DNA of 64,000 nucleotides from Nonomuraea aurantiaca (GTDB lineage: Bacteria > Actinomycetota > Actinomycetes > Streptosporangiales > Streptosporangiaceae). Of the stretch, positions 1 to 64,000 are shown piece by piece. Positions within the stretch are counted from its first letter, which is position 1; every line of letters begins with the position of its first letter. The notes beneath the pieces are model-generated. The model worked only from the letters and a program-made list of their open reading frames with translations. It was not told the DNA's origin and ran no database searches. The position numbers and the translations under genes are program-made. The DNA lies in the NCBI RefSeq assembly GCF_020215705.1, contig NZ_JAIWNB010000013.1, positions 1-64,000 on the forward strand. The letters are read 5' to 3'.

Positions 1-1
1 C

Positions 2-94
2 GGCGCACTCGTCCTGGCCCGCGCCACCAAGGACTCCCCCCTCTCCGAGGAGATCCTCACCGTCGCTCGCACCGCCCTGACAGCGGCACCGTGA
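2..94 (+). CDS. TetR/AcrR regulator, C-terminal fragment cut by window edge
   Basis: The last 30 codons of a gene that begins outside the window. The translation starts GALVLARATKDSPLSEEIL and ends LTAAP before TGA. This pattern (GALVLAR, then S.EIL and a final Ala-rich helix) is typical of the C-terminal ligand-binding end of TetR-family repressors. The DNA-binding domain is not visible, so target and effector cannot be inferred. It is followed by a 48-bp tandem duplication rather than by a gene. Confidence 0.55.
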   Translation, partial: GALVLARATKDSPLSEEILTVARTALTAAP

Positions 95-112
95 CAGCGA
101 CCGTCATTCCAG

Positions 113-208
113 GGCGAGTCGTACGGGGCCGCCCGCCAGGTCGGCGCCCCGCCACGAGCGGGCGAGTCGTACGGGGCCGCCCGCGGGGTCGGCGCCCCGC
201 CACGAGCG
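113..208. repeat. Two-copy 48-bp tandem repeat
   Basis: Positions 113-160 and 161-208 are two adjacent 48-bp copies differing at only two bases (CA versus GG about 24 bp into the unit). Each copy contains GGCGAGTCGTACGGGGCC and ends GCCACGAGCG. It lies between the TetR fragment and the 3' end of the next TetR gene on the opposite strand, that is, in the convergent region. No coding signal fits it. It looks like a recent slippage duplication. Confidence 0.85.
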
Positions 209-291
209 CGAAGGGAACGCCCGGCCCGGCCACGGTTCCCATACCAGTCGAAAACGCCTGAGCGCCGACCCGGACGAGATCGGCCGCCTGC

Positions 292-951
292 TCACCGCTC
301 GCCTTCAGCGCGGGTCTGAGCCGCGGGATCGGGCCAGGGCGGTGTCGCCGCGTCGGTGGCGGCCGCCCGCAGGCATCTCCGGATGGCGCTCCTGGCCCGC
401 TGGTAGGCGACGGGGGCGTCGTGCAACAGCGAGACGGCGTTGGCGGTCTCCATGAACGCGATCAGCTCGAAGGCGAGCTGATCGGGTTCGGTGTCCTCGG
501 CGAGCTCTCCGAGGCGGCGCGCGTCGTCGACGGTGCTCGCGACCAGGCGGTTCCACTCGAGGCCCGCGGCGGCGACGGTGTCCCGTACGCGACCCGGGCG
601 GGCGTCGAACTCGGCGGTGACCGTGAAGAAGAAGCACCCTCCGGGGAAGACCCGCCGCTCCGAGTAGCTCAGCCAGCGATCGCACAACTGCCACACCCGG
701 CCCAGGCCCGGCGGCACCGTGAGGGCGGGGTGGACGACCTCGCCGAGGTAGACACCCGTCGCGGCCCGGATCGTGGCGAGCTGGAGCTCTTCCTTGGAGC
801 CGAAGTAGCCGAAGAGCCCGCTCTTGCTCACGCCGAGGTCGGCGGCCAGCCGTCCGATCGACAGCCCCTCCAGCCCGTCCTTGGAGGCGATGTCCGCCGC
901 CCGGCGCAGGATCGCGTTCCGCGCCCGCTCGTCTCGTGGTCGGCCCGCCAT
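292..951 (-). CDS. TetR/AcrR family transcriptional repressor
   Basis: About 219 aa. The start is the ATG at 951 because GAAAGGAG sits 6 nt upstream; a longer reading frame exists but has no ribosome site. The N-terminal HTH runs from about residue 8 to 60 (ARNAILRRAADIASKDGLEGLSIG continued by LGVSKSGLFGYFGSKEELQ), the classic TetR recognition helix. The C-terminal part is a TetR_C-type ligand domain (GGCFFFTVTAEFD, then FELIAFMETANA). It is divergent from the gene at 1047, and a perfect 16-bp palindrome lies between them, so it probably represses itself and that gene. The ligand is unknown. Confidence 0.9.
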   Translation of the reverse strand: MAGRPRDERARNAILRRAADIASKDGLEGLSIGRLAADLGVSKSGLFGYFGSKEELQLATIRAATGVYLGEVVHPALTVPPGLGRVWQLCDRWLSYSERRVFPGGCFFFTVTAEFDARPGRVRDTVAAAGLEWNRLVASTVDDARRLGELAEDTEPDQLAFELIAFMETANAVSLLHDAPVAYQRARSAIRRCLRAAATDAATPPWPDPAAQTRAEGER

Positions 952-1015
952 TGCCGCTCCTTTCGCGCACGAACGTTCGGTCAATTATGCCGCACCGTGA
1001 TACCTTCCCATCCAA

Positions 1016-1031
1016 GCACGAACGTTCGTGC
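1016..1031. promoter_or_regulatory. Perfect 16-bp palindrome, probable TetR operator
   Basis: GCACGAACGTTCGTGC is its own reverse complement. A second copy of its central ten bases (CGAACGTTCG) lies at 970-979, close to the tetR start at 951. The two centres are 49 bp apart, and both fall in the divergent region between the TetR gene and the gene at 1047. The 1016 copy lies 16 nt upstream of the ATG at 1047, well placed to block that gene. Confidence 0.75.
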
Positions 1032-1046
1032 CGAAAAAGGAGTGTC

Positions 1047-1454
1047 ATGAGCGCCGTCATGCTGAGAAGCCGTTGGACCTCAGGACCGGCCGCGGACATC
1101 GTCGGTCCCGTGCTGGTCGCGGTGACCGCGTACCAGGCCGACAGGGCGCGCGACCTGCCCGGTATCTACCGGGCCGGGATCGCGCTGCGCCGAGACTGGC
1201 CCGATCTGGAGGGCGCGGTCGGGATGTGGCTGTGGACGCGACCGCTGGAGCTCAGGTGCGGCTCGGTGTCGATCTGGCGGGACGAGCAGGCCCTGCGGGG
1301 GTTCGTGGGGTGGCCGGAGCACGTCACGATCGTGCGGCGCTACCGCGGGCGGGGGCGGCTGACGTCCACCACCTGGAACGCCGCCGGCTTCGAGCCCGCC
1401 GCGATCTGGTCCGAGGCCCGTCCGCACCTCCGGAACGAAGCACCCGCCCAATAA
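1047..1454 (+). CDS. Small protein, possibly monooxygenase-like (alpha-beta barrel), under TetR control
   Basis: 135 aa. ATG at 1047 follows AAAAGGAG by 4 nt, giving a clean start just after the palindromic operator. The sequence resembles small dimeric alpha-beta-barrel proteins: a beta strand VLVAVTAYQADRARDLP, a helix, then MWLWTRPLELRCGSVSIWRDEQALRGFVGWPEHV, where 'S.S.W.....L..F......H' is the usual core of antibiotic-biosynthesis-monooxygenase-like folds. No cofactor motif or signal peptide is visible. Being next to the TetR gene, it is probably the controlled gene, perhaps with the SRPBCC gene 32 bp downstream. The function remains open. Confidence 0.7.
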   Translation: MSAVMLRSRWTSGPAADIVGPVLVAVTAYQADRARDLPGIYRAGIALRRDWPDLEGAVGMWLWTRPLELRCGSVSIWRDEQALRGFVGWPEHVTIVRRYRGRGRLTSTTWNAAGFEPAAIWSEARPHLRNEAPAQ

Positions 1455-1486
1455 GCCGTTCTCGAACCATCCTTCCGGGAGTCCCC

Positions 1487-2014
1487 GTGCTGAGATCCTT
1501 GTTCTATTCCGGTCCTCCGCTGGAGGTCCTGCACGAGCAGTACGCCAAGCATGACCGCATCGATGCGGCCGCCCCCGTCCGGGCGGTCACCAGGATCATC
1601 GTCGGCACGGGCCCGGAGGTCGTGTGGAGCGTGCTGGCCGACCCGGAGGGCTGGTCGCAGATCGATCCGGCCATCGGCGACGTGCGCCTGACGGACGGGG
1701 TCAGCGAGGACGCGGCCTTCACCTGGCGCAACGGCAAGGCGGCGATCACCTCCAGGTTCGCGGTGGTCGCACCCGGCCGGCAGCTGACGTGGACCGGGCT
1801 GTCCTTCGGCGCCAAGGCCGTACACCGGCACGTGTTGACCCCGCTGCAGGACGGCTCTACCGAGCTGATGGTCGCCGAGTCCATGGCCGGGCCGCTGCTG
1901 GGGTTGTTCATGAACGGCCGCAAGCTCCAGACCGCGTTGGACGGGTGGGCCGCCGGCATCAAGCGGGTCGCCGAGGCCCGTAGCCCTCGGCTCGCCCTGG
2001 TCGACCCAGAGTGA
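1487..2014 (+). CDS. SRPBCC (START/Bet v1-like) family protein
   Basis: 175 aa from GTG at 1487, preceded by CCGGGAG. The sequence reads AVTRIIVGTGPEVVWSVLADPEGWSQIDPAIGDVRL and later FAVVAPGRQLTWTGLSFGAKAVHRHVLTPLQDGSTELMVAESM. This is the order of the SRPBCC/polyketide-cyclase-like fold: a beta strand, a V-W..L.D...W helix, and a long C-terminal helix (LQTALDGWAAGIKRVAEA). The first 25 residues are extra to the fold. The family binds small hydrophobic ligands; the substrate is unknown. It starts 32 bp after the gene at 1047 and is probably co-transcribed under the same TetR operator. Confidence 0.8.
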   Translation: MLRSLFYSGPPLEVLHEQYAKHDRIDAAAPVRAVTRIIVGTGPEVVWSVLADPEGWSQIDPAIGDVRLTDGVSEDAAFTWRNGKAAITSRFAVVAPGRQLTWTGLSFGAKAVHRHVLTPLQDGSTELMVAESMAGPLLGLFMNGRKLQTALDGWAAGIKRVAEARSPRLALVDPE

Positions 2015-2119
2015 CGGGCCCGCCTTCGGCCAGGCTGCCTTCCCTGTCGAGGTGAAACGCGAGTGCCCGCCGAGAGTATGTCCTTGTGAGGGGCCACACC
2101 GGTCCCGGAGGAAGGCTCG

Positions 2120-2633
2120 ATGGCAGAGGACTCTGTGGGGAAGGCGGTTGCCAAACTGCTCGCTACGGCGACCTCCCGGGCACGCCTGGAGAAAGTGATC
2201 CGTCGGCATCCGGCCCTGCTGACCGCGGAGGCGGACCGGCAGCTCACCGCGTTGCTGGCAGGCGCAGGTATCTGACCCGGCCGACCGGCGGCTCGAACGC
2301 CTTCATCGGCAACGCGGTGTCGATGCCATGCTCGCGGCAGGCGAGCGTGCGCTGGGCACGGCCATCGAGCACCATCTGGAGCTGATCGGCGACCCCGAAC
2401 TGGAGCGGGAGGAGCGCGATGTCCGGGCCGCCGTCGCCGTCAACGCGGCGGTGCTGCTGAGCCTGCGAGCCGACGCGACCGGGACGCTCGACGACTATCG
2501 CAGCGCGATCACGCTGGCCGAGCAGGCGGCACGACTCGCCGAACCCGGCTCGGTCGCCTATCTGCTCGCCACCCAGAGCCAGGGTCCTGGCGAATTAACC
2601 CGGCAAGAACGCGGCCCGCGTGGCAATTGGTAA
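2120..2633 (+). pseudogene. Frameshifted and truncated CHAT/TPR-like gene remnant
   Basis: ATG at 2120 opens a 51-codon frame (AVAKLLATATSRARLEKVI then RRHPALLTAEADRQL) that stops at 2273-2275. In the next frame the protein continues without a break: DPADRRLERLHRQRGVDAM, then GTAIEHHLELIGDPELEREERD and ALRAD-like TPR helices up to about 2585. There similarity ends and a short unrelated tail runs to a stop at 2633. The first part resembles the N-terminus of actinobacterial CHAT/TPR proteins (RRHPELL..EAD). One frameshift near 2270 plus loss of the C-terminal part explains it. The parent family is inferred from style only. Confidence 0.55.
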
Positions 2634-2663
2634 ACGGGGCGAGGACGGTGAATATTGATCGTC

Positions 2664-3269
2664 ATGCGCGTCGACTTCGATCCTGCGGAGATGGGCGGGC
2701 CGGCTTTCTACAGGTTCCTGACCTCGGTCGTCGTCCCGCGCCCGATCGCGTGGGTCTCCACCGTCACGCCGGACGGAACCATCGAGAACCTCGCCCCGCA
2801 CTCGTTCTTCAGCATCGCCAGCACCGACCCGCCGATCGTGCAGTTCACCTCGATCGGCCGCAAGGATTCGCTGCGCAACGTGGAGGACACCGGAGAGTTC
2901 GTCGTCAACTTCTCCGCCGAACCGCTCCTGCAACTGATCAACAGCACCGCGACCGACTTCCCGCGGAACTTCAGCGAATTCGACTTCGCGGGCATCGAAC
3001 GCGAACCCAGCCGTCATGTCCGGCCGCCCAGGGTGGCGCTCTCGCCCGTGGTCATGGAGTGCCGTTCGCACACGACCCTGCACATGGGCAACTCCACCCT
3101 GGTCTTCGGACGGGTGTTCCTCGCGTCGGTGCACGAGGATTACATCGTCGACGGCCGGCCTGACGCCGAGCGGCTGCGCCCGCTGACCAAGCTCGGCGGC
3201 GACGAGTGGGGGACGCTGGGCACGATCCTGCACCTGAGCCGCATCCCGTACGAAGAGCCGGCGATGTGA
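2664..3269 (+). CDS. Flavin reductase family protein (FMN-binding split barrel)
   Basis: About 201 aa. The fold signature is clear: FYRFLTSVVVPRPIAWVSTV, then NLAPHSFFSIASTDPPIVQFTS, DTGEFVVNF and a C-terminal LGGDEWGTLG. In this family PRPIA.VST and N.APHSFF bind FMN. Such enzymes reduce FMN for partner oxygenases or act on small substrates. The ATG at 2664 has no ribosome site; a TTG at 2655 lies 9 nt after GAGGA (2641-2645), so the true start may be three codons earlier. It stands alone between a pseudogene and a convergent DUF2188 gene. Confidence 0.9.
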   Translation: MRVDFDPAEMGGPAFYRFLTSVVVPRPIAWVSTVTPDGTIENLAPHSFFSIASTDPPIVQFTSIGRKDSLRNVEDTGEFVVNFSAEPLLQLINSTATDFPRNFSEFDFAGIEREPSRHVRPPRVALSPVVMECRSHTTLHMGNSTLVFGRVFLASVHEDYIVDGRPDAERLRPLTKLGGDEWGTLGTILHLSRIPYEEPAM

Positions 3270-3277
3270 CGCTCGGC

Positions 3278-3520
3278 TCAGCCTCTGGGCGGCAGGGGGT
3301 CGTTGCCGGGGGCGATGGTGCGCTGGTCGCGTACCTTCCCGTCAACGCCGTGGATGCGCAATTCGCCGCCGCCGTCGCGCCGCAGCAGCTCGCTCGCGTG
3401 CTGCACCGCCGCCGCTTGGTTGTCCGCCGTGAACAGCGCACGCTCGCCGCCGGGCCTGGTGACCGCCCAGCTGCCATCGGGGCGTTGCACCACGTCTCTG
3501 GAGTTGGCCTGACCTGCCAT
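3278..3520 (-). CDS. DUF2188 domain protein
   Basis: 80 aa. The start at 3520 follows GGAAAGAGG. The sequence RDVVQRPDGSWAVTRPGGER, then ADNQAAAVQHASELLRRDGGGELRIHG and a final K.RDQRTI, is the standard DUF2188 layout (a V.P...GWAV...G..RA pattern, an Ala-rich helix, then G....I). The role of this family is not established. It is divergent from the basic protein at 3655, with a 134-bp shared upstream region, and ends 8 bp from the convergent flavin reductase stop. Confidence 0.85.
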   Translation of the reverse strand: MAGQANSRDVVQRPDGSWAVTRPGGERALFTADNQAAAVQHASELLRRDGGGELRIHGVDGKVRDQRTIAPGNDPLPPRG

Positions 3521-3654
3521 TTGGGGGATACCTCTTTCCGGTGATCGCAGGGTTGCCACCATGTGCCCTGAAATCATGGGCTTAGTCGTATCTGTTTCGT
3601 GGTTCTCGGCTGGGTAGGGGCCGTAAGGTCTGACGGTTCTCATGAGGAGGAGAA

Positions 3655-3975
3655 ATGCCTCGCGGATCGAGCCCGAAGCGGGAACGGCAATACGAGCACA
3701 TCAAGGACAGCGTCAAGCAGCGGGGGGAGAGCGACAAGCGCGCGACCGAAATCGCCGCCCGTACGGTCAACAAGGAGCGGGCCAGGGCCGGTGAGTCCCG
3801 GACCGCGAGCCGTACGTCCACCAAGGACATCTCGTCGAGCCGGCGGGGCGGGCTACGCTCCCATTCCGGCGCGGGCGGCCGTACCAGGGATCAGCTGTAC
3901 GCCGAGGCCAAGCGCCGCAACATCAAGGGCCGCTCGAAGATGAGCAAGGCACAGCTGGAAAAGGCCCTCGGCTGA
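3655..3975 (+). CDS. Small basic protein with Rho-N/SAP-like C-terminus ('plasmid stabilisation'-type)
   Basis: 106 aa, strongly basic. ATG at 3655 follows GAGGAGGAGAA, a strong ribosome site. The N-terminal half is a charged helix (RERQYEHIKDSVKQRG and ATEIAARTVNKERAR). The C-terminal 35 residues (TRDQLYAEAKRRNIKGRSKMSKAQLEKAL) match the Rho-termination-factor N-terminal or SAP-like helix-extended-loop-helix module that binds nucleic acid. Actinobacterial homologues are often annotated as plasmid stabilisation proteins, without evidence known to me. It is unlikely to be plasmid-borne here. Confidence 0.8.
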   Translation: MPRGSSPKRERQYEHIKDSVKQRGESDKRATEIAARTVNKERARAGESRTASRTSTKDISSSRRGGLRSHSGAGGRTRDQLYAEAKRRNIKGRSKMSKAQLEKALG

Positions 3976-4058
3976 CCGGCTTGTACGGACGGCCAGGCCC
4001 CGCACGACCGGCCAGTTGTGGGTGGTCCCGCTGGGGCGAAAGAGGCGAAATAGTAGAA

Positions 4059-4074
4059 TATACGTCCGTATAAT
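4059..4074 (+). promoter_or_regulatory. Promoter with -10 box inside an inverted repeat; leaderless start likely
   Basis: TATACG-TC-CGTATA (4059-4072) is a perfect 6-2-6 inverted repeat, and TATAAT (4069-4074) overlaps its right arm. A transcript from this -10 box would start at about 4080-4082, exactly at the tandem ATGs (4078 and 4081) of the kinase gene, which has no ribosome site. No convincing -35 box is visible. The region is AT-rich against a GC-rich background, which supports a real promoter. Confidence 0.6.
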
Positions 4075-4077
4075 CGC

Positions 4078-5565
4078 ATGATGACCATCGTCGCAAGCCG
4101 TTACCGGCTCCTGGCACCACTCGGTCAGGGTGGCATGGGCACGGTCTGGCGGGCCGTGGACGAGTTGCTCCGGCAGGAGGTCGCGGTCAAGGAGGTGCGC
4201 CTGCCACCGGAGCTCGACCACGCGGCCCGAGCCGAGCTCACCGAGCGCACCCTGCGCGAGGCCAGGGCGGCGGCGCGGCTGCGCTCGCACCCCTCCATCG
4301 TCACCGTGCACGACGTGGTCATGGACGGAGGGCGGCCATGGATCGTGATGGAGCTGATCCACGGCCGCTCCCTCGATCAGATCGTGCGCACGGACGGCCC
4401 GCTGTCCCCGCGCCAGACCGCCTGGGTGGGCGGGCACGTGCTCGACGCGCTCGGGGCCGCGCACGCGATGGGCGTGTTGCACCGCGACGTCAAGCCCGGC
4501 AACGTGCTGCTGACCGACGACGGCCGCGTGCTGCTGACCGACTTCGGCATCGCCACGGTCGCCGGGGACGCCGCGCTGACCCAGACCGGCCTGCTCAACG
4601 GCTCGCCCGGCTACATCGCCCCAGAACGGTTACGTGGCGAGGACGACGGCCCGGCTGCCGACTTATGGTCACTCGGCGCCACGCTCTACACGGCGGTGGA
4701 GGGCGGCCCCGGGTTCTCCGGCCCCAACGCGGCCGCGGTCATGGCCGCCGTGCTGCTGCGCGATCCCGCCCCCGCCAGGTTGGCGGGTCCGCTCGCGCCC
4801 CTGCTCGCGGCCTTGCTGGAGAAGGACCCCCATCGCCGGTGTACGGCCGAGCAGGCGGCCCGCCGGCTCCACGACATCGCCCAAGGCGACACGCCCCCCA
4901 CGGTCCCCGCAAACCGCGAATCTCCCGTGAAGCGCCGCCGTACCCTCGTCGTGGCGGGCGCGCTGGCGGTGGCGGTGTGCGGCGTGGCCGCCACGGCGAT
5001 CTGGCTCAATCTGCCGCCCGCGACTCCGGACGCGCTCGCCGACCCGTCATCGAAGACCCCGAAGTCCTCGAAGTCCGTGAAGTCCGTGAAGCCGTCCTCG
5101 ACGAAGAGCGCCGTGAAGCTGTTCGGCCAGTTGCCCGACGCCTGCAAGCTCCTGACCAACGTGCGGGCGCGCACGCTGCTCGGGGGCACGGCGCGACGTC
5201 AGGTCCTGTCCACCTCGCAGTGCCAGTGGCAGGGCGCCGGCAACGCCAGCCTGATGGTGACGACGTACCGTAACCCGACCGTCAAGAGCTGCGGGCTCAA
5301 CCTCGATGGCATGGTCACCCGGGGGAAGGACGAGCGCGTGCGCCACCCCGACACCAAGCTGCGCTCGGTGCGGGTCGTCGGCGACAGGACGGCCGCATAT
5401 ACCCGCCGCGACCCCGATGTGGCCGCGGGTTTCCACAACACGCAGGTGTCCTTCTGCCTGGCCAACGTGCTGGCGTACGTCAACTACCTGGGCCCCCGGC
5501 CCGGCTACGGAACCGCCGACCAGGCGGCCAAGCACGTCGCCGCGGCGCTGAAGGCCCTCCGCTAG
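4078..5565 (+). CDS. Receptor-type Ser/Thr protein kinase (PknB-like)
   Basis: 495 aa. The kinase domain covers about residues 8-270: Gly loop LGQGGMG, Lys38 in VAVKEV, catalytic loop HRDVKPGN with Asp137, DFG with Asp155, and SPGYIAPE in the activation segment. A basic stretch and one membrane helix (about 290-310, LVVAGALAVAVCGVAATAIW) follow. A Lys/Ser/Pro linker then leads to an extracellular domain of about 150 residues with paired cysteines (DACKLLT, SQCQWQG, SCGL, FCLANV), resembling DUF3558-like sensor domains. No PASTA repeats are present. It contains two rare TTA codons (PER-L-RG and AAD-L-WS). It ends 3 bp from the convergent methyltransferase. Confidence 0.93.
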   Translation: MMTIVASRYRLLAPLGQGGMGTVWRAVDELLRQEVAVKEVRLPPELDHAARAELTERTLREARAAARLRSHPSIVTVHDVVMDGGRPWIVMELIHGRSLDQIVRTDGPLSPRQTAWVGGHVLDALGAAHAMGVLHRDVKPGNVLLTDDGRVLLTDFGIATVAGDAALTQTGLLNGSPGYIAPERLRGEDDGPAADLWSLGATLYTAVEGGPGFSGPNAAAVMAAVLLRDPAPARLAGPLAPLLAALLEKDPHRRCTAEQAARRLHDIAQGDTPPTVPANRESPVKRRRTLVVAGALAVAVCGVAATAIWLNLPPATPDALADPSSKTPKSSKSVKSVKPSSTKSAVKLFGQLPDACKLLTNVRARTLLGGTARRQVLSTSQCQWQGAGNASLMVTTYRNPTVKSCGLNLDGMVTRGKDERVRHPDTKLRSVRVVGDRTAAYTRRDPDVAAGFHNTQVSFCLANVLAYVNYLGPRPGYGTADQAAKHVAAALKALR

Positions 5566-5568
5566 CCG

Positions 5569-6390
5569 TTAGGGGACTCGGCCGACGCCGCCCAGGATGC
5601 CGCCCTTCTCCAGCCCGGGGGCGATGAACGGGTCATCGTTGCGCCAGTCCTGCACCGGCACGACGCCGGGTTCGAGCAGCTCCAGCCCGTCGAAATAGCC
5701 GCGCACCATGTCGCGGTCGCGCCAGTGCAGCGCGCCGGAGGTGGTACGCCGGTAGACGTCCTCGGTCTCGATCTTCCGATCGAGGGTGCTCTGGCCCCTC
5801 TCCACGTACGCGTGGGAGATGATCAGGTGGCTCCCCGGCACCAGCGGCTCGCGCAGGGCCCGGACGATGCCGGCCACCTCCTCGTCGTCACCGAAGAAGT
5901 GGAACAGCGCGACGCCCAGCACCGCCACGGGCCGGCTGAAGTCGAGGTGCTGGGCGGCGGCGGCCAGGAGCCCCTTGGGGTCGTGCGCGTCGCCGTCGAT
6001 GATCACCGTGTCGGGGTTGTCGGCCAGCAGCGCGCGGGCGTGGACCAGCACGATCGGGTCGTTGTCCGAGTAGACGACCTTGGCGTCGGGGATGATCCGG
6101 TGCGCGACCTGGTGCACGTTGTCCTGAGTCGGCAGGCCGGTGCCGATGTCGAGGAACTGCCGCACACCGGCCCTGGCGACCGCCTCCACGGCGCGGATCA
6201 GGAAACCACGGTTCGCCCGGGCCACCTCCCGTACGTCCGCGCCGCCCTCGCGGCTCAGCTCCAGGACCCGCTCGGCCGCCTCGCGGTCGGCCGGGAAGTT
6301 GTCCTTCCCGCCGAGGAAATAGTCGTACATGCGGGCGACCGTGGGGACGGTCGGATCCATCTTCCCCGGAGGCCGCTCAGGCTCGGTCAC
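5569..6390 (-). CDS. SAM-dependent methyltransferase, DUF574/Methyltransf_19 family
   Basis: 273 aa from GTG at 6390 after GAAGGGTGAA. Hallmarks of the actinobacterial Methyltransf_19 family are present in order: VARMYDYFLGGKDNFPADRE near the start, ANRGFLIRAV, the SAM-binding strand FLDIGTGLPTQDN, VYSDNDPIVLVHARALL, and VLGVALFHFFGDDEE. Length is normal for the family. The substrate is unknown; these proteins are expanded in filamentous actinomycetes and often lie near regulators. It is convergent with the kinase gene. Confidence 0.92.
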   Translation of the reverse strand: MTEPERPPGKMDPTVPTVARMYDYFLGGKDNFPADREAAERVLELSREGGADVREVARANRGFLIRAVEAVARAGVRQFLDIGTGLPTQDNVHQVAHRIIPDAKVVYSDNDPIVLVHARALLADNPDTVIIDGDAHDPKGLLAAAAQHLDFSRPVAVLGVALFHFFGDDEEVAGIVRALREPLVPGSHLIISHAYVERGQSTLDRKIETEDVYRRTTSGALHWRDRDMVRGYFDGLELLEPGVVPVQDWRNDDPFIAPGLEKGGILGGVGRVP

Positions 6391-6479
6391 GCTTCACCCT
6401 TCGTCATCTATGACGGCATCTTAGGGGAAAATGCGGATATGTGATCAGGAGGGGTCAGGTGCCCGGTATTCGCGACGGC

Positions 6480-7232
6480 CTACCTGCGGCACACCCGGGC
6501 GTCCCGGATGTCGGCCGGGAGTACGGGCTTGCCGTCCACCGGAGGCGTGGGACCGTCCGGCTCCGGCTGGATGCCGCCGGCGGCGATGCGGTCGAGGACG
6601 GCGAGCCCCGCGGCGTCCACCGTGCCGAAGATCGTGTAGTTGGGCCCCAGCCCGGAATCACCGTAGACCAGGAAGAACTGGCTGCCGTTCGTGTTCGGGC
6701 CGGCGTTGGCCATGGCCAGCACCCCGCGCGCGTACGTCTTGCGCACCCCGGTCGGGTCGCCCGGCCACGGCGGCAGATCCGTGGGCAGCTCGTCCTTGTA
6801 CTTGTAGCCCGGCCCGCCCTCACCGGTGAAACTGGGGTCGCCGCACTGCAGCACCTTCAGCCGGTCGTACGCGGTGAGCCGGTGGCACGACGTGGCGTCG
6901 TAGAACCGGTGCTGGATCAGGTGCACGAAGCTCTGCACCGTGCACGGCGCCTTGGCCGGGTCGAGGGCGAGCCCGAGGTCGCCGTGGTTGGTCCGGAGCA
7001 CCGCGGAGACCGGACGCGTGGGCGTGCGGCGCGGGTCCGGCGGCAGCGGCACCGGCCGTACGGCCGGGTCCTCGGGGGTCTCGGTGTACTGGCACGGCCC
7101 CTTGGTCGTCCTCGGCGGCTTGTCCAAGGTCGCCGCCGAGGCCGGCAGTGCACCGATCGCGATCAGCGAGCCTGTCGTGACCGCGGATAACGCGGCGCGG
7201 GCCGCGAGTCGTACCAACGCTCTGCCGGACAT
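6480..7232 (-). CDS. Secreted cyclophilin-type peptidyl-prolyl cis-trans isomerase
   Basis: 250 aa. ATG at 7232 follows GGAGGCAGG. Residues 1-33 form a signal peptide (basic start, hydrophobic core, ALPASAA cleavage region). The cyclophilin domain starts near residue 75: LRTNHGDLGLAL, CTVQSFVHLIQHRFYDAT, CHRLT, LQCGDP, GYKYKDE, RGVLAMANAGPNTNGSQFF. The GSQFF motif and the Arg in CHR are active-site residues of the family. It probably helps proline isomerisation during folding outside the membrane. Its 5' end faces the 3' end of the LAL gene on the same strand. Confidence 0.93.
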   Translation of the reverse strand: MSGRALVRLAARAALSAVTTGSLIAIGALPASAATLDKPPRTTKGPCQYTETPEDPAVRPVPLPPDPRRTPTRPVSAVLRTNHGDLGLALDPAKAPCTVQSFVHLIQHRFYDATSCHRLTAYDRLKVLQCGDPSFTGEGGPGYKYKDELPTDLPPWPGDPTGVRKTYARGVLAMANAGPNTNGSQFFLVYGDSGLGPNYTIFGTVDAAGLAVLDRIAAGGIQPEPDGPTPPVDGKPVLPADIRDARVCRR

Positions 7233-7330
7233 CCTGCCTCCACTGCGTGATGATCGCTGGGTTTCCTGAGGTCTAATCGATCTGACCAGCGCAGTCAAGG
7301 GTTCGGTACGAGCCTGTCCGCCCCGGGGCG

Positions 7331-10102
7331 TCACTCGGCGGCCGGCGCGATCGTCCTGATGCCGGTGACGGCTTGCCGCACCAGATCCGCCAGCTCGGTC
7401 CGGGAGGTGATGCCCAGCTTGGGAAAGGCGCGGTAGAGGTGGAAGCCGACGGTCCGCGGGCTGAGGAAGAGCTGGGCGGCGATCTCCCGGTTGGACGACC
7501 CCTGCGCGGCGAGGACCACCACGTGCCGCTCCTGCGGCGTCAGCCCGCGCAGCGCTTCCGGCAGCGGCTCCGCGGGACTGGCCTCCCCCGACGCGCTCAG
7601 CTCGGCCGCGGCGCGCTCCGCCCAGGGGCTCGCGCCCAGCTGCTCGAACGCGGCCCGCGCCGCCCGCAGATGAGAGCGGGCTTCGGACCTGCGCCGGATA
7701 CGGCGGAGCCACTGCCCGTAGGCGAGCTCGGTCCTGGCCCGCTGGAAGGAGGTCAGGGACGCGGCGTGCAGATCGAGCGCGCCGAGGAAGAGCGGCTCCG
7801 CCTCGCCGTCCGGCGCGGCCAGCGCCCGGCACCGCAGCGCCACCGCGCCCACCCAGCGCTGGCGCGTGTCCCCCGCCCACCGCTCCAGCAGGGAGAGCGG
7901 CTCGACGGTGGCACCGGGCAGGTCGGCCTGGACGGCCGCGTCCACCAGGTCGGCCGCGCAGTGGACCGCGATCACCGGGTGGTGCGCGGGGCCCGCGACC
8001 ACCCGCTCGAGATGGGCCACGGCGGCGCCCGCCCGGCCCAGCCCCAGCTCCAGCAGGCCGAGCGCCCAGGTGGCCAGCGCCGCGCTGGCCGGCGCGTCGT
8101 GGTCGGCGCAGTAGTCCAGGCTCGATTCGGCGTAGGCCCGGCAGCGCTCCTCATCGCCGCTCAACGCGGCGATCAGCGCGACCAGGCCGCTCAGGTGCCC
8201 GACTCGGTGGGTCTGGCCGAGCTCACCGGCGAGCTTCAGTCCCTCGGTGGCCAGTCCGAGCGCTTCGGCGCTGCGGCCGCCCAGCAGGAGGGCTTGGGCC
8301 TGGAGTTGCAGGGCGTACGGCAGGAGCCCCATCAGGTCCTGGTGGCGGCAGTCGGTCACCAGCGTGGAGGTCAGGCGCAGCGCCGAGCCGGCGTCGGCGG
8401 CCATCAGGCCCAACGAGGTGGCGGTGATGGCTTGCTGGGTAGCCAGGGCGGGCGTGTGCTCGACCAGCTCGCCGATGGCGGCGAAGCCGCTGAACGGGTC
8501 ACCGGCCATGATCTTGGCCAGCGTGGGCAGCGACCGGGCCAGCGGAGCCGACCAGGAGGGCCGGGCTCCTGATCGCACTACCCGCGAAGGAGCTCGTGAG
8601 GCCGCCGGCGCCGACCAGACGGCGGCGGCGATCTGGGCCGCGAGCCCCTCGTCGCCGCTGTAGCCGAACAGGCGGATCGCGTCGGCGATCATGACGATGG
8701 CCATGGCGTGGTCGTCGTCGCCGATCCTGGCCGCCGAATCCAGCAGCATCCGCGCGGCCTTGGTCGGCGAGCCGATCTCGGCCTCCACGGTGGCCAGCAC
8801 GCGGGCGGCCGAGGCCAGCGTCGAGGGTTCGGCGCTCAGCCTGGTCGCGTGCGCCGCCAGGTCCGCCGCGCGGCGCAGCTGGCCAGCGTCGCACGCGGCG
8901 AGCGCGGCGGCGGCGTAACGGCGGGCGCGCGGCTCGGGGTCGCTGGTCAGCTCGGCCGCGCGCTCCAGCGCCGACGACGTGCCGACGGCCTCCAGCTCGC
9001 GCGCGATCTCCTCGTCCGGCCCCAGCGCGGCGGCGGCGAGATGCCAGACCCGCCGCTCGGACGACGCCTCGCCCAGAGCCCGCCCCTTGGGCGATGCCTC
9101 GGCGAGGGCACGGTGCGCGGCGATGCGGGCCGCGACCGGCGCGGATTGGTAGGCGGCGACCAGGATCAGCAGGTGGCGAGGGGTGAGCTTGTCCGGCCGC
9201 ACCTCCACCAGCCGGGCGGTCTCGGCGGGCTCCAGATCGGCCGGAGTCGCTCCGGCGGCGGCGAGCAGTTCGGGCAGCGAGGCCGCGGGGTCGGCGGCGG
9301 CCAGCAGCAGGAGGAAGCGCGTCCGCTCAGGCAGGGCCCGTAAGCACGCGCCGTACAGCTGATCGGCCCGCCGCGACCGCCCGGGCCAGCCGGTGTGCAG
9401 ACCCAGCGGCGACAGCCTGCCCTCGACCTGCGCGGGGCCGATCCCCGCGGCCAGCTCGCGCAGGGCCAGCGGATTGCCGCGAGCGTCCTCGACGATCCGC
9501 TCACGTACCTGCGGGACGATGCCCGGCCGGCCCGCGGCGACGATGTCCAGCGCCGCCCGCCTGTCGACACCGGGCAGGTCCAGCTCGTCGATCCCCTGGA
9601 GCGCGGGCACCTCGCCCTCGGCGGCCAGCAGGATCACCACGCGCGCGGCGGCGAGGCGGCGGACGCAGAAGGACAGGACCGCCAGGCTCTCCCGGTCCAG
9701 CCAGTGCGCGTCGTCGATCAGGCAGAGCACGGGTTGCCTGCCCGCCAGGTGGCGCAGGAGGTTCCAGACAGGCAGGTGCGGCGAGACGGGTTCGCCGCCC
9801 GCGCCGATATCGAGAAGCCGCGGCTCGCCCAGGCGGTCGAGGACGTCGCGCTGCCGGGCGGGCAGGTGTTTCCAGCGCGGGCGGGTGGTCGCCAGCAGCA
9901 TGTGCAGGCCGCCGTATGGGAGGTGTGACTCCTCCGGGGTGCCGGAGGCGCGCAGCACGATTTGATCACTCGCGAGCTCGGCCGCGAAGGCGAGCAACGC
10001 GCTCTTGCCCGCCCCGGCTTCCCCGCGCATCAACAGGGCGCCGCTCTCACCAGCGAGAAGTCGCGTGATTCCGCTCTGCTCCGCGATGCGCCCGTGCAGC
10101 AC
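7331..10102 (-). CDS. LuxR-family (LAL) transcriptional regulator with AAA+ ATPase domain
   Basis: 923 aa, the usual LAL size. It starts at GTG 10102 without a strong ribosome site. Walker A is GEAGAGKS at residues 27-34, and Walker B is VLCLIDDAHWLD near residue 125-136. A long TPR-like alpha-helical middle follows. The C-terminal LuxR HTH (LTPQERHVVVLAAQGSSNREIA then LSPRTVGFHLYRAFPKLGI) occupies about residues 855-915. LAL proteins are ATP-dependent activators, often of secondary metabolism or sugar genes. It is transcribed away from the giant RHS gene across a 128-bp gap, so it is a candidate regulator of that gene. The target is inferred only from position. Confidence 0.92.
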   Translation of the reverse strand: MLHGRIAEQSGITRLLAGESGALLMRGEAGAGKSALLAFAAELASDQIVLRASGTPEESHLPYGGLHMLLATTRPRWKHLPARQRDVLDRLGEPRLLDIGAGGEPVSPHLPVWNLLRHLAGRQPVLCLIDDAHWLDRESLAVLSFCVRRLAAARVVILLAAEGEVPALQGIDELDLPGVDRRAALDIVAAGRPGIVPQVRERIVEDARGNPLALRELAAGIGPAQVEGRLSPLGLHTGWPGRSRRADQLYGACLRALPERTRFLLLLAAADPAASLPELLAAAGATPADLEPAETARLVEVRPDKLTPRHLLILVAAYQSAPVAARIAAHRALAEASPKGRALGEASSERRVWHLAAAALGPDEEIARELEAVGTSSALERAAELTSDPEPRARRYAAAALAACDAGQLRRAADLAAHATRLSAEPSTLASAARVLATVEAEIGSPTKAARMLLDSAARIGDDDHAMAIVMIADAIRLFGYSGDEGLAAQIAAAVWSAPAASRAPSRVVRSGARPSWSAPLARSLPTLAKIMAGDPFSGFAAIGELVEHTPALATQQAITATSLGLMAADAGSALRLTSTLVTDCRHQDLMGLLPYALQLQAQALLLGGRSAEALGLATEGLKLAGELGQTHRVGHLSGLVALIAALSGDEERCRAYAESSLDYCADHDAPASAALATWALGLLELGLGRAGAAVAHLERVVAGPAHHPVIAVHCAADLVDAAVQADLPGATVEPLSLLERWAGDTRQRWVGAVALRCRALAAPDGEAEPLFLGALDLHAASLTSFQRARTELAYGQWLRRIRRRSEARSHLRAARAAFEQLGASPWAERAAAELSASGEASPAEPLPEALRGLTPQERHVVVLAAQGSSNREIAAQLFLSPRTVGFHLYRAFPKLGITSRTELADLVRQAVTGIRTIAPAAE

Positions 10103-10230
10103 GAGGTGAGAGTACCGGACTCGGAGTTGATCTCATACCTAACCGGGAGCACTCCGGCACCCTCGATCCAGGTCATCCGTACAGATGTGGGACGGATGGG
10201 TGGCTACTACGGTCGCCGCCGGAGGTCGGC

Positions 10231-13200
10231 ATGAGGAATCGTTGGGCCACTCGTCTTTGCTCGGCACTGACAGTGACCGCCCTTGTCATCAGCATGGCAG
10301 GTCAGGGAGCCCACGCGGCTGCCAAGGAGCCGACGCTCCCCGAGCAGCGTCTGGGCTCGGCGGCGAACCGCGCGCACCAGGTGCCGGCGGACGCGACCCG
10401 GGCGCAGACCGAGCTGCCGGAGAAGAAGGCCGCCAAGCTGCCCAAGGGGGTCGTGCCCCGGGAGGCCCAGAAGCCGCCCAAGCTGGTCTCCCAGCTGTCG
10501 AACAAGACGCAGCGGGTGGGCAAGGCGACCGGCAAGCCGGGCAACGGGGAAGTGCACGGGTTCGACGCCAAGCAGAGCCGGGTGGCCCCCAAGCTGGGCG
10601 ACGCGACCTCGAAGGTCTTCCAGAACCCCGACCAGACCTACACCGTGCGCACGTACTCCAGGCCAGTGAGGTACCGGACGGCCACCGGGGAGTGGGCCGA
10701 CATCGACCTCAACCTGACCAGCGCCGGCGGACGCTGGCGGCAGGCGGCCAACGACGTCGGGGCCGAGGTGGCCGACGACGCCGCCGACCCCAGACTCCAG
10801 TCGCTCACCTTGGACGAGGGGCACAGCCTGTCCTTCGCCCTCCAAGGCGCGAAAAGCACCAAAGCCAATATTTCCGGAAATATCGCGAAGTACGGTGAGG
10901 TGCTGCCGGGAACGGACCTCCAGATCGAGGCCGCCTGGAACGGGCTCAAGGAGTCGCTGGTCCTGACCTCGCGCCAGGCCGCGACGGGCCCCTGGGACTT
11001 CCCCTTCCAGGCCAAGGGCCTGACGCCGCGAAGCTCGTCTCAGGGCGTGGAGTTCGTCGACGAGCGGGGCGCCGTCCGCGTCACCGTCCCCGCCGGATTC
11101 ATGAGCGACGCCAAGGGCGCCCGCTCCGACGCGGTCCACTACACCCTCGCCGGCGACGTCCTGCGGGTCAGCGCCGACCAGGAGTGGCTGCGCGCCAAGG
11201 ACCGCGCGTTCCCGGTGATCATCGACCCCTCCTCCTATGTACGCACCACCAGCGGCGCCTCCTCCGACACCTACGTCGACAACCACTCCGGCGCCAATCA
11301 CTCCGGCAGCGACCAGCTCCTGGTCGGCTCCCAGGACGGCACCAAGCGCAACAACGCCTACATCAACTTCAACCTCGCCTCGCAGATCCCCCACGCCTAC
11401 GTGACCGGCGCCGCGCTCTTCCTCTACAACACTCTGTCGGACTCCTGCGCGGCCAACCCCGTCACGGTGAAGGCGATCACCAGCAGCTGGAACGTCGGCA
11501 CGATCTCCTCCTATCCCGGCGTGAGCCTCGGCGGCACCTGGGGGTCGGCCAGCTTCAGCGGCGGCGTCACCTGCGGCGGCGCCGGCTGGGCGTGGATCGG
11601 GATCAACAGCACGGGACTGTCCGCCCTGTCGGACTGGGCCAACGGCGCGGGCAACAACGGCCTGGCGCTGACCGCCGACAGCTTCAAGGAGTTCGCCAGC
11701 GCCAACTCGGCCAACCCGCCGTACCTCCAGGTGGACTACAGCCCCTGGCGGGCGCTGTACGCGATCGACTCCGGTGCCACGATCGACCCGCCGGTGACGG
11801 CCAACGGCTTCGGCAGGCTCCCCGTCACGGTGATCAACAACGGGATGAACTCCTGGTCCCCCGGCACGGTCAAGCTGGGCTACAAGGTGTACACCCTCGG
11901 CGGCAGCTTCGTGGGCAGCTCCACCGCGGCCGCCGCGCTGCCCGCCACCATCGGCAACAACGGCTCGGCGAAGGTGAGCGCCACGATCGACCCGCTCAAC
12001 CCGGGCTCGTACCAGGTCTGCTGGGACATGGTGACGAACGGGCAGTTCTTCTCCGACTGGGGCGTACCCGTCTGGTGCGTGAGCCTGACCGTGGTCAACC
12101 TGCCGCCCCAGATCGACTCGATGTGGCCGGGCAACGGGTACGTGGAGTCCACCCTGATGCCGGAGTTCACGGTGACCGGCCATGACGAGGACGAGTGGCC
12201 CGGCGGCGAGCTGAACTTCATCTTCAACATCTGCCTGGTCTCCGCCCCCAGCACGTGCCCGGCGACCGGCCTGGTCAAGGGCGACTCCAACACCGGTGAG
12301 CAGACCGCGAACTGGACGGTGCCGCAGGGCAAGCTCAAATGGGGCGAGCAGTACATGTGGCAGGCCCTGGTCACCGACGGCAAGACCTCCAGCCCGGCGA
12401 CCGGATGGAGCTCGTTCCGCACGGTCGTGCCGCAGCCCCTGGTCTCCTCACACGTCTCCGACAGCGCGGGCACGGCCGCCGTCAAGGGCATCGACCCGCT
12501 GACCGGCCAGTACGCGGCCACCACCACGGACGCTAGCCTCACCACCGCCGGTCCCGCCCTGGCGATCACCCGCTCGTACAGCAGCCTGAACTCCCGTTCG
12601 GGGCTGTTCGGCGTGGGCTGGACCACCGCCTACGACATGAAGATCGTCACCGACAGCGACCTGACGGGCAACGTCGTGGTCACCTACCCGGACGGGCGGC
12701 AGGCGCGCTTCGGCCGCAACTCCGACGGCACGTACGCGCCGCCCGAGGGCCGGTCGGTGAGCCTGGTGAAGGCCGACACGGTGTGGTTCCTGCGCGACAA
12801 GTCCGGCGGCGCGTACGTGTTCGACGCGAACGGCCGGTTGACCGGGATCTTCGACGACGACCAGCACGGCGAGTTCCTCACCTACAACGGCGACGGCACC
12901 CTCGCCAAGGTCGTCAACAAGGTCAGCGGCCGCGGCCTCTACTTCACCTGGAACAGCGGGCTGGTGACCTCGGTCGCCACCGAGCCCGCCCAAGGCGCTC
13001 CCGCGTGGACGTACGGCTACGGTTACGGCCTGCTCGCCCAGGTCTGCCCGCCAGGCACGACGACCGCGTGTACGAAGTACACCTACAAGATGGTGTCCCA
13101 CCACCGCACGGCCGTCGTGGACGCCGCCCCCGCGATGTACTACCGGCTCCACCAGAGCACGACCAACGAGACCCAGATGTTCGTCGGCCAGGACGACGCG

Positions 13201-16200
13201 CAGGCGGTCAACCTGACCTACGGCGCGGCGGGTGCCCCGGCCGGGACCACGGACGGCTCGGCGACGTTCAACGGCACGAGCTCCTACGTGCGCATGCCGT
13301 ACAACATCACCGACGACACCACCTACGCGGCGGTCGGGATGTGGTTCAAGACCACCAAGGCCGGCGTGCTGTACGGCGCGCAGATGAACACGCTGGAGGA
13401 CTCCCGGGGGCCGCTCCCCTGGGGCTTCCTGCCGATGCTCTACGTCGGGACCGACGGGAAGCTGCACGGCCAGATGGCCGACGACGGCAGCTGCGGATCG
13501 ATGAAGTCGACCGCGGCGGTGAGCGACGGGGCCTGGCACCACGTGGTGCTGACCGCGAGCGGGACCTGGCAGGGCATGTACCTGGACGGGTCGATCGTGG
13601 GCAGCCGCTTCAACCAGGTCAAGGCCACCCGTCTGCCGTACGCCAGCATCGGGGCGGGCTACGTGAACACCTCGGGCTGGTGCCCCGCCGCGCCCACGGA
13701 CACGCGCGGCCACTTCACCGGCCAGATCGACGACCCCGCCTTCTACACCCACCCGCTCGGCCCCACGTCCGTCGCCGCCCAGTACGCGGCCGGGCAGTAC
13801 ACGGGCGCGCTGGAGACGGTCAAGCTGCCGTCGGGCAAGCTGCAGGCCACCCTCGCCTACGACACCCAGAACGACCGCGTCGCCTCGATGACCGACGCCA
13901 ACGGCGGGCAGTGGCGGGTCTACCCCGCCCAGACGCAGGCCGGCACGGAGTACTACCCGAACGCGGTCCTGAGCGCCCGGCCGCGCGAGTACTACCGACT
14001 CGCCGAGTTCTCCGGCACCCAGGCGGCCAGCGCGGCGTACGGCGACGGGCGCGACACCGGCGCGACCTACCACAACGTCACCCTGAACCAGAGCGCGCCC
14101 ATCGTCCTGGCCACCGGCGGCGATACGGCCGCCGGGTTCAACGGCTCCAGCTCCTACCTGGAGCTGCCCGACGGCGAGATCAAGGGCGGCGGCGACCTGT
14201 CGGCGGAGCTGTGGTTCAAGACCGCCAAGCCCGGCGTCCTGCTCGCCTACCAGGCCCAGGCCATCACCGACCCGGCCGGACCGCAAGCGAACTACACGCC
14301 CGCGCTGTACGTCGGGACGGACGGCAAGCTGCGCGGCCAGTTCTGGGACGGCGCCGCGGTCGCGCCCATCACCACGAGCGCGAGCGTGACCGACGCGAGC
14401 TGGCACCACGCCGTCCTGACGGCCTCCGGCAGCACCCAGTGGCTCTGGCTGGACGGTGTCGTGGTCGGGACCAGGTCCAAGGGCCCGGTGTCCACGATCG
14501 CGCAGAACCATGTCTACGTCGGCGCCGGTTTCATCGCGGGCAACTGGCCCGCCAAGCCCTCGGACACCCTGGGCCACTTCAACGGCACCATCGACGAGGT
14601 GGCGATCTACTGGAACAGCCTGAACACCGACGCGATCCAGGCGCACTACAAGGACGTCGCGACGTTCGGCATCCCCGCCACCACCGTGCTCGCCGCCGAC
14701 CCGCGCGGCAAGGCGATGGTCTACAGCTACGACCCTCAGCACGGCGGCCGGCCGACCTCGCTGTACGACGCCTCGGGCGGCACCACGCGCTACGGCTACG
14801 ACCTCAACGGCAACCTGGCCTCGGTGAGCGACCCTGACGGGCACACCACTCAGCTGTACAACGACGACCGCGGCAATCCGGTCATGAAGGTGACCTGCCG
14901 CGGCCCGCGCTCCTGCCAGACCTCCTACTTCACCTACTACCTGGACGCCGGCGACCCGCTGAACCCCCGCAACGACAAGCTCACCGGCGCGTTCGACGCC
15001 CGGGCCACCGCCGGGAACGACGCGGCGCACCGCACCAGCTACACCTACGACATCTCGGGTGACCTGCTCAGCGTCACCATGCCTCCCGTGGCCGGGTCCG
15101 CCAACGGTGGCACCACCAAGTACGCCTACACCGACGGCACCGAGGCCGCCACCGACGGCGGCACCGTCCCGGACGGGCTGCTCGCCGCCACGACCACTCC
15201 CGGCGGCAAGACCACCCGCTACGGCTACCGCCAGAACGGCGACCTCGCCCAGGTGGTGGACGCGGCGGGGCTCACCACGAAGTACGACTACGACAGCGCC
15301 GGCCGGCCCATCTCCGAGACGAAGGTCTCCGACACGTTCCCGAACGGTGTCAGCACCTCCATGGGCTACGACGCCCTCAACCACCTCACCGCCACCGTCG
15401 GCCCGGCGACCACGGACGTGATCAACGGCGTCAAGCACCTCCCGTGGGTCCTCTACACCTACGACGTCGACGGCAACGTCACCAAGGCCGAGCGGACGGA
15501 CCCCACCGGCAAGGACGTCACCCGCACCACGAACTACACCTACGACGCCGCCGCCCGCGTCTCCTCCGTCAAGGACCCTGCGGGCAACACCACCACCTAC
15601 GGCTATGACGTCTACGGCAACCTCACCAGCACCGTGGACGCCACCGGCGCCGACTTCCGGCACACCTACGGACCGACCGGCCTGCCGCTGACCACGAGCC
15701 TGGCCAACTGGGTGGGCAACCCGCTGGACAACGACGCCGCCAAGGAACTCGTCCTCGAATCCCGCGCCTACGACCCGGCCGGGCGCCTGGCCACGGTCAC
15801 CGACGCCATGGGCCGGACCACCCGCTACCGCTACTACGACGACAACCTGCTCGAATCGGTCTGGGCCGAGGGCTTCCACAATGCCGACGGAACCACCCGG
15901 GACATCCCGCTCCAGCAGAACACCTACGACAGCGCGGGCAACCTCATCAAGCGGATCTCCGGCAACGGCAAGAGCACGACCGCCTACACCGTGGACGCCG
16001 CCAACCGGGTCACCGAGGCGCTGCTGGACCCCTCCGGCATCAAGCGCAAGACCACGTACGGCTACGACGCCGACGGCGGCGTGGTCTCCCTGGTCCAGGC
16101 GCAGGACAGCGGCTACACGTGGACCGCGTTCGACCTCGACGCGCTGGGCCGGCCCCTGTCCCAGAAGGTCTGGGACGGCAAGGAATGGCTCGCGACGTCC

Positions 16201-19200
16201 TGGACCAGGGACCAGCGGGGCCTCCCGAAGACGATGACCGACCCCCGTGGCGCGGTGACCGACTACACCTACGACGAAGCGGGCCGGCTCACCACGACCA
16301 AGGCGCCGACGGTGGCCATCGAGCACGCGGGCGGCACGCCGTACAACGTCAGGCCGACGACGCGGGCCGGCTACAACAGCTTCGGCGACGTCGTGACGAG
16401 CGAGGACGCCGAGGGCTACCGGACCACGATCACCTACGACGGCATGAGCCGGCCGCGCGTCCTCACCCTGCCCTCCTACCGGCAGCTCGGCGCCGGTGCC
16501 ACGGTGACCGCGAGCTCCACCACGACGTACGACGCGCTGGGCCGCGTGACGCACGTCGAGGACGCGCTCGGCCACGGCGACACCCACACCTACGACCAGC
16601 TGGGCAACCTGGTGGCCACCACCGACGCGGCGGGCAACCAGTCGCGGTCGGGCTTCGACGTGGCCGGGGAATGGCTCTGGACACGGGACCAGGCGGGCCG
16701 GGTGACCGGGGCGACGTACGACGACCTCGGCCGCCGGATCTCCAGCACCGCCGTCGAGCGCACCCCGGCCTCGGCCGGGTACACCACCGCCTACGAGTAC
16801 GACGACGCGGGGAACCTGACCTACGTCACCACGCCGTCGGGCGCGCGCAGCCAGTACGGCTACAACGCGGCGGGCGAGGTCGTGGTCGACGTCAACCCGC
16901 TGGCCCAGGCCCGCTGGTACACCCGCGACCACGCCGGCCGGGCGACCAAGGTCGCCAACCCGGACGGCACCAGCAGCACGCTCACGTTCGACGGAGCGGG
17001 CCGGGCGACCGGGGCGGCCGATTTCGACGCGGCGGGCAAGCAGCTGCGGTCCATCACGATCGGCTACGACGACGGGAGCAACCCGGTCACCGTCGACAGG
17101 CCCGGCGGCGGGGTCACCACCTACGACTACGACGCGCTGAACCGGCTGACCGGCCAGCACGAGAAGACCACATCGACGCACACCATCAGCACGACCTTCG
17201 GCTACGACGCGGCCGGCAACCGCACCCGCTTCACCGACGGCAACGGCAACGCGACCTCCTACGCCTTCAACTCGTGGAACCTCCAGGTGGCGATGTTCGT
17301 CCCGCCGACCACGGCCTACACCACGCCCGCCGAACGCCAGACGATCACCGACTACGACGCGGCCGCTCGCCCGGTCCAGGTCACCAAGCCGGGCGGGGTC
17401 ACCATCGCCCGCACCTTCGACACGCTCAACCGGCTCACCGCGGAGACCGGCGCGGGCGCCGAGACCGCCACGACGGCCCACAGCTTCGGCTACGACACCG
17501 TGGGCCGGCTGACCTCGGCCGGGGGCAACACCTTCGGCTACGACGATCGCGATCATCTCGTCAGCACGGCGGGGCCGTCCGGCACGGCGGCCTTCACCTA
17601 CGACGCCGACGGCCGCATGAAGACCCGTACCGACAAGGCGGGCACGGCCGCCTACGACTACGACGCGGGCAGCCGCCTCACCACGGTCCGCGACCCGCTC
17701 ACCGGCGGGACCGCGATCTACTCCTACGACACGATGGACCAGCTCAAGGGCGTGGACTACGGCGGCGCCCAGCGCTCCTTCGACTACGACGCGCTGCACC
17801 GGCAGACCTCCGACACGCTCAAGACCACCGCGGGCGCGGCGCTGGCCGCCATCACCTACGGCTACGACGACGCCGACCGGCTCACCACCAAGACCACGAC
17901 CGGTACGGCCGGCGCCGCCGCCAACACCTACGGCTACGACCTGGCGGGCCGGCTGACGTCGTGGAACTCGGTCGCCTACGAGTACGACGACGCGGGCAAC
18001 CGGACCAAGGCCGGCCCGGCCGCCTCCGTCTACGACGCGCGCAACCAACTGGTCTCCGACGGATCGGCCGGCTACGCCTACTCGGCGCGCGGCACCCTGA
18101 AGTCCAGGACGCCGAGCGGCGGCAGCGCGAGCGCGACGAGCTACGACGCGTTCGACCGGATGATCACCGACGGCGCCGCGAGCTACGCCTATGACGGGCT
18201 GGACCGGCTCGCGTCCGCCGCGGGCCGCACGTTCAGCTACTCCGGCCTGGGCAACACCCCGGCCGCGGCGGGTGGCGAGCTCTACGGCAGGGATCCGGCG
18301 GGCGACATCGTCTCCGTCGCCGGCCTGTACGCCTACACCGACCGGCACGGCGACCTGACCGCCACCTTCACCGGGGCGGGTGTGCTGACCGATTCGGCGG
18401 CCTACGACCCGTACGGGAAGGCCGTCGCGAGCTCGGGAACCAAGCGGGACGTCGGCTACCAGGGCGGCTGGACCGACCCGGCCACCGGCAAGGTCAACAT
18501 GGCCGCCCGCTGGTACGACCCCGGAACCGGCACGTTCCCCAGCAGGGACACGTTCGACGTGGATCCGATGCCGTCGGTGAAGGGCAACCGCTTCACCTAC
18601 GCGGACGGCGACCCCCTCAACCAGATGGACCCCACCGGTCACTTCGGCTGCCCCGCCTTCGTGTGCGGCGCCGCCAAGCAGGCGATCAAGGTCGTCTATC
18701 GGGACATCGCCAGGCCGGCCTGGAGCGCGGCCGACTACGTCCTCACCGGTGGCGGGGAACTCGGCGCGCTCGGGCGCGGTTCACGGTTCTGTGGTCCCGC
18801 CTGGCTCGGCTGTCTCGCGGCGGTGGCCATCGGCGCCGGCGCCGGCTACCTGGCCGGGAAGTGGTGGCAGAACAACTGGTGGAAGGGCTGGCCGGACGGC
18901 AGCGGGCCGTACATCCAGTACCCGGACGGCGGCGGCTCCCCCGGCAAGGGCAAGTCCGGCGACGGGCCCGGCGATGACGGGCCCGGCGACTCGCCCCACA
19001 AGGGCACCAACGGCCCGCCCAAGGCGGATCCGCCGCCGCCTCCGCCGCCCACGCCCCAGGAGCTGGCCGACATCGCCGCGAAGACGCGCGCGGCCAAGCC
19101 AGGCCCGGTCGACCACGACCAGTTGCCCGGTCCAGCGGGCATCTCGCTCGCCGACGCGCTCGACAAGGGACTCAATCACCGGGTCGACAACGCCATCGAC

Positions 19201-19860
19201 AAGATCCTGGACAAGGTCGGTGTGGCCTTCACGCCGATCGAGGCCAAGGCCGGCGACGGGCAGCCCAACGGCGGCCTCGACCCAGCCCCGCACGTCGTCG
19301 GCCAATGCTCGGGGGTGTTCGGCGCGGACGCGATGCAGGACTGCCGCGTCGACCCGGGCCCGGGCGTCCCGCCGGACCCGGCGGTGCAGCTGGCCCCCTG
19401 CCGTGGCGTGACCGGCGCCGGCGCCGCCTGCTCCTCCTCCGAGGAGACGGCGGCGGCCCTGGGGAGCGAAGGCGCCGGCTTCGGCGACGACTTCCTGACG
19501 CTGGCCCGCCGCCCCGGCGATCGGCCGAAGTGGAGCGAGAGGCTCCCGATGAACATGGACACGGTCCGCCGGGTGGCCCAGGACTGGGACATCCGGATCG
19601 ACGACCTGACCATCAGGATCGACAAGGTGAAGGACGGGCTGGCCGGCGTGACCTTCCCCAACCAGATGGTCCTGCTGCGGCGAGCCGCCTTCCGCAGCGA
19701 GGAACTGCTGGCCCGTACCCTCGCCCACGAGCGGTTCCACGTGGAGGACATACGCGGGGGCGGCGCCTTTCCGAAGACCCTGGAAGAGGCGGAACCATGG
19801 GAGGACCGGGCCTACGCCTTCGAGGACGACTGGTGGGACAACCATCCACGTAACCAGTAG
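10231..19860 (+). CDS. Giant secreted RHS/YD-repeat polymorphic toxin with C-terminal HExxH domain
   Basis: 3,209 aa. ATG at 10231 follows GGAGG. Domain order: signal peptide (1-30); linker; DNRLRE-like carbohydrate or cell-wall binding domain (about 345-505); Ig/CARDB-like region (about 510-720); DUF6531-type entry to the RHS shell (about 760-840); two LamG-like jelly rolls (about 965-1190 and 1245-1475), each with FNGSSSY-like and WHH.VLTASG signatures; YD repeats (about 1490-2690; Tyr-Asp motifs roughly every 20 residues); RHS-associated core ending DPTGHFG (about 2725-2805). The variable C-terminus has a Gly/Ala hydrophobic stretch (about 2860-2880), a Pro-rich linker and a terminal domain with HERFH at 3166-3170, a zincin motif. 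Glu3191 in EDRAYAF could be the third zinc ligand. The cage presumably shields and delivers the C-terminal toxin. Confidence 0.93.
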   Translation: MRNRWATRLCSALTVTALVISMAGQGAHAAAKEPTLPEQRLGSAANRAHQVPADATRAQTELPEKKAAKLPKGVVPREAQKPPKLVSQLSNKTQRVGKATGKPGNGEVHGFDAKQSRVAPKLGDATSKVFQNPDQTYTVRTYSRPVRYRTATGEWADIDLNLTSAGGRWRQAANDVGAEVADDAADPRLQSLTLDEGHSLSFALQGAKSTKANISGNIAKYGEVLPGTDLQIEAAWNGLKESLVLTSRQAATGPWDFPFQAKGLTPRSSSQGVEFVDERGAVRVTVPAGFMSDAKGARSDAVHYTLAGDVLRVSADQEWLRAKDRAFPVIIDPSSYVRTTSGASSDTYVDNHSGANHSGSDQLLVGSQDGTKRNNAYINFNLASQIPHAYVTGAALFLYNTLSDSCAANPVTVKAITSSWNVGTISSYPGVSLGGTWGSASFSGGVTCGGAGWAWIGINSTGLSALSDWANGAGNNGLALTADSFKEFASANSANPPYLQVDYSPWRALYAIDSGATIDPPVTANGFGRLPVTVINNGMNSWSPGTVKLGYKVYTLGGSFVGSSTAAAALPATIGNNGSAKVSATIDPLNPGSYQVCWDMVTNGQFFSDWGVPVWCVSLTVVNLPPQIDSMWPGNGYVESTLMPEFTVTGHDEDEWPGGELNFIFNICLVSAPSTCPATGLVKGDSNTGEQTANWTVPQGKLKWGEQYMWQALVTDGKTSSPATGWSSFRTVVPQPLVSSHVSDSAGTAAVKGIDPLTGQYAATTTDASLTTAGPALAITRSYSSLNSRSGLFGVGWTTAYDMKIVTDSDLTGNVVVTYPDGRQARFGRNSDGTYAPPEGRSVSLVKADTVWFLRDKSGGAYVFDANGRLTGIFDDDQHGEFLTYNGDGTLAKVVNKVSGRGLYFTWNSGLVTSVATEPAQGAPAWTYGYGYGLLAQVCPPGTTTACTKYTYKMVSHHRTAVVDAAPAMYYRLHQSTTNETQMFVGQDDAQAVNLTYGAAGAPAGTTDGSATFNGTSSYVRMPYNITDDTTYAAVGMWFKTTKAGVLYGAQMNTLEDSRGPLPWGFLPMLYVGTDGKLHGQMADDGSCGSMKSTAAVSDGAWHHVVLTASGTWQGMYLDGSIVGSRFNQVKATRLPYASIGAGYVNTSGWCPAAPTDTRGHFTGQIDDPAFYTHPLGPTSVAAQYAAGQYTGALETVKLPSGKLQATLAYDTQNDRVASMTDANGGQWRVYPAQTQAGTEYYPNAVLSARPREYYRLAEFSGTQAASAAYGDGRDTGATYHNVTLNQSAPIVLATGGDTAAGFNGSSSYLELPDGEIKGGGDLSAELWFKTAKPGVLLAYQAQAITDPAGPQANYTPALYVGTDGKLRGQFWDGAAVAPITTSASVTDASWHHAVLTASGSTQWLWLDGVVVGTRSKGPVSTIAQNHVYVGAGFIAGNWPAKPSDTLGHFNGTIDEVAIYWNSLNTDAIQAHYKDVATFGIPATTVLAADPRGKAMVYSYDPQHGGRPTSLYDASGGTTRYGYDLNGNLASVSDPDGHTTQLYNDDRGNPVMKVTCRGPRSCQTSYFTYYLDAGDPLNPRNDKLTGAFDARATAGNDAAHRTSYTYDISGDLLSVTMPPVAGSANGGTTKYAYTDGTEAATDGGTVPDGLLAATTTPGGKTTRYGYRQNGDLAQVVDAAGLTTKYDYDSAGRPISETKVSDTFPNGVSTSMGYDALNHLTATVGPATTDVINGVKHLPWVLYTYDVDGNVTKAERTDPTGKDVTRTTNYTYDAAARVSSVKDPAGNTTTYGYDVYGNLTSTVDATGADFRHTYGPTGLPLTTSLANWVGNPLDNDAAKELVLESRAYDPAGRLATVTDAMGRTTRYRYYDDNLLESVWAEGFHNADGTTRDIPLQQNTYDSAGNLIKRISGNGKSTTAYTVDAANRVTEALLDPSGIKRKTTYGYDADGGVVSLVQAQDSGYTWTAFDLDALGRPLSQKVWDGKEWLATSWTRDQRGLPKTMTDPRGAVTDYTYDEAGRLTTTKAPTVAIEHAGGTPYNVRPTTRAGYNSFGDVVTSEDAEGYRTTITYDGMSRPRVLTLPSYRQLGAGATVTASSTTTYDALGRVTHVEDALGHGDTHTYDQLGNLVATTDAAGNQSRSGFDVAGEWLWTRDQAGRVTGATYDDLGRRISSTAVERTPASAGYTTAYEYDDAGNLTYVTTPSGARSQYGYNAAGEVVVDVNPLAQARWYTRDHAGRATKVANPDGTSSTLTFDGAGRATGAADFDAAGKQLRSITIGYDDGSNPVTVDRPGGGVTTYDYDALNRLTGQHEKTTSTHTISTTFGYDAAGNRTRFTDGNGNATSYAFNSWNLQVAMFVPPTTAYTTPAERQTITDYDAAARPVQVTKPGGVTIARTFDTLNRLTAETGAGAETATTAHSFGYDTVGRLTSAGGNTFGYDDRDHLVSTAGPSGTAAFTYDADGRMKTRTDKAGTAAYDYDAGSRLTTVRDPLTGGTAIYSYDTMDQLKGVDYGGAQRSFDYDALHRQTSDTLKTTAGAALAAITYGYDDADRLTTKTTTGTAGAAANTYGYDLAGRLTSWNSVAYEYDDAGNRTKAGPAASVYDARNQLVSDGSAGYAYSARGTLKSRTPSGGSASATSYDAFDRMITDGAASYAYDGLDRLASAAGRTFSYSGLGNTPAAAGGELYGRDPAGDIVSVAGLYAYTDRHGDLTATFTGAGVLTDSAAYDPYGKAVASSGTKRDVGYQGGWTDPATGKVNMAARWYDPGTGTFPSRDTFDVDPMPSVKGNRFTYADGDPLNQMDPTGHFGCPAFVCGAAKQAIKVVYRDIARPAWSAADYVLTGGGELGALGRGSRFCGPAWLGCLAAVAIGAGAGYLAGKWWQNNWWKGWPDGSGPYIQYPDGGGSPGKGKSGDGPGDDGPGDSPHKGTNGPPKADPPPPPPPTPQELADIAAKTRAAKPGPVDHDQLPGPAGISLADALDKGLNHRVDNAIDKILDKVGVAFTPIEAKAGDGQPNGGLDPAPHVVGQCSGVFGADAMQDCRVDPGPGVPPDPAVQLAPCRGVTGAGAACSSSEETAAALGSEGAGFGDDFLTLARRPGDRPKWSERLPMNMDTVRRVAQDWDIRIDDLTIRIDKVKDGLAGVTFPNQMVLLRRAAFRSEELLARTLAHERFHVEDIRGGGAFPKTLEEAEPWEDRAYAFEDDWWDNHPRNQ

Positions 19861-19893
19861 AGGGACCATGGGTAAAACGGCTCGAGCACCGAG

Positions 19894-20229
19894 GTGGCCC
19901 CTGTGTCGAACACTCATGACGAGGCACTCCGCTGGGAGAGCTGGCTGCACGCCTATGAGCAGGCACGTGACGAGCTGCCCGGACCGATCACCAGGCGTTG
20001 CCCGAACTGTGGACGGGCCTGCCTCCGCCTGGTGTATCGGCTCCGGATCCCCCGCCTGCTCATCGGTGACGCCCACTTCTGGTGTGACCACTGCCTGCGG
20101 GGGCCCTACCTCGGCCGGGTCGAGATCCCCGAAGCCGCCGCGGCGGCTTCGGGCGAGCAGGAGTATCAGCGGCTGAGACCCACGATCCCGAACTACGAGC
20201 TCATCCCCCCTGCGACGGCCGAGCCCTAG
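19894..20229 (+). CDS. Small zinc-ribbon-like protein, candidate immunity protein for the RHS toxin
   Basis: 111 aa from GTG at 19894, or 108 aa from GTG at 19903; the latter is better placed (8 nt) after GAGG at 19891-19894. It begins 33 bp after the RHS stop codon on the same strand. Paired cysteines CPNCGRAC and CDHC, about 30 residues apart, look like a zinc ribbon. Acidic and aromatic residues flank them (EALRWESWLHAYEQARDELPG). No signal peptide or membrane helix is seen, so it acts in the cytosol. I recognise no family. Position and size fit an immunity protein, but this is inference. Confidence 0.7.
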   Translation: MAPVSNTHDEALRWESWLHAYEQARDELPGPITRRCPNCGRACLRLVYRLRIPRLLIGDAHFWCDHCLRGPYLGRVEIPEAAAAASGEQEYQRLRPTIPNYELIPPATAEP

Positions 20230-20339
20230 TTCGCCGAGCCGACAGGGGGATCCCGAAGCTGTCAAGGTGCCGCCCGTCAACCCCTGTGTAGGATGACGGC
20301 AAAGTCGCTAAACTCTGGCTGTTAAGGATCGGCACGGCG

Positions 20340-20768
20340 ATGAGTGTTGATGAGACTCCCCGGACGCTGGCCGACAAGCTGAACCGGTTGTTCCAGACGG
20401 TCCGTCGCCAAGGTGACGCCGAATACAGCAACGTCGCGGTCGCGGAGGCCATCAGCAAGGGCCAGGACGTACAGATCTCGCACACCTATATCTGGCAGTT
20501 GCGCACGGGCCGGCGGGTCAATCCCACGATCATGCACCTCACGGCGCTGGCCACGTTCTTCGGGGTGCCGGTCGCCTACTTCCTGAACGACGCGGAGACC
20601 GCCAAGATCGACAAGGATCTGGAGCTGCTGGCCGGCATGCGGAAGGCGGGCGTCACGCACATCGCCCTGCGCAGCGCCGAGCTGACCCAGGGCAGCCGCG
20701 CCGCCATCATCGAAATGGTCAATCAGCTCTGGAAGCTGGAGAATCCCTCCGATGAAGATGCCAGGTGA
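20340..20768 (+). CDS. XRE-family helix-turn-helix transcriptional regulator
   Basis: 142 aa. ATG at 20340 follows AAGGA. The HTH (LADKLNRLFQTVR, then YSNVAVAEAISKG, ISHTYIWQLRTGRRVNPTIMHLTALATFFGV) is of the type found in actinobacterial regulators that accompany ImmA/IrrE and MAB_1171c genes. The C-terminal helices (ELLAGMRKAGVTHIALRSAEL) may bind a partner. Its TGA (20766) is in the same frame as the following membrane-protein gene, only 51 bp upstream of it, so the two are probably transcribed and translated together. Confidence 0.9.
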   Translation: MSVDETPRTLADKLNRLFQTVRRQGDAEYSNVAVAEAISKGQDVQISHTYIWQLRTGRRVNPTIMHLTALATFFGVPVAYFLNDAETAKIDKDLELLAGMRKAGVTHIALRSAELTQGSRAAIIEMVNQLWKLENPSDEDAR

Positions 20769-20819
20769 TCGCTTGGCCACCGATCTTCGCTGTCCGCCAT
20801 CGGTCATGGCGCGCCCGTC

Positions 20820-22034
20820 TTGATCGCCCTGGCCGTCGCCGGATGGATCGCGGTGGGCATCAAGCTGTTCCACCTCCGCGCCAAACCCGGCTGCCGGTCG
20901 ACGCGGTGGATATGCGCCGCGTTGCTGGCACTCTCGGTGTCGATCTGCCTGCAGGACCAGACCGTCCACGAAGTGCTCGACGCCCACACGACGCTCAACA
21001 CCGCGGGCACCCTCTCCAACTGCTTGACCTTGATCGCCGCGACATCCGGGCAATGCGCCTTTCTCTACATGGTCTATCCGGCTGAGCAGGCCGTACGGAG
21101 CACCAGGGTGCGTCTGCGGCTGCTGGCCGGCGTCCTGGCACTGATCGGCGTCCTTCACGTGACGACCCCGTCGAACTACGCGGTGGCCCTGGCCAGCCAG
21201 CAGCTGGCCGTGCAGATCCCGGTGATCTCGGCCGGCGCCTACGTCTATGTCGCCTATCTGGCGTTGACCGTCACCGAAGTCGCGCGCGCCACGCACTACC
21301 GCGCGAGTGCCGCGAGAGGCTTCTCCCTCCGCAACGGCCTGCGGCTGCTGTTGCTCGGTCTCGCCTGCACCCTCGCCTATGCCGGGCTGCGGTTCGCCGC
21401 CATGTCCGCCCACCTTCTCGGATGGGACGTGCGGTGGCTGTACGGCAACCTGATCGGGGAGGTGTTCCGCCTCGCGATCCTGTTCGTGGTGACCGGCATC
21501 CTGCTGCCCGTCACGGGCCCGCGGCTGGGCCTGGATCATCTCGCGCGGTGGTGGTCGCTCGACCGCTCCTATCGCCGGCTCTTCCCGCTCTGGAAACCGC
21601 TGTACGACGCGTTCCCGGCCATCGCCCTCGATCCGCCGAGGACCCGGCACGTCGATTTCCGGAATCCGGAGCAGGCCCTGTACCGGCGGATCGTCGAAAT
21701 CTGGGACGGCCGCCTGCGGCTCCTCCCCTATTTCGACCCGCGCCTCGCCGAAACGCGGCAGGCGCAGGCCACGGGCCTGTCCGATGACGCGCGCAAAATC
21801 GCCGTCGAGGCCGCTCTGATCGCCTCCGCCCTGCGGCGCAGCAGGCTCGGCGTACGACCGGACACGGGCGGCCCGGCCATCCCCGACAACAGCCCGGCCG
21901 ACCCTGACGCCGAGCTCGACTGGTTGATCCGGGTGGCGGCGGCCGTCAGGGCCGAACCAGAGACCTCACAGCGGCCGGAGTCGCTCAGCCCGCGGTCGAG
22001 TGGTCTCCTTCCATCGCGGCGCCGAGCCCTGTGA
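20820..22034 (+). CDS. MAB_1171c-type multi-pass membrane protein (DUF6545-like C-terminus)
   Basis: About 404 aa from TTG at 20820, with no clear ribosome site. Translation may be coupled to the XRE gene, which ends 51 bp upstream in the same frame. Roughly seven membrane helices occupy residues 1-235 (for example VLALIGVLHVT, ISAGAYVYVAYLALTV, GLRLLLLGLACTLAYAGLRF, AILFVVTGILLPV). The soluble C-terminal region has WWSLDRSYRRLFPLWKPLYDAFPAIAL and LYRRIVEIWDGRLRLLP, features of MAB_1171c family putative transporters. These are often encoded next to XRE and ImmA/IrrE genes; their function is not known. The last 50 bp overlap the opposite-strand gene at 21985. Confidence 0.82.
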   Translation: MIALAVAGWIAVGIKLFHLRAKPGCRSTRWICAALLALSVSICLQDQTVHEVLDAHTTLNTAGTLSNCLTLIAATSGQCAFLYMVYPAEQAVRSTRVRLRLLAGVLALIGVLHVTTPSNYAVALASQQLAVQIPVISAGAYVYVAYLALTVTEVARATHYRASAARGFSLRNGLRLLLLGLACTLAYAGLRFAAMSAHLLGWDVRWLYGNLIGEVFRLAILFVVTGILLPVTGPRLGLDHLARWWSLDRSYRRLFPLWKPLYDAFPAIALDPPRTRHVDFRNPEQALYRRIVEIWDGRLRLLPYFDPRLAETRQAQATGLSDDARKIAVEAALIASALRRSRLGVRPDTGGPAIPDNSPADPDAELDWLIRVAAAVRAEPETSQRPESLSPRSSGLLPSRRRAL

Positions 22035-22338
22035 GGCTCGGATACACACTGACGCCTTCCGCGATGGCCTCCAGCTGGAAGACGCTCACCGACGTGGGCG
22101 GGTAGCCGATGAGCTCGATGACGCGGCTCACCCGGGCGGGCCCGTCCATGGCCTCGGCGGAGTCCCAGAGGTAGACCGCCCCCCAGGTCTGGCGGGCCGG
22201 ATTGGAGAACCACGCCTTCAGCCGCATCCCGTCAAGCGTGGCGTAGGCGTCGACGGCGTAGTCCCGCAGGTAGTCGCGCAGGCTCTCCACGGTCTCCGTG
22301 GATCTGCTGAGATCCCAGGCGACGATCGATACGAACAT
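21985..22338 (-). CDS. Small alpha-beta-barrel-like protein at the end of the thiopeptide operon
   Basis: 117 aa. ATG at 22338 follows GAGAGG and starts 11 bp after the YcaO stop, so it belongs to the operon. It reads FVSIVAWDLSRSTETVESLRDYLRDYA, then GMRLKAWFSNPARQTWGAVYLWDSAEAMDG. This ferredoxin-like pattern with V.LW.S.EA resembles YdhR or antibiotic-biosynthesis-monooxygenase folds. No cofactor residues are evident. It may be a tailoring or accessory protein. It is not part of the thiomuracin core set. Its 3' end overlaps the convergent membrane-protein gene by 50 bp. Confidence 0.65.
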   Translation of the reverse strand: MFVSIVAWDLSRSTETVESLRDYLRDYAVDAYATLDGMRLKAWFSNPARQTWGAVYLWDSAEAMDGPARVSRVIELIGYPPTSVSVFQLEAIAEGVSVYPSLTGLGAAMEGDHSTAG

Positions 22339-22349
22339 GGCCGGCCTCT

Positions 22350-24296
22350 CTACGGGAAGGCGTGCGGGTGCGGGTTGACGTCCTGCGGCTCCAGGGGCCG
22401 ATCCCGGTATCCGAGCCGGTACGGCACCTCGTACAACCTCGGCAGACCGTCGACCCGCCGGTAGTCGTGGCCGAAGGTGACCGGCAGGGTGCCGGGGATG
22501 ACGACCTTCACGCAGGCCAGCTCGGACACCTCGTGCTCGGGGGTCGTCTGATCCACCACGATGACGTCGAGACCGGTGCCGAGGTAGCGGTTGACCAGCT
22601 CGATCAGGTCGTCCCGGAGATCGGCGTTGCGGAGTCCCGGCGGCACCGGAAGGTCATCGATGTGCCGCCGCCGTGGCGTCTGGGTGAGGAAGCGCAGCCG
22701 GTCGTACGTCCGGTGGTCGCCGTACAGCAGGCGATGATCCTCCATCTCCTTCACCAGCGACGAGTCGTCCACCATCCGGCCGGTCTCGTCCACGTGGTCG
22801 GGATAACGCTTGATGAGGTCGGCGAGGAGCGGGCCGAGCTCGTTGAGCGCGTTCTCGATCGCGCGTTCCGGGACGGGGTGAGCGCCCGCCGAGCAGGCGG
22901 CCTTCGGGCGCTTCTCGTCGTCGCCGGGATCGACGGCCATCGCCCAGACGCAGGGGATGCCCTGTTCGAGGGTGGTGTCGAAGAGCATCACCTGGTAGCC
23001 GGTCTCGGCCTCGATGGCTTCGATGATCAGGGGGATCATCGAGTCGCGGGCGGCGGTCACGTCGATCCGCGGGACCGGCATGCGCGCGTACCACGTCATC
23101 ATGAAGGCGTCGCGCTCGGCCACTTCGAGGATCCCGTGGAAGACGGCCTCCTCCAGGCTGCCGCCCAGGGCGCAGCCGTTGGAGACCTCCTGGACGAACG
23201 GCGGGCGGCCGGCGTCGTGGTGGCGGGCCCGGTAGTAAGCGTAGGTCTCGGGGACCAGCACGGGAGCGCAGCGGGCGAAGGAGTATCCCCAGACCCAGCG
23301 GCACACCTGCTCCTCGTCGAACGGGCGGTACGGGAAGCCGGGGATCCGATGCCGCTCCGCCGGATAGAGGCCGAGTGTCCGGGGGTCGATCGCGTCGCGG
23401 CCGATCTCGGCGTAACTGGCCGACACCGTGGTGCGCTTTCCCCCGGGCTCCATGCCGCCGTGCCGCTCCAGCGTCTCCAGCATCGCGGTGACCTGGCTGC
23501 CCTGGTAATTGCGGGTACGGCCGAAGCCGTACTCGGTCGAGCCCTGGCGCAGACCCATGGGCGCCGCGGCGACGACGATGCCGCCCTCGGTGCTCTTGAG
23601 CACGGATCGGATGAGACCGCTCTCGCCGTCGACGTATCTGGCCTTGAGCGTGTCCACCTCGCCGGTCATCGAGCGGAGCCGGTAGACGTCCGGGGCCGGT
23701 TTGGGGCGGGATCGGAGGGAGATGTCCGCCCGCGACCGGTCGTCGGGCGGCAGCGTCCCGCAGGTGTCACAGAGCGGGTCGGGCAGGAACGGGTGCGGCT
23801 CGACGGCCAGCGTCTCCAGGTCCACGTAGACGAAGGCGGACCTCGTACGCGCGGTCTCCCGGTTGGCGAGCCGGGCGATCTCCGCCACGACCAAGGTGGC
23901 GGCGAGGTCGGCCGACAGTCCGGTGAGCCAGGCCGACGGCAGCGCGGACAGGGTGGCCCCCTGCTCTCGCCACACCGTTTCGTGCCCGTCGGGCTGGAGA
24001 TGGGCCAGTCTGCGCCGGAACTCGCCGCAGTCCACGCAGCCGGGCAGCCCGGACTCCTCCAGGGGACCGAGGACGACCCGCCCCAGTTCGGCGCGTACCG
24101 GCAGCCAGGGCACGCCCGCCGCCGCGGCGGCGGCTCTGACCTCGGCGTAGCCCGACAGGTCCCAGCGGTCATGGGCCACGACGGCCGCGACGGCACCGGA
24201 CGTCAGGAGCGGCGAGACGGAGGATCCGCTGCCGGACAGCGCCGCGACGATGCTCTCCACGAGCAGCCCTTCACCGAGGACGGCGATCTCAGGCAT
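22350..24296 (-). CDS. Thiopeptide YcaO cyclodehydratase (TbtG-like)
   Basis: 648 aa. It forms thiazoline and oxazoline rings from Cys/Ser/Thr of the precursor, using ATP, together with the partner protein encoded upstream. Residues 1-200 are a reduced E1/ThiF-like region with two Cys pairs (CVDC near 87 and CDTC near 194) that likely bind zinc. The YcaO domain follows: QEVSNGCALGGSLEEAVFHG then ILEVAERDAF carries the conserved Glu/Arg/Asp ATP-binding core, with further motifs at SACSAGAHPVPERAIENALNE. The protein ends PHPHAFP, a Pro-rich C-terminus like the PxPxP tail needed by azoline-forming YcaO enzymes. ATG at 24296 overlaps the upstream gene by 8 bp. Confidence 0.9.
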   Translation of the reverse strand: MPEIAVLGEGLLVESIVAALSGSGSSVSPLLTSGAVAAVVAHDRWDLSGYAEVRAAAAAAGVPWLPVRAELGRVVLGPLEESGLPGCVDCGEFRRRLAHLQPDGHETVWREQGATLSALPSAWLTGLSADLAATLVVAEIARLANRETARTRSAFVYVDLETLAVEPHPFLPDPLCDTCGTLPPDDRSRADISLRSRPKPAPDVYRLRSMTGEVDTLKARYVDGESGLIRSVLKSTEGGIVVAAAPMGLRQGSTEYGFGRTRNYQGSQVTAMLETLERHGGMEPGGKRTTVSASYAEIGRDAIDPRTLGLYPAERHRIPGFPYRPFDEEQVCRWVWGYSFARCAPVLVPETYAYYRARHHDAGRPPFVQEVSNGCALGGSLEEAVFHGILEVAERDAFMMTWYARMPVPRIDVTAARDSMIPLIIEAIEAETGYQVMLFDTTLEQGIPCVWAMAVDPGDDEKRPKAACSAGAHPVPERAIENALNELGPLLADLIKRYPDHVDETGRMVDDSSLVKEMEDHRLLYGDHRTYDRLRFLTQTPRRRHIDDLPVPPGLRNADLRDDLIELVNRYLGTGLDVIVVDQTTPEHEVSELACVKVVIPGTLPVTFGHDYRRVDGLPRLYEVPYRLGYRDRPLEPQDVNPHPHAFP

Positions 24297-26358
24297 GGGT
24301 CAGCACCACGTGGACGGTGTAGGGCATGATCGAATGAACCTCACGATCGTGGTCGAGGGGCACCGCCACCGGCGAGAGACCGCGTCTGGCCAGCGCGGAC
24401 ACCAGACTCGCCGAGCCGGTACGGGAGGCGACGGGCAGGCGGCGGATCGCCGAGCCGCGCAGCCCGGCCGGTATGCCAGGCGGCGCGGGTGGCGCGTAGG
24501 CGGGCTGGGCGTTCTGCCGCGCCTGGTAGTGGAGGAGGGCCTGTTCGAGCGCGCCGGTCACGGCTTCGGCCGCCGACGACCCGCCGGCGTATCCGACAGG
24601 CGTGTCACCCAGGTAACTCATGGCGGCCGGAAGCTCCGACGGCCCGGTGAGGTCGTAACACGTGACCGCCTCGCCGGTGGCCTGGATCATGGACCTGTAG
24701 CGCTCGCCGCGCGGGGGCAGCGACCCGCTGTCCAGGTCGAACCGGGGCAACGGCGTCGTCCGATGCTCCAGGTCGGCGAGCGCCAGCCGTCCCGCCTGCT
24801 CGGCCAGCGCGACGTCTACAGCCTCCTGCCAGCTGTATCCGGCGGCGATGCCCGCAGTGATTCCCGCGCCGATGCCTACAGCGGTCCCCGCGGCGCTGTC
24901 CGGCACGGGCAGCGCGGGGAAGGCGACGTCCGCGGCGATGAGTCGCGTTCCGCCGTCGGCGAGCCGGTGGCCGAGGACGAGCCCGGTGATCCTGCCGGCG
25001 CGCAGGTCCGCGAGCAGGGCGTCGGGGTCGGACTCCGGCGCGGCCAGCGGAGTGCGGCCGTCGGCCGCGAGCAGCCGGCGCGGATCCACCATCAGCGAGG
25101 CGTAGACGGCGAACGCCTTCAGGGCGGCCTGGTGGCGCGCGGACTCGAAGTCGAGCCCCGTGCCGACGACCCTTGAGACGGCGCCGCCGAGCAGTCCGGC
25201 CGGGTCGGGCACCTCCACCTCGCTGACGTGCAGAGGGATCTGCGCGTAGGCGCGCTCGGTCGGCTCCCCGAACACCCCCAGGAGATCGTCGGCGCACACC
25301 ACCGCCCGCCGGGAGAACGCCTCCCGGCCGAGAACGGCGCCGTCGCGGGCCGGGTCGGCGGATCCCGGGAGCATGGGTTCGGCCGGCCGGGCGTGGGGGT
25401 GCGGGACGAAGGCGTGTGACGTACGGCGCAGTGTGGACAGGTCGATCCTGGTCAGCCGGGCACGGTGGTCGTCCAGCAACCCGGTGGCGGTTCGAAAGGC
25501 CAGCTGGACCAGCACCCCGGCGATGGCGGCGGCCCGCGTCTCATCGACGGCGATGGGCGGGCGCGGCGCGGGCCGGGTCGCCACCCGGCGGCGGCCCGCC
25601 GTCCAGCTCGCCTCCGATCGCGTACCGAGGTCCTCGGGACCGAGCCAGACCTCGCCGTCCAGCACGACCGCCTGAGCCAGGGGGATCCTCCGCTCGGCGC
25701 AGAGCCGGTCGAGCAGCGGTTCATGCGCCGAGCCGCCGGAGACGTGCAGAACGAGGTCCGCGCTGTCGAGCAGGGGCAGCAGCCCCTCCTCGCTGAGGTC
25801 GGCGAGGAGGGGCCTCTCGACCCTCTGGTCAGGGGTACGCCGCCCGCGCTCGACCCATTCGACGCCCTGAACCTCCGGTGTCGCCATCTTCACCAGGCGC
25901 GATCCCGTGCGCAAGGCGGCCCGCGCCACCCACGGCACTATGTCCCCCGACCCCAGAACGAGCACCACTTTATCCCGATACGCCCGAAATATCGCGACAG
26001 GCGAGTCTCGGAAATGCGCGATGAACCCCACTTCATGGCGATATTCCGGATATTCCAGGGCGGACTCCTGGTCCCCGGTGCCGGCGTCTCCCACGACGTC
26101 CTGCTGGAGCGGGACGTCTCTCACGACGTCCCGCTCCAGCAGCACGGTGAGCAGGCTCTCCACGGCGGCCCGGCGCTCGGGCGGCAGCTCCTCCGTCAGC
26201 TCGGCCAGCGTGTGCCGCCCGTCGAGATAAGGCTTCAGCAGCTCGATCAGCGGGCCGACGGAGCGGCCTTTCAGATGGCTGGATCCCTGGTACGTCAGCA
26301 GGTACATCCCCGCTGAATCCGGGGCATAGAACGCATCCGGGCGTAGCAGTAGGCCCAC
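24289..26358 (-). CDS. TOMM leader-binding RRE/ocin-ThiF partner protein (TbtF-like)
   Basis: 689 aa from GTG at 26358, 10 nt after AGGAG. Residues 1-80 (LRPDAFYAPDSAGMYLLTY, SVGPLIELLKPYLDGRHTLAELTEEL, VESLLTVLLERDVVRD) are a PqqD-like RiPP recognition element that would hold the precursor leader. Residues about 130-330 form an ocin-ThiF fold with a degenerate nucleotide loop (VVLVLGSGDIVPWVARAAL). The C-terminal half has the YcaO-partner features VGIGAGITAGIAAG and LALADLEHRTTP. In thiomuracin-type systems this protein presents the precursor to the YcaO enzyme. It is translationally coupled to the YcaO gene. Confidence 0.88.
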   Translation of the reverse strand: MGLLLRPDAFYAPDSAGMYLLTYQGSSHLKGRSVGPLIELLKPYLDGRHTLAELTEELPPERRAAVESLLTVLLERDVVRDVPLQQDVVGDAGTGDQESALEYPEYRHEVGFIAHFRDSPVAIFRAYRDKVVLVLGSGDIVPWVARAALRTGSRLVKMATPEVQGVEWVERGRRTPDQRVERPLLADLSEEGLLPLLDSADLVLHVSGGSAHEPLLDRLCAERRIPLAQAVVLDGEVWLGPEDLGTRSEASWTAGRRRVATRPAPRPPIAVDETRAAAIAGVLVQLAFRTATGLLDDHRARLTRIDLSTLRRTSHAFVPHPHARPAEPMLPGSADPARDGAVLGREAFSRRAVVCADDLLGVFGEPTERAYAQIPLHVSEVEVPDPAGLLGGAVSRVVGTGLDFESARHQAALKAFAVYASLMVDPRRLLAADGRTPLAAPESDPDALLADLRAGRITGLVLGHRLADGGTRLIAADVAFPALPVPDSAAGTAVGIGAGITAGIAAGYSWQEAVDVALAEQAGRLALADLEHRTTPLPRFDLDSGSLPPRGERYRSMIQATGEAVTCYDLTGPSELPAAMSYLGDTPVGYAGGSSAAEAVTGALEQALLHYQARQNAQPAYAPPAPPGIPAGLRGSAIRRLPVASRTGSASLVSALARRGLSPVAVPLDHDREVHSIMPYTVHVVLTHA

Positions 26359-26364
26359 GTTCGT

Positions 26365-27783
26365 CTACTCCTGTTCCTCGTCGGCGGGCGGGCTCGGCCG
26401 GCTTCCGAGCATGAACTCGCCCACGCTCGCCTCGATCGCCGGATCGGCTCCCGTGGCCTCGTTGAAGGCCGGCGCGTCACCTCCGCCGAGACCGGAGGCG
26501 GCCAGTCCCATCGCGGTCGCGACCAGGTACATGGTCTGGAAGAGCACCCCGACATGCTTGAGGACCAGCGCGTACGGCATCTCCTCGTACGTCCACATCA
26601 CCCGCCCGAACCTGGCCGACACCACGATCAGGACCTGGGGCAGCGTGGTGGTGGCCGCCGCCCGGCCCGCGGTCGTGAGCAGCCGCCCGACCGCCGGGCC
26701 GGGGTCGCTGACCAGGCGCAGGCTGTGCTCGTGCGCGTCGTAGTGGTACATGCCCGGCGCCAGCCCCGCGACGTTCCGGACGACCGGGTACAACTCCAGC
26801 TCGTCGACCCCGCCGCCGGCGGGACGGGGCGTGTCGACGTACTCCACGCCGTCCCACACGTTGACCCGGCGCACCCGCGCACATCGGTAGAGCAGCTCCG
26901 CGAGCTGATCGACCGTGATCGGGCGGTCGTCGTCGTGCTCGCGGATCGAGCGCCGCTCCTCGATGGCGTCGGTCAACCCGAGGTCGCGCCCGCGGATCTC
27001 GTCCAGGTCCGGCACCCGCAGGTCGATCGCGGGTCCCGGATAGGGTTCCCGGTGCGCGGGGAGCGGAGGGAACTTGCCTTGGCCCCATTTCGTCCGGCCG
27101 AATCCGGCGTCCAAGTAGCCCCCGTTCCCGTTGCGGCTTCGGGAGTGGAACCACAGGTCGTGCGGTCGCCACTGGCGCAGACGCCACTCGGACTCCGCGT
27201 CGCTCCCGGCGGGGATCGCGATGCCGGTCCAGCTCAGATCCCGCAGCAGCCTGGCGATCAGCTCTTCGGGCAACGGGCCCTTCAACGTGCCGGCCGACAG
27301 CGGCCGCGCCAGCTCCGTGAGCATGGCCGCGACTTCCGGGGCATGGATCAGCACCTGTGCCCACGAGGCCGGCGCCTCGGCGAGGATGTCCTCCCCCTCA
27401 CGCCGGAACACCGCGAAACCGGACAGCTTCACCTCGTCGTCGATGTCCTGCTCCACCTCGGGGGCGGGCGGCCGGACGGGCTGCACCGTGTACAACGGCC
27501 TGCCGAGATGGCTCAGCGTGGTCGTCACCCATCCCCCGCTCCGCAGGGCCCCGAGGAAGTCCGGGTCGGACTCACCGATCGCCGTCAGCTCCGACGGCGG
27601 GCACGGCCCCTCGGCCAGGCGACGCAGTACGGCACGGCCGCCCGCGCCCACCGGCCCGAACGAGGCCACCCTCCGCCACAGATCATGACGGAACAGGTGC
27701 AGCTCGCCGTCCGCGCCCGTCGCGCTGTAGACCCCCGGCCGCAGCCGCAGATGTTCCTCGTACGCCGGAGCCTCCCCGGTCAT
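26365..27783 (-). CDS. SagB-type azoline dehydrogenase (TbtE-like)
   Basis: 472 aa. ATG at 27783 has GGAAGTGG just upstream and overlaps the preceding stop (ATGA). An N-terminal region of about 240 residues precedes a nitroreductase/SagB FMN domain: AIEERRSIREHDDDRPITV, LAELLYRCARVRR, RPAGGGVDELELYPVV, GLAPGMYHYDAHEHSL, and LVATAMGLAASGLGGGD. It would oxidise azolines to thiazoles and oxazoles using FMN. The usual (R)RS.R anchor and the PS.GGL..ELY-like motif are present. It sits between the predicted pyridine synthase and the RRE partner, as in tbt. Confidence 0.9.
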   Translation of the reverse strand: MTGEAPAYEEHLRLRPGVYSATGADGELHLFRHDLWRRVASFGPVGAGGRAVLRRLAEGPCPPSELTAIGESDPDFLGALRSGGWVTTTLSHLGRPLYTVQPVRPPAPEVEQDIDDEVKLSGFAVFRREGEDILAEAPASWAQVLIHAPEVAAMLTELARPLSAGTLKGPLPEELIARLLRDLSWTGIAIPAGSDAESEWRLRQWRPHDLWFHSRSRNGNGGYLDAGFGRTKWGQGKFPPLPAHREPYPGPAIDLRVPDLDEIRGRDLGLTDAIEERRSIREHDDDRPITVDQLAELLYRCARVRRVNVWDGVEYVDTPRPAGGGVDELELYPVVRNVAGLAPGMYHYDAHEHSLRLVSDPGPAVGRLLTTAGRAAATTTLPQVLIVVSARFGRVMWTYEEMPYALVLKHVGVLFQTMYLVATAMGLAASGLGGGDAPAFNEATGADPAIEASVGEFMLGSRPSPPADEEQE

Positions 27784-28808
27784 GATCCACTTCCTTCCAG
27801 GTACGCCTCCACGGTGCCGGCGAGCAGATGACACAGGAGAAAGCGCTCGACCGGGACGACGCCGAGCCGGGTCATGTGCAGATAAGTGAGGTTGAGCATC
27901 AGCCGGTACAAGAGGAACTCGGGCGCGTCCCGGATCTCCGCCCACACGGGATCGGCGTAACCCGCGCGATGAAAGGGACTCGACTCGGCCAGCTTCGACT
28001 CCTGCTCGGCGCTGACGGTCGGCACGACGAACGCGCCCTGTTCGAGGAGCCGCGCCCCCCGCCGTCGATACGGGATGAGCGCGGCCTCCCAGTCGGCCAG
28101 CAGGGCGGCGTCCACGTCGTCGCCGCCGAGCACCTCCCGCAGCTGGGCAAGGAGGATCGGGCGGTGTTCGCGGTAGTAGCCGTCCCACGTCGGCCTCATC
28201 CCGCGCGCTTCCGGAAAGGTCGACAGGAACGCCTCGGCGTGGGACCTGAAGGTGAAGTACCCCTGAGAGATGTCGGTGCCCGACAGGCGGTGCGCCGTCG
28301 CCACCATCAGCTTGAACGCCAGCTGCCGCCGTCGCGCGCCGCCCCCGGCCTCGGTCATCGCGAAGGCGAGGTCGGTGGTGTCGGCGTAGAAGTCCGCCAC
28401 GAGGTCGGCCATGTGCGGCCCGCCCAGTACCTCTGTCCGGTCGTCGTACTCGGCGACGCGCAGGGTGTTGTCGGGAAACCACGGCGTCAGAGGGCCGGAC
28501 TCCCGTTCCAGCTCGGCCAGCCGCTGATGCGCGGAGAGCTCCTTCTGGGGGTCGAGCGGCAGGGACGAAGGGCGCTCGGCCAGGCAGCCGCCGATGATCT
28601 TCTCCGCGGCCGGCCGCACCACGTGCGTGAAGGTGTCGTGGTCGGTACGGAAATTGAGCCGCAGATGCGGCCCCTGCCGCCAGTGCCGCGTGTAGTAGAG
28701 CCCCTCCACCTGCCCGGCCAGCTCACGGAAGAGCGGGCGTACGCCGTGCAGGATCAACGGGTCCTTGTCATGGTCGTAGTAGCGGACGTGAATGCTGTTC
28801 CAGCGCAC
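27780..28808 (-). CDS. Predicted thiopeptide [4+2] pyridine synthase (TbtD-like)
   Basis: 342 aa from GTG at 28808 after GGGAG. It is a thiopeptide-type bacteriocin biosynthesis protein of the SpaB_C fold. The start WNSIHVRYYDHDKDPLILHGVRPLF, followed by LYYTRHWRQGPHLRLNF, is typical of the class that catalyses the aza-cycloaddition between two dehydroalanines, closing the macrocycle and expelling the leader. Long helical regions with LPLDP and PFHRAGY are also seen. Assignment as the cyclase rather than the eliminase rests on the second position after the dehydratase (tbt order) and on the YYDHDKD motif. It starts 3 bp after the upstream stop. Confidence 0.8.
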   Translation of the reverse strand: MRWNSIHVRYYDHDKDPLILHGVRPLFRELAGQVEGLYYTRHWRQGPHLRLNFRTDHDTFTHVVRPAAEKIIGGCLAERPSSLPLDPQKELSAHQRLAELERESGPLTPWFPDNTLRVAEYDDRTEVLGGPHMADLVADFYADTTDLAFAMTEAGGGARRRQLAFKLMVATAHRLSGTDISQGYFTFRSHAEAFLSTFPEARGMRPTWDGYYREHRPILLAQLREVLGGDDVDAALLADWEAALIPYRRRGARLLEQGAFVVPTVSAEQESKLAESSPFHRAGYADPVWAEIRDAPEFLLYRLMLNLTYLHMTRLGVVPVERFLLCHLLAGTVEAYLEGSGS

Positions 28809-28811
28809 GGA

Positions 28812-29846
28812 CTATCTCCCCTCATCCGCGAGCACGGCCACCGCGTCCGCGCACAGCCGACGGACGGCCCCCTCTTCGTCCACGGTCACCCCCAGCCGGT
28901 TGCAGACCAGGTGAGCGCAGATGTCCAGAACGGTGAGGACCTGCCGCGTCTTGACCGCGCCCTCCCCCTCCCAGCCTCGGGGCGGTGGCTCGAACCGGCC
29001 GGCGGCGGCCTCGGCGGCCAGCGCGTCACGGAGCGTGGACACCGATCGCGCCCAATCCGCCAGGGAGCCCGGCCCGGAGACGTGCTCCAGGTGCGTGGCG
29101 AGCTCTCTCATCCGGCGAGCGAGCCCGATGACGCGATCACGCTGACGTCCTGCCGGTCGCTCGGCCGGTTGGGTGAAGCGGGCCTCGGCCGCGTCACCAG
29201 GCCGACGGCCCCGGGTCGCGCCGCCAGGCCGACCGGCCTCGGCCTCGTCGCCGGGCCGGTCCTGGTCGATGCTGACCCACGGCGCCAGCCGGGCCGCATC
29301 CTGCTCACCGCAGAACCAGGTGAGCAGGATCATCGCGGCTCCCGCCGTGGTGCGGTCCGCCGGCCGCAGGCCGTCGCGCAGCAGGCCGAGGGCGATGCGG
29401 CTGGACTCCGCGAAGTGCCGCTCCACCGCCTCCATCGAGGCCCCGGTGCCGTAGCGGCCGTGCTCACGCCGGTAGGGGATGAACGCCACGGAATTGTTCG
29501 GGAAGAGCCGCTCCGTATGGCCGGGAAGCCCCTCCCACTGCGCCAGGGCCTCGCCTATGCCGGCATAGTCCCGCTGGCTCATGGACCGACCCGCCGGATT
29601 CTCGGCGAGATACTTCTCGAACCTCACCGAGATGACCCGTTCCACCTCGGCCCGGCGCGCGGGGTCGGTGGGCAGCGCGCGGAACCGCAGATGCGGCCCT
29701 CCGTCCCAGTACCTCAGGAAGAACGCGGCCTCCGCGAGCCCGCGCCCGGCCAGCTCGGCGATCAGCGGACCGGCCGCGTCCGTCAGCAGCCCGTCCAGGT
29801 TCTCGTGATAGAAGACGTGGGCGCTGACCCAGTCCGATTCATGCAT
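28812..29846 (-). CDS. Predicted glutamate-elimination subunit of split LanB dehydratase (TbtC-like)
   Basis: 344 aa. The chosen ATG at 29846 overlaps the LanB stop in ATGCATGA. SpaB_C fold: DWVSAHVFYHENLDGLLT near the N-terminus, then FFLRYWDGGPHLRFRALP, the Arg-containing motif used for beta-elimination of glutamate from glutamylated Ser/Thr. Later RLFPNNSVAFIPYRREHGRYG and LTVLDICAHLVCNRLGV are also family features. A low-complexity Gly/Pro/Arg-rich insert with repeated RPG and GDEAEA-like runs lies near residues 200-240. It acts with the following LanB N-domain protein, because that protein lacks this domain. Confidence 0.83.
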   Translation of the reverse strand: MHESDWVSAHVFYHENLDGLLTDAAGPLIAELAGRGLAEAAFFLRYWDGGPHLRFRALPTDPARRAEVERVISVRFEKYLAENPAGRSMSQRDYAGIGEALAQWEGLPGHTERLFPNNSVAFIPYRREHGRYGTGASMEAVERHFAESSRIALGLLRDGLRPADRTTAGAAMILLTWFCGEQDAARLAPWVSIDQDRPGDEAEAGRPGGATRGRRPGDAAEARFTQPAERPAGRQRDRVIGLARRMRELATHLEHVSGPGSLADWARSVSTLRDALAAEAAAGRFEPPPRGWEGEGAVKTRQVLTVLDICAHLVCNRLGVTVDEEGAVRRLCADAVAVLADEGR

Positions 29847-32529
29847 GCCGGCCGTCCTGGTCAGAGATCTCGATGAGAAATTCGGTGACGCTGGGGTCAT
29901 CGGGGTCCGGCCCCAGCGCGTCCGCGAAGTCGGGCAGCACCTCGTCGAAGATCACCATCGGCCCCGAACTCGCCAGCATCTTCTCGAAGGCCGTGACCAG
30001 GAACCAGTTGGCGAAGTCGACGTAGACGGGCTTGCGGGATTTGTCGAAAATCCACTGCGTCCAGTCCCCCTCGCCCTCACCCTCGTCCGGCCGGGCGAAC
30101 CGGACGAAAGATCGCACCGGGAGGTCGTGCTCGTGCAGCCACGCCACCAGACGCAGCAGGTAGGCGGCGTCGCCCTCGCCCTTGGCCCGTTCCGGAAGCA
30201 TCTCCTTCGGCACGATCCGGCGGGCGCGCTGGATCACCACGCCGCCGATCTCCACGCGGGGATAGGCCACCAACGACGAGGGGAGGTCCAGATCGGTCTC
30301 ATCCGCCAGCAACGGGATGCTGGGATGCACGTAGTGCGTCTCTCCCGAGACCTGGATCAGCAGCCGAGCCGCCGGTGGGAGCAGCAGGTCGGACATCATG
30401 CCCAGATGCAGGGCGGAAAGATCGGCGCCCAGCCGTTCCGAGACCACCTTGAGCAGGCCGCTGCGCGGATCGAGGACCATCTCGAGGTCTCCGAGCGGGA
30501 TGCGCTCTTCGGCGGGACGGCTGCTGACCGCGAACGGATAGTCGATCTCGTACGCCACATGCGGCACCCGTCTGTTCAACGCCGAGGCGGCCACTCCGCC
30601 CAGCTCGGCGAGCACCCGGGCACTCGGCCGACGCTCCGTGGCCTGGCTCTCGCCCGTCGCCTCCGCCATCAGGGCCAGCACCCTGCTCCGTCCACGGCCG
30701 TAACCGGTGTGCGCCGCGTTGAGCACCAGGCCGATCCCGCCGTGACCGGGGACGACCTGCACATAGCAGGCGAGGGAGCGCGGCGGCACCACCCAGGACG
30801 GCCAGTTCTCCGTCAGCTTCCTGATCAGCTCCGCCGGGACGCTCACGACGCCGTCGCTCTCCGGCTGGGCGAGCACCGCCTGACGGGCCTCCCGCTGGAT
30901 CGCGGCCAGCTCCCGAAGCCGTGGGAGCGGGCTCTCGGACAGAGCGCCGCCCGCCCCCAGGGACGGGCCCATCAGCCGGGCGACCTCGCGCGCCGCATCG
31001 CTCAGCTCGGCGGCCTCGCCGTCCTGGGCGAGCACCTCCTGGAGCGCCCGGTGCAGCACGAGGAGGGGAACGCGGGCGTCCGGGCCGAACCGCTCGGAGA
31101 AGTAGGCGCCGAGGGCGATCCGGAACGGCAGCGTCAGATCGAAGGCGCCCAGCCAGCGCCGTACCACGTCCAGGTCGTCGAGCGCCGGACGCCATGCCGC
31201 CGACCCGGCCTCCGCCACCGGGCCCGTGAAGACGGCGTTCTCGCGGAAGGTGTGCCGGCCCTGCCCGTCGAGCGCGGCCGGCTCGAAGCCGAGCGGCTCC
31301 GCCAGGTCGGTGAGCGCGGCTTCCAGTTCGTGCTGCCGCTTCCAGTGCCCTTCGACGTCGTCCACGACCACGGGCAGCCGCGCCTGCCGGCGTACCCGCC
31401 GCAGCGCGTGGACGACGTCCGCGAAGTCGGCTCCCCCATGGGCGGCGACCCAGTCGGCCAGGTCGCCCAGCGGGTCGGCCGACTGGTCGGCGACGGGGTG
31501 CTGCTCCTCCAGGAGCCCGGCCCGCACCAACGCCTGGAGAAACGCCTCGACCGGGGCCGCGTCGGCGGCGCCGCCCGACAGGCGGGAGCGGAGCTCGACC
31601 AGCGTGAGCGGCGGGCGGTGCGCCGCCAGGCTCAGGCACGCCTCGACCGCGGCGGTGGCCGGCAGGCTCACGATGGGTTCCTCGGTGGAGCGCCCAATGA
31701 AGCTGACGGTCCCGTCCTGGAGGGTCGCACTCGGGTTGACCCGCAGGACCAGGTGCCGGGCCAGGCGTGGATCGCGGGTGAGCGTCTCGCCGATCCGCTG
31801 GAGGAGGAAGGTGTGGATCTCGAGCACTCCCTGGATCTCCGCGGGAGCGAACCGTACGGGCGGTTCACCTGGTTCACCTGGTTCACCTGGTTCGCCGTCC
31901 GCCCACGCCCCCGTGCCACTCGCCATGAAGGTGCCGTAGGGGCTCGTCTTGGCGGCCGCTCTCGCCAGGTACTTCGCCAACCGGGCCATGGACTGCCTGC
32001 GCGGTCGCCGCCGCGCGTCCGCCAGCCACTTGGCCAGCTCGCCGAACAGGGCCGGGCTGGCTTGCGACAGTGCCCGGCGGAAGCCCGGATGTCCGGCCAC
32101 GTCACGCAGGACCAGCTCCTTCTCCCGCAGTTCGGCGGCGAACACGTCGTCGAGCGCGCGTCGCCCCTCGTCGAGCCGATGCCTGGTGACGATCCAGGAT
32201 TCGATCGCGTCGCCGATCTCGGCGGGGAGCAGCGCGGCGACACGCGCGTTCCATTCGGTGTCGCGGGGCAGTCGTCGCTGGTGCAGCGCCCGGCGCAGGC
32301 CGACCAGAGCCGGCTTGGCCGTCCCGTGGTCCAGCGCTCCGATCAGGGGATACAGGGCCTCGGACAACGCCTCGCCGTCGCGCCGTAACGTGGCCGCCTG
32401 CCGGGCCAGCCCTTCCGCCCGGCCGTACGCGCCGTCCAGGCGTAGCCGCGACAACGCCGCCACCGGCACACCCGCGACCCGCACCACGACGGACGACTCC
32501 ACGTGGGCGCCGCTCGTTAAGATCACCAT
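29839..32529 (-). CDS. Glutamylating LanB-type dehydratase, N-terminal domain protein (TbtB-like)
   Basis: About 896 aa. It transfers glutamate from glutamyl-tRNA to Ser/Thr of the precursor, the first half of dehydroalanine formation. The lant_dehydr_N pattern is present: VVVRVAGVPVAALSRLRLDG, the helix with ELVLRDVAGHPGFRRALSQASP, LAKYLARAAAKTSPYGTFMASGTG, and GYGRGRSR. It lacks the SpaB_C domain, which is encoded downstream. ATG 32529 (or GTG 32526) follows GGGGAGGAA; an in-frame ATG at 32568 has no ribosome site and lies in a hairpin loop. Codon 4 is a rare TTA (32518-32520), suggesting bldA-type control. Confidence 0.9.
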   Translation of the reverse strand: MVILTSGAHVESSVVVRVAGVPVAALSRLRLDGAYGRAEGLARQAATLRRDGEALSEALYPLIGALDHGTAKPALVGLRRALHQRRLPRDTEWNARVAALLPAEIGDAIESWIVTRHRLDEGRRALDDVFAAELREKELVLRDVAGHPGFRRALSQASPALFGELAKWLADARRRPRRQSMARLAKYLARAAAKTSPYGTFMASGTGAWADGEPGEPGEPGEPPVRFAPAEIQGVLEIHTFLLQRIGETLTRDPRLARHLVLRVNPSATLQDGTVSFIGRSTEEPIVSLPATAAVEACLSLAAHRPPLTLVELRSRLSGGAADAAPVEAFLQALVRAGLLEEQHPVADQSADPLGDLADWVAAHGGADFADVVHALRRVRRQARLPVVVDDVEGHWKRQHELEAALTDLAEPLGFEPAALDGQGRHTFRENAVFTGPVAEAGSAAWRPALDDLDVVRRWLGAFDLTLPFRIALGAYFSERFGPDARVPLLVLHRALQEVLAQDGEAAELSDAAREVARLMGPSLGAGGALSESPLPRLRELAAIQREARQAVLAQPESDGVVSVPAELIRKLTENWPSWVVPPRSLACYVQVVPGHGGIGLVLNAAHTGYGRGRSRVLALMAEATGESQATERRPSARVLAELGGVAASALNRRVPHVAYEIDYPFAVSSRPAEERIPLGDLEMVLDPRSGLLKVVSERLGADLSALHLGMMSDLLLPPAARLLIQVSGETHYVHPSIPLLADETDLDLPSSLVAYPRVEIGGVVIQRARRIVPKEMLPERAKGEGDAAYLLRLVAWLHEHDLPVRSFVRFARPDEGEGEGDWTQWIFDKSRKPVYVDFANWFLVTAFEKMLASSGPMVIFDEVLPDFADALGPDPDDPSVTEFLIEISDQDGRHA

Positions 32530-32550
32530 TTCCTCCCCGAAGCGCCGGAG

Positions 32551-32581
32551 CCGGGCCGCGGGCGCCATGCCGGCGGCCCGG
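32551..32581 (-). promoter_or_regulatory. Hairpin between precursor gene and dehydratase gene
   Basis: CCGGGCCGC (32551-32559) and GCGGCCCGG (32573-32581) are perfect 9-bp arms around a 13-nt loop. It lies 8 bp after the precursor stop codon and before the favoured dehydratase start at 32529. Such a stem, with no T-run, fits a partial terminator or RNA-stability element that lets precursor mRNA exceed enzyme mRNA. It could also hide the alternative ATG at 32568, which falls in the loop. Confidence 0.55.
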
Positions 32582-32588
32582 CCGGGAA

Positions 32589-32777
32589 TCAGCTGCTGCT
32601 CGAGCTCGTCGACGACGTCGAGGTGCTGCAGACGCTCGGGCAGAGCACGGACGCGCCGTTCTCCGCCATCCCGTGGCCCGCGGTCAGAGATTCGATGGCA
32701 AGACCGCTGTCAGCGAGGTCGAAAACGTCCATCGGCAGATTCTTGAGGTCGAAGTCGAGCTTCTGGGAAATGCTCAT
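32589..32777 (-). CDS. Thiopeptide precursor peptide
   Basis: 62 aa from ATG 32777; AAAGG lies 11 nt upstream. The leader (about 1-42) is of the thiomuracin type: LKNLPMDVFDLADSGLA then IESLTAGHGMAENGA. The predicted core (43-62) is SVLCPSVCSTSTSSTSSSSS: two Cys, one Pro, and 12 consecutive Ser/Thr at the end. Ser43 would be the dehydroalanine that enters the pyridine. The residue after it is Val, not Cys, so the usual azole next to the pyridine is missing; lactazole (Ser-Trp) is the nearest precedent I know. Candidates for the second cycloaddition Ser are core positions 9, 11, 13 and 14. It is followed by the complete set of modifying enzymes in one operon. Confidence 0.92.
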   Translation of the reverse strand: MSISQKLDFDLKNLPMDVFDLADSGLAIESLTAGHGMAENGASVLCPSVCSTSTSSTSSSSS

Positions 32778-32898
32778 TTTCTTTTCAGCCTTTCTCGGGA
32801 GAAAATCGTGAGACCCATAGCCGTGCATCATCGGTCCCCTGCTTACCTCCAGGAAACCCGCGGCTGATGGCTTCCGACGGAAGGCTAACCCCGACGCG

Positions 32899-32935
32899 TG
32901 GAGAACAGCCTTTCTCCGGCCTGTCACCGACCTGT
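32899..32935 (-). promoter_or_regulatory. Candidate SARP box and palindrome upstream of the precursor gene
   Basis: On the minus strand GACAGGT (32935-32929) and GACAGGC (32924-32918) are direct heptamer repeats exactly 11 bp apart, the spacing used by SARP activators. Directly downstream is an inverted repeat GGAGAA-6 nt-TTCTCC (32899-32916). The site lies about 140 bp upstream of the precursor start and within the 192-bp gap after the SARP gene. No confident -10 box was found 8 bp downstream of the repeats, so the assignment is tentative. Confidence 0.45.
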
Positions 32936-32969
32936 CGGCGCGCTGAATCGCTTCTTGGAAAGGCCGCTC

Positions 32970-35801
32970 TCACGCGGTGGAGGCGAGCACGGCCTCGATG
33001 TCGTGGGCGCGCGGGTCCGCCAGTCCGGCCATCAGGTCGAGCGCCGTCCGCAGGATGCCGCGGGCCAGCGTGTCGTGTCCGGCCTCGTTGAGCGCGTTGC
33101 CGAGATCGGCGAGGGTGATCGCCTCCCAGCGCTGGTTCCTCATCCGGCGGAACAGGTCGATGGACTGGCGGTAGGCGCGGACGGCGGCGCGGGTGTCGCC
33201 CGTCATGACGTAGGCGCGGCCCAGGTTGCGCAGGCACATCGCGTCGGAGGTGTACTCCCTGAGCCGCAGGTTGATCCGGTGCGCCTGCTGGAACGCCTTG
33301 ACCGCGCATCGGTAATGGCCCGCCACGGTCTGCGCGATTCCTATGTTGTCCAGCGCCAGGGCGATGCCACGGGGATATTCGTTCCGCTCGTGCAGATCCA
33401 GGGCACGCATCAGGTGCCGCTGGGCCTTTCCGTATTCTCCGGCCTCGCCATATGTCATGCCGAGATTGCACAGCGCCATGGCCTCGCCGTACGGACTCTT
33501 GCTCCGCTCGAAATGCACGAGCGCTTCGCGGAAATGTCGCTCCGCCAGATCGACGTCACCCCTGTCGGAATAGATGCAGCCCACGGAATTGAGGGTGTAG
33601 GCCTCGCCGATGGGCTCGTTCGCGGTCCGCGCCGCGCGTACCGCCGACTTCAGGCTGTCCAGGCCGTCGGACCAGGGGATGCGCGCGTCGAAGAAGCTGG
33701 TCATCGCCATGGTTATGCGCCATGAGTAGTGAGCCCACCCGTTCGTGGCCGCCCATGAGGTCACCGCCCGGAGGGAGTCGTACTCCAGCTCCAGCCAGGC
33801 CATCGCCTCGTCGGCGTCGGCGAACGCGAGGGGGCGCCGGCGCGGCCGCATCGGCGCGAGGAAGTCGCGGCGGCGGCACGGGACCAGGTGCTGGTCGGCA
33901 CGCACGGCGGCGAAGAGGTAGTGATCGAGGAATCGCCGTGCGGCGGCCTGCCGCTCGCCGGGCGGCATGTGCAGCCGTGCCTGATCGACGGCGTACAGCC
34001 GGATCAGGTCATGCAGCTGGTAGCGGCAGGGGCGGCGCTGTTCGAGCAGATGGGCCGCCACGAGCTGGTCCAGGCCCCGCTTGACCTCGAATGGCGGAAG
34101 GTCGACCAGCGCCTCGACCGTCTCCAGCGCGATGTCGCTGGCGGGGTGCAGGCCGAGCGCCTGGAACGTGGCGGCCGCCGCCGGGCTGAGCGCTCCGTAG
34201 GACCAGGACAGAACGGCGCGCAGGTCGATGTTCGGATCGTTCTCGCCGGTTCCCAGGTTGTCGAGGCGGGCCTTCTCGTCCGCCAGCCCGTCGACGACCT
34301 CGGCGAGCGTGGCGGCGCGCTGCGCGCGCTCGGCGATGATGGCCAGCGCCAGGGGCAGATGGTCGCACAGCTCGACCAGCCGGGAGGCCGCCGCGGGCTC
34401 GCGGGCGACCCGGGAGGGGCCGACGGCCGCCGCCAGCAGCTCGACGGCCTGGGATTCCGGCATCGGGCCCAGCGTGACACGGTGCGCGCCGTCACGGATC
34501 GACAGAGACCGTAGCTGGTCGCGGCTGGTCACGATGACCAGGCCGCTGGCGCCCGGCAGGAGCGGGCGCACCTGGTCGGCGTTCCGGGCGTTGTCCAGCA
34601 GGATGAGGGCGTGCCGGTCGGCGAGGATGGTACGCAGCAACGCGCAGCGCTCGTCCACGTCGACGGGGATGGCGTCGCTCTCCACCCCGAGACCGCGCAG
34701 GAGGCTCTCCGCCGCGGCGGCCGGGGTCATCGGCTCGCTCGGTCCGTAGCCGCGGAGGTTGAGGTAGAGCTGGGCGTCGGGGTAGTCATGGGCGACTCGG
34801 TGGGCCCAGTGCGCGGCCAGCGTCGTCTTGCCCGTCCCGGGAGCGCCGTCGATGGCCACGATGATCGGGGCGTTCGCGCCTCTGCCGGTCCGGCCCGACG
34901 CCGCCACGCCCGAGGGCAGCCTGTCCAGCGCCGCCAGTTCCTCCTCCCGGCCGGTGAAGCGCGCGATGCCGTGGGGCAGCTGCCGGGGGCTCGGCGTCGC
35001 GCGCCGGACGACCGTGCCGCCCGGGCGGTCGTCGGTGCCGCCCATGAGCACCGCCTGGTGCAGCTGGACCAGCTCTTCGCTCGGGTCCAGGCCGAGCTCC
35101 TCGCGCAGCACCGTACGTACGCGCTGGTAGGCGCTCAACGCCTCCGCCCGCCTGCCGCTGCGGTGCAGCGCGGTGATCAGGCGCGTCCACAGCGGCTCGC
35201 GGCTCGGGTAACGCTTGGTCAGCTCCGACAGCTCGGCGATGAGGCGCCCCGACGGCTCGCTGGCCAGCTCCAGGTCGATCCGGCGCTCGGTGGCGCCGAA
35301 CCACTCCTCGGTCAGGAGGGGTATCACCTCGCGTTCGAGCCAGGGACCACTGGCGTTGCCGAAAGGCTGACCGCGCCACAACCGCAGCGACTCGCGTAAC
35401 AGGGCCATCTCCTCCTCCACGGAGCCGGCGTCGTCGGCGCGGCGCACAAGGCCGCGGAACCGGTGCAGGTCCACCGCGTCGGGCTCGACCTGGAGCTGGT
35501 AGCCGTCCGGCTCGGTCTGGATGAGGTCCGCCCCGATCAGCCGCCGCAGCCTGGTGACATAGGTGTGCACCGCGCCGCGCGGCCAGCCCGGCCCTTCGCC
35601 CGGCCAGAGCCGCTCGGCCAGCGTGGGTGTCGAGACCGACTGGCCGACTGACAGCAGCAACGACGCGAGGACCGTCCGTAGCTGGCCCACGGGTACCGCC
35701 ACCGCGTCGTTACCGACCCGCACCTCCCAGGGCCCCAGGACGCCGAAGCTGATGCCGCCGCCACGCGATTCCACAGCCGTTCCGGATGACGCGCCTGCCA
35801 A
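32970..35801 (-). CDS. SARP/AfsR-type cluster activator (winged helix, BTAD, NB-ARC, TPR)
   Basis: About 943 aa. TTG at 35801 is favoured because GGGAGG lies 7 nt upstream; GTG 35816 is in frame but lacks a ribosome site. Order: OmpR-like winged helix (ISFGVLGPWEVRVG, LRTVLASLLLSVGQSVST, AVHTYVTRLRRLIG; about 15-110), BTAD (about 115-255, ending VLREELGLDPSEELVQLHQAVL), NB-ARC ATPase (Walker A GAPGTGKTT near 320, ALILLDNA), winged region, and C-terminal TPRs (GEAYTLNSVGCIYSDRGDVD, GEAMALCNLGMTYGEAGEYG). It is codirectional with and just upstream of the precursor, so it is the likely pathway-specific activator. Confidence 0.92.
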   Translation of the reverse strand: MAGASSGTAVESRGGGISFGVLGPWEVRVGNDAVAVPVGQLRTVLASLLLSVGQSVSTPTLAERLWPGEGPGWPRGAVHTYVTRLRRLIGADLIQTEPDGYQLQVEPDAVDLHRFRGLVRRADDAGSVEEEMALLRESLRLWRGQPFGNASGPWLEREVIPLLTEEWFGATERRIDLELASEPSGRLIAELSELTKRYPSREPLWTRLITALHRSGRRAEALSAYQRVRTVLREELGLDPSEELVQLHQAVLMGGTDDRPGGTVVRRATPSPRQLPHGIARFTGREEELAALDRLPSGVAASGRTGRGANAPIIVAIDGAPGTGKTTLAAHWAHRVAHDYPDAQLYLNLRGYGPSEPMTPAAAAESLLRGLGVESDAIPVDVDERCALLRTILADRHALILLDNARNADQVRPLLPGASGLVIVTSRDQLRSLSIRDGAHRVTLGPMPESQAVELLAAAVGPSRVAREPAAASRLVELCDHLPLALAIIAERAQRAATLAEVVDGLADEKARLDNLGTGENDPNIDLRAVLSWSYGALSPAAAATFQALGLHPASDIALETVEALVDLPPFEVKRGLDQLVAAHLLEQRRPCRYQLHDLIRLYAVDQARLHMPPGERQAAARRFLDHYLFAAVRADQHLVPCRRRDFLAPMRPRRRPLAFADADEAMAWLELEYDSLRAVTSWAATNGWAHYSWRITMAMTSFFDARIPWSDGLDSLKSAVRAARTANEPIGEAYTLNSVGCIYSDRGDVDLAERHFREALVHFERSKSPYGEAMALCNLGMTYGEAGEYGKAQRHLMRALDLHERNEYPRGIALALDNIGIAQTVAGHYRCAVKAFQQAHRINLRLREYTSDAMCLRNLGRAYVMTGDTRAAVRAYRQSIDLFRRMRNQRWEAITLADLGNALNEAGHDTLARGILRTALDLMAGLADPRAHDIEAVLASTA

Positions 35802-35999
35802 TGCCTGACCTCCCACGGGGACGAGCTACGGACCGCGTTGCCGGCATTTGCCGGGGTATGGATGGTGGATAAACGGCAGTTGCCGCCCTCCTGGTCAATC
35901 TAAGCTAAGACGGGCAGCTGCGTGCTTAAACTTCCGTTGAACCTTTGCGGGCGGCCTATGATGTGGGTGTTGTGGCCGGTACGCCCCATGAGGAGGTTC

Positions 36000-36515
36000 G
36001 TGAGCGGCGAACGCCTGGAAGAGATCGTCGAGCGGCTGGAGATCCCGCATCCGTTCGACATCGTGGAGTTCACCCACCAGGTGGCGCTGGCCCGGCAGCG
36101 CCGCATCGAGCTCAGGCCCGTCGACACCGCCCCGGACGGCCCCAGCGGCATGTGGCTGGCCACCGACGCGGTCGACTTCATCTGCTACGAGCAGCGGACC
36201 AGCCGCAGCCATCAGGAGCACATCATCCTGCACGAGCTGGGCCACATGGTGTGCGAGCACGCGTCGGCGCCGGTCGCCCCCGACGCCCTGCTGCGGATCC
36301 TGCTGCCGACGCTGGACCCGGCCATGGTCCGCTCGGTGCTCGGCCGGACGACATACTCCGAGCCGCAGGAGCACGAGGCCGAGCGGTTCGCGATGCTGGT
36401 GCTGCGACACGCCGGCCGTCTTCCCACGGTGCGCAGGCCGCCGCTCTCGGCCGAGGCGGCCGGGATTCATGACCGTATCGAGGCGGCACTGGCTCCGCGT
36501 ACCAGGTCATCCTGA
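36000..36515 (+). CDS. ImmA/IrrE-type metallopeptidase-like protein
   Basis: About 171 aa. GTG at 36000 is chosen because AGGAGG (35991-35996) is directly upstream; ATG 35988 in frame lacks a ribosome site. The zinc motif HELGH lies in HIILHELGHMVCEHAS, with EHEAERFAMLVL downstream providing a likely third ligand Glu. Actinobacterial proteins of this type are called 'toxin component' and usually accompany an XRE regulator and a MAB_1171c membrane protein. Here that pair lies about 14 kb away, on the other side of the thiopeptide cluster. It is divergent from the SARP gene. Confidence 0.85.
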   Translation: MSGERLEEIVERLEIPHPFDIVEFTHQVALARQRRIELRPVDTAPDGPSGMWLATDAVDFICYEQRTSRSHQEHIILHELGHMVCEHASAPVAPDALLRILLPTLDPAMVRSVLGRTTYSEPQEHEAERFAMLVLRHAGRLPTVRRPPLSAEAAGIHDRIEAALAPRTRSS

Positions 36516-36544
36516 CCCGCGGGACTCGGCGAGAAGGGATGCCC

Positions 36545-37600
36545 ATGGTCGCGCCCGAGCGACGACGAAGAGTGACCATTTCTGACGTGGCGAAACACGC
36601 CGGGGTCTCCAAGGCGGCGGTCTCCAAGGTCATCCGCAACGACTACGGGGTCAGCGAGGCCATGCGTGAGCGCGTCCAGCGGGCCATCGAGGAGCTGGGC
36701 TACCGCCCCCAGGCCGCCGCGCGGGCGCTGCGCGGGCGGGCGTACACCATCGGCGTGCTCATGCGGCACATCGGGATCCCGTTCTACGCCGAGATCATGA
36801 CCGGCCTGGTGGAGCACCTTGGGGAGTCCGGCTATCAGGCGATCATGATCCAGGGCGGCACCCAGGACAAGACCGAGGAACGAGCGCTCGACGCCCTGAT
36901 AGATCGGCAGGTGGACGGCATCCTCATGATCGCTCCGCTCGCCCGGCGCACCCGCTTGGAACAGGTCGCCCGCGAGATCCCGACCGTGGTGCTCGGCAGG
37001 CACGACCGGTCGCCGGCGTACGACTCGATCGTGGATGACGACCGGATCGGCTCCGAGCTCGTCATGGAGCACCTGATCGCGCTCGGTCACCGGCGCATCG
37101 GGCACATCACCTTCCGGCAGGACCAGCGGAAGCTCGCCGACCAGGTGCCGCACATCAGGGCCGAGAGCTACGAGCGGGTGATGCGTGAGCACGGGTTGGC
37201 CGAGGAGATCGCGGTGGTCGCGACCTCATATTCCGAGGAGGGCGGCCATCGCGGCGCCTACGAATTGCTGAGCCGGTCCCCACGCCCCACCGCGATCTTC
37301 GCGGGCTCCGACGAGGCGGCTCTCGGCGTCCTCGCCGCCCTCCATGAGGTCGCTCTCTCCGTCCCCGGTGACGTCTCCGTCGCCGGCTACGACAACACCC
37401 GGCTGGCCGCCCATCCCAACATCGCCCTGACCACGGTCGATCAAGACGGAGCGGTCATGGGCCGTACGGCGGGCCGGCTGCTGCTGGAGCGCATCGAAGG
37501 CCGCACGTCGGCGGTGCACTTCTCCGTCACGCCGACCTTGGTCGTCCGCCGCTCCACCGCGCCTCCCGGCGGCCAGGACTTGGACTCGGCAGCCGTTTGA
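36545..37600 (+). CDS. LacI-family transcriptional regulator
   Basis: 351 aa. ATG at 36545 has GAGAAGGG 6 nt upstream; ATG 36539 in frame is too close to it. The HTH is canonical: VTISDVAKHAGVSKAAVSKVI then RNDYGVSEAMRERVQRAIEELGYRPQ, with the hinge RALRGRAYTIGVL. The sugar-binding domain carries RQVDGILMI, PTVVLGRH, SIVDDDRIGSELVMEHLIALGHRRIGHI, AIFAGSDEAALGVLAAL and VPGDVSVAGYDNT. It is convergent with the KDG operon and may act on this carbohydrate region or on the beta-galactosidase gene. The effector is unknown. Confidence 0.93.
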   Translation: MVAPERRRRVTISDVAKHAGVSKAAVSKVIRNDYGVSEAMRERVQRAIEELGYRPQAAARALRGRAYTIGVLMRHIGIPFYAEIMTGLVEHLGESGYQAIMIQGGTQDKTEERALDALIDRQVDGILMIAPLARRTRLEQVAREIPTVVLGRHDRSPAYDSIVDDDRIGSELVMEHLIALGHRRIGHITFRQDQRKLADQVPHIRAESYERVMREHGLAEEIAVVATSYSEEGGHRGAYELLSRSPRPTAIFAGSDEAALGVLAALHEVALSVPGDVSVAGYDNTRLAAHPNIALTTVDQDGAVMGRTAGRLLLERIEGRTSAVHFSVTPTLVVRRSTAPPGGQDLDSAAV

Positions 37601-37609
37601 TCATGGCGG

Positions 37610-38215
37610 TCAGCTATTCGTCAGCGCGCGCAGCCGTTCCAGGGCATCAGGGTCGTTCAGCGCCGAGCCCAGGGCGACCCCCCGGCAGCCGGCCGCGAGG
37701 AAGGCGGCGGCGTTGGACGCGTCGACGCCTCCCGTCGCGACGAATCGGACTCCAGGGAACGGCGCGAGCTGCGCCTTGATCCACTCGGCGCCGAGCTGCG
37801 CCGCGGGGAACGCCTTCAGCCAGGTGAAGCCGCGGGCCAGGGCGGCGGCGATCTCCGTGGACGTGGCCACACCCGGCAGGTGCGGCAGTCCGAGCCGCAG
37901 CGATTCCGCGGCGACCTCGGGATGCAGTCCGGGCGCGACCGTGAAGGCGACGCCCAGCTCGCTGACGGCCGCCAGCTGCTCGGCCGTGGTCACCGTGCCC
38001 GCGCCGACGCTCTTTCCGTTCGCCCTGGCCGCCTCCAGCGCCGCGCGCAGCGACGGCAACGCGTCGGCCGTCTGCACGGGCACCTCGATGAGCTCGATGC
38101 CGGACGCCCACGCGCGCTCGCACATCCGCACGGTGGCCGGGGGGTCGAGGTTGCGGAAGATGCCGAGGACCGGGTTGCGGTCGAGGTGCCTGCCGAAGAA
38201 CTCAGCGGCGTCCAT
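37610..38215 (-). CDS. eda: KDPG/KHG aldolase (2-keto-3-deoxy-6-phosphogluconate aldolase)
   Basis: 201 aa class I aldolase. It cleaves KDPG to pyruvate and glyceraldehyde 3-phosphate. Key parts: GIELIEVPVQTADAL with the catalytic Glu, SVGAGTVTTAEQ, VAPGLHPEV, LPGVATSTEI, FTWLKAFPAAQLG with the Schiff-base Lys, and FVATGGVDASNAAAFLAAG. Length is normal. It overlaps the IclR gene by 14 bp and lies last in the kdgK-iclR-eda operon, so phosphorylated KDG from the upstream kinase is its natural substrate, probably derived from pectin or uronates. Confidence 0.94.
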   Translation of the reverse strand: MDAAEFFGRHLDRNPVLGIFRNLDPPATVRMCERAWASGIELIEVPVQTADALPSLRAALEAARANGKSVGAGTVTTAEQLAAVSELGVAFTVAPGLHPEVAAESLRLGLPHLPGVATSTEIAAALARGFTWLKAFPAAQLGAEWIKAQLAPFPGVRFVATGGVDASNAAAFLAAGCRGVALGSALNDPDALERLRALTNS

Positions 38216-38963
38216 GTGCGTCTCCTGTCCAGCCCAGAGTCTTGGAGATCTTGTGGGCCGCTTGGCGGAATTCGTCGATGTGCGCGCGCAGCTGCTCCAG
38301 CGGCGCGACCGCGCGCAGGGCGGTGATGGAGATGCCGTGGGTGACCTTGCCGCGCGCGTCGAACACCGGCAGGGCCAGGCAGTTGATGTAGTCCTCGTGC
38401 TCGCCGTCGTCCTCGGCCCAGCCCCGCTCCCTGGTGAGCGCGAGGTCCGCCTCGAAGGCGTCGGCGTCGGTGATGGTCGTGGGGGTGAAGCGGGTGAAGG
38501 CGGCGGGTTCCAGGACGCGGGCGCGGGTCCTGTCGTCCTGGTAGGCGAGGATGACCTTGGCGACGGCCGCGGTGTGCGCCTGGGCGGGCAGCCCGATGCG
38601 CGAGCCCATGGCCACGCTGCCCCGGCCGTCGATCTTGTCGACGTAGACGACCTGGTCTCCGGCCAGCTCGCCGAGGTGGACCGTGTGACCGTACCTCTCG
38701 CTCAGCTGGCTCAGGATCGGGTGCGCGAGCGAGCGGGCCTCGACCTGGTCGAGGGCCAGCTGGCCGAGCGCGATGAGCTGGAAGCCCATGCCGTACGCGC
38801 TGCCGGGGACGCGCCGGACGAAACCGCCCTCCTCCAGCGTCTGCAGCAGGCGCAGCGCGGTCGACTTGTGCACGCCCAGGTGCTCGGCGATCTCACCGAG
38901 CGTGCGGTGCCGTACGGAGACGAACCCGATGATGTCAATGGCCCGAGCGACGGTCTGCGACAA
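38202..38963 (-). CDS. IclR-family regulator of the KDG operon
   Basis: 253 aa. The N-terminal winged HTH (VARAIDIIGF, LGEIAEHLGVHKSTALRLLQTLEEGGFVRR) and the C-terminal IclR effector domain (LSERYGHTVHLGELAGDQVVYVDKIDG, VAKVILAY, RGWAEDDGEHEDYINCLALPVFD, VTHGISIT) are both complete. It overlaps kdgK by 29 bp and eda by 14 bp. KDG-responsive IclR proteins (KdgR) are common with these genes, so it probably represses this operon through the inverted repeats near 40010-40050. Confidence 0.93.
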   Translation of the reverse strand: MSQTVARAIDIIGFVSVRHRTLGEIAEHLGVHKSTALRLLQTLEEGGFVRRVPGSAYGMGFQLIALGQLALDQVEARSLAHPILSQLSERYGHTVHLGELAGDQVVYVDKIDGRGSVAMGSRIGLPAQAHTAAVAKVILAYQDDRTRARVLEPAAFTRFTPTTITDADAFEADLALTRERGWAEDDGEHEDYINCLALPVFDARGKVTHGISITALRAVAPLEQLRAHIDEFRQAAHKISKTLGWTGDAHGRR

Positions 38964-39900
38964 GGTACCGCCCTCCTTCGGCGAGCAGCGAGACGACCTC
39001 GTCAGCGGGGGGAAGATCGGCCAGGTCGGCCGGGGACATCAGCACCCGGGAGGCCGCGTAGTGTCCCAGGCGCAGCCGCGTCACCTCGTCGCGGCCGTCC
39101 AGGAACCCGCTCAGCCACCCCGCCGCGAACGCGTCGCCCGCGCCGACCGCGTCGAGGACCTCGACCGGCAGGGACGGCGCCCGGTGCACCCCCGTCGGGG
39201 TGAAGCCGACCGCCTCGATCGCGGCGTCCTTGACGATCAGGTACGTGGGCCCGTCGAGCAGCTCGCGCACGCTTTCGGCGTCCGTGGTGCCCCACAGCGC
39301 CGCGGCCTCGTCGCGGCCGACGAAGACGATGTCGGCCCGCCGCGCGAGCTCCAGCAGCACGGACGCGGCGTCGGCGCCGTTCCACAGGCGCGGCCGGTGG
39401 TTGACGTCGAAGCTCACCACGGACGGCCGCAGCGGCCGGTCGAACACGACGTGTCGGCTCAGCTCCAGGCACGGCGGGGAGATTGCCGCGGTGATGCCGG
39501 AGATGTGCGTCACCCTCACTGGCCGCGCGGCCCAGCCCGCCACGTCGGCGGCGGTCATGGCCGAGGCGGCCGAGCCGCTCCGGTAGTAGTAGACGGAGGT
39601 GCCCGAGGCGGTCGGGTCCTTGAAGTACACGGCCGTGGGCCGCTCGTCATCGCGGTGGACGAGGCCGACGTCCACCCCGCGGGCGCGGAGCGAGTCGACC
39701 ACGAGGTCGCCGAGCGGATCGCGGCCGACCGCGCCGGCCCAGGCCGTGGTGTGGCCGAGCTGGGCGAGCAGCGCGGCGACGTTGGCCTCCGCGCCGCCGG
39801 GGCGCAGGATGAAGCTGCTGTCCGCGTCGAGGCGGCCGCCCGCGGTCGGGGTGACCATCACCATGGTCTCGCCGATCGCGAGCACGTCTGTGGGTGTCAT
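38935..39900 (-). CDS. kdgK: 2-keto-3-deoxygluconate kinase, PfkB family
   Basis: 321 aa. PfkB features: GETMVMVTP at the N-terminus, RPGGAEANVAALLAQLGH, GAVGRDPLG, TAVYFKD, VSFDVNHRPRLW, and the C-terminal signature VLDAVGAGDAFAAGWLSGFL, which includes the catalytic Asp and anion hole. The YFKDPTA.GTSVYYYRSGSAAS stretch is typical of KDG kinases. It phosphorylates KDG to KDPG for the downstream aldolase. A 29-codon reading frame with a strong ribosome site ends 7 bp before its start and may be translationally coupled to it. Confidence 0.92.
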   Translation of the reverse strand: MTPTDVLAIGETMVMVTPTAGGRLDADSSFILRPGGAEANVAALLAQLGHTTAWAGAVGRDPLGDLVVDSLRARGVDVGLVHRDDERPTAVYFKDPTASGTSVYYYRSGSAASAMTAADVAGWAARPVRVTHISGITAAISPPCLELSRHVVFDRPLRPSVVSFDVNHRPRLWNGADAASVLLELARRADIVFVGRDEAAALWGTTDAESVRELLDGPTYLIVKDAAIEAVGFTPTGVHRAPSLPVEVLDAVGAGDAFAAGWLSGFLDGRDEVTRLRLGHYAASRVLMSPADLADLPPADEVVSLLAEGGRYLVADRRSGH

Positions 39901-39907
39901 CGGCCGC

Positions 39908-39997
39908 TCATCCCTCGTGGGCGCTGGAGCCGACGTACATCTCCGGAGCCTCTTCGCGGGCGAGCCGATCCATCCCCGCCCATGTCACTACCCGCAT
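39908..39997 (-). CDS. 29-codon reading frame with strong ribosome site upstream of kdgK
   Basis: ATG at 39997 is preceded by GGAGGGTCA, the best ribosome site in this operon. The frame reads MRVVTWAGMDRL, then AREEAPEMYVGSSAHEG and TGA, ending 7 bp before the kdgK ATG. It could be a short leader gene coupled to kdgK, or the surviving N-terminus of a deleted cupin-like gene (such N-termini often read MRVV.W). I cannot distinguish these from the sequence alone. Confidence 0.45.
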   Translation of the reverse strand: MRVVTWAGMDRLAREEAPEMYVGSSAHEG

Positions 39998-40009
39998 TGA
40001 CCCTCCATG

Positions 40010-40050
40010 TTGCACCATATGCAATGCCCGTGCTGCATTTGCAATATAGT
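40010..40050 (-). promoter_or_regulatory. Inverted-repeat operator region upstream of the KDG operon
   Basis: TTGCA-CCATA-TGCAA (40010-40024) is a perfect 5-5-5 inverted repeat. A second TTTGCAA motif with AT-rich flanks lies at 40038-40044, roughly two helical turns away. The patch is conspicuously AT-rich in GC-rich DNA and sits 13-50 bp upstream of the 29-codon frame and kdgK. It probably holds the promoter and the IclR operator. The rest of 39998-40254 shows no gene. Confidence 0.55.
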
Positions 40051-40254
40051 CGACGCTTCCGCTTGCCCACGGGCCGGGGTGCCTCGACGGAATTGAGGCG
40101 CGGCACGTGGTGCGGTGGATGGAGGGCAACTTCCGGCAGCGGCAGAAGAGCGTCCGCGGGCCGAACCCGATGAGCCGGTTCCCGCGCCGCGGCGAGGGAT
40201 GGTCCTGGAACGCCTGATCGTGGTCCGCGTGACGCCGTGTCCTTCAGCGGGCGC

Positions 40255-42705
40255 TCACTTCATCTCCAGCACGGTACGCGTGACCGGCACGAACTCTGCC
40301 GAGCGCAGCTCCAGCGGCCACCTTCGCCCGCGCGTCCGCGGGGGCACGTACACGGGCGCGTCCTGCGCGAACGGCAGGAGGCGCAGCTCGATCACCCCGT
40401 GCTCCAGCAGCTCCTCACGGAAACGGCGCAGGCCGATCTCCCAGCACGGGCCGTACCAGAACCGGTCGGCCACCAGGCGCCCGCCGATGTAGGCCCGGCC
40501 GACGTCACCGGACCAGTCGAGCCGCAGCAACACCTCCTCCCCGCTGTCGAGCAGGACGGCGGGCACGGTGACCCGGTAGACGGCGGCGTGCTCGAAGTCC
40601 TGGTCGGTGGGGGCCGAGGCACGGCCTGACGCCGCGTCGATGACCGGCCGCCTGGCGGGCCCCGCCGCCACCACCTGCTCCACCTCGGCGAACTCTCTGC
40701 CCGCCCCGGGAGACGCCGTCTTGACGGAGGGCGCCTCGGGGGCCACCGTCTCAGCGGACAGCGCCTCGACGGACTGGGCGGGCAGTTCGATGACCTCGCA
40801 GCCGTCGTACTCCTTATTGGGACCGGGGAAGACGCGCAGCAGATCACCTGGCCCGCCGCCGTAGAGGATGAGCCGGTCACCGTCCACGACCGCCGGGCGG
40901 GAGCTGAGGATCAGCCGGTCTCTGCCCCACACCTTGGCGCGGGTGGCGGTGAGCGCGTTCTCCTCGTCCAGGACCAGGACGTGCGCCCTCGACCCATCGG
41001 CGGCGGTGACGCGCAACAGGCAGTCGACACCGGGGCGCAGGTCACGCACGACGACCTTGCCGCCGGCGCCGCTCTTACCGCCCTTGCTGCCGTTACCGCC
41101 GTCGTCGCCGTCGGTCACGGTTGCCGGGCCGTCGATCGCGGTGACGGTGGCGCCGTCGAAGACCAGCTCGACCGGGATGCCCGCGGTCTGCGTCAGGACC
41201 TGGACGGGCTCGGCGCCGTCGATGACGCACACCGGCTGGGCGGTGGCGGTCAGCAGCACGCTGCGCCCGATCGGCCGTGCGAGGGGCCAGATGAAGAAGG
41301 CCCCGGAGGGCACGGTCACCGGCTCGCTCGGGACGACGAGCTCGCGGCCGGCCAGCTCGACGGCGAACCGGACGTTCTCCTGGTCGGGCAGCGTCTCGAC
41401 CGGCTGATGGTTGTTCACGAACAGGAATCCCGAGCGCCCGTCGGAGCGTACGGCCCAGCGCAGGGACCGCCGGTCGGCGGTGTCGTCCGGCGCGCCCGGC
41501 GGCATCGTCAGCACCATGGTGGCCAGGTCGGGTCCGTCGGAGGCCAGCCACAGATGCTGCATCCGCAAGTAGGCGTAGGAGTCGCGGAACTGCCCGTACT
41601 CGCCGAGCGGCGCCTGGAAGTCATAGGTGATCACCGGGCAGTCGTTGGGGTAGCCGGTGGCGTGCGACTCCTGCAGCGTGGACAGGGCGCCGATCTTCTG
41701 GGATGCGCCGTGGTACATGTAATAGCCCTGCCACACCGAGCCGCTGCCCAGCTTGACCAGCGCCAGAGCCGCGATGTCGGCGGCCGTCACCAGGGGGCGA
41801 CGATGGTAGGAGGTGTACATGCCACCACCCAGCTCGCAGGTGGCGAACGGGTAGCGCGCCAGGTGGCTCTCGTCGGTCCCCGACGATGAGAGCGATGATG
41901 AGACGGTACGCAGGTCGGCGCCGATGGAGTCGTCGTTGCGGCCGGGACCGAAGAAGTAGTGCGCCCGGCTCTGCTGCGGCCACCCGTCGTGCGCGGTGTC
42001 CCAGGCCGCCTCGGAGTAGCCGCCGAACACCGGGATCAGCTCGTCCGGCGGCAGCTGAGCATGGCCCCAGCCGGTGGCCGTCCACAGCGGGGCGTCGATT
42101 CCGGCTCTCTGGGCCATCCGCTTCAGGGTGAGCAGGTGGTCAGGCTGGTCGTACAGTTCGTTCTCGATCTGGACGGCCACGACCGGGCCCCCGTGCTCAC
42201 GCGTCAGACCCTGGAGCTGTGTGGCGATCTGCTCGAACAACGGCCGGACGAGCTCGAGGTAGCGCGGGTCATCGGTACGCGGCACACCGTCCGCGGCGAG
42301 CACCCAGTCAGGGAATCCCCCGTTGCGCGACTCCCCGTGACCCCACGGACCGATCCGTACGACCACGTCCAGCCCGAGCTCCGCACATGTCATCACGAAC
42401 CGGCGCAGGTCACGGTCGCCCGTCCAGTCGAACACACCGCGCCGCTCCTCGTGCAGGTTCCAGAACACATAGGTGGAGACAGCCGTCACTCCTCCTGCCC
42501 GGACCTTGAGCAGTTCCTCCCGCCACTCGCCCACGGGATAACGGCCGTAGTGGAACTCGCCCATGACCGGAAACCACGGCCTGCCACCACGGGTCAGGTG
42601 GCGCGCGTTCACCTCGATCGCGTCGGGCCCGTGCGCCGGATCGCCGAGACGCAGATGACCCTGCAAGGGCGGGGCCAACTCGCCCGGCACACTCAGTCGC
42701 TGCAC
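40255..42705 (-). CDS. Beta-galactosidase, glycoside hydrolase family 35
   Basis: 816 aa from GTG at 42705, with AAGG 8 nt upstream. The GH35 barrel is clear: RPWFPVMGEFHYGRYPVGEW, VSTYVFWNLHEERRG, LDVVVRIGPWGHGESRNGGFPDW, VAVQIENELYD with acid/base Glu183, and FATCELGGGMYTSYHRR with nucleophile Glu291. C-terminal beta domains follow, including a jelly-roll-like region with LDWSGDVGRAYIGGRLVADRFWYG. No signal peptide, so it is cytosolic. It would release galactose from oligosaccharides such as pectic galactan fragments. The next gene upstream on the same strand is the NmrA-like gene, but a perfect palindrome separates them. Confidence 0.93.
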   Translation of the reverse strand: MQRLSVPGELAPPLQGHLRLGDPAHGPDAIEVNARHLTRGGRPWFPVMGEFHYGRYPVGEWREELLKVRAGGVTAVSTYVFWNLHEERRGVFDWTGDRDLRRFVMTCAELGLDVVVRIGPWGHGESRNGGFPDWVLAADGVPRTDDPRYLELVRPLFEQIATQLQGLTREHGGPVVAVQIENELYDQPDHLLTLKRMAQRAGIDAPLWTATGWGHAQLPPDELIPVFGGYSEAAWDTAHDGWPQQSRAHYFFGPGRNDDSIGADLRTVSSSLSSSGTDESHLARYPFATCELGGGMYTSYHRRPLVTAADIAALALVKLGSGSVWQGYYMYHGASQKIGALSTLQESHATGYPNDCPVITYDFQAPLGEYGQFRDSYAYLRMQHLWLASDGPDLATMVLTMPPGAPDDTADRRSLRWAVRSDGRSGFLFVNNHQPVETLPDQENVRFAVELAGRELVVPSEPVTVPSGAFFIWPLARPIGRSVLLTATAQPVCVIDGAEPVQVLTQTAGIPVELVFDGATVTAIDGPATVTDGDDGGNGSKGGKSGAGGKVVVRDLRPGVDCLLRVTAADGSRAHVLVLDEENALTATRAKVWGRDRLILSSRPAVVDGDRLILYGGGPGDLLRVFPGPNKEYDGCEVIELPAQSVEALSAETVAPEAPSVKTASPGAGREFAEVEQVVAAGPARRPVIDAASGRASAPTDQDFEHAAVYRVTVPAVLLDSGEEVLLRLDWSGDVGRAYIGGRLVADRFWYGPCWEIGLRRFREELLEHGVIELRLLPFAQDAPVYVPPRTRGRRWPLELRSAEFVPVTRTVLEMK

Positions 42706-42786
42706 AGCTGGGGCCTTCCTCGTCGCTCAACACTCGCGGCATGTCTCGCACGGCCCCCTTTCCGGCGTCACCGTCGTGCCGGGTCC

Positions 42787-42816
42787 GGTGGGCACCATGT
42801 CGACATGGTGCCCACC
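42787..42816. terminator. Perfect 30-bp palindrome, probable terminator or operator
   Basis: GGTGGGCACCATGTC and its exact reverse complement GACATGGTGCCCACC abut at 42801/42802 with no spacer. It starts 18 bp after the stop of the NmrA-like gene (42835) and lies 82 bp upstream of the beta-galactosidase start. As RNA it would form a long stem with a minimal loop but no U-run, as is usual for actinomycete terminators. The central symmetric GTCGAC could equally be a regulator site for the beta-galactosidase gene. Confidence 0.65.
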
Positions 42817-42834
42817 ATCATGGTCGGCGCTCGA

Positions 42835-43671
42835 TCAGTGCCAGTGACCGGCCGCGGCGGTCTCGGTGACGTACTCCTCGAAGGGCCTGGGCGGGCGGCC
42901 GAGCGCTCGTTCCACGCCGTCGGAGACCTCAGTGCCCTCGCCGTCGCGGATGGCCACCAGGACCCCGGCGAGCAGCCACGCGGACTCGGGCGGAACCCCG
43001 ACAGCGACCTGACGCTCGACGAAGACCTCGGGGGCGACGTCGACGTGCCGGACCGTACGCCCGGCGGCCTTGCCGATCAGGTCCGCCGCCTCACCGAAGC
43101 CGATCGCCCGCGAGCCGGTCAGCTGGTAGATCTGCCCGTTGTGGCGGTCTTCCGTGAGCGCCGCCGCGGCGACCTCGGCGATGTCCTCGGCGTCGATGAA
43201 CGGAACGCGCCCGTCGCCGGTGGGCAGGGCCAGGGTTCCTTCCAGGACCCCCGGTAGCCAGGGACCCTCGCTGAAGTTCTGGGCGAACCAGTCCGGCCGC
43301 AGGATGGTCCAGTTCACACCGGAGCCGCGTACGGCCTGCTCGGCCGCCTTGAGGGGATGATCGTCGATCTGGTCGACGCCGGAGGCGGTCAGCAGCACCA
43401 GCCGCCGCACACCGGCGGCGACCGCTTCGGACACGAACCTGGGAATGCGCTCCCGGCCCTCGGCGCCGGTCTGCAGGCTGGGCTCCATGACGTAGGCCGC
43501 GGTGACGCCGTCGAGCGCGGGTGCCCAGGTCGCGGAGTCGCCCAGGTCGAGGCGGATGCCACCAGTGGCGCGTGACGCGGTCCGTACCGGCTGACCGGCG
43601 TCCCGGAGGCGCCGGGCGATGCGGCGACCGGTTTTCCCGTTTCCGCCGCCCAAGATGAGGATGTTCGTCAT
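42835..43671 (-). CDS. NmrA-like NAD(P)H-binding oxidoreductase
   Basis: 278 aa. ATG at 43671 gives MTNILILGGGNGKTGRRIARRL, a Rossmann nucleotide-binding start (GGGNGKTG). NmrA/atypical SDR features follow: GIRLDLGD, VTAAYVMEPS, GVRRLVLLTASGVDQ, NWTILRPDWFAQNFSEG, and VPFIDAEDIAEVAAAALTED. Many such proteins act on quinones or serve as redox sensors; the substrate is unknown. It is divergent from an AraC-family gene with an 82-bp shared promoter region, suggesting that regulator controls it. Confidence 0.9.
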   Translation of the reverse strand: MTNILILGGGNGKTGRRIARRLRDAGQPVRTASRATGGIRLDLGDSATWAPALDGVTAAYVMEPSLQTGAEGRERIPRFVSEAVAAGVRRLVLLTASGVDQIDDHPLKAAEQAVRGSGVNWTILRPDWFAQNFSEGPWLPGVLEGTLALPTGDGRVPFIDAEDIAEVAAAALTEDRHNGQIYQLTGSRAIGFGEAADLIGKAAGRTVRHVDVAPEVFVERQVAVGVPPESAWLLAGVLVAIRDGEGTEVSDGVERALGRPPRPFEEYVTETAAAGHWH

Positions 43672-43753
43672 GTGCCCAGAGAACTGCAGGGAGGCCAAGA
43701 CGGTCCATGGGAGAAAGTCCGGAATACCTTTGTGATCGTCTACGGTGGCCTCC

Positions 43754-44695
43754 ATGGACGTCCTGAGCGATCTGCTGCATCGGGCCCGCGCCGGCAACGC
43801 GATGATCAGGCAGCTGATCCAGCGGCCACCGTGGTCGCTGACCTTCGCCGACGCTCCTCCGCTCACGATCGTGGCCACGCTCGGCGGTCACGCGTCGGTC
43901 CGCCTCGACGAGGCCGATGCCGCACCGGTACGCCTGTCCGCGGGCGACCTCGCCCTCATCAGCGGCACCGGTCGTCACACGATCGCCGACGACCCGGACA
44001 CCCCGCCCCAGGTCATGCTCTACCAGGGCAGGAAACACCTTCTCGACGGGAGCGAAGTGCCGCCTGGGGCCCAGCGGAGACTGGCTCCCCGCACCTACGG
44101 CGACGGCCTGCCCGGGGCCACGACCATGATCCGGGGCGGCTACGACCTCTACGGCGACGTGGGCGACCGCCTTCTGACCATGCTCCCGCCGCTCGCGGTC
44201 ATCCCCGCAGGGCCCCGTACCCGGGCAGCGCTGGATCTGCTCGCCACCGAGATCGCCCGCGAGGAGCCCGGTCAGGACGCCGTCCTGGGCCGGCTGCTGG
44301 ATCTGGTGCTCGTACTGGCGCTGCGAGCCTGGTGCGCCACGCCGCAGGCGGCGTCCCCCGCCTGGTATCGGGCGTTGACGGTGCCCGCCATCGGCGACGC
44401 GCTGCGCCTGCTCCACGAGGATCCCGCTCACCGGTGGACGGTCGCCGCGCTGGCCGCCAAGGTCGGCATGTCCCGCGCCGCCTTCGCCGCCCGCTTCACC
44501 GACCTGGTCGGCGAACCCCCGCTCACCTACCTCACCGGCTGGCGGATGACCTTGGGCTCGGACCTGCTCCGCGACACCGACATGACCATCGCCGCCGTGG
44601 CCCGTGCGGTCGGGTACGAGGACCCGTTCGCCTTCAGCGTGGCGTTCAAGCGAGCCCGCGGCGTCAGCCCGTCCCTCTGGCGCCAAGCACACTGA
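43754..44695 (+). CDS. AraC-family transcriptional regulator with cupin sensor domain
   Basis: 313 aa. ATG at 43754 gives MDVLSDLLHRARAGNAMI; a GTG three codons earlier is also possible. The N-terminal cupin_6 domain (WSLTFADAPPLTIVATLGG, VRLSAGDLALISGTGRHTIADD) precedes a C-terminal double HTH (WTVAALAAKVGMSRAAFAARF, PLTYLTGWRMTLGSDLLRDTDMTIAAVARAVGYEDPFAFSVAFKR). Cupin_6 AraC proteins typically regulate a neighbouring oxidoreductase, which fits the divergent NmrA-like gene. The ligand is not predictable. Confidence 0.92.
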   Translation: MDVLSDLLHRARAGNAMIRQLIQRPPWSLTFADAPPLTIVATLGGHASVRLDEADAAPVRLSAGDLALISGTGRHTIADDPDTPPQVMLYQGRKHLLDGSEVPPGAQRRLAPRTYGDGLPGATTMIRGGYDLYGDVGDRLLTMLPPLAVIPAGPRTRAALDLLATEIAREEPGQDAVLGRLLDLVLVLALRAWCATPQAASPAWYRALTVPAIGDALRLLHEDPAHRWTVAALAAKVGMSRAAFAARFTDLVGEPPLTYLTGWRMTLGSDLLRDTDMTIAAVARAVGYEDPFAFSVAFKRARGVSPSLWRQAH

Positions 44696-44845
44696 TCCGG
44701 AGTCCAAGGGGGTGGCATCTCAGAGCGGTTTTGCCGAAGCGGCAACACGATTCGCGGCGGACTCACCATCTCTCAGATGATTCCCGCGAAAGCCACCGGC
44801 CGGTGGTGCACTCGGCCGGGGAGGATCGAAAGCGTTGGAGGATCG

Positions 44846-45877
44846 ATGGCCCAGCCCGCCTCAGACACGGAGCTCACACATCGGCTGGTCATGACTCGTG
44901 CCGGCCGCATCCACCTGGTGGAGCAGGGCTCTGGGCCGCTGGTGCTCTTGGTGCACGGCTTCCCTGAGTCCTGGTACTCCTGGCGCCACCAGATGCCGGC
45001 GCTGGCCGTGGCCGGGTACCGGGCCGTCGCGGTCGATGTGCGTGGCTATGGCCGCTCCTCCAAGCCTGAGGACGTAGCCGCGTACCGGATGCTCGACCTG
45101 GTCGAGGACAACGTCGACGTGGTGCACGCCCTGGGCGAGCGGACGGCGGTGATCGTGGGCCACGACTGGGGCGCGACCATCGCCGCCGACTCCGCCCTGA
45201 TCAGGCCGGACGTCTTCCGCGCGGTCGGACTGCTGAGCGTGCCGTACGCCCCACGCGGCGGGCCGCGACCCACCGAGATGTTCGCGCGCATGGGCGCAGA
45301 GGAGGAGTTCGCGGGAGAAAGGGGCGCGGGAGAAAGGGGCGCGGAGGAGGAGTTCTACGTCGGCTACTTCCAGGCGCCCGGCCGGGCCGAGGCCGAGATC
45401 GAACCCGACGTCCGCGGCTGGCTCGCCGGTTTCTACGCCGCCCTGTCCGCCGACACCATGCCGCCCGCCGACTCCCCCGATCCGCATTTCGTGTCCCGGG
45501 GCGGGAGGCTGCGCGAGCGCTTCCCCGCTGATCGGCGGCCCGCCTGGCTCAGTGAGGATGATCTCGACGTCTACGCCGCGGAGTTCGAGCGGACCGGCAT
45601 GAGCGGGGCGCTCAACCGCTACCGGAACATGGACCGGGACTGGGAAGACCTCGCCGGCTTCGACGGCGCCCCCATCACCCAGCCGTCCCTGTTCATCGGC
45701 GGCGCGCTGGACGCCTCCACCACCTGGCTGGCCGACGCCATCAAGGCGTTCCCGGCGACCCTGCCGGGCCTGGTCTCCTCACACATCCTCGACGGCTGCG
45801 GGCACTGGGTTCAGCAGGAACGCCATGTGGAGGTCAACGAGATCCTGACCGGCTGGCTCGCCGGTCTGCCGGCCTGA
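44846..45877 (+). CDS. Alpha/beta hydrolase, epoxide hydrolase-like
   Basis: 343 aa. ATG at 44846 follows TTGGAGGATCG, the only strong ribosome site. Features: oxyanion motif HGFPESWYSWRHQ, VRGYGRSSKP, nucleophile Asp in VGHDWGATIA, a cap domain, and the catalytic His in DGCGHWVQQE. An Asp at the nucleophile elbow is typical of epoxide hydrolases and dehalogenases. The cap contains an odd 20-residue stretch made of five-residue units (AEEEF-AGERG-AGERG-AEEEF, residues 151-170) with a perfect 15-bp tandem duplication at 45311-45340. This would extend a loop near the active-site entrance. Confidence 0.9.
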   Translation: MAQPASDTELTHRLVMTRAGRIHLVEQGSGPLVLLVHGFPESWYSWRHQMPALAVAGYRAVAVDVRGYGRSSKPEDVAAYRMLDLVEDNVDVVHALGERTAVIVGHDWGATIAADSALIRPDVFRAVGLLSVPYAPRGGPRPTEMFARMGAEEEFAGERGAGERGAEEEFYVGYFQAPGRAEAEIEPDVRGWLAGFYAALSADTMPPADSPDPHFVSRGGRLRERFPADRRPAWLSEDDLDVYAAEFERTGMSGALNRYRNMDRDWEDLAGFDGAPITQPSLFIGGALDASTTWLADAIKAFPATLPGLVSSHILDGCGHWVQQERHVEVNEILTGWLAGLPA

Positions 45878-45997
45878 AACCGCAGATCGGGAGTCCCAAC
45901 AATCGTGACCAGCGGCAGTGAACATAAGTCAAACAGGCAGGTATCGGAGGGCCGCATGGGCAAGAATCGGTAAAGACCGTATTCGAGGAGGATCTCC

Positions 45998-47029
45998 GTG
46001 CGCGCAGTTCTCACCGCCGTGCTCGCGACGCTCACCCTGTTGGCCCCCATGGCCAGTTCGGCAAGCGCCGCACCATCCCAGTCGTCCTTGCCCGGCGGGA
46101 AGGCCAACTTTGTGGTCTCGCAGGGCTTCCTGCGCGCCGGGTCCACTCAGAACTGGGTGCGTCTGGGTACGTACCAGTTCAAGGCGGGCGGCACTGTCAG
46201 CGCGAGCACCTACCTCTGGTGGCAGCGCAAGCCCGAGGGCAGGCAGAAAACCGGTGTCGTCCCGGATTCGAGCTGCGCGACCAAGGCGGGCGGCTCCAGC
46301 ACACGCGTACGCGCCTGCGACGTGCTGACCGCCGCCGGTTTCACCGGTGCCCCGGACGAATCCCGCACGGGTACGTACACGCTGGCCGGCGACGTGGTGA
46401 GCATCAGGTGGAAGATCGCCCAGACCTGGACCGAGAAGTGGCGCGTGAAGCTGTCGCCTGACGGCAAGCTCGCCCAGCTGCAGTTCGCCGGCGGCACCCT
46501 GGCTACCAACGGATACGGCTACGGGAGCAACGCCCCGCTCACCACTCGCCGCGCGATGAGCTCCGTGCGCGCCTTCTCCGGAACGCTCAAGCAGGACCTG
46601 GTCTCCTGGGCGGGCAATCGCATCGTGCGGTCGGACGGCCAGGTCTTCAAGCAGTCCTCCTTCCGCAACTGCGCCACGACGACGTGGTGCCTGACGTACC
46701 TGCAGCCGTCGTCCCCGGGCGCCTGCCAGAAGTCCGGCGGCTGCCCCAACGTCGGCGGCGGCACCAAGGCGAACGTCAGCTCCATCCAGTACTACCTCGT
46801 CAAGGTCTCCAACAGCGATCGCCGCGACACCCTGTGGCACTGGTGCACCTGCCTGGCCATGGAAGCCAAGCAGTTCTGCTACTCGGGCAACTCCCACATC
46901 AAGCCGCTTGAGCAGATCATCGACGACAGCGGGGCCTTCCGCGGCTGGGTGGGCGCCGAGGCGTCCTTCTACTCCGGGGTCCGGACCAAGGACATGATGG
47001 CCGTGTTCCGCGTCTCCGACTTCCGCTGA
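45998..47029 (+). CDS. Secreted protein of unknown function
   Basis: 343 aa from GTG at 45998 after GAGGAGGATCTCC. Residues 1-24 form a signal peptide (VLTAVLATLTLLAPMASSASAA). The mature part is beta-rich with many aromatic and Gly residues (YLWWQRKPEGRQ, TGTYTLAGDVVSIRWKIAQTW, YYLVKVSNSDRRDTLWHWCTCLAMEAKQFCYSGNSH) and about ten cysteines, likely disulfide-bonded. The C-terminal half ends IIDDSGAFRGWVGAEASFY. No catalytic motif is recognised. It is monocistronic, between the hydrolase and a repeat region. Confidence 0.85.
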   Translation: MRAVLTAVLATLTLLAPMASSASAAPSQSSLPGGKANFVVSQGFLRAGSTQNWVRLGTYQFKAGGTVSASTYLWWQRKPEGRQKTGVVPDSSCATKAGGSSTRVRACDVLTAAGFTGAPDESRTGTYTLAGDVVSIRWKIAQTWTEKWRVKLSPDGKLAQLQFAGGTLATNGYGYGSNAPLTTRRAMSSVRAFSGTLKQDLVSWAGNRIVRSDGQVFKQSSFRNCATTTWCLTYLQPSSPGACQKSGGCPNVGGGTKANVSSIQYYLVKVSNSDRRDTLWHWCTCLAMEAKQFCYSGNSHIKPLEQIIDDSGAFRGWVGAEASFYSGVRTKDMMAVFRVSDFR

Positions 47030-47089
47030 CGCGTGCGCGCCGGCGGCGCCCGCCCCCGCACAGGGTCGGCGCCGCCAACTTCCCAGCGC

Positions 47090-47225
47090 GATCGCGGAGC
47101 ATCCACACCGGATGGCGCAGCAGCCGCGCCCGATCGCGCAGCACCCGCACTCGACCGCGCATGACCGCGCAGCATCCCCATCCCATCGCGGAGCATCCGC
47201 ACCCGATCGCGGAGCGTCCCCATCC
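47090..47225. repeat. Six-unit degenerate 21-bp tandem repeat encoding an IAEHPHP-type heptad
   Basis: Units start at 47090, 47111, 47132, 47163, 47184 and 47205, each 21 bp, with consensus close to GATCGCGGAGCATCCGCACCC. A 10-nt interruption at 47153-47162 shifts the phase. The units read as IAEHPHP/TAQHPHP in plus-strand frames: the first three in one frame, the last three in the frame of the gene at 47161. A coding origin with a later insertion, or a repeat array that expanded into the 5' end of the gene, would explain it. Confidence 0.8.
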
Positions 47226-47721
47226 GATGTCGGCTGCCGCGCTGCTGCGGTCCGGCGCCACGGCGGTGAAGAACGAGAGCAGTGGGATCGCGCACGGCCG
47301 GGACCGCTGGCTCGCACTGGCCGACCAGGCGGCCGACCTCACAGACGAGGGCCTGGCCGAGGTCACGGACGAGGACCTGGCCGGCGCGCTCGTCGCCGCC
47401 TGGGTGAAGCGGCCGATCCACGACGGCCAGGTGCTCTACAGCTGCGGTATGCACCTGCTCGGCGCGCCCGAGGTGGAGATCGAGGTCGGTGCGGCGCCTC
47501 CGGCGAAGGCCGAGCTGCCTGAGCTGGTCGCGCACCTGGACACGCTGGCGATCTACCTGCTGACCGATCCGCGCGCCGAGGAGATCGAGGACGGCGCCGG
47601 GTTCCGGATGACCGAGGACGCACCCCGCTGGTCGCTGCGCACCGGCCCGTGCGACCGTTACGACGAGGACGATCTGTTCTTCAACCCGTACGGATACGTC
47701 CGGCTGACGCCCGCGCCCTGA
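47161..47721 (+). CDS. Hypothetical cytosolic protein with N-terminal HPHP repeats
   Basis: 186 aa from ATG 47161, or 164 aa from ATG 47227; neither has a good ribosome site. The first 22 residues are repeats (TAQHPHP-IAEHPHP-IAERPHP) encoded by the tandem array. The rest (SAAALLRSGATAVKNESSGIA, LALADQAADLTDEGLAEVTDEDL, acidic middle, ending FNPYGYVRLTPAP) is an acidic soluble protein with no family I recognise. If 47227 is the true start, the repeat is 5' untranslated sequence. No operon partner. Confidence 0.7.
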   Translation: MTAQHPHPIAEHPHPIAERPHPMSAAALLRSGATAVKNESSGIAHGRDRWLALADQAADLTDEGLAEVTDEDLAGALVAAWVKRPIHDGQVLYSCGMHLLGAPEVEIEVGAAPPAKAELPELVAHLDTLAIYLLTDPRAEEIEDGAGFRMTEDAPRWSLRTGPCDRYDEDDLFFNPYGYVRLTPAP

Positions 47722-47770
47722 CGGGCCGCCCGCGTCACTGGTGATGGACGCGCGGCCCGCGACGGGAGCG

Positions 47771-48157
47771 TCAGGCGCCGATGTTCGCCTGGGGCCCCGC
47801 GTAGGTCCTGAGCAGGGACGGGACGTCGGCGGCCGGGTCGAGGGTGTAGGAATAGAACGAGCCGGGGGTGAAGGCCGAGCCGCTGGTGGTGCTCTTGCCC
47901 GTGCAGCTGACGCAGACGCTGCCGCTCTGGCGGAGTTGGAGCGTGAACCGCTGCCAGCTGTCACCGCTGCAGCTCCACTGCTGCAGCAGCCCGCCGTTGT
48001 CCTTCGACCCCGCCGTCACGTCCAGGCATTGGCCGCTCTTGGTCACCTTGAGCTGGTAGGTGCCGCCGGCGACGGGGGTGGCCGCCTGGGCGGGCGCGGC
48101 GGCCACCCCGAGCGCGGCCAGGACGGCCAGCGCGGTGAGCGTTGCACGGAAGTTCAT
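47771..48157 (-). pseudogene. Internally deleted ricin-domain pectate lyase remnant
   Basis: 128 codons from ATG 48157 after GAAGGA. A signal peptide (ALAVLAALGVAAAPAQA) and the first ricin-B repeat (YQLKVTKSGQCLDV, DNGGLLQQWSCSGDSWQRFTL) are nearly identical to those of the pectinesterase upstream. The frame then switches to SGSVCVSCTGKSTTSGSAF, then FYSYTLDPAADVPSLL, which resembles the C-terminal end of family-1 pectate lyases. The catalytic beta-helix and the rest of the lectin are missing. It may still be secreted as a short chimera, but lyase activity is impossible. It lies 17 bp downstream of the pectinesterase gene. Confidence 0.65.
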
Positions 48158-48174
48158 GATCGTCCTTCGGGGGG

Positions 48175-49602
48175 TCAGGAGATGGGGTTCCAGCCGTCGG
48201 AGCCGGCCAGGTACTTCTGCGGCGTGTAGTTCGCGGCCTGGGCGTCGCTGAACTGCGGCCGGTTGGCGTTCGAGCCGGCGCCCGCGCCGGTGTTCCGGTA
48301 CTCGAAGAAGCGGGCGTTCTTCCAGGAGTTGCCGGACATGTCGGTCCACGGCTGGCCGGAATTGATCACCGAGCTGAGCGTGGACTCCCGGTAGAGCACC
48401 TGGGCGTCGGGCCGCCAGGGACGGCCCAGGGTGGTGGTCCCGGCCGAGGACCCTCCGGAGATCCGCGACTTGTAGAACAGGAAGCCGTAGGTCTTGGCCG
48501 CGTCGGTGCTCGCGGCCGTGATCGGGCCGCCGGTGCTGCGCTTCTCGTAGACGTCGCAGTTGTCGAAGACGATGGTGCCGCCGCCGAACACGAAGTCGAC
48601 CGTGCCCTCGACGTAGGAACCGGCGACATAGGCGCGGGCCGCGTTGTTGACCAGGAAGGTGTCCTGGTCGCCGAGCAGGCGCACGTTGCGCAGGACCGCG
48701 CGGTCGGCGTTCAGGTTGAGCGCGACCGCCTGGTGGCCGGTGACGTTCGGGTTCTCGTCGAAGTCGTTGGAGATCGTCAGGTTGGTGGCGATGAAGTCGT
48801 GTCCGTCGACGAAGGCGGTGGCGCTGCCGAATGTCCCGTATGCCCCGGCATAGTGGTTGTTAACGATCACAGTCTGGGCCGCCGAAGATCCAAGTCCCTG
48901 GAGCGTGATGTACGGCTTGTTCGAGGGAACCCGGACGATCTCGCGATATGACCCGGGCGCGATGGTGATCGTCACCCGGCCGGCGTTGCCCGCAGGCACG
49001 GCGTCGACGGCGGCCTGCACGGTCCGGTAGGTGCCGGAGCCGTCCGCCGCCACCGTGGGCTTGGCGCTGGACCCCACGGGTTCGAAGGCCCATTGCTTGT
49101 TGGTGTTGGCGGTGCAGGTCTCCTGGATGATCGACGCGCCGGAGGCGGTGGAGGCGCCCTCGTCGCTCATGCACAGGCTGGTGGCCACGTTGACGACCTG
49201 GTACGTCCCGCTGCCGGAGGCCACGAACCGCCACAGCTGGTTGCCCTTCGTGCCGTCGCCGCAGCCCCATTGCTGTAACCGCAGCCCGCTGGTGGCCGCT
49301 CCGCCGGGCACGTCCACGCAACGCCCGCTGTTGACGGCGCGCAGGGTGTAGACGCCGGAGCCGCCCGAGACGACCGTGAACTGCTGCCAGGTGGCTCCCG
49401 AGCAACCCCACTGCTGCAGCAGGCCGCCGTTGTCCGGCGAACCGCCCGTCACGTCCAGGCACTGGCCGCTCTTGGTCACTTTGAGCTGGTAAACGCCACC
49501 GGCGACGGGTACGGCCGCCGCCCCCGCGGCCTGCGGTACGGCTCCGCAGACCATCGCCGTAGCCGCCAGCAGCGCGGCGCCCGCATGCTTGCGTACGAAC
49601 AT
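48175..49602 (-). CDS. Secreted pectinesterase (CE8) with ricin-B lectin domain
   Basis: 475 aa. ATG at 49602 follows GGAAGGGGAAACG. A signal peptide (about 1-28) is followed by a ricin-B trefoil (about 35-165; three QxW-type repeats QQWGCSG, QQWGCGD, NKQWAFE) and a CE8 beta-helix (about 180-475). CE8 signatures: ADGSGTYRTVQAAVDAVP, GSYREIV, GHQAVALN, GDQDTFLVN with the catalytic Asp, VEGTVDFVFGGG with the second Asp, and LGRPWRPDA with the catalytic Arg. It de-esterifies pectin outside the cell and feeds the uronate/KDG pathway whose genes lie 10 kb away. A TTGACA (49657-49662, minus strand) may be its -35 box. Confidence 0.93.
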   Translation of the reverse strand: MFVRKHAGAALLAATAMVCGAVPQAAGAAAVPVAGGVYQLKVTKSGQCLDVTGGSPDNGGLLQQWGCSGATWQQFTVVSGGSGVYTLRAVNSGRCVDVPGGAATSGLRLQQWGCGDGTKGNQLWRFVASGSGTYQVVNVATSLCMSDEGASTASGASIIQETCTANTNKQWAFEPVGSSAKPTVAADGSGTYRTVQAAVDAVPAGNAGRVTITIAPGSYREIVRVPSNKPYITLQGLGSSAAQTVIVNNHYAGAYGTFGSATAFVDGHDFIATNLTISNDFDENPNVTGHQAVALNLNADRAVLRNVRLLGDQDTFLVNNAARAYVAGSYVEGTVDFVFGGGTIVFDNCDVYEKRSTGGPITAASTDAAKTYGFLFYKSRISGGSSAGTTTLGRPWRPDAQVLYRESTLSSVINSGQPWTDMSGNSWKNARFFEYRNTGAGAGSNANRPQFSDAQAANYTPQKYLAGSDGWNPIS

Positions 49603-49716
49603 GTCGCGTTTCCCCTTCCTCTCGTCGCCACCGAGGAAGAGGCACCGTCAAAGGGATGTCAACTCAACGAGCGACCGCGAGCCGAAATCCCAAGGTCACG
49701 CATGAAGCTTTCAGGG

Positions 49717-51474
49717 TCACGACGGGTCCTTGATCTCGCAGATCACCGCGCCCGCCGCGACCGTGGCGCCCACTTGGGCGGCCATTCCGACCACGGTGCC
49801 GGCCTGGTGGGCGGTGAGCGGCTGCTCCATCTTCATGGCCTCCAGGACCACGATCGTGTCGCCCTCGCGCACGGTGTCACCATCGGCGGCCACCAGCTTG
49901 ACGATGGTGCCCTGCATCGGGCTGACCAGGGCGTCTCCGCTGGGCGCGGACCGCGCGGCACTCGCGCCTCGGCGGCGCGGGGCGGCGGGCCTGGACGGGC
50001 CGGCGCTCTGCGGACCGCCGAGCCCGGCGGGCAGGACGACCTCCAGGCGCTTGCCCGCCACCTCGACGGTGATCCGGTCCCGCTCCGCCGGTTCCGCCGT
50101 GGCGGCCGGTCCGGCGTAGGGGGTGAGGTGGTTGTCGAACTCGGTCTCGATCCAGCGGGTGTGGACGGTGAACGGCTCGGCGGTGAACGCCGGGTCGTCC
50201 ACGACCGCCTGGTGGAAGGGCAGCACGGTGGGCATGCCGTCGACCTCGAACTCGGCCAGCGCCCGGCGGGCGCGCTGGAGCGCCTGCTCGCGGGAGGCGC
50301 CGGTGACGATCAGCTTGGCGACCAGGGAGTCGAAGGAGCCGGGCACGGTCTCGCCCTGCTCGTAGCCGCCGTCGAGGCGGACGCCGGGGCCGGAGGGGGC
50401 CCGCCAGCGGGTGATGGTGCCGGGGGCGGGCAGGAAGCCGCGGCCGGGGTCCTCGGCGTTGATCCGGAACTCGATCGAGTGGCCGCGAGCCGGCGGGTCG
50501 TCATAGCCCAGCGGCTCGCCCTCGGCGACGCGGAACATCTCGCGTACGAGGTCGATGCCGGTGACCTCCTCGCTGACCGGGTGCTCGACCTGCAGGCGGG
50601 TGTTGACCTCCAGGAAGGAGATGGTGCCGTCCTGGCCGACGAGGAACTCGCAGGTCCCGGCGCCGACGTAACCGGCCTCGCGCAGGATGGCCTTGGAGCT
50701 GTCGCGCAGCAGGGCCTCCTGCTCCGTGGTGAGGAACGGCGCGGGCGCCTCCTCGACCAGCTTCTGGTGGCGGCGCTGGAGCGAGCAGTCGCGGGTGCTG
50801 ACCACGACCACGCCGCCGTGGGCGTCGGCCAGGCACTGGGTCTCGACGTGGCGGGGCCGGTCGAGGTAGCGCTCGACGAAGCACTCGCCGCGCCCAAAGG
50901 CCGCCACCGCCTCGCGGACCGCGCTGTCGTACAGGTCGGGGATCTCCTCGAGGGTGCGGGCGACCTTGAGGCCGCGCCCGCCGCCGCCGAAGGCCGCCTT
51001 GATGGCGATGGGCAGGCCATGCTCCCGCGCGAACGCCAGCACCTCGTCCACCCCGGACACCGGGCCAGCCGTCCCGGCCACCAGCGGCGCCCCGACCTTC
51101 TGGGCGATGTGCCGGGCCTCCACCTTGTCGCCGAGGGCGGTGATGGCGGGCGGCGGCGGGCCGATCCAGACCAGCCCGGCGTCGATGACCGCCTGGGCGA
51201 AGGCGGCGTTCTCCGCCAGGAACCCATAACCGGGATGCACGGCGTCGGCGCCCGACCGCGCCGCCACCTCAATGATCTTGTCGATCGACAGGTACGTCTC
51301 CCCCGGCGTGGCGCCGTCCAACGCGTACGCCTCGTCGGCCAGGCGGACGTGCAGCGCGTCGCGGTCGGGATCGGCGTAGACGGCCACGCAGCCGATGCCC
51401 GCGTCCCGGCAGGCGCGGACGACGCGGACGGCGATCTCGCCGCGGTTGGCGATCAGCACTTTGCGCAGGCTCAC
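49717..51474 (-). CDS. Acyl-CoA carboxylase alpha subunit (biotin carboxylase + BCCP)
   Basis: 585 aa from GTG 51474, with GGGAGG 7 nt upstream. It carboxylates biotin using ATP and bicarbonate. Biotin carboxylase part: [46 protein letters not shown] (ATP-grasp loop), [34 protein letters not shown], and [14 protein letters not shown]. The C-terminal BCCP carries EAMKMEQP with biotinyl Lys548. Its start overlaps the epsilon-subunit stop by 4 bp, so the three subunits are translationally coupled. Whether it favours acetyl- or propionyl-CoA is set by the beta subunit. Confidence 0.95.
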
Positions 51475-51686
51475 AGGTGTCCTCCCAGGTTCCAGCTCGA
51501 CTCTCGCCAGCCGCGCGGGCCTGGCACGAGGGGGCGGCGCAGCACGCGCCGTGGACGGGTGACGGCGGGTCGCGGCGCGGCGGCCGCCGGTCGCGCGAGG
51601 CGCAGGGCCACGACCAGGGCGGCGAGCTCCTCCGGCGTCGGAGCGCCCTTCACCACGCGCACCTCGGTGTCCTCGTTGGTGCTCAT
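51471..51686 (-). CDS. Acyl-CoA carboxylase epsilon subunit
   Basis: 71 aa. ATG 51686 overlaps the beta-subunit stop (ATGA). The N-terminal half [21 protein letters not shown] is the actinobacterial AccE/PccE signature (V.KG.PTPEE.AAL..VL). The C-terminus ends [12 protein letters not shown], close to the usual W..S.R..G terminus. These small subunits stabilise and stimulate the alpha-beta complex. It lies between the beta and alpha genes. Confidence 0.9.
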
Positions 51687-53221
51687 AGCGGGATGTTCCC
51701 GTGCTTCTTGGGCGGCAGGGCGTCGCGCTTGCCGCGCAGCAGCCGCAGCGCCCTGGTGACCTCACGGCGGGTCTCGCTCGGCCGGATGACGGCGTCCACG
51801 TAGCCGCGTTCGGCCGCCAGGTATGGAGTCGCGAGGGTGTCCTCGTACTCGTGGACCAGCTCGGCGCGCAGCGCGTCGGGGTCGTCGGCGGCGGCCAGGC
51901 GTTTGCGGTGCAGGATGTTGACCGCGCCCTGGGCGCCCATGACCGCGATCTGCGCGGTGGACCAGGCCAGGTTGACGTCGGCGCCCAGGTGCTTGGAGCC
52001 CATCACGTCGTACGCGCCGCCGTAGGCCTTGCGGGTGATGACGGTGACGAGCGGGACGGTGGCCTCGCCGTAGGCGTACAGGAGTTTGGCGCCGCGCCGG
52101 ATGATGCCGTTCCACTCCTGGTCGGTGCCGGGCAGGAAGCCGGGCACGTCCACCAGCGTGAGCACGGGGACGCTGAAGGCATCACAGGTGCGTACGAACC
52201 GGGCGGCCTTCTCGGAGGCGTCGATGTCGAGCGTCCCGGCCAGCCGCATCGGCTGGTTGGCCACCACGCCGACCGGCCGGCCCTCGATCCGGCCGAAGCC
52301 GACCACGATGTTGGGCGCGAACAGCGCCTGCACCTCCAGGAACTCGCCGTCGTCCAGCAGCGCGCCGATCACCTCGTGCATGTCGTATGGCTGGTTCGGC
52401 GAGTCCGGGACCAGCACGTCCAGCGCCAGGTCGTCGGCGGAGGCCTCCAGGTCCGCCTCGAACACCGGGTGCGGCGGCTCGTCGAGGTTGTTGTCCGGCA
52501 GGTACGACAGCAACGCCCGGACGTAGTCCAGCGCGTCGTCCTCGTCGTGCGCCAGGTAGTGGGCCACACCGCTGCGGCTGTTGTGCACCCGCCCGCCGCC
52601 CAGTTCCTCGAAGGTGACGTCCTCGCCGGTCACGGTCTTGATCACGTCCGGGCCCGTGACGAACATGTGCGAGGACTCGTCCACCATGACGGTGAAGTCG
52701 GTGAGCGCCGGCGAGTACACGTGACCGCCCGCGCAGGCGCCCATGATGAGGGAGATCTGCGGGATCACGCCGGAGGCGCGGATGTTGCGGCGGAAGATCT
52801 CGCCGTACAGCCCGAGCGAGACCACACCCTCCTGGATGCGCGCCCCGGCGCCCTCGTTGATGCCGACGATCGGGCACCCGTTGCGCATCGCCAGGTCCAT
52901 GACCTTGCAGATCTTCTGCCCGTACACCTCCCCCAGGCTGCCACCCGCGACCGTGAAGTCCTGCGAGAACACGCACACCTGGCGGCCGTCCACCGTCCCG
53001 TACCCGGTCACCACGCCGTCGCCGTAGCCGAGCGAGCCCTTCGCGAGGGCGTCCAGCTCGACGAACGAGCCGGGATCCAGCAGCCGCTCGATCCGCTCGC
53101 GGGCGGTCAGCCGGCCCTTGGCGTGCTGCTTGGTCACCGCCCGCGCCTCGGCGACGTGGACGGCCTCGTCGAGCCGCTCCTTCAGGCGGGCGAGGCTGCC
53201 CGCGGTGTCAGGTGGTCTCAT
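51683..53221 (-). CDS. Acyl-CoA carboxylase beta subunit (carboxyltransferase)
   Basis: 512 aa. Carboxyltransferase domains: [85 protein letters not shown] (oxyanion glycines), FRVD-type [32 protein letters not shown], and [20 protein letters not shown]. The Asp in the AYDVMGSK region matches the site that selects propionyl-CoA rather than long acyl-CoA in such enzymes, so PccB/AccB-like activity is likely; this is family inference. It is first in the three-gene operon, divergent from a TetR gene. Confidence 0.95.
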
Positions 53222-53238
53222 CCCTCACCGTCCATGGG

Positions 53239-53274
53239 ACTCAGTTTCATAAGTACGGTACTGAGTTTCGTACG
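53239..53274. promoter_or_regulatory. TetR-type operator between carboxylase operon and TetR gene
   Basis: ACTCAGT (53239-53245) and ACTGAGT (53260-53266) are inverted arms. The same region also reads as two direct copies of ACTNAGTTTCRTA 21 bp apart (53239 and 53260). It lies in the 79-bp gap between the divergent carboxylase beta-subunit start and the TetR start. This is the expected place for autoregulation and control of the carboxylase operon. Confidence 0.65.
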
Positions 53275-53300
53275 TTTTGGACACCCCTGAATCCGGAAGA

Positions 53301-53984
53301 ATGGCCCCTGTGCCGAAACCGAGCATCAGCCATCGCCTGGCCGAAGCCGCCGTCGCCCTGTTCGACGAGAACGGCTACGACGCCACCACCGTGGACGACA
53401 TCGCCGCCCGGGCGGGCGTGAGCCGCAGCACGTTCTTCCGCCATTACCACTCCAAGGAAGACGCGATCTTCCCCGACCACGACGCGCTGCTGGCCAGGAT
53501 CGACACCCGCCTGCGCGCCTCCGCCGCCGACACCGCGATCGTGGCCATCACCGACGCCGTGCGCCTGGTGCTCGCGCACTACGTCGACGACGCCGAGGTG
53601 TCGCTGCGCCGCTACCGCCTGGTCCGGGAGGTGCCAGCGCTGCGCGACCGTGAGATCGCCAGCGTGGCCCGCTACCAGCGGTTGTTCCGGGAGTTCGTCG
53701 GCGAATGGCTCGGCGACTCGCCCGACGCCGGCCTGCGGGCCGAGCTCATGGCCGCCTCCGTCGTGGCGGCGCACAACCAGGTCCTGCGCGGCTGGCTGCG
53801 CGCCGGGGGCGCCTACGATCCTTTCGGGCTCCTGGATCACGCCCTCGGCTACGTCATCGCCACGTTCCGCCATCTGGAGCAGCCACAGGAGAAAGGTGAG
53901 CAGGTGGTGGTGGCCACCTTCAGCCGCTCGGCCTCGCCGCGGGCCGTCATGGAGGCCATCCAAGCCCACCTTGAGGCCCGCTGA
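53301..53984 (+). CDS. TetR-family regulator, probable repressor of the carboxylase operon
   Basis: About 227 aa from ATG 53301; GTG 53310 is an alternative, placed 10 nt after GGAAG. HTH: ISHRLAEAAVALFDENGYDATTVDD, then IAARAGVSRSTFFRHYHSKEDAIF. The C-terminal domain includes EVSLRRYRLVREVPALRDREIASVARYQRLFREFVGEWLG, typical of TetR regulators of fatty-acyl metabolism. Divergent from the acyl-CoA carboxylase genes with a palindromic operator between, so acyl-CoA responsive control is plausible. Confidence 0.9.
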   Translation: MAPVPKPSISHRLAEAAVALFDENGYDATTVDDIAARAGVSRSTFFRHYHSKEDAIFPDHDALLARIDTRLRASAADTAIVAITDAVRLVLAHYVDDAEVSLRRYRLVREVPALRDREIASVARYQRLFREFVGEWLGDSPDAGLRAELMAASVVAAHNQVLRGWLRAGGAYDPFGLLDHALGYVIATFRHLEQPQEKGEQVVVATFSRSASPRAVMEAIQAHLEAR

Positions 53985-53997
53985 GAGGACCTGTCGC

Positions 53998-54660
53998 TCA
54001 CCCGTCGTGGAGCGTGGCCAGGGCAGCGCGGATCTCCGCCTCCGGCGTGCCCGCCGGCGGATGGAGATGCACCTGGTCGACCAGCCCGCCGAACCGGCGG
54101 CGCAGCTCCGCCGCCACCTCGGGCAGCGTGCCGCTCGTACAGAACGTGTCCAGCACCTCGTCATCGACGAGGTCGGCCATCCGGTCCCAGCGGTCGGCCT
54201 CCGGACGGACCGACAGCGCGTGGAGCCGCTCGATTGTCGTGACCGTGCGGCGCCGGGCGGAAGGTCGCGGTCATGAGCGTGTGCCGGTAGTACTCCCCCG
54301 TGTGCCGGACGTCCTCGCCCTTGTTCCAGTCGTTCCAGATCGCGCGCAGGGCGGTGATGTACTCCCGCATCCGGGTCACCGGTTTGCCCCACTCCATGCT
54401 GAAGCGGCGGGTGATGTGGGGCTTGGTCTGGGTGCCGAGGCCGAGGACGAAGCGCCCACCGGAGAGCGCCTGAAGATCGTTGGTGACGTACGCCATCGCC
54501 ATCGGCGTGCGCGCGAAGGCGACCGCGATGCCCGTCGCGAGCCGGACCCGGCTGGTCGCCTGGGAGGCCAGCGCCAGCGGCAGGAAGGGATCGTGATCGA
54601 CCTCGGTGGTGGTGACGACGTCGAAGCCGGTCTCCTCAGCCCGTCCGGCGAAACCAGGAA
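53998..54660 (-). pseudogene. Broken F420-dependent luciferase-like monooxygenase gene
   Basis: Reading from 54660 leftwards: FAGRAEETGFDVVTTTEVDHD, then DPFLPLALASQATSRVRLATGIAVAF and MAYVTNDLQALSGGRFVLGLGTQTKPHI, then FSMEWGKPVTRMREYITALRAIW up to YYRHTLMTATF near 54270. This is a typical luciferase-like oxidoreductase. The reading frame then breaks. The C-terminal part continues in another frame (RLHALSVRPEADRWDRMADL, DEVLDTFCTSGTLPEVAAELRRRF, ending LATLHDG at 53998). Roughly 100 residues of the barrel between these parts are missing, and the N-terminus lacks a start. It is a decayed gene with a deletion and frameshift near 54250. Confidence 0.75.
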
Positions 54661-54808
54661 GAGTGATGGAGGAAGGCCGCGGCCTTGGGGCGGAACGACG
54701 TCGTCACCTTGGCCGCGAGGTCCTGGAGGTCCCAGCCGTGGCCCGCGCCGGTGATGATGGCGATCCCGCCGTCGAGAACCCAGCAAGTGACCGATTGTCC
54801 TGGAACGG

Positions 54809-55420
54809 TCAGACGGCCGACCGGTAGCCGACCGCCGACAGCACGAAGTCGACGGTCTCCTCGGCGAACTTCTCCTTGCGCTTGATCAGCGCGGGCATCT
54901 GGCTGGCCGGTGTCGACAGCACGTGGTTGGTCAGGATGCCCGCGACCGCGTCCAGCACCCGAGCCGGGGACGTCCCCGCCGGGAGTTCGCCCCGGTCGAT
55001 GCCGCTCACCACGATGGCGCGGCCCTCCCTGATGCGCTCTCGCTGGAGCCGCTCCAGCGCATGACCGAACAGCTCCGGATAGACCTTGGCCTCGATCTGC
55101 GCCCGCAGGATGACCAGGCCCCGGCGATCGAAGTAGCCGTCGAGGATGTTCACGGCCATGACGATGAGGTCCTCCCGCAGCAACCCCGACCGCTTCGGGG
55201 CATGCGAGTCAGGATCGGGGTGCATGGCCGTCAGCGCGTCGACGATCAGCTTCTCCTTGCTGCCCCACCTGCTGTAGAGGGCAGCCTTGCCCACCCGCGC
55301 CCGCCGCGCCACCACGTCCAGGCTGAACCCCGCCCAGCCCACCTCGCCGTACAGGTCGAGCGCCGCGGCATGGACCCGCGCTTCGAGGTCCGGGTCCGGC
55401 GGGCGACCTCGTCCACTCAT
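54809..55420 (-). CDS. TetR-family transcriptional regulator
   Basis: 203 aa. ATG 55420 gives MSGRGRPPDPDLEARVHAAALDLYGE; longer in-frame extensions lack typical coding content. HTH: WAGFSLDVVARRARVGKAALYSRWGSKEKLIVDAL. The C-terminal domain (RGLVILRAQIEAKVYPELFGHALERLQRERIREGRAIV) resembles TetR_C_16-like proteins. It is divergent from the DUF3817 gene at 55529, and a perfect 7-3-7 palindrome lies between them. Confidence 0.92.
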   Translation of the reverse strand: MSGRGRPPDPDLEARVHAAALDLYGEVGWAGFSLDVVARRARVGKAALYSRWGSKEKLIVDALTAMHPDPDSHAPKRSGLLREDLIVMAVNILDGYFDRRGLVILRAQIEAKVYPELFGHALERLQRERIREGRAIVVSGIDRGELPAGTSPARVLDAVAGILTNHVLSTPASQMPALIKRKEKFAEETVDFVLSAVGYRSAV

Positions 55421-55481
55421 GCACTCAGTGTGCCAGACGATCATGCACCCCAGAACGGCCCTCGGCCGCCGCTCGCCGTCC

Positions 55482-55498
55482 TCTACAGCCTGTAGAGT
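55482..55498. promoter_or_regulatory. 17-bp palindrome, probable TetR operator
   Basis: CTCTACA-GCC-TGTAGAG (55482-55498) is a perfect 7-3-7 inverted repeat in the 108-bp divergent region. It ends 30 bp upstream of the ATG at 55529 and 62 bp from the TetR start at 55420. This fits a TetR dimer site controlling both genes. Confidence 0.7.
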
Positions 55499-55528
55499 AT
55501 GCGCGGTATTCGGGCGAAAGGGTGGGAA

Positions 55529-55825
55529 ATGCTGGGTTGGTTCCGGGTCGTGGCGGTGGCCGAGGCATGCTCGTGGGCAGGGCTGCTGGTCGGGATGTTC
55601 TTCAAGTACGTGACCGCGACCGGGGAGCTCGGCGTGAAGGTGTTCGGGCCGATCCACGGGGCGCTGTTCGTGCTGTACGTGGCCGGAGTGCTGCTCTCGG
55701 CACGCGAGGCGGGCTGGAGCCGGGGCGCGGTGGTGCTGGGCCTGGCGTGCGCGGTGCCGCCGTTCTGCTCCCTGTGGTTCGAACGGCGGATGGCGGCGCG
55801 CGCGGCGGCCGGTCAACCCGCCTGA
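55529..55825 (+). CDS. DUF3817 small membrane protein
   Basis: 98 aa. ATG 55529 follows GGGTGGGAA. The DUF3817 pattern is FRVVAVAEACSWAGLLVGMFFKY, then VFGPIHGALFVLYVAGVLL with the conserved GP.HG, then LGLACAVPPFCSLWFERRM. Three membrane helices are predicted by eye. The family has no known activity. It is likely controlled by the divergent TetR. A second, related DUF3817 gene lies at 58394. Confidence 0.88.
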   Translation: MLGWFRVVAVAEACSWAGLLVGMFFKYVTATGELGVKVFGPIHGALFVLYVAGVLLSAREAGWSRGAVVLGLACAVPPFCSLWFERRMAARAAAGQPA

Positions 55826-55847
55826 GGGAAGACCGTTTCGCGCGGTG

Positions 55848-57305
55848 CTACAAGCCCTGGACCAGGGCCACGATCACCGAGATCAGCGCGATCGGTCCCA
55901 TCACGGCCACCGTCACCACGGTCGCGCTGCGGCCGGGCAGGAAGCGGGCGAGGATGTCCGAGGCGGCCCACCGTACGGTTCCCGAGCCGGGCAGCACGAA
56001 CAGCCCCAGCGTGAACGCGCCGGCGGCCAGCGACTCCGCGTGGCCGACGCTCAACCGGCCGGCCATGTGCAGGAAGCTCGCGGCGGCGATGCCGAACGCC
56101 AGCGACAGGAGCATGTGGCCCCCCGTCACGAGCGCCTCCCTGGACAACGTCCGCTCGGTCTCGGCCAGGAAGTATTCGGCGACGCGCAGCGCCACCGTGA
56201 GCGCCGCCGCCAGCAGGCCCACGGCGACCGGCATGAGGACGGTCAACGCCACCAGCGTCACGAGCGCGAGCACCCCGACGAACCCGCTACCGGCCAGGAA
56301 CCGCTGGAGATCAAAGGGTTGCGCGGGAGCCGGGGCCGGGCGGCGCTCCTCCGGCTGATCGACGTGGAGGGTCGGCGCCGGGGCGGGCACGTACGACGGC
56401 GGCTCCTCGTGGTGCCTCCGGGCGTAGTCGACCGGCGGGAGCAGGTCGGAGACGGCGTCCATGGTCAGCGTACGCTCTCGGCGCCCCTTGGCCTCGACTG
56501 GGCGGCCCGCGGGATCGAGCGCCCTGGCCATCCGCAACAGCTCCCGCGCGCTGGGCCGAGCCGCCGGATCGACCTCAAGCGCCCGGCTGAGCCAGTCTCG
56601 CAACCACACCGGCGCCTTGTCGAGCTGCGCCCGCCCCTCCATCGTGTTGTAGCAGACCGCCTCGAACGTCCCCGTCCCGAACGGCGGCAGCCCCGTGGCG
56701 GCGAAGAACACCGTCGAGGCCAGCGCGTGCACGTCGGCCGCCTGGGTGATCTGCGAGTCCCGGATGATCTCGGGCGCCAGATAACCCGGCGTCCCCACGA
56801 ACATGCCCGTCAGCGTGAGCCTGGTCGCGTTCACCAGGTGCGCGATGCCGAAGTCGATGACCAGCGGCTCGCCGCCGACCAGCATGACATTGGACGGCTT
56901 GAGGTCCCGATGGATCACACCGGCCGCGTGCACGTCCACCAGCGCCTGGCACAGTCCTTGGGCGAGCCTGATGACCTCGCGCGCCTCCATCGGCCCCTGG
57001 GACAGCACGATGTCCTCCAGCGTGCGGCCCGCGGCGAAACGGGTCACCACATACGGCCGGCCACCCGTCAGCTCGGCGTCGATCACCTCGGCGACGTACG
57101 GGCTGCGCACCCGCCGCATGGTCTCCACCTCGCGGACCAGCCGGTCACGCGCCTTGAGGTCGGCGGCCACGTGCTGGTGCAGCACCTTGATCGCGACCTT
57201 GCGGCCCGCGCCGTCGATACCGAGGTGGACGATCCCCATGCCGCCCTCGCCGATCTTCTCGATCATCCGGTAAGGGCCGAGCTGCTCCTGCGCCTGGGTG
57301 CTCAT
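55848..57305 (-). CDS. Ser/Thr protein kinase with polytopic membrane C-terminus
   Basis: 485 aa. ATG 57305 is chosen; ATG 57317 in frame directly abuts GGAGG. Kinase domain about 12-265: IGEGGMG, Lys40 in VAIKVL, HRDLKPSN with Asp134, DFG with Asp151, and GTPGYLAPE. A Pro/Arg-rich linker (about 280-345) leads to about four hydrophobic segments (FVGVLALVTLVALTVLMPVAVGLLAAALTV, GGHMLLSLAFGIAAASFLHM, VVTVAVMGPIALISVIVAL). This replaces the usual single helix plus extracellular sensor, so signals may be sensed within the membrane. It is convergent with the DUF3817 gene. Confidence 0.92.
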   Translation of the reverse strand: MSTQAQEQLGPYRMIEKIGEGGMGIVHLGIDGAGRKVAIKVLHQHVAADLKARDRLVREVETMRRVRSPYVAEVIDAELTGGRPYVVTRFAAGRTLEDIVLSQGPMEAREVIRLAQGLCQALVDVHAAGVIHRDLKPSNVMLVGGEPLVIDFGIAHLVNATRLTLTGMFVGTPGYLAPEIIRDSQITQAADVHALASTVFFAATGLPPFGTGTFEAVCYNTMEGRAQLDKAPVWLRDWLSRALEVDPAARPSARELLRMARALDPAGRPVEAKGRRERTLTMDAVSDLLPPVDYARRHHEEPPSYVPAPAPTLHVDQPEERRPAPAPAQPFDLQRFLAGSGFVGVLALVTLVALTVLMPVAVGLLAAALTVALRVAEYFLAETERTLSREALVTGGHMLLSLAFGIAAASFLHMAGRLSVGHAESLAAGAFTLGLFVLPGSGTVRWAASDILARFLPGRSATVVTVAVMGPIALISVIVALVQGL

Positions 57306-57444
57306 TCCCGATGTCATCCTCCGTGATCCCCCCGCCACGCCGCGCGTCCGTGCGCCCTGGCCCGGACATTCTGCCTCAGCGATTTCCCCGAGATGCACAG
57401 TAAGCGAAGATCGCACCCAGCAAGATGACATGCGACAGGGCGTC

Positions 57445-57831
57445 TCAGCCCACGATCTGCCGATCGGGCTCGATGAGCGCGACGACCCGCTCCTGACTGC
57501 GCGAGTAGGGGCCGCCGATGTACTTCGTCGAGATCCGGTCGACGATCTCCCAGGCGACGTCGCCCTCGAGCCACTCGACGACCCTGCCGCGGACGATGAC
57601 CGGCTGGAACGGGTTGTCGGGCGGCGTCAGGGAGAGTGCGACCCGGGGGTCGCGCCGCAGGTTGCGGGCCTTCTGGGAGCCCGGGCCCGTGATGATCGCG
57701 ACGTGGTCGCCGTACGTGCCGATCCAGACGGGAACGGAGTGGGGAGCGCCGTCGGGGAGGAGGCTGGCGAGGTGGGCGAGCGAGGTGCCGTCGAGCACGT
57801 GGCGTACGTCGGGGTTGAGCATCCTGATCAT
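57445..57831 (-). CDS. PPOX-class (pyridoxamine oxidase-like) F420/FMN-binding protein
   Basis: 128 aa. Split-barrel pattern: HLASLLPDGAPHSVPVWIGTYGDHVAIITG, then SQKARNLRRDPRVALSLTPPDNPFQPVIVRGRV and IVDRISTKYIGGPY. The K.RNLRRDPRV..S motif is the phosphate-binding signature of F420-dependent PPOX proteins. It may reduce an unknown substrate or modify xenobiotics. It is divergent from the HxlR gene at 57924, which is a probable redox- or aldehyde-type repressor of it. Confidence 0.9.
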   Translation of the reverse strand: MIRMLNPDVRHVLDGTSLAHLASLLPDGAPHSVPVWIGTYGDHVAIITGPGSQKARNLRRDPRVALSLTPPDNPFQPVIVRGRVVEWLEGDVAWEIVDRISTKYIGGPYSRSQERVVALIEPDRQIVG

Positions 57832-57887
57832 CTCCTGGCAGCTGACTTGGAGTTCCTTGAAGAGACTCCATCACCGTAACACTCGAA

Positions 57888-57902
57888 GTTCCCTAAGGGA
57901 AC
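57888..57902. promoter_or_regulatory. HxlR operator palindrome
   Basis: GTTCCCT-A-AGGGAAC (57888-57902) is a perfect 7-1-7 inverted repeat. A related half site (GTTCCTTGA) occurs at 57852-57860. Both lie in the 92-bp divergent gap between the PPOX gene and the hxlR-type gene. This spacing and symmetry fit HxlR-family dimers. Confidence 0.7.
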
Positions 57903-57923
57903 CCCGATTGCTAGACTGCTCTC

Positions 57924-58376
57924 ATGCAACGCACGAACTTCAGGGAGATGGCCTGCTCCATCGCGCGCACCCTCGACGTGATCGGAGAGCCGTGGTCGCC
58001 GCTGATCCTGCGGGACGTGTGGGCCGGGGTGAGCCGGTTCGACCAGATCCAGGCCGACCTCGGGATCTCGCGCAAGGTGCTGACGGAGCGGCTCAACCAC
58101 CTCATCGACCAGGGCGTACTCGAACGGCACGCCTACGACATGCGGCCGCGCTACGAATACCGCCTGACGGCGAAGGGCGCCGAGCTCGTCGACCTGCTCA
58201 TGGTCATGGCCGGCTGGGGGGACAAGTGGCTCGCGGGCGAGGCCGGCCCGCCGGTGCTCTACCGTCACCACGCGTGCGGTGAGATCAGCGGCGTCGACCT
58301 GCGCTGCGCCCACTGCGGCGAGCCGATGCACGCGGGCGACGTCGACCTGCTGCCAGGCCCCGGCGCAGCCGGATGA
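57924..58376 (+). CDS. HxlR-family winged-helix regulator
   Basis: 150 aa. The HxlR core is CSIARTLDVIGEPWSPLILRDVWAGVSRFDQIQADLGISRK then VLTERLNHLIDQGVLERHAY and YRLTAKGAELVDLLMVMAGWGDKWLA, all conserved. The N-terminal Cys11 is the position used for redox or aldehyde sensing in HxlR proteins. A C-terminal extension with CG, CAHCGE cysteines could bind zinc. The divergent PPOX gene is its likely target. Confidence 0.92.
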   Translation: MQRTNFREMACSIARTLDVIGEPWSPLILRDVWAGVSRFDQIQADLGISRKVLTERLNHLIDQGVLERHAYDMRPRYEYRLTAKGAELVDLLMVMAGWGDKWLAGEAGPPVLYRHHACGEISGVDLRCAHCGEPMHAGDVDLLPGPGAAG

Positions 58377-58393
58377 TCGCGGCGGGGGCGCCG

Positions 58394-58645
58394 TCACCCT
58401 CGCATCCGCCGTACGACGAGCAGTCCACCGACGCCCGGAATGACGGCGCGCCAGCGGACGCCCGGCGGGAGGGCGGCCGGGCTCAGCAGGACGGTCACGA
58501 CGATCACGAGGTAGGCCATGCCGTGGAGCGGGCCGACCAGCGTCGCGACCGCCCGCGTGTGCGTGGTGAGCAGGTTGCCCAGCAGAATCATGAGCGAGAC
58601 CATCTCCACGGCCGCGGCGAGCCGCAACGTACGCAGGAGGGTCAT
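58394..58645 (-). CDS. DUF3817 small membrane protein
   Basis: 83 aa. ATG 58645 overlaps the stop of the upstream gene (ATGA). DUF3817 features: RTLRLAAAVEMVSLMILLGNLL, TLVGPLHGMAYLVIVVTVLL and IPGVGGLLVVRRMR. Three membrane helices. It is co-expressed with the DUF2269-like gene. It is a paralogue of the protein encoded at 55529. Function unknown. Confidence 0.88.
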   Translation of the reverse strand: MTLLRTLRLAAAVEMVSLMILLGNLLTTHTRAVATLVGPLHGMAYLVIVVTVLLSPAALPPGVRWRAVIPGVGGLLVVRRMRG

Positions 58646-59100
58646 GCCGCCGTGGCCGAGCCGGGGCGGACGATCATCAGCACGACGACGGTCGCCCACA
58701 GCAGGTTGTAGATCCCGGCGAGCATGGAGAGCTTGCGCAGTCGTTCGCCGCCGTCGGGGGTGGCGAGCGCGTCGCGTTGCCTCGGGTAGATCTGCAGGGC
58801 CAGCAGGCCGCCCGCCACAGCGGTGAGGATCATGGAGACGGTGATCCAGATCTCGCCGATCCGCCCCTGGACCATGGCCGCGGCGATCCCGACCACCGGC
58901 ACGACGATGCCGAAGAGTCCGTAGCCCCGGGTGACCCGGTGCAGCGCGACGGCCACGGCCCGATTCCGCTCGGTGGGGACTGGCGTCGGCGCGTCGGCGG
59001 CAACGGGTGCGTAGCGCGGAAACAGGCTGGCCGCGATGGCCGAGCCGCCGACGAACACGATGCCGGCGAGTAGGTGTATCGACAGCAACAGACCTTCCAT
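58642..59100 (-). CDS. DUF2269-like integral membrane protein
   Basis: 152 aa. ATG 59100 follows GGGAGGATCC; a longer in-frame start at 59187 would run through the palindromic operators and is rejected. Four membrane helices (LLLSIHLLAGIVFVGGSAIAASLF, LFGIVVPVVGIAAAMV, WITVSMILTAVAGGLLALQIY, NLLWATVVVLMIV). The HLLAGIVFVGG start is common in DUF2269 proteins. It heads a two-gene operon with the DUF3817 gene, behind two palindromes that probably bind the MarR regulator encoded upstream. Confidence 0.82.
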   Translation of the reverse strand: MEGLLLSIHLLAGIVFVGGSAIAASLFPRYAPVAADAPTPVPTERNRAVAVALHRVTRGYGLFGIVVPVVGIAAAMVQGRIGEIWITVSMILTAVAGGLLALQIYPRQRDALATPDGGERLRKLSMLAGIYNLLWATVVVLMIVRPGSATAA

Positions 59101-59114
59101 GGATCCTCCCGCAT

Positions 59115-59164
59115 AGCCTTCAGGTAGCCTGAAGGCTAGCACGAAAGCTTCAGGCAGCCTGAAG
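59115..59164. promoter_or_regulatory. Twin palindromic operators upstream of the DUF2269/DUF3817 operon
   Basis: AGCCTTCAGG-TAG-CCTGAAGGCT (59115-59137) is a perfect 10-3-10 inverted repeat. CTTCAGG-CAG-CCTGAAG (59148-59164) is a second, perfect 7-3-7 copy of the same core. The centres are 30 bp apart. The first lies 15 bp upstream of the ATG at 59100, overlapping where the promoter should be. The consensus CTTCAGGnAGCCTGAAG suggests cooperative binding of one regulator, probably the adjacent MarR-type protein. Confidence 0.8.
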
Positions 59165-59206
59165 GCCGTCCAGGCGAGATGCGCCAATAAGTGGCGGAAC
59201 CAGTCA

Positions 59207-59285
59207 GTCAGCGGCCCTCGAAGCAGTCAGCGAGCCTCGAAAGCGGCCAGCGACCCTGGAAAGCGGTCAGCGACCCTCGAAGGCG
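59207..59285. repeat. Four tandem copies of the 3' end of the MarR gene
   Basis: Units at 59207-59225, 59226-59245, 59246-59265 and 59266-59285 (19-20 bp each) share GTCAGCGACCCTCGAAAGCG with few changes. The last unit is the real end of the marR-type gene (codons for the final residues FEGR plus TGA at 59267). The other three are downstream copies, each again able to encode FE(G/A)R or FQGR plus a stop. Slippage duplicated the gene terminus without altering the protein. Confidence 0.8.
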
Positions 59286-59704
59286 ACGCGGACGGTGTCG
59301 GCGATCTGCCGCTGGATCGGGTCGGCCTCGGGGCCGAACAGGTGCTCATCGACTCCGGCCACCGCCTCCTTGGCCGCCCCGAGCAGGCGCGCGCCGTCGG
59401 GCGTGAGCTCGATCGTCGAGGCGGAGCCGGCGCGGGCGACACTGTCGCTCACGAGCCCAGCGGCGGCGAGCGCCTTCACCGCGCTGTGGACGCTCTGCAC
59501 CGTGGTCCCCGACATGCGAGCCAGATCGCTGAACGACACCCCCGGCACCCCGGCGATGTGACCCAGCAGCCCGAGTTTGCTGACCGTGAGGTCGAGCCCG
59601 GCCAGGGCGGCATTGAGCTCGGCCTCGATCCGGCGCGCCAGGGTCAGCAGGATGATGGAGACACTGGTCGCGGGCGGACCGGGACGGCCGTTCTCGGTGG
59701 TCAT
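59267..59704 (-). CDS. MarR-family transcriptional regulator
   Basis: 145 aa from ATG 59704 (MTTENGRPGPPATSV); GGGGAG abuts it, so GTG 59722 is possible. Winged helix: LLTLARRIEAELNAALAGLDLTVSKLGLLGHIAGVPGVSFSDLARM, then SGTTVQSVHSAVKALAAAGLVSDSV and STIELTPDGARLLGAAKEAVAGVD. This layout is MarR-like. It is upstream of and codirectional with the DUF2269/DUF3817 genes, so it is the probable binder of the twin palindromes at 59115-59164. Its 3' end is tandemly duplicated. Confidence 0.88.
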   Translation of the reverse strand: MTTENGRPGPPATSVSIILLTLARRIEAELNAALAGLDLTVSKLGLLGHIAGVPGVSFSDLARMSGTTVQSVHSAVKALAAAGLVSDSVARAGSASTIELTPDGARLLGAAKEAVAGVDEHLFGPEADPIQRQIADTVRVAFEGR

Positions 59705-59786
59705 CTCCCCAGTTTCCCGCACCTCGAGCCCGAGGCGACGGGTGCCGTTCGAGCGGCGGGCCGGATATCCAGGCACCCGCCTTCCG

Positions 59787-60089
59787 TCAGTCTTCGCCGT
59801 GATAGGCGCGCAATTCGCGGCGCGCTCGGCGACGGCTGCGGCGACGCTCTTCACGCCGGAAGGAATACCACTCCCGGCCGCCCTCGCCACCACCGCAATC
59901 GAACCAGTAGTGATCGCTGGCGCGCCAGTAACAGCCGCTCGTGCGGTGGCTCAGGGACGCGCTGTCAGCGCTGATCTCGCCCGGGAGCGTACATGGCCCG
60001 AACCGATGATCATGGATGGGCAGACAGGTCACCATCGGCTCGTCGGCGATCCGCACCCACCAGGGCCGGGTCTTGTCGGTCTTGCTCAT
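59787..60089 (-). CDS. Hypothetical small protein
   Basis: 100 aa. ATG 60089 follows GAAAGGTGACC. It reads MSKTDKTRPWWVRIADEPM, followed by PIHDHRFGPCTLPG, a Cys/Trp-containing middle (SGCYWRASDHYWFDCGGG) and a strongly basic C-terminus (RREERRRSRRRARREL). Similar short actinobacterial proteins with a DKTRPWWVR start are known as hypotheticals. No function can be assigned. Basicity suggests nucleic-acid contact. Between it and the antitoxin gene at 60342 is a 252-bp gap with one weak hairpin (60249-60283). Confidence 0.75.
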   Translation of the reverse strand: MSKTDKTRPWWVRIADEPMVTCLPIHDHRFGPCTLPGEISADSASLSHRTSGCYWRASDHYWFDCGGGEGGREWYSFRREERRRSRRRARRELRAYHGED

Positions 60090-60318
60090 ACGGTCACCTT
60101 TCGGCTCCGTGACACCCCGGGATGGGGCTGTCATGAGACCGGATGCACCGCGATCACCTCCGACGTGACGCACGCCATATCAGGGCAGAGAGCGACGTTG
60201 ACGCTCAGAAACCCGATTCCAACATCACCACGAAGCCTAGCCAACAGGCCGTCTGAGCGGCGGCGGGCACGGCTGTCAGACGGTTGAGGCGGTGCTGCGG
60301 CGCGGCGGCGGCGCCGGT

Positions 60319-60334
60319 GCATACCGCAGTATGC
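60319..60334. promoter_or_regulatory. Palindromic operator of the VapBC-like operon
   Basis: GCATAC-CGCA-GTATGC (60319-60334) is a perfect 6-4-6 inverted repeat, 7 bp upstream of the antitoxin ATG at 60342. This is the expected place for the autoregulatory site of a toxin-antitoxin operon bound by the ribbon-helix-helix antitoxin. The antitoxin gene has no clear ribosome site. Confidence 0.7.
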
Positions 60335-60341
60335 TTGCTTC

Positions 60342-60590
60342 ATGGCGGACACGACACGCATCACGGTGACACTGCCGAGTGACCAGGTCGCCGAGCTCAG
60401 GAAACTCACCGACAACGTCTCCAGCTATGTCGCCGAGGCGGTGGCACGCCAACTGCGGCACCAGCTCCTAGGTGCCGACCTACTGCGTCACCAAGAGGAG
60501 CACGGGGAGTTCACCGAAGACGAGCTGGCTCAGGCCAGCTCCAGGATCTTCGGAGCGACGGGCCCCGGTGGGTCGGCGAGCGCGGCGTGA
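60342..60590 (+). CDS. Ribbon-helix-helix-type antitoxin (VapB-like)
   Basis: 82 aa. N-terminus TTRITVTLPSDQVAELRKLTDNVSSYVAEAVARQLRHQLL is a CopG/ribbon-helix-helix pattern (strand, then two helices). The C-terminal part (EEHGEFTEDELAQAS) is an acidic region suited to wrapping around a PIN toxin. The stop overlaps the toxin GTG by 3 bases within GTGA. It is preceded by a palindromic operator. Together with the PIN gene it forms a type II toxin-antitoxin pair. Confidence 0.85.
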   Translation: MADTTRITVTLPSDQVAELRKLTDNVSSYVAEAVARQLRHQLLGADLLRHQEEHGEFTEDELAQASSRIFGATGPGGSASAA

Positions 60591-60988
60591 TCGAACACGT
60601 CGAAACCGTCGTCCTGGACTCCCAAGGGCTCTCCGCCTGGATCGCGCAGGATCGCAAGATTCTCGCGATGTTCCAGGTCTTCCATACCATGGGTGCCGAT
60701 TTCGCCATCAGCGCCAACACCATCGTGGAAGTCAGCCACACGCGGGTGAACATGCCTCGGCTGCAGTGGGCGCTCTCCCGTGTCAAGGTCGAGCCGGTGA
60801 CCGAAGATGCGGCGAAGGCATCCGCGGAACTACTCAAGGCCGCAGGTCTGCACGGCCACAAGTACGCGATCGACGCGACGGTCGCCGAGGTGGCATTGCG
60901 CCAGCCGAGACCGGTGGTCATGCTGACCTCCGATATGGACGACATGGCCCGGCTGTGCGGCGACCGTGTCCGGCTCATCGGCATCTGA
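60587..60988 (+). CDS. PIN-domain toxin (VapC-like ribonuclease)
   Basis: 133 aa from GTG 60587, translationally coupled to the antitoxin. PIN-like acidic sites: Asp11 in VVLDSQGLSAW, Glu in NTIVEVSH, Asp in KYAIDATVAEVAL and Asp in LTSDMDDMARL, in the usual order D-E-D-D. As in the family, it would cleave RNA using Mg2+. The target RNA is unknown. It belongs to a subset annotated as PIN-domain nuclease without strict VapC identity. Confidence 0.85.
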   Translation: MIEHVETVVLDSQGLSAWIAQDRKILAMFQVFHTMGADFAISANTIVEVSHTRVNMPRLQWALSRVKVEPVTEDAAKASAELLKAAGLHGHKYAIDATVAEVALRQPRPVVMLTSDMDDMARLCGDRVRLIGI

Positions 60989-61006
60989 GGCGTAATACTG
61001 CCCTCG

Positions 61007-61554
61007 ATGCCTGGAGACGACCCCGGTCCCGTACCGTCCCTGCCCTGGTTCTCCTACCTCGTCAGGACGGGCGGGGCGGGCCAGCTGTCCGAGGCGTGGG
61101 TGACGGTCGAGGGCGGCAAGGTGATCGTCGGGTACGCCCTGGCGCTGCCCCAGCACGACAACACCCGCACGGGCCGGCTGTTCACCCTCGTGGTGCGGCC
61201 GGAGCGGCGGGCCCCGAGTTGCTGCAGGACCTGGCCACGCTGATGGGCGGGATGAACGACGCCCCGCGCGACGCGGACCGCTCCGACAGCTGGGGCTACT
61301 AGGCGAACACGACCGTGCTGCGCGAGCACCGGGGCCACCGCCTGGGCCTGCTTCTCAAGATCGGCAACCTGCTCTGGCTGCGCGACCGGGAGCCGCACAT
61401 CGAGCGCCTCATCACGTGGAACGCCGTCTCCAACGCCCACATGCTGGCCATCAACGAGGCCATGGGATACGAGCTCTTCGACGAGCACAAGGAGTGGCGG
61501 CTGGAGATTCAGGCCGGACGGCGACCCGGAACGCTCCGGAAGGAGGAGCGGTAG
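61007..61554 (+). pseudogene. Broken GNAT acetyltransferase gene
   Basis: The first part from ATG 61007 (PWFSYLVRTGGAGQLSEAWVTVEGGKVIVGYALALPQ, then RLFTLVVRPERR) ends near 61208. There the frame shifts to PELLQDLATLMGGMNDAPRD, then DADRSDSWGY and an in-frame TAG at 61300-61302. The reading then resumes NTTVLREHRGHRLGLLLKI, RDREPHIERLITWNAVSNAHML and AINEAMGYELFDEH. REHRGHRLG is the acetyl-CoA loop of GNAT enzymes, and TWNA.SN.HML.IN..MGY is the family end. A frameshift and a nonsense codon mean no full protein can form. The 3' end overlaps the GlxA-type gene. Confidence 0.75.
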
Positions 61555-62471
61555 GACTGCGGGGTGACCCCGACGACGCGCTTGAACCGCTCCCGAAAGG
61601 CGGTGGGCGAACCGAACCCGGCCTGCGTCGCGATGCGCTCGACACCGTGGTCGGTGGTCTCCAGCAGGAACTGCGCCCGGCGTACCCGGGCTCGTAGGAG
61701 CCACTGCAGCGGCGTGGTGCCGGTCTGCTCCCGGAAGCGGCGGCTGAAGGTCCGCTCGCTGAGCCCACCGCGCCTGGCCATCTCCGCCAGAGTCACCTCC
61801 CGGGCGAGGTTGTCCTCGATCCACGACAGTACGGGCTCCAGCAGCGAGCCCTGGGGCACCGGCGGCTGAGCGTGCACGATGAACTGCGCCTGTCCGCCCT
61901 CCCGTTCCAGCGGCATCACCGACAGCCGGGCCGAGTCGGCGGCGATCGCCGAGCCGAGGTCCCGCCGGATCATGTGCAGGCACAGGTCCAGCCCGGCCGC
62001 GGCGCCGGCCGAGGTCAGGATCTGGCCGTTGTCGACGTACAGCACGTCCGGCCGCACATCCACCCGCGGAAACAGCGCGGCCAGCCGGTGCGCCGCGATC
62101 CAGTGCGTGGTGGCGCGCAGCCCGTCGAGCAGCCCGGCCGCGGCGAGGATGAACGCCCCCGCGCAGATGGAGGCGATCCGGGTGCCCGCGGCCGCCGCCG
62201 CGCGCAGGGCGTCGAGCACCTCCCTGTCCGGCGGGGCGGCCTGTTCCGAGCAGCCGGGCACGACGATCGTGTCCGCCTCCCGCAGCGCCTCCAGCCCGTA
62301 CGGGGCGAGGATCGTGAACGTGTCGCTGGCCACCTGCGGCGTCGCCGCGCAGACCATGACCCGGTACGGGCGGCGCCTGTCCGCCAGCCGGGCCCGCCCG
62401 AACAGCTCGATCGGGGTCGCCATGTCGGCCGCCACCACATGGTCCAGAGCCAGAACCGCCACCGTGTGCAT
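61509..62471 (-). CDS. GlxA-family AraC-type regulator with DJ-1/PfpI domain
   Basis: 320 aa. ATG 62471. The N-terminal DJ-1/PfpI-like domain (VAVLALDHVVAADMATPIELFG, YGLEALREADTIVVPG, ASICAGAFILAAAGLLDG with the elbow Cys, VDNGQILTSAGAAAGLDLCLH) occupies about 1-185. The C-terminal AraC HTH (VTLAEMARRGGLSERTFSRRF, LQWLLRARVRRAQFLLETTDHGVERIATQAGF, SPTAFRERFKR) ends at about 310. Such regulators usually control a neighbouring gene; the divergent DUF6010 gene is the obvious candidate. Confidence 0.93.
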   Translation of the reverse strand: MHTVAVLALDHVVAADMATPIELFGRARLADRRRPYRVMVCAATPQVASDTFTILAPYGLEALREADTIVVPGCSEQAAPPDREVLDALRAAAAAGTRIASICAGAFILAAAGLLDGLRATTHWIAAHRLAALFPRVDVRPDVLYVDNGQILTSAGAAAGLDLCLHMIRRDLGSAIAADSARLSVMPLEREGGQAQFIVHAQPPVPQGSLLEPVLSWIEDNLAREVTLAEMARRGGLSERTFSRRFREQTGTTPLQWLLRARVRRAQFLLETTDHGVERIATQAGFGSPTAFRERFKRVVGVTPQSYRSSFRSVPGRRPA

Positions 62472-62604
62472 AGGGACACGGTAGGCCGCCGCTACATGGC
62501 GGGAAGCCGTTGGAAATTGTCGATTCAGCCCATGGGGCCGAGAGGGCGAGCCGATCTAGCCTGGCGCTGCCCTCGCATGTTCATAGAACGGATCATCACT
62601 CCTC

Positions 62605-63042
62605 ATGTCCATCTTCATGCCGATCCTCATCGGTCTGATCGCCGTCTCTCTCATCTCCCTGATCCCCGAGCCGCATCGGCGCCGCGTGAACGCCGTGGTG
62701 GTCGCCGGCGCGGGCGCCGCCTACCTCAGCGGAGGCGGGCTCGGGTACTGGGAGTTCGTGCTGCCGGTCCTCATGTCGTACGTCGCCTACCGGGGGCTGG
62801 AGAGCTGGACGTTCATCGGCATCGGCTGGCTGCTCCACACCGCCTGGGACGTACTGCACCATCTCCAGGGCAGCCCGCTCCTCCCCTTCGCCGCTGACTC
62901 CTCCTTCGGCTGCGCCATCTGCGACCCGGTGATAGCGCTGTGGTGCTTCGCGGGCGGCCCTTCGGTCTTCGGCTGGCTTCGCACCCGCCTGTCCCGCCGG
63001 CCTGCGGGCCCGCTCGCCTCCCCCGATGGGCAACCCCAATAG
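62605..63042 (+). CDS. DUF6010 family membrane protein
   Basis: 145 aa. It starts FMPILIGLIAVSLISLIPEPHRRRVNAVVVAGAGAAYLSGGG and continues EFVLPVLMSYVAYRGL, FIGIGWLLHTAWDVLHH, FGCAICDPVIALWC. The HTAWDVLHH and CAICDP motifs are the usual marks of this family; four membrane helices are likely. Function is unknown. It is commonly found beside a GlxA-type regulator, and here it is divergent from one by 133 bp. No clear ribosome site is seen before the ATG. Confidence 0.88.
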   Translation: MSIFMPILIGLIAVSLISLIPEPHRRRVNAVVVAGAGAAYLSGGGLGYWEFVLPVLMSYVAYRGLESWTFIGIGWLLHTAWDVLHHLQGSPLLPFAADSSFGCAICDPVIALWCFAGGPSVFGWLRTRLSRRPAGPLASPDGQPQ

Positions 63043-63069
63043 GGCTCAGTCGTACGGCTCCCCCATAGA

Positions 63070-63585
63070 TCACGAGTTGCCGGATGTCTCCCGTAGCCAG
63101 GCGTCAAGTACGCCGAAGTCCTCGTGGGTGAGACCGTTCGCGGAGTCGACGCGGTGAAGAAGGGCCGGTCCGCGATGGTGTCTCGCGACCCAGGTCCGAT
63201 CGAGTTCGGTGATCTCGTCGTCGACCCAGACGAACGGACGGCCGGCGGCGGCCTCGACGAGCGCTTGCGTCTTCCAGTGCAGCACACCGGGGTCGTCTTC
63301 CTCCGGGGCGTCCGGGAGGTCGGCCACCGGCAGCTCCGGCAGGCCGAGCAGCGGAGCGATCACCTCGTTGGCGTCGTGCATCCACGCCGTGGCCCAGATG
63401 AGCTCGCAGGACAGCGCCAGCAGTCGCGGGCCGTGCGCGGGATCGATCTTCGCCAGCTGCGGATTGGCCGCATCCTGCCATGCCGCCCACTCACCGAGGG
63501 CTGACGGGAGTCGTCCGCCGCCGTAGGGCAGGAGCGTCCCGTCGACGTCCAGGAACAGCAGGGGGCGCTGGGCGTGATCGGCCAT
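63070..63585 (-). CDS. HAD-like hydrolase protein
   Basis: 171 aa from ATG 63585. The nucleophile motif is LLFLDVDGTLLPYGGG. Further motifs are AWQDAANPQLAKIDPAHGPRL (cap-like), LSCELIWATAWMHDANE, then VLHWKTQAL with the Lys, and PFVWVDDEITELDRTW with the acidic pair. The WVDDE ending and ATAWMHDAN are typical of HAD proteins in a family related to the HAD domain of the Swiss Army Knife RNA-repair set. The substrate is unknown. It is followed 41 bp downstream in transcription by no co-directional gene. Confidence 0.85.
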   Translation of the reverse strand: MADHAQRPLLFLDVDGTLLPYGGGRLPSALGEWAAWQDAANPQLAKIDPAHGPRLLALSCELIWATAWMHDANEVIAPLLGLPELPVADLPDAPEEDDPGVLHWKTQALVEAAAGRPFVWVDDEITELDRTWVARHHRGPALLHRVDSANGLTHEDFGVLDAWLRETSGNS

Positions 63586-63626
63586 GGTCGCACGATATCG
63601 GCCGGTGCCCGACGGTGATCGCGGCG

Positions 63627-64000
63627 CTAACGACCGGTTTCGTGCGCGGGCGGCTGCTCGGCAGGGAACAAGATCGCGCTGAGGAGGTACGGTGCGCGGG
63701 CTGGTGTGGGTGTGTTGGCCACCCGGTCGCGCAGGACCGCGAGCAGGTCGGCCAGCATGGCGGTAAGCTCGTCCGGGCTGAGCCACACGGTGCCCTGCCG
63801 GTAGGAGACCGAGTCGGCTTCCGGGCTGGCGCCCTCGCGGTCCAGGTAGGCGTTGAACTCGGCGATCAGGACGGCCATGGCCGCGGCGAATCCCCGGCGG
63901 TGGTCGTCGAGCGACATCGCCGCGGCCTCGCCGGCGCCGATCGTGGGCCGGTCTTGACGCAGGCGGTAGCTGCGCTCGACGGCGCCGCGTACCCGCTGCT
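63627..64000 (-). CDS. HTH regulator (ArsR-like), C-terminal part, cut by window edge
   Basis: The open frame continues past 64000, so the HTH end is missing. Visible: RVRGAVERSYRLRQDRPTIG, then AGEAAAMSLDDHRRGFAAAMAVLIAEFNAYLDRE, SYRQGTVWLSPDELTAMLADLLAVLRD and RAPYLLSAILFPAE. This matches the C-terminal domain of actinobacterial winged-helix proteins of about 180-200 aa (VSYRQ..LWL..EE). An internal ATG at 63917 is not the start, because the family motif RxYRL lies upstream of it. Confidence 0.75.
   Translation of the reverse strand, partial: QRVRGAVERSYRLRQDRPTIGAGEAAAMSLDDHRRGFAAAMAVLIAEFNAYLDREGASPEADSVSYRQGTVWLSPDELTAMLADLLAVLRDRVANTPTPARAPYLLSAILFPAEQPPAHETGR

Follow-up and report, generated by a model that had tools for sequence, protein, structure and literature searches.

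Thiopeptides strongly inhibit protein synthesis in bacteria. Among the described systems, thiomuracin-type clusters (tbt) share with the locus studied here, whose biosynthetic genes are designated A to H, the A–G order and an NF033399-type leader, and proteins B and D of the window (the whole stretch of DNA analysed, 64,000 nt) match the structures of TbtB and TbtD. In contrast, the thiomuracin core, SCNCFCYICCSCS.A, is unrelated to that of the window and contains 6 Cys residues rather than 2, and the thiomuracin-type clusters compared are without gene H (L054; G174 was not among the H matches), which the window has. GE2270-type clusters (pbt/tpd) have the leader family and the gene order in common with the window and likewise end in a homologue of H (L055, 38%), PbtH and TpdK being described, with BerI and NocA, as NosA homologues (PMC4525488); their core, SCNCVCGFCCSCSPSA, differs and is 29-membered by the ring rule given below. 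The berninamycin and geninthiocin clusters resemble the window in their Ser-rich core and NosA homologue (PMC6306032) but, as described, have split E and G genes, a P450 and a precursor of another family. The lactazole cluster (laz), compared by description only, is also compact and has a residue 2 that is not azole-forming (Trp2; Val2 in the window), but covers 9.8 kb, encodes five enzymes for macrocycle formation and yields a 32-membered ring (PMC7210931); lactazole-like clusters made up 251 of the 508 annotated thiopeptide clusters in a study cited there. Goadsporin-like linear peptides are made without a [4+2] protein, whereas the window encodes one (gene D).

Nine minus-strand ORFs, genes A–H and R, were found at 21985–35816, where the initial annotation had given eight or nine. 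Genes A–H (8 genes, 21985–32777) overlap their neighbours or lie no more than 20 bp apart: gaps of 11, 6, 3 and 20 bp separate H from G, F from E, D from C and B from A, respectively, and overlaps of 8 bp between G and F, 40 bp between E and D (with an E start at 27819 chosen within a longer open frame) and 62 bp between C and B (when the longest frame is taken) were observed. The true start of gene C may lie downstream of 29900. The spacing annotated earlier, 3–20 bp or overlaps, applies to A–H and not to the regulator gene R, which is 192 bp from the precursor gene. The order of A–G is that of tbtA–G of the thiomuracin type, the precursor is of the NF033399 family, and profile, structure-sequence and tree comparisons agree on the thiopeptide cluster of thiomuracin gene order that had been proposed. 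When the seven families expected of such a cluster were sought with HMMs, as that annotation had suggested, A–E and G scored above the cut-offs of their profiles and F did not (74.8 bits against 562 for ocin_ThiF). Its seven-gene set tbtA–G is present in full but proved incomplete, as a NosA-type gene, H, is also in the cluster. A frameshift in a core gene, which had been named as an observation that would count against the cluster, was sought and none was seen, B to G each aligning in one piece and over nearly the full length with the proteins of L041, the cluster of a relative. By comparison with known pathways, from which the biosynthetic steps are derived, A–H very probably represent a complete thiopeptide cluster that is likely to be working, and its product is probably undescribed.

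Gene D (27780–28808, minus strand) is predicted to encode the pyridine synthase, a TbtD-like formal [4+2] macrocyclase. It scored 441.7 bits with NF045556, the NCBI pyridine-synthase equivalog (cut-off 325), with which gene C reached only 85 bits, and structure-sequence comparison matched it to TbtD (5wa3, 1.6e-69) and PbtD (5w98, 6e-53). A tree was built from 52 rows, restricted to C/D matches that scored 100 bits or more over 250 or more query residues and labelled by their best match to the window C or D. In it, the 27 C and 25 D proteins were split 100/100, with C and D of the window on opposite sides; those of L054 (thiomuracin-type) and L055 (GE2270-type) fell into the same two groups. 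The rows are partly redundant, as L044 and L098 are the same cluster and L100 and L101 are near-identical. Residues that do not vary, or hardly vary, across the 25 D rows are retained in gene D; its Y309 is kept in 24 of them, a cut sequence being among the 25, and the aligned PbtD position is Tyr in 5w98 and Phe in PDB chain 8ejz. The possibility raised by the initial annotation that both SpaB_C proteins are elimination proteins was thus ruled out by the equivalog score, the TbtD match and the C/D split in the tree. It is D, and not the split dehydratase, that decides the class, because the goadsporin and coryneazolisin clusters also have lanthipeptide-like dehydratases, with the [4+2] protein absent as described in PMC4603692. 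Of the two marks by which the locus had been recognised as a thiopeptide pathway, the second SpaB_C protein (D) therefore holds, whereas the split dehydratase alone does not. Another pyridine synthase is encoded in the same genome (L095:10701-12581, G000:C67; 441.6 bits with NF045556). It adjoins only a C-terminal LanB-N fragment, and the 20 kb fetched gave no match to a precursor, SagB, YcaO or H; the locus looks like what remains of a cluster.

The putative split dehydratase consists of genes B and C. Gene B (29839–32568, minus strand), with a LanB N-domain, would be the TbtB-like, tRNA-Glu dependent glutamylation half; it scored 127 bits with PF04738 (cut-off 28), and its residues 25–902 match the TbtB structure 6ec7 (1.1e-159). 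Gene C (28812–29900, minus strand), placed by the tree with the C and not the D proteins, is the candidate TbtC-like, SpaB_C-type glutamate elimination half, with 132 bits for PF14028 and 93.2 bits for TIGR03891 (cut-off 48). It carries H330 at the position aligned with Y309 of D, and His occupies that position in the alignment in all 27 C rows. Residues 220–231 of gene C form a Pro/Gly/Arg-rich stretch of about 12 residues which is absent from at least 25 of the 27 aligned C proteins and is an insertion peculiar to this gene.

The azole machinery is encoded by E, F and G. Gene E (26365–27819, minus strand, start inferred) is a putative SagB-type azoline dehydrogenase (TbtE-like), which scored 140 bits with TIGR03605 (cut-off 78), 62.5 bits with the ThcOx and 51.2 bits with the nitroreductase models, and matches PDB 8pz5, a CyaGox-type SagB (3.7e-63). 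Gene G (22350–24296, minus strand) is predicted to be a TbtG-like YcaO cyclodehydratase with an N-terminal cyclo_dehyd_2 domain, with scores of 345 bits for TIGR03604 (cut-off 219), 129.7 bits for TIGR03882 (cut-off 37) and 288 bits for PF02624. Neither E nor G is split into a pair; each is one gene of full length. Gene F (24289–26358, minus strand) would be the TbtF-like, ocin-ThiF-like leader-binding protein; its C-terminal part shows weak similarity to YcaO (PF02624, 42 bits). Since its score with TIGR03693 (ocin_ThiF) is far below the cut-off, its naming leans on its position and on the full-length match of residues 1–687 to the L041 protein (39%).

Gene H (21985–22338, minus strand, 117 aa), which was missed in the initial annotation, is a candidate NosA-family terminal amide synthase. 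Among proteins of solved structure, NosA (4za1, 4.1e-30) is its best match, and its K41 and E90 align with the catalytic K49 and E101 of NosA. According to PMC4525488, NosA acts on a Ser-extended precursor to give nosiheptide its C-terminal amide, for which it needs K49, E101 and the C-terminal loop 112–151; most of this loop is missing from gene H, which ends about 20 residues before the end of the NosA loop as judged from alignment and length, a point against the proposed pathway. An ordinary YdhR-type mono-oxygenase was rejected as an identity for H, as the Pfam score (22.2) is under the cut-off (27.1) and the NosA match is far better. A NosA homologue with both catalytic residues predicts an amidated C-terminus for the product. 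In a comparison of 20 distinct cores (the window and 19 relatives, duplicates and low-scoring matches omitted), 7 of the 10 accompanied by H ended in Ser, vs none of the 10 without H (Fisher p 0.003, a guide only, because the rows are related). In G127, included in this comparison, the precursor and H are on different contigs, and G152, G172 and G092 were counted as without H from the family H search, their D lying beyond the fetched stretches. Omitted were the remnant L039 (H present, Ser end), L096 (precursor not found) and the clusters without D, namely L049 (no H, Glu end), L097 and L103 (H present, Ser end). The link between a NosA-type gene and a Ser-ending core offers a simple rule by which amidated C-termini can be predicted for clusters related to this one. 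H matches were found in 37 of the 338 family genomes, and 13 of the 18 best (E 1.3e-31 or better) have a D match within 15 kb; the others are in G166 (a remnant), G295, G129:C11, G062 (L103, which is D-less) and G327.

The precursor gene A (32589–32777, minus strand, 62 aa) scored 76.7 bits with NF033399 (cut-off 29). Its product consists of the leader MSISQKLDFDLKNLPMDVFDLADSGLAIESLTAGHGMAENGA and the predicted core SVLCPSVCSTSTSSTSSSSS. The leader aligns with those of the thiomuracin and GE2270 types, whose cores start with Ser after the same GA, and its conserved part ends in ESLTAGHGMAENGA, directly followed by the core. We found the core to be Ser/Thr-rich and not thiomuracin-like: its 20 residues include 2 Cys and 14 Ser/Thr, 12 of the latter being consecutive, vs a longest Ser/Thr run of 6 among the cores of the 19 relatives. 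It starts with Ser and offers a further Ser with azole-forming residues on either side, as is expected of a thiopeptide core. This core was found nowhere else in the family searches with the precursor and D, the scan of named genomes and the string search of the literature; SVLCPSVC was absent from the papers searched, among which none was recognised as describing the cluster, subscription papers falling mostly outside that search. Such a core would put to the test how thiomuracin-type enzymes choose, among equivalent Ser/Thr residues, those that become an azole, a dehydro residue or part of the pyridine and those that are removed, a question of Ser/Thr selection that the usual Cys-rich cores do not pose.

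The cluster type is common in its family. NF033399 matches (E 0.001 or better) were found in 43 of 341 family genomes, 35 of them over the cut-off, and D matches, paralogues such as C included, in 110 of 338. An order-level search covered 345 genomes, nearly the same set as the 341. At class level, 394 genomes were searched and 11 had matches, including 4 that do not belong to the family. The best D relatives in the family search are G214, G081 and G294 (55, 53 and 51% identical). A scan of named genomes, in which records very near the window's genome were possibly excluded, gave four loci with D 38–40% identical, in Actinomadura oligospora, Actinoallomurus purpureus, Saccharothrix carnea and Thermocatellispora tengchongensis. 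The record of the last agrees with G322 in contig and match coordinates, which places Thermocatellispora in the family of the window. Five relatives (G081, G167:C19, G289, G257 and G246) are like the window in having the A–H order, Ser-ending cores and an H that is 61–76% identical, whereas their D is just 41–53% identical and their cores contain 3–5 Cys and no Ser/Thr run longer than 6. Several other loci show different arrangements. L044 (G214:C97), whose D is the nearest to that of the window, lacks H and encodes two precursors; these differ in their cores and lie about 0.4 kb from each other on opposite strands. In L039 (G166:C1:7391923-7411922), a deletion fuses the start of B to the end of the YcaO gene, and the precursor and H are left. 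In L049, L097 and L103, a precursor of this family is accompanied by B, C, E, F and G, but the stretch contains no pyridine synthase; L103 has two precursors plus H. The products of these three are possibly linear.

Judging from gene families, gene order, intact frames and conserved residues, and with every chemical step inferred from known pathways, we propose that biosynthesis would proceed as follows. The leader of A would be bound by F (and by B and D). G, with F, would convert the core Cys and some Ser/Thr to azolines, which E would oxidise to azoles, and the other Ser/Thr would be glutamylated by B and undergo elimination by C to give dehydroalanine or dehydrobutyrine. D would then join the dehydroalanine from Ser1 to a later one, which would form the pyridine, close the macrocycle and release the leader, and H would take off a terminal dehydroalanine to leave a C-terminal amide.

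Ring size was calculated as 3(n-1)-1 for a closure between Ser1 and Ser n, a rule that fits the published descriptions of lactazole (Ser12, 32; PMC7210931), geninthiocin (Ser13, 35; PMC6306032) and pyritides A1/A2 (Ser6/7, 14/17; PMC9247985). Because eight closures with an azole-forming residue on both sides are formally allowed (Ser9, 11, 13, 14, 16, 17, 18 and 19), any ring assignment is tentative. One of the eight is Ser11, which would give the 29-membered closure of the thiomuracin/GE37468 type, in a core with only 2 Cys. We give about even chances to a Ser1–Ser13 closure, with a 35-membered ring as in berninamycin and geninthiocin, thiazoles at Cys4 and Cys8, and the 12-residue Ser/Thr tail turned into oxazoles or dehydro residues. 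Ser13 is favoured because G081 and G167:C19, the closest of the relatives that have Ser-rich tails, and both with H, allow Ser13 at the same position (Cys12-Ser13-Ser14, compared with Thr12-Ser13-Ser14 in the window); it is not supported by the nearest D relative, since the cores of G214, which has no H, allow only Ser14.

Closure at Ser9 would instead give a 23-membered ring in which a Cys8 thiazole and a Thr10 methyloxazole flank the pyridine, followed by an 11-residue Ser/Thr tail. Ser9 is the sole candidate that comes after a Cys, like the closures predicted in G081, G167:C19, G289/G257 and G214. However, the same-position comparison points to Ser13, and natural thiopeptides with fewer than 26 members are described as unknown, even if 23-membered ones have been engineered (PMC7210931) and pyritides, with 14 and 17 members, occur naturally (PMC9247985). 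Closure at Ser9 seems unlikely. It is conceivable, if rather doubtful, that the ring lies outside the natural range of 26–35 members, with 23 at Ser9 or at least 38 at Ser14 and beyond, and carries a long oxazole/dehydroalanine tail that the short NosA-type enzyme trims to the amide, perhaps repeatedly. To our knowledge, a product of this kind would be the first dominated by oxazoles and dehydroalanine from an unsplit TbtEFG-type system.

A cluster that looks intact but is silent or decaying, yielding no product, would be in keeping with the lone pyridine synthase remnant of the same genome and with the deletion-gutted version held by G166 (L039); as all eight genes are full length and in frame, we consider this quite improbable. 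Membership of the berninamycin/geninthiocin type would account for a Ser-rich core, a 35-membered ring and NosA-type amidation, and geninthiocin B indeed combines 10 Ser among 15 core residues with the NosA homologue GenI (PMC6306032). Known clusters of that type are nevertheless described as splitting E and G and carrying a P450 that hydroxylates Val, and GenA as annotated to the thiocillin/thiostrepton family, whereas the window has single E and G genes, an NF033399-type leader and no P450 match among the neighbours scanned. In addition, the berninamycin core has Cys at residue 2, where the window has Val, and such membership is therefore very improbable. Equally hard to credit is a linear, goadsporin-like azole/dehydro peptide with D inactive, for which the D-less clusters of this precursor type (L049, L097 and L103) and the split dehydratase of goadsporin, described without a [4+2] protein (PMC4603692), could be cited, because D is intact, above the equivalog cut-off and keeps the near-invariant residues of the 25 D rows.

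Gene R (32970–35816, minus strand), 192 bp upstream of the precursor gene, encodes an AfsR/SARP-type regulator with BTAD, NB-ARC and TPR parts (PF03704, 119.8 bits; NF053617, 481.8 bits, below the cut-off of 1430), and its position suggests a role in the cluster. Neither an exporter nor a self-resistance gene is apparent within the cluster, and no P450 or ABC transporter matches were obtained among the neighbours scanned. These neighbours comprise genes for an RHS-repeat protein and kinases, sugar-acid genes and others of an ordinary kind; a SAM methyltransferase gene at 5569–6390 lies far beyond the RHS gene. A resistance gene pointing to the target was also considered. TSNR_N had no match in the genome (1 of 14 controls was positive), L11 is encoded once, and EF-Tu twice on other contigs, both copies scoring above the family cut-off, a result that is not decisive. 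The EF-Tu genes (G000:C2:328858 and G000:C57:94785) scored 713.9 and 543.2 bits, one being clearly more divergent, and neither is near the cluster.

To the left of the cluster, at 20340–22034, are an XRE gene (X) and a DUF6545/MAB_1171c gene (T), and to the right, at 35922–36515, is an M78-like gene (Y). In the other genomes of the genus that contain T, Y lies directly beside T in 8 of 8 and precedes it; X was found in 4 of the 6 such genomes with fetched loci and precedes Y in those 4. Simple insertion of the cluster between Y and T was rejected, since T is on the left and Y on the right in the window, the reverse of the Y-then-T order elsewhere. The cluster lies within a rearranged form of the X/Y/T module. 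One of the other genomes with T, G182, additionally has a divergent AfsR-like gene. The RHS-repeat protein (10231–19860, 3209 aa) contains laminin-G-like domains and 12 RHS stretches, and its C-terminal end reads, by eye, like a metallopeptidase-type HExxH domain.
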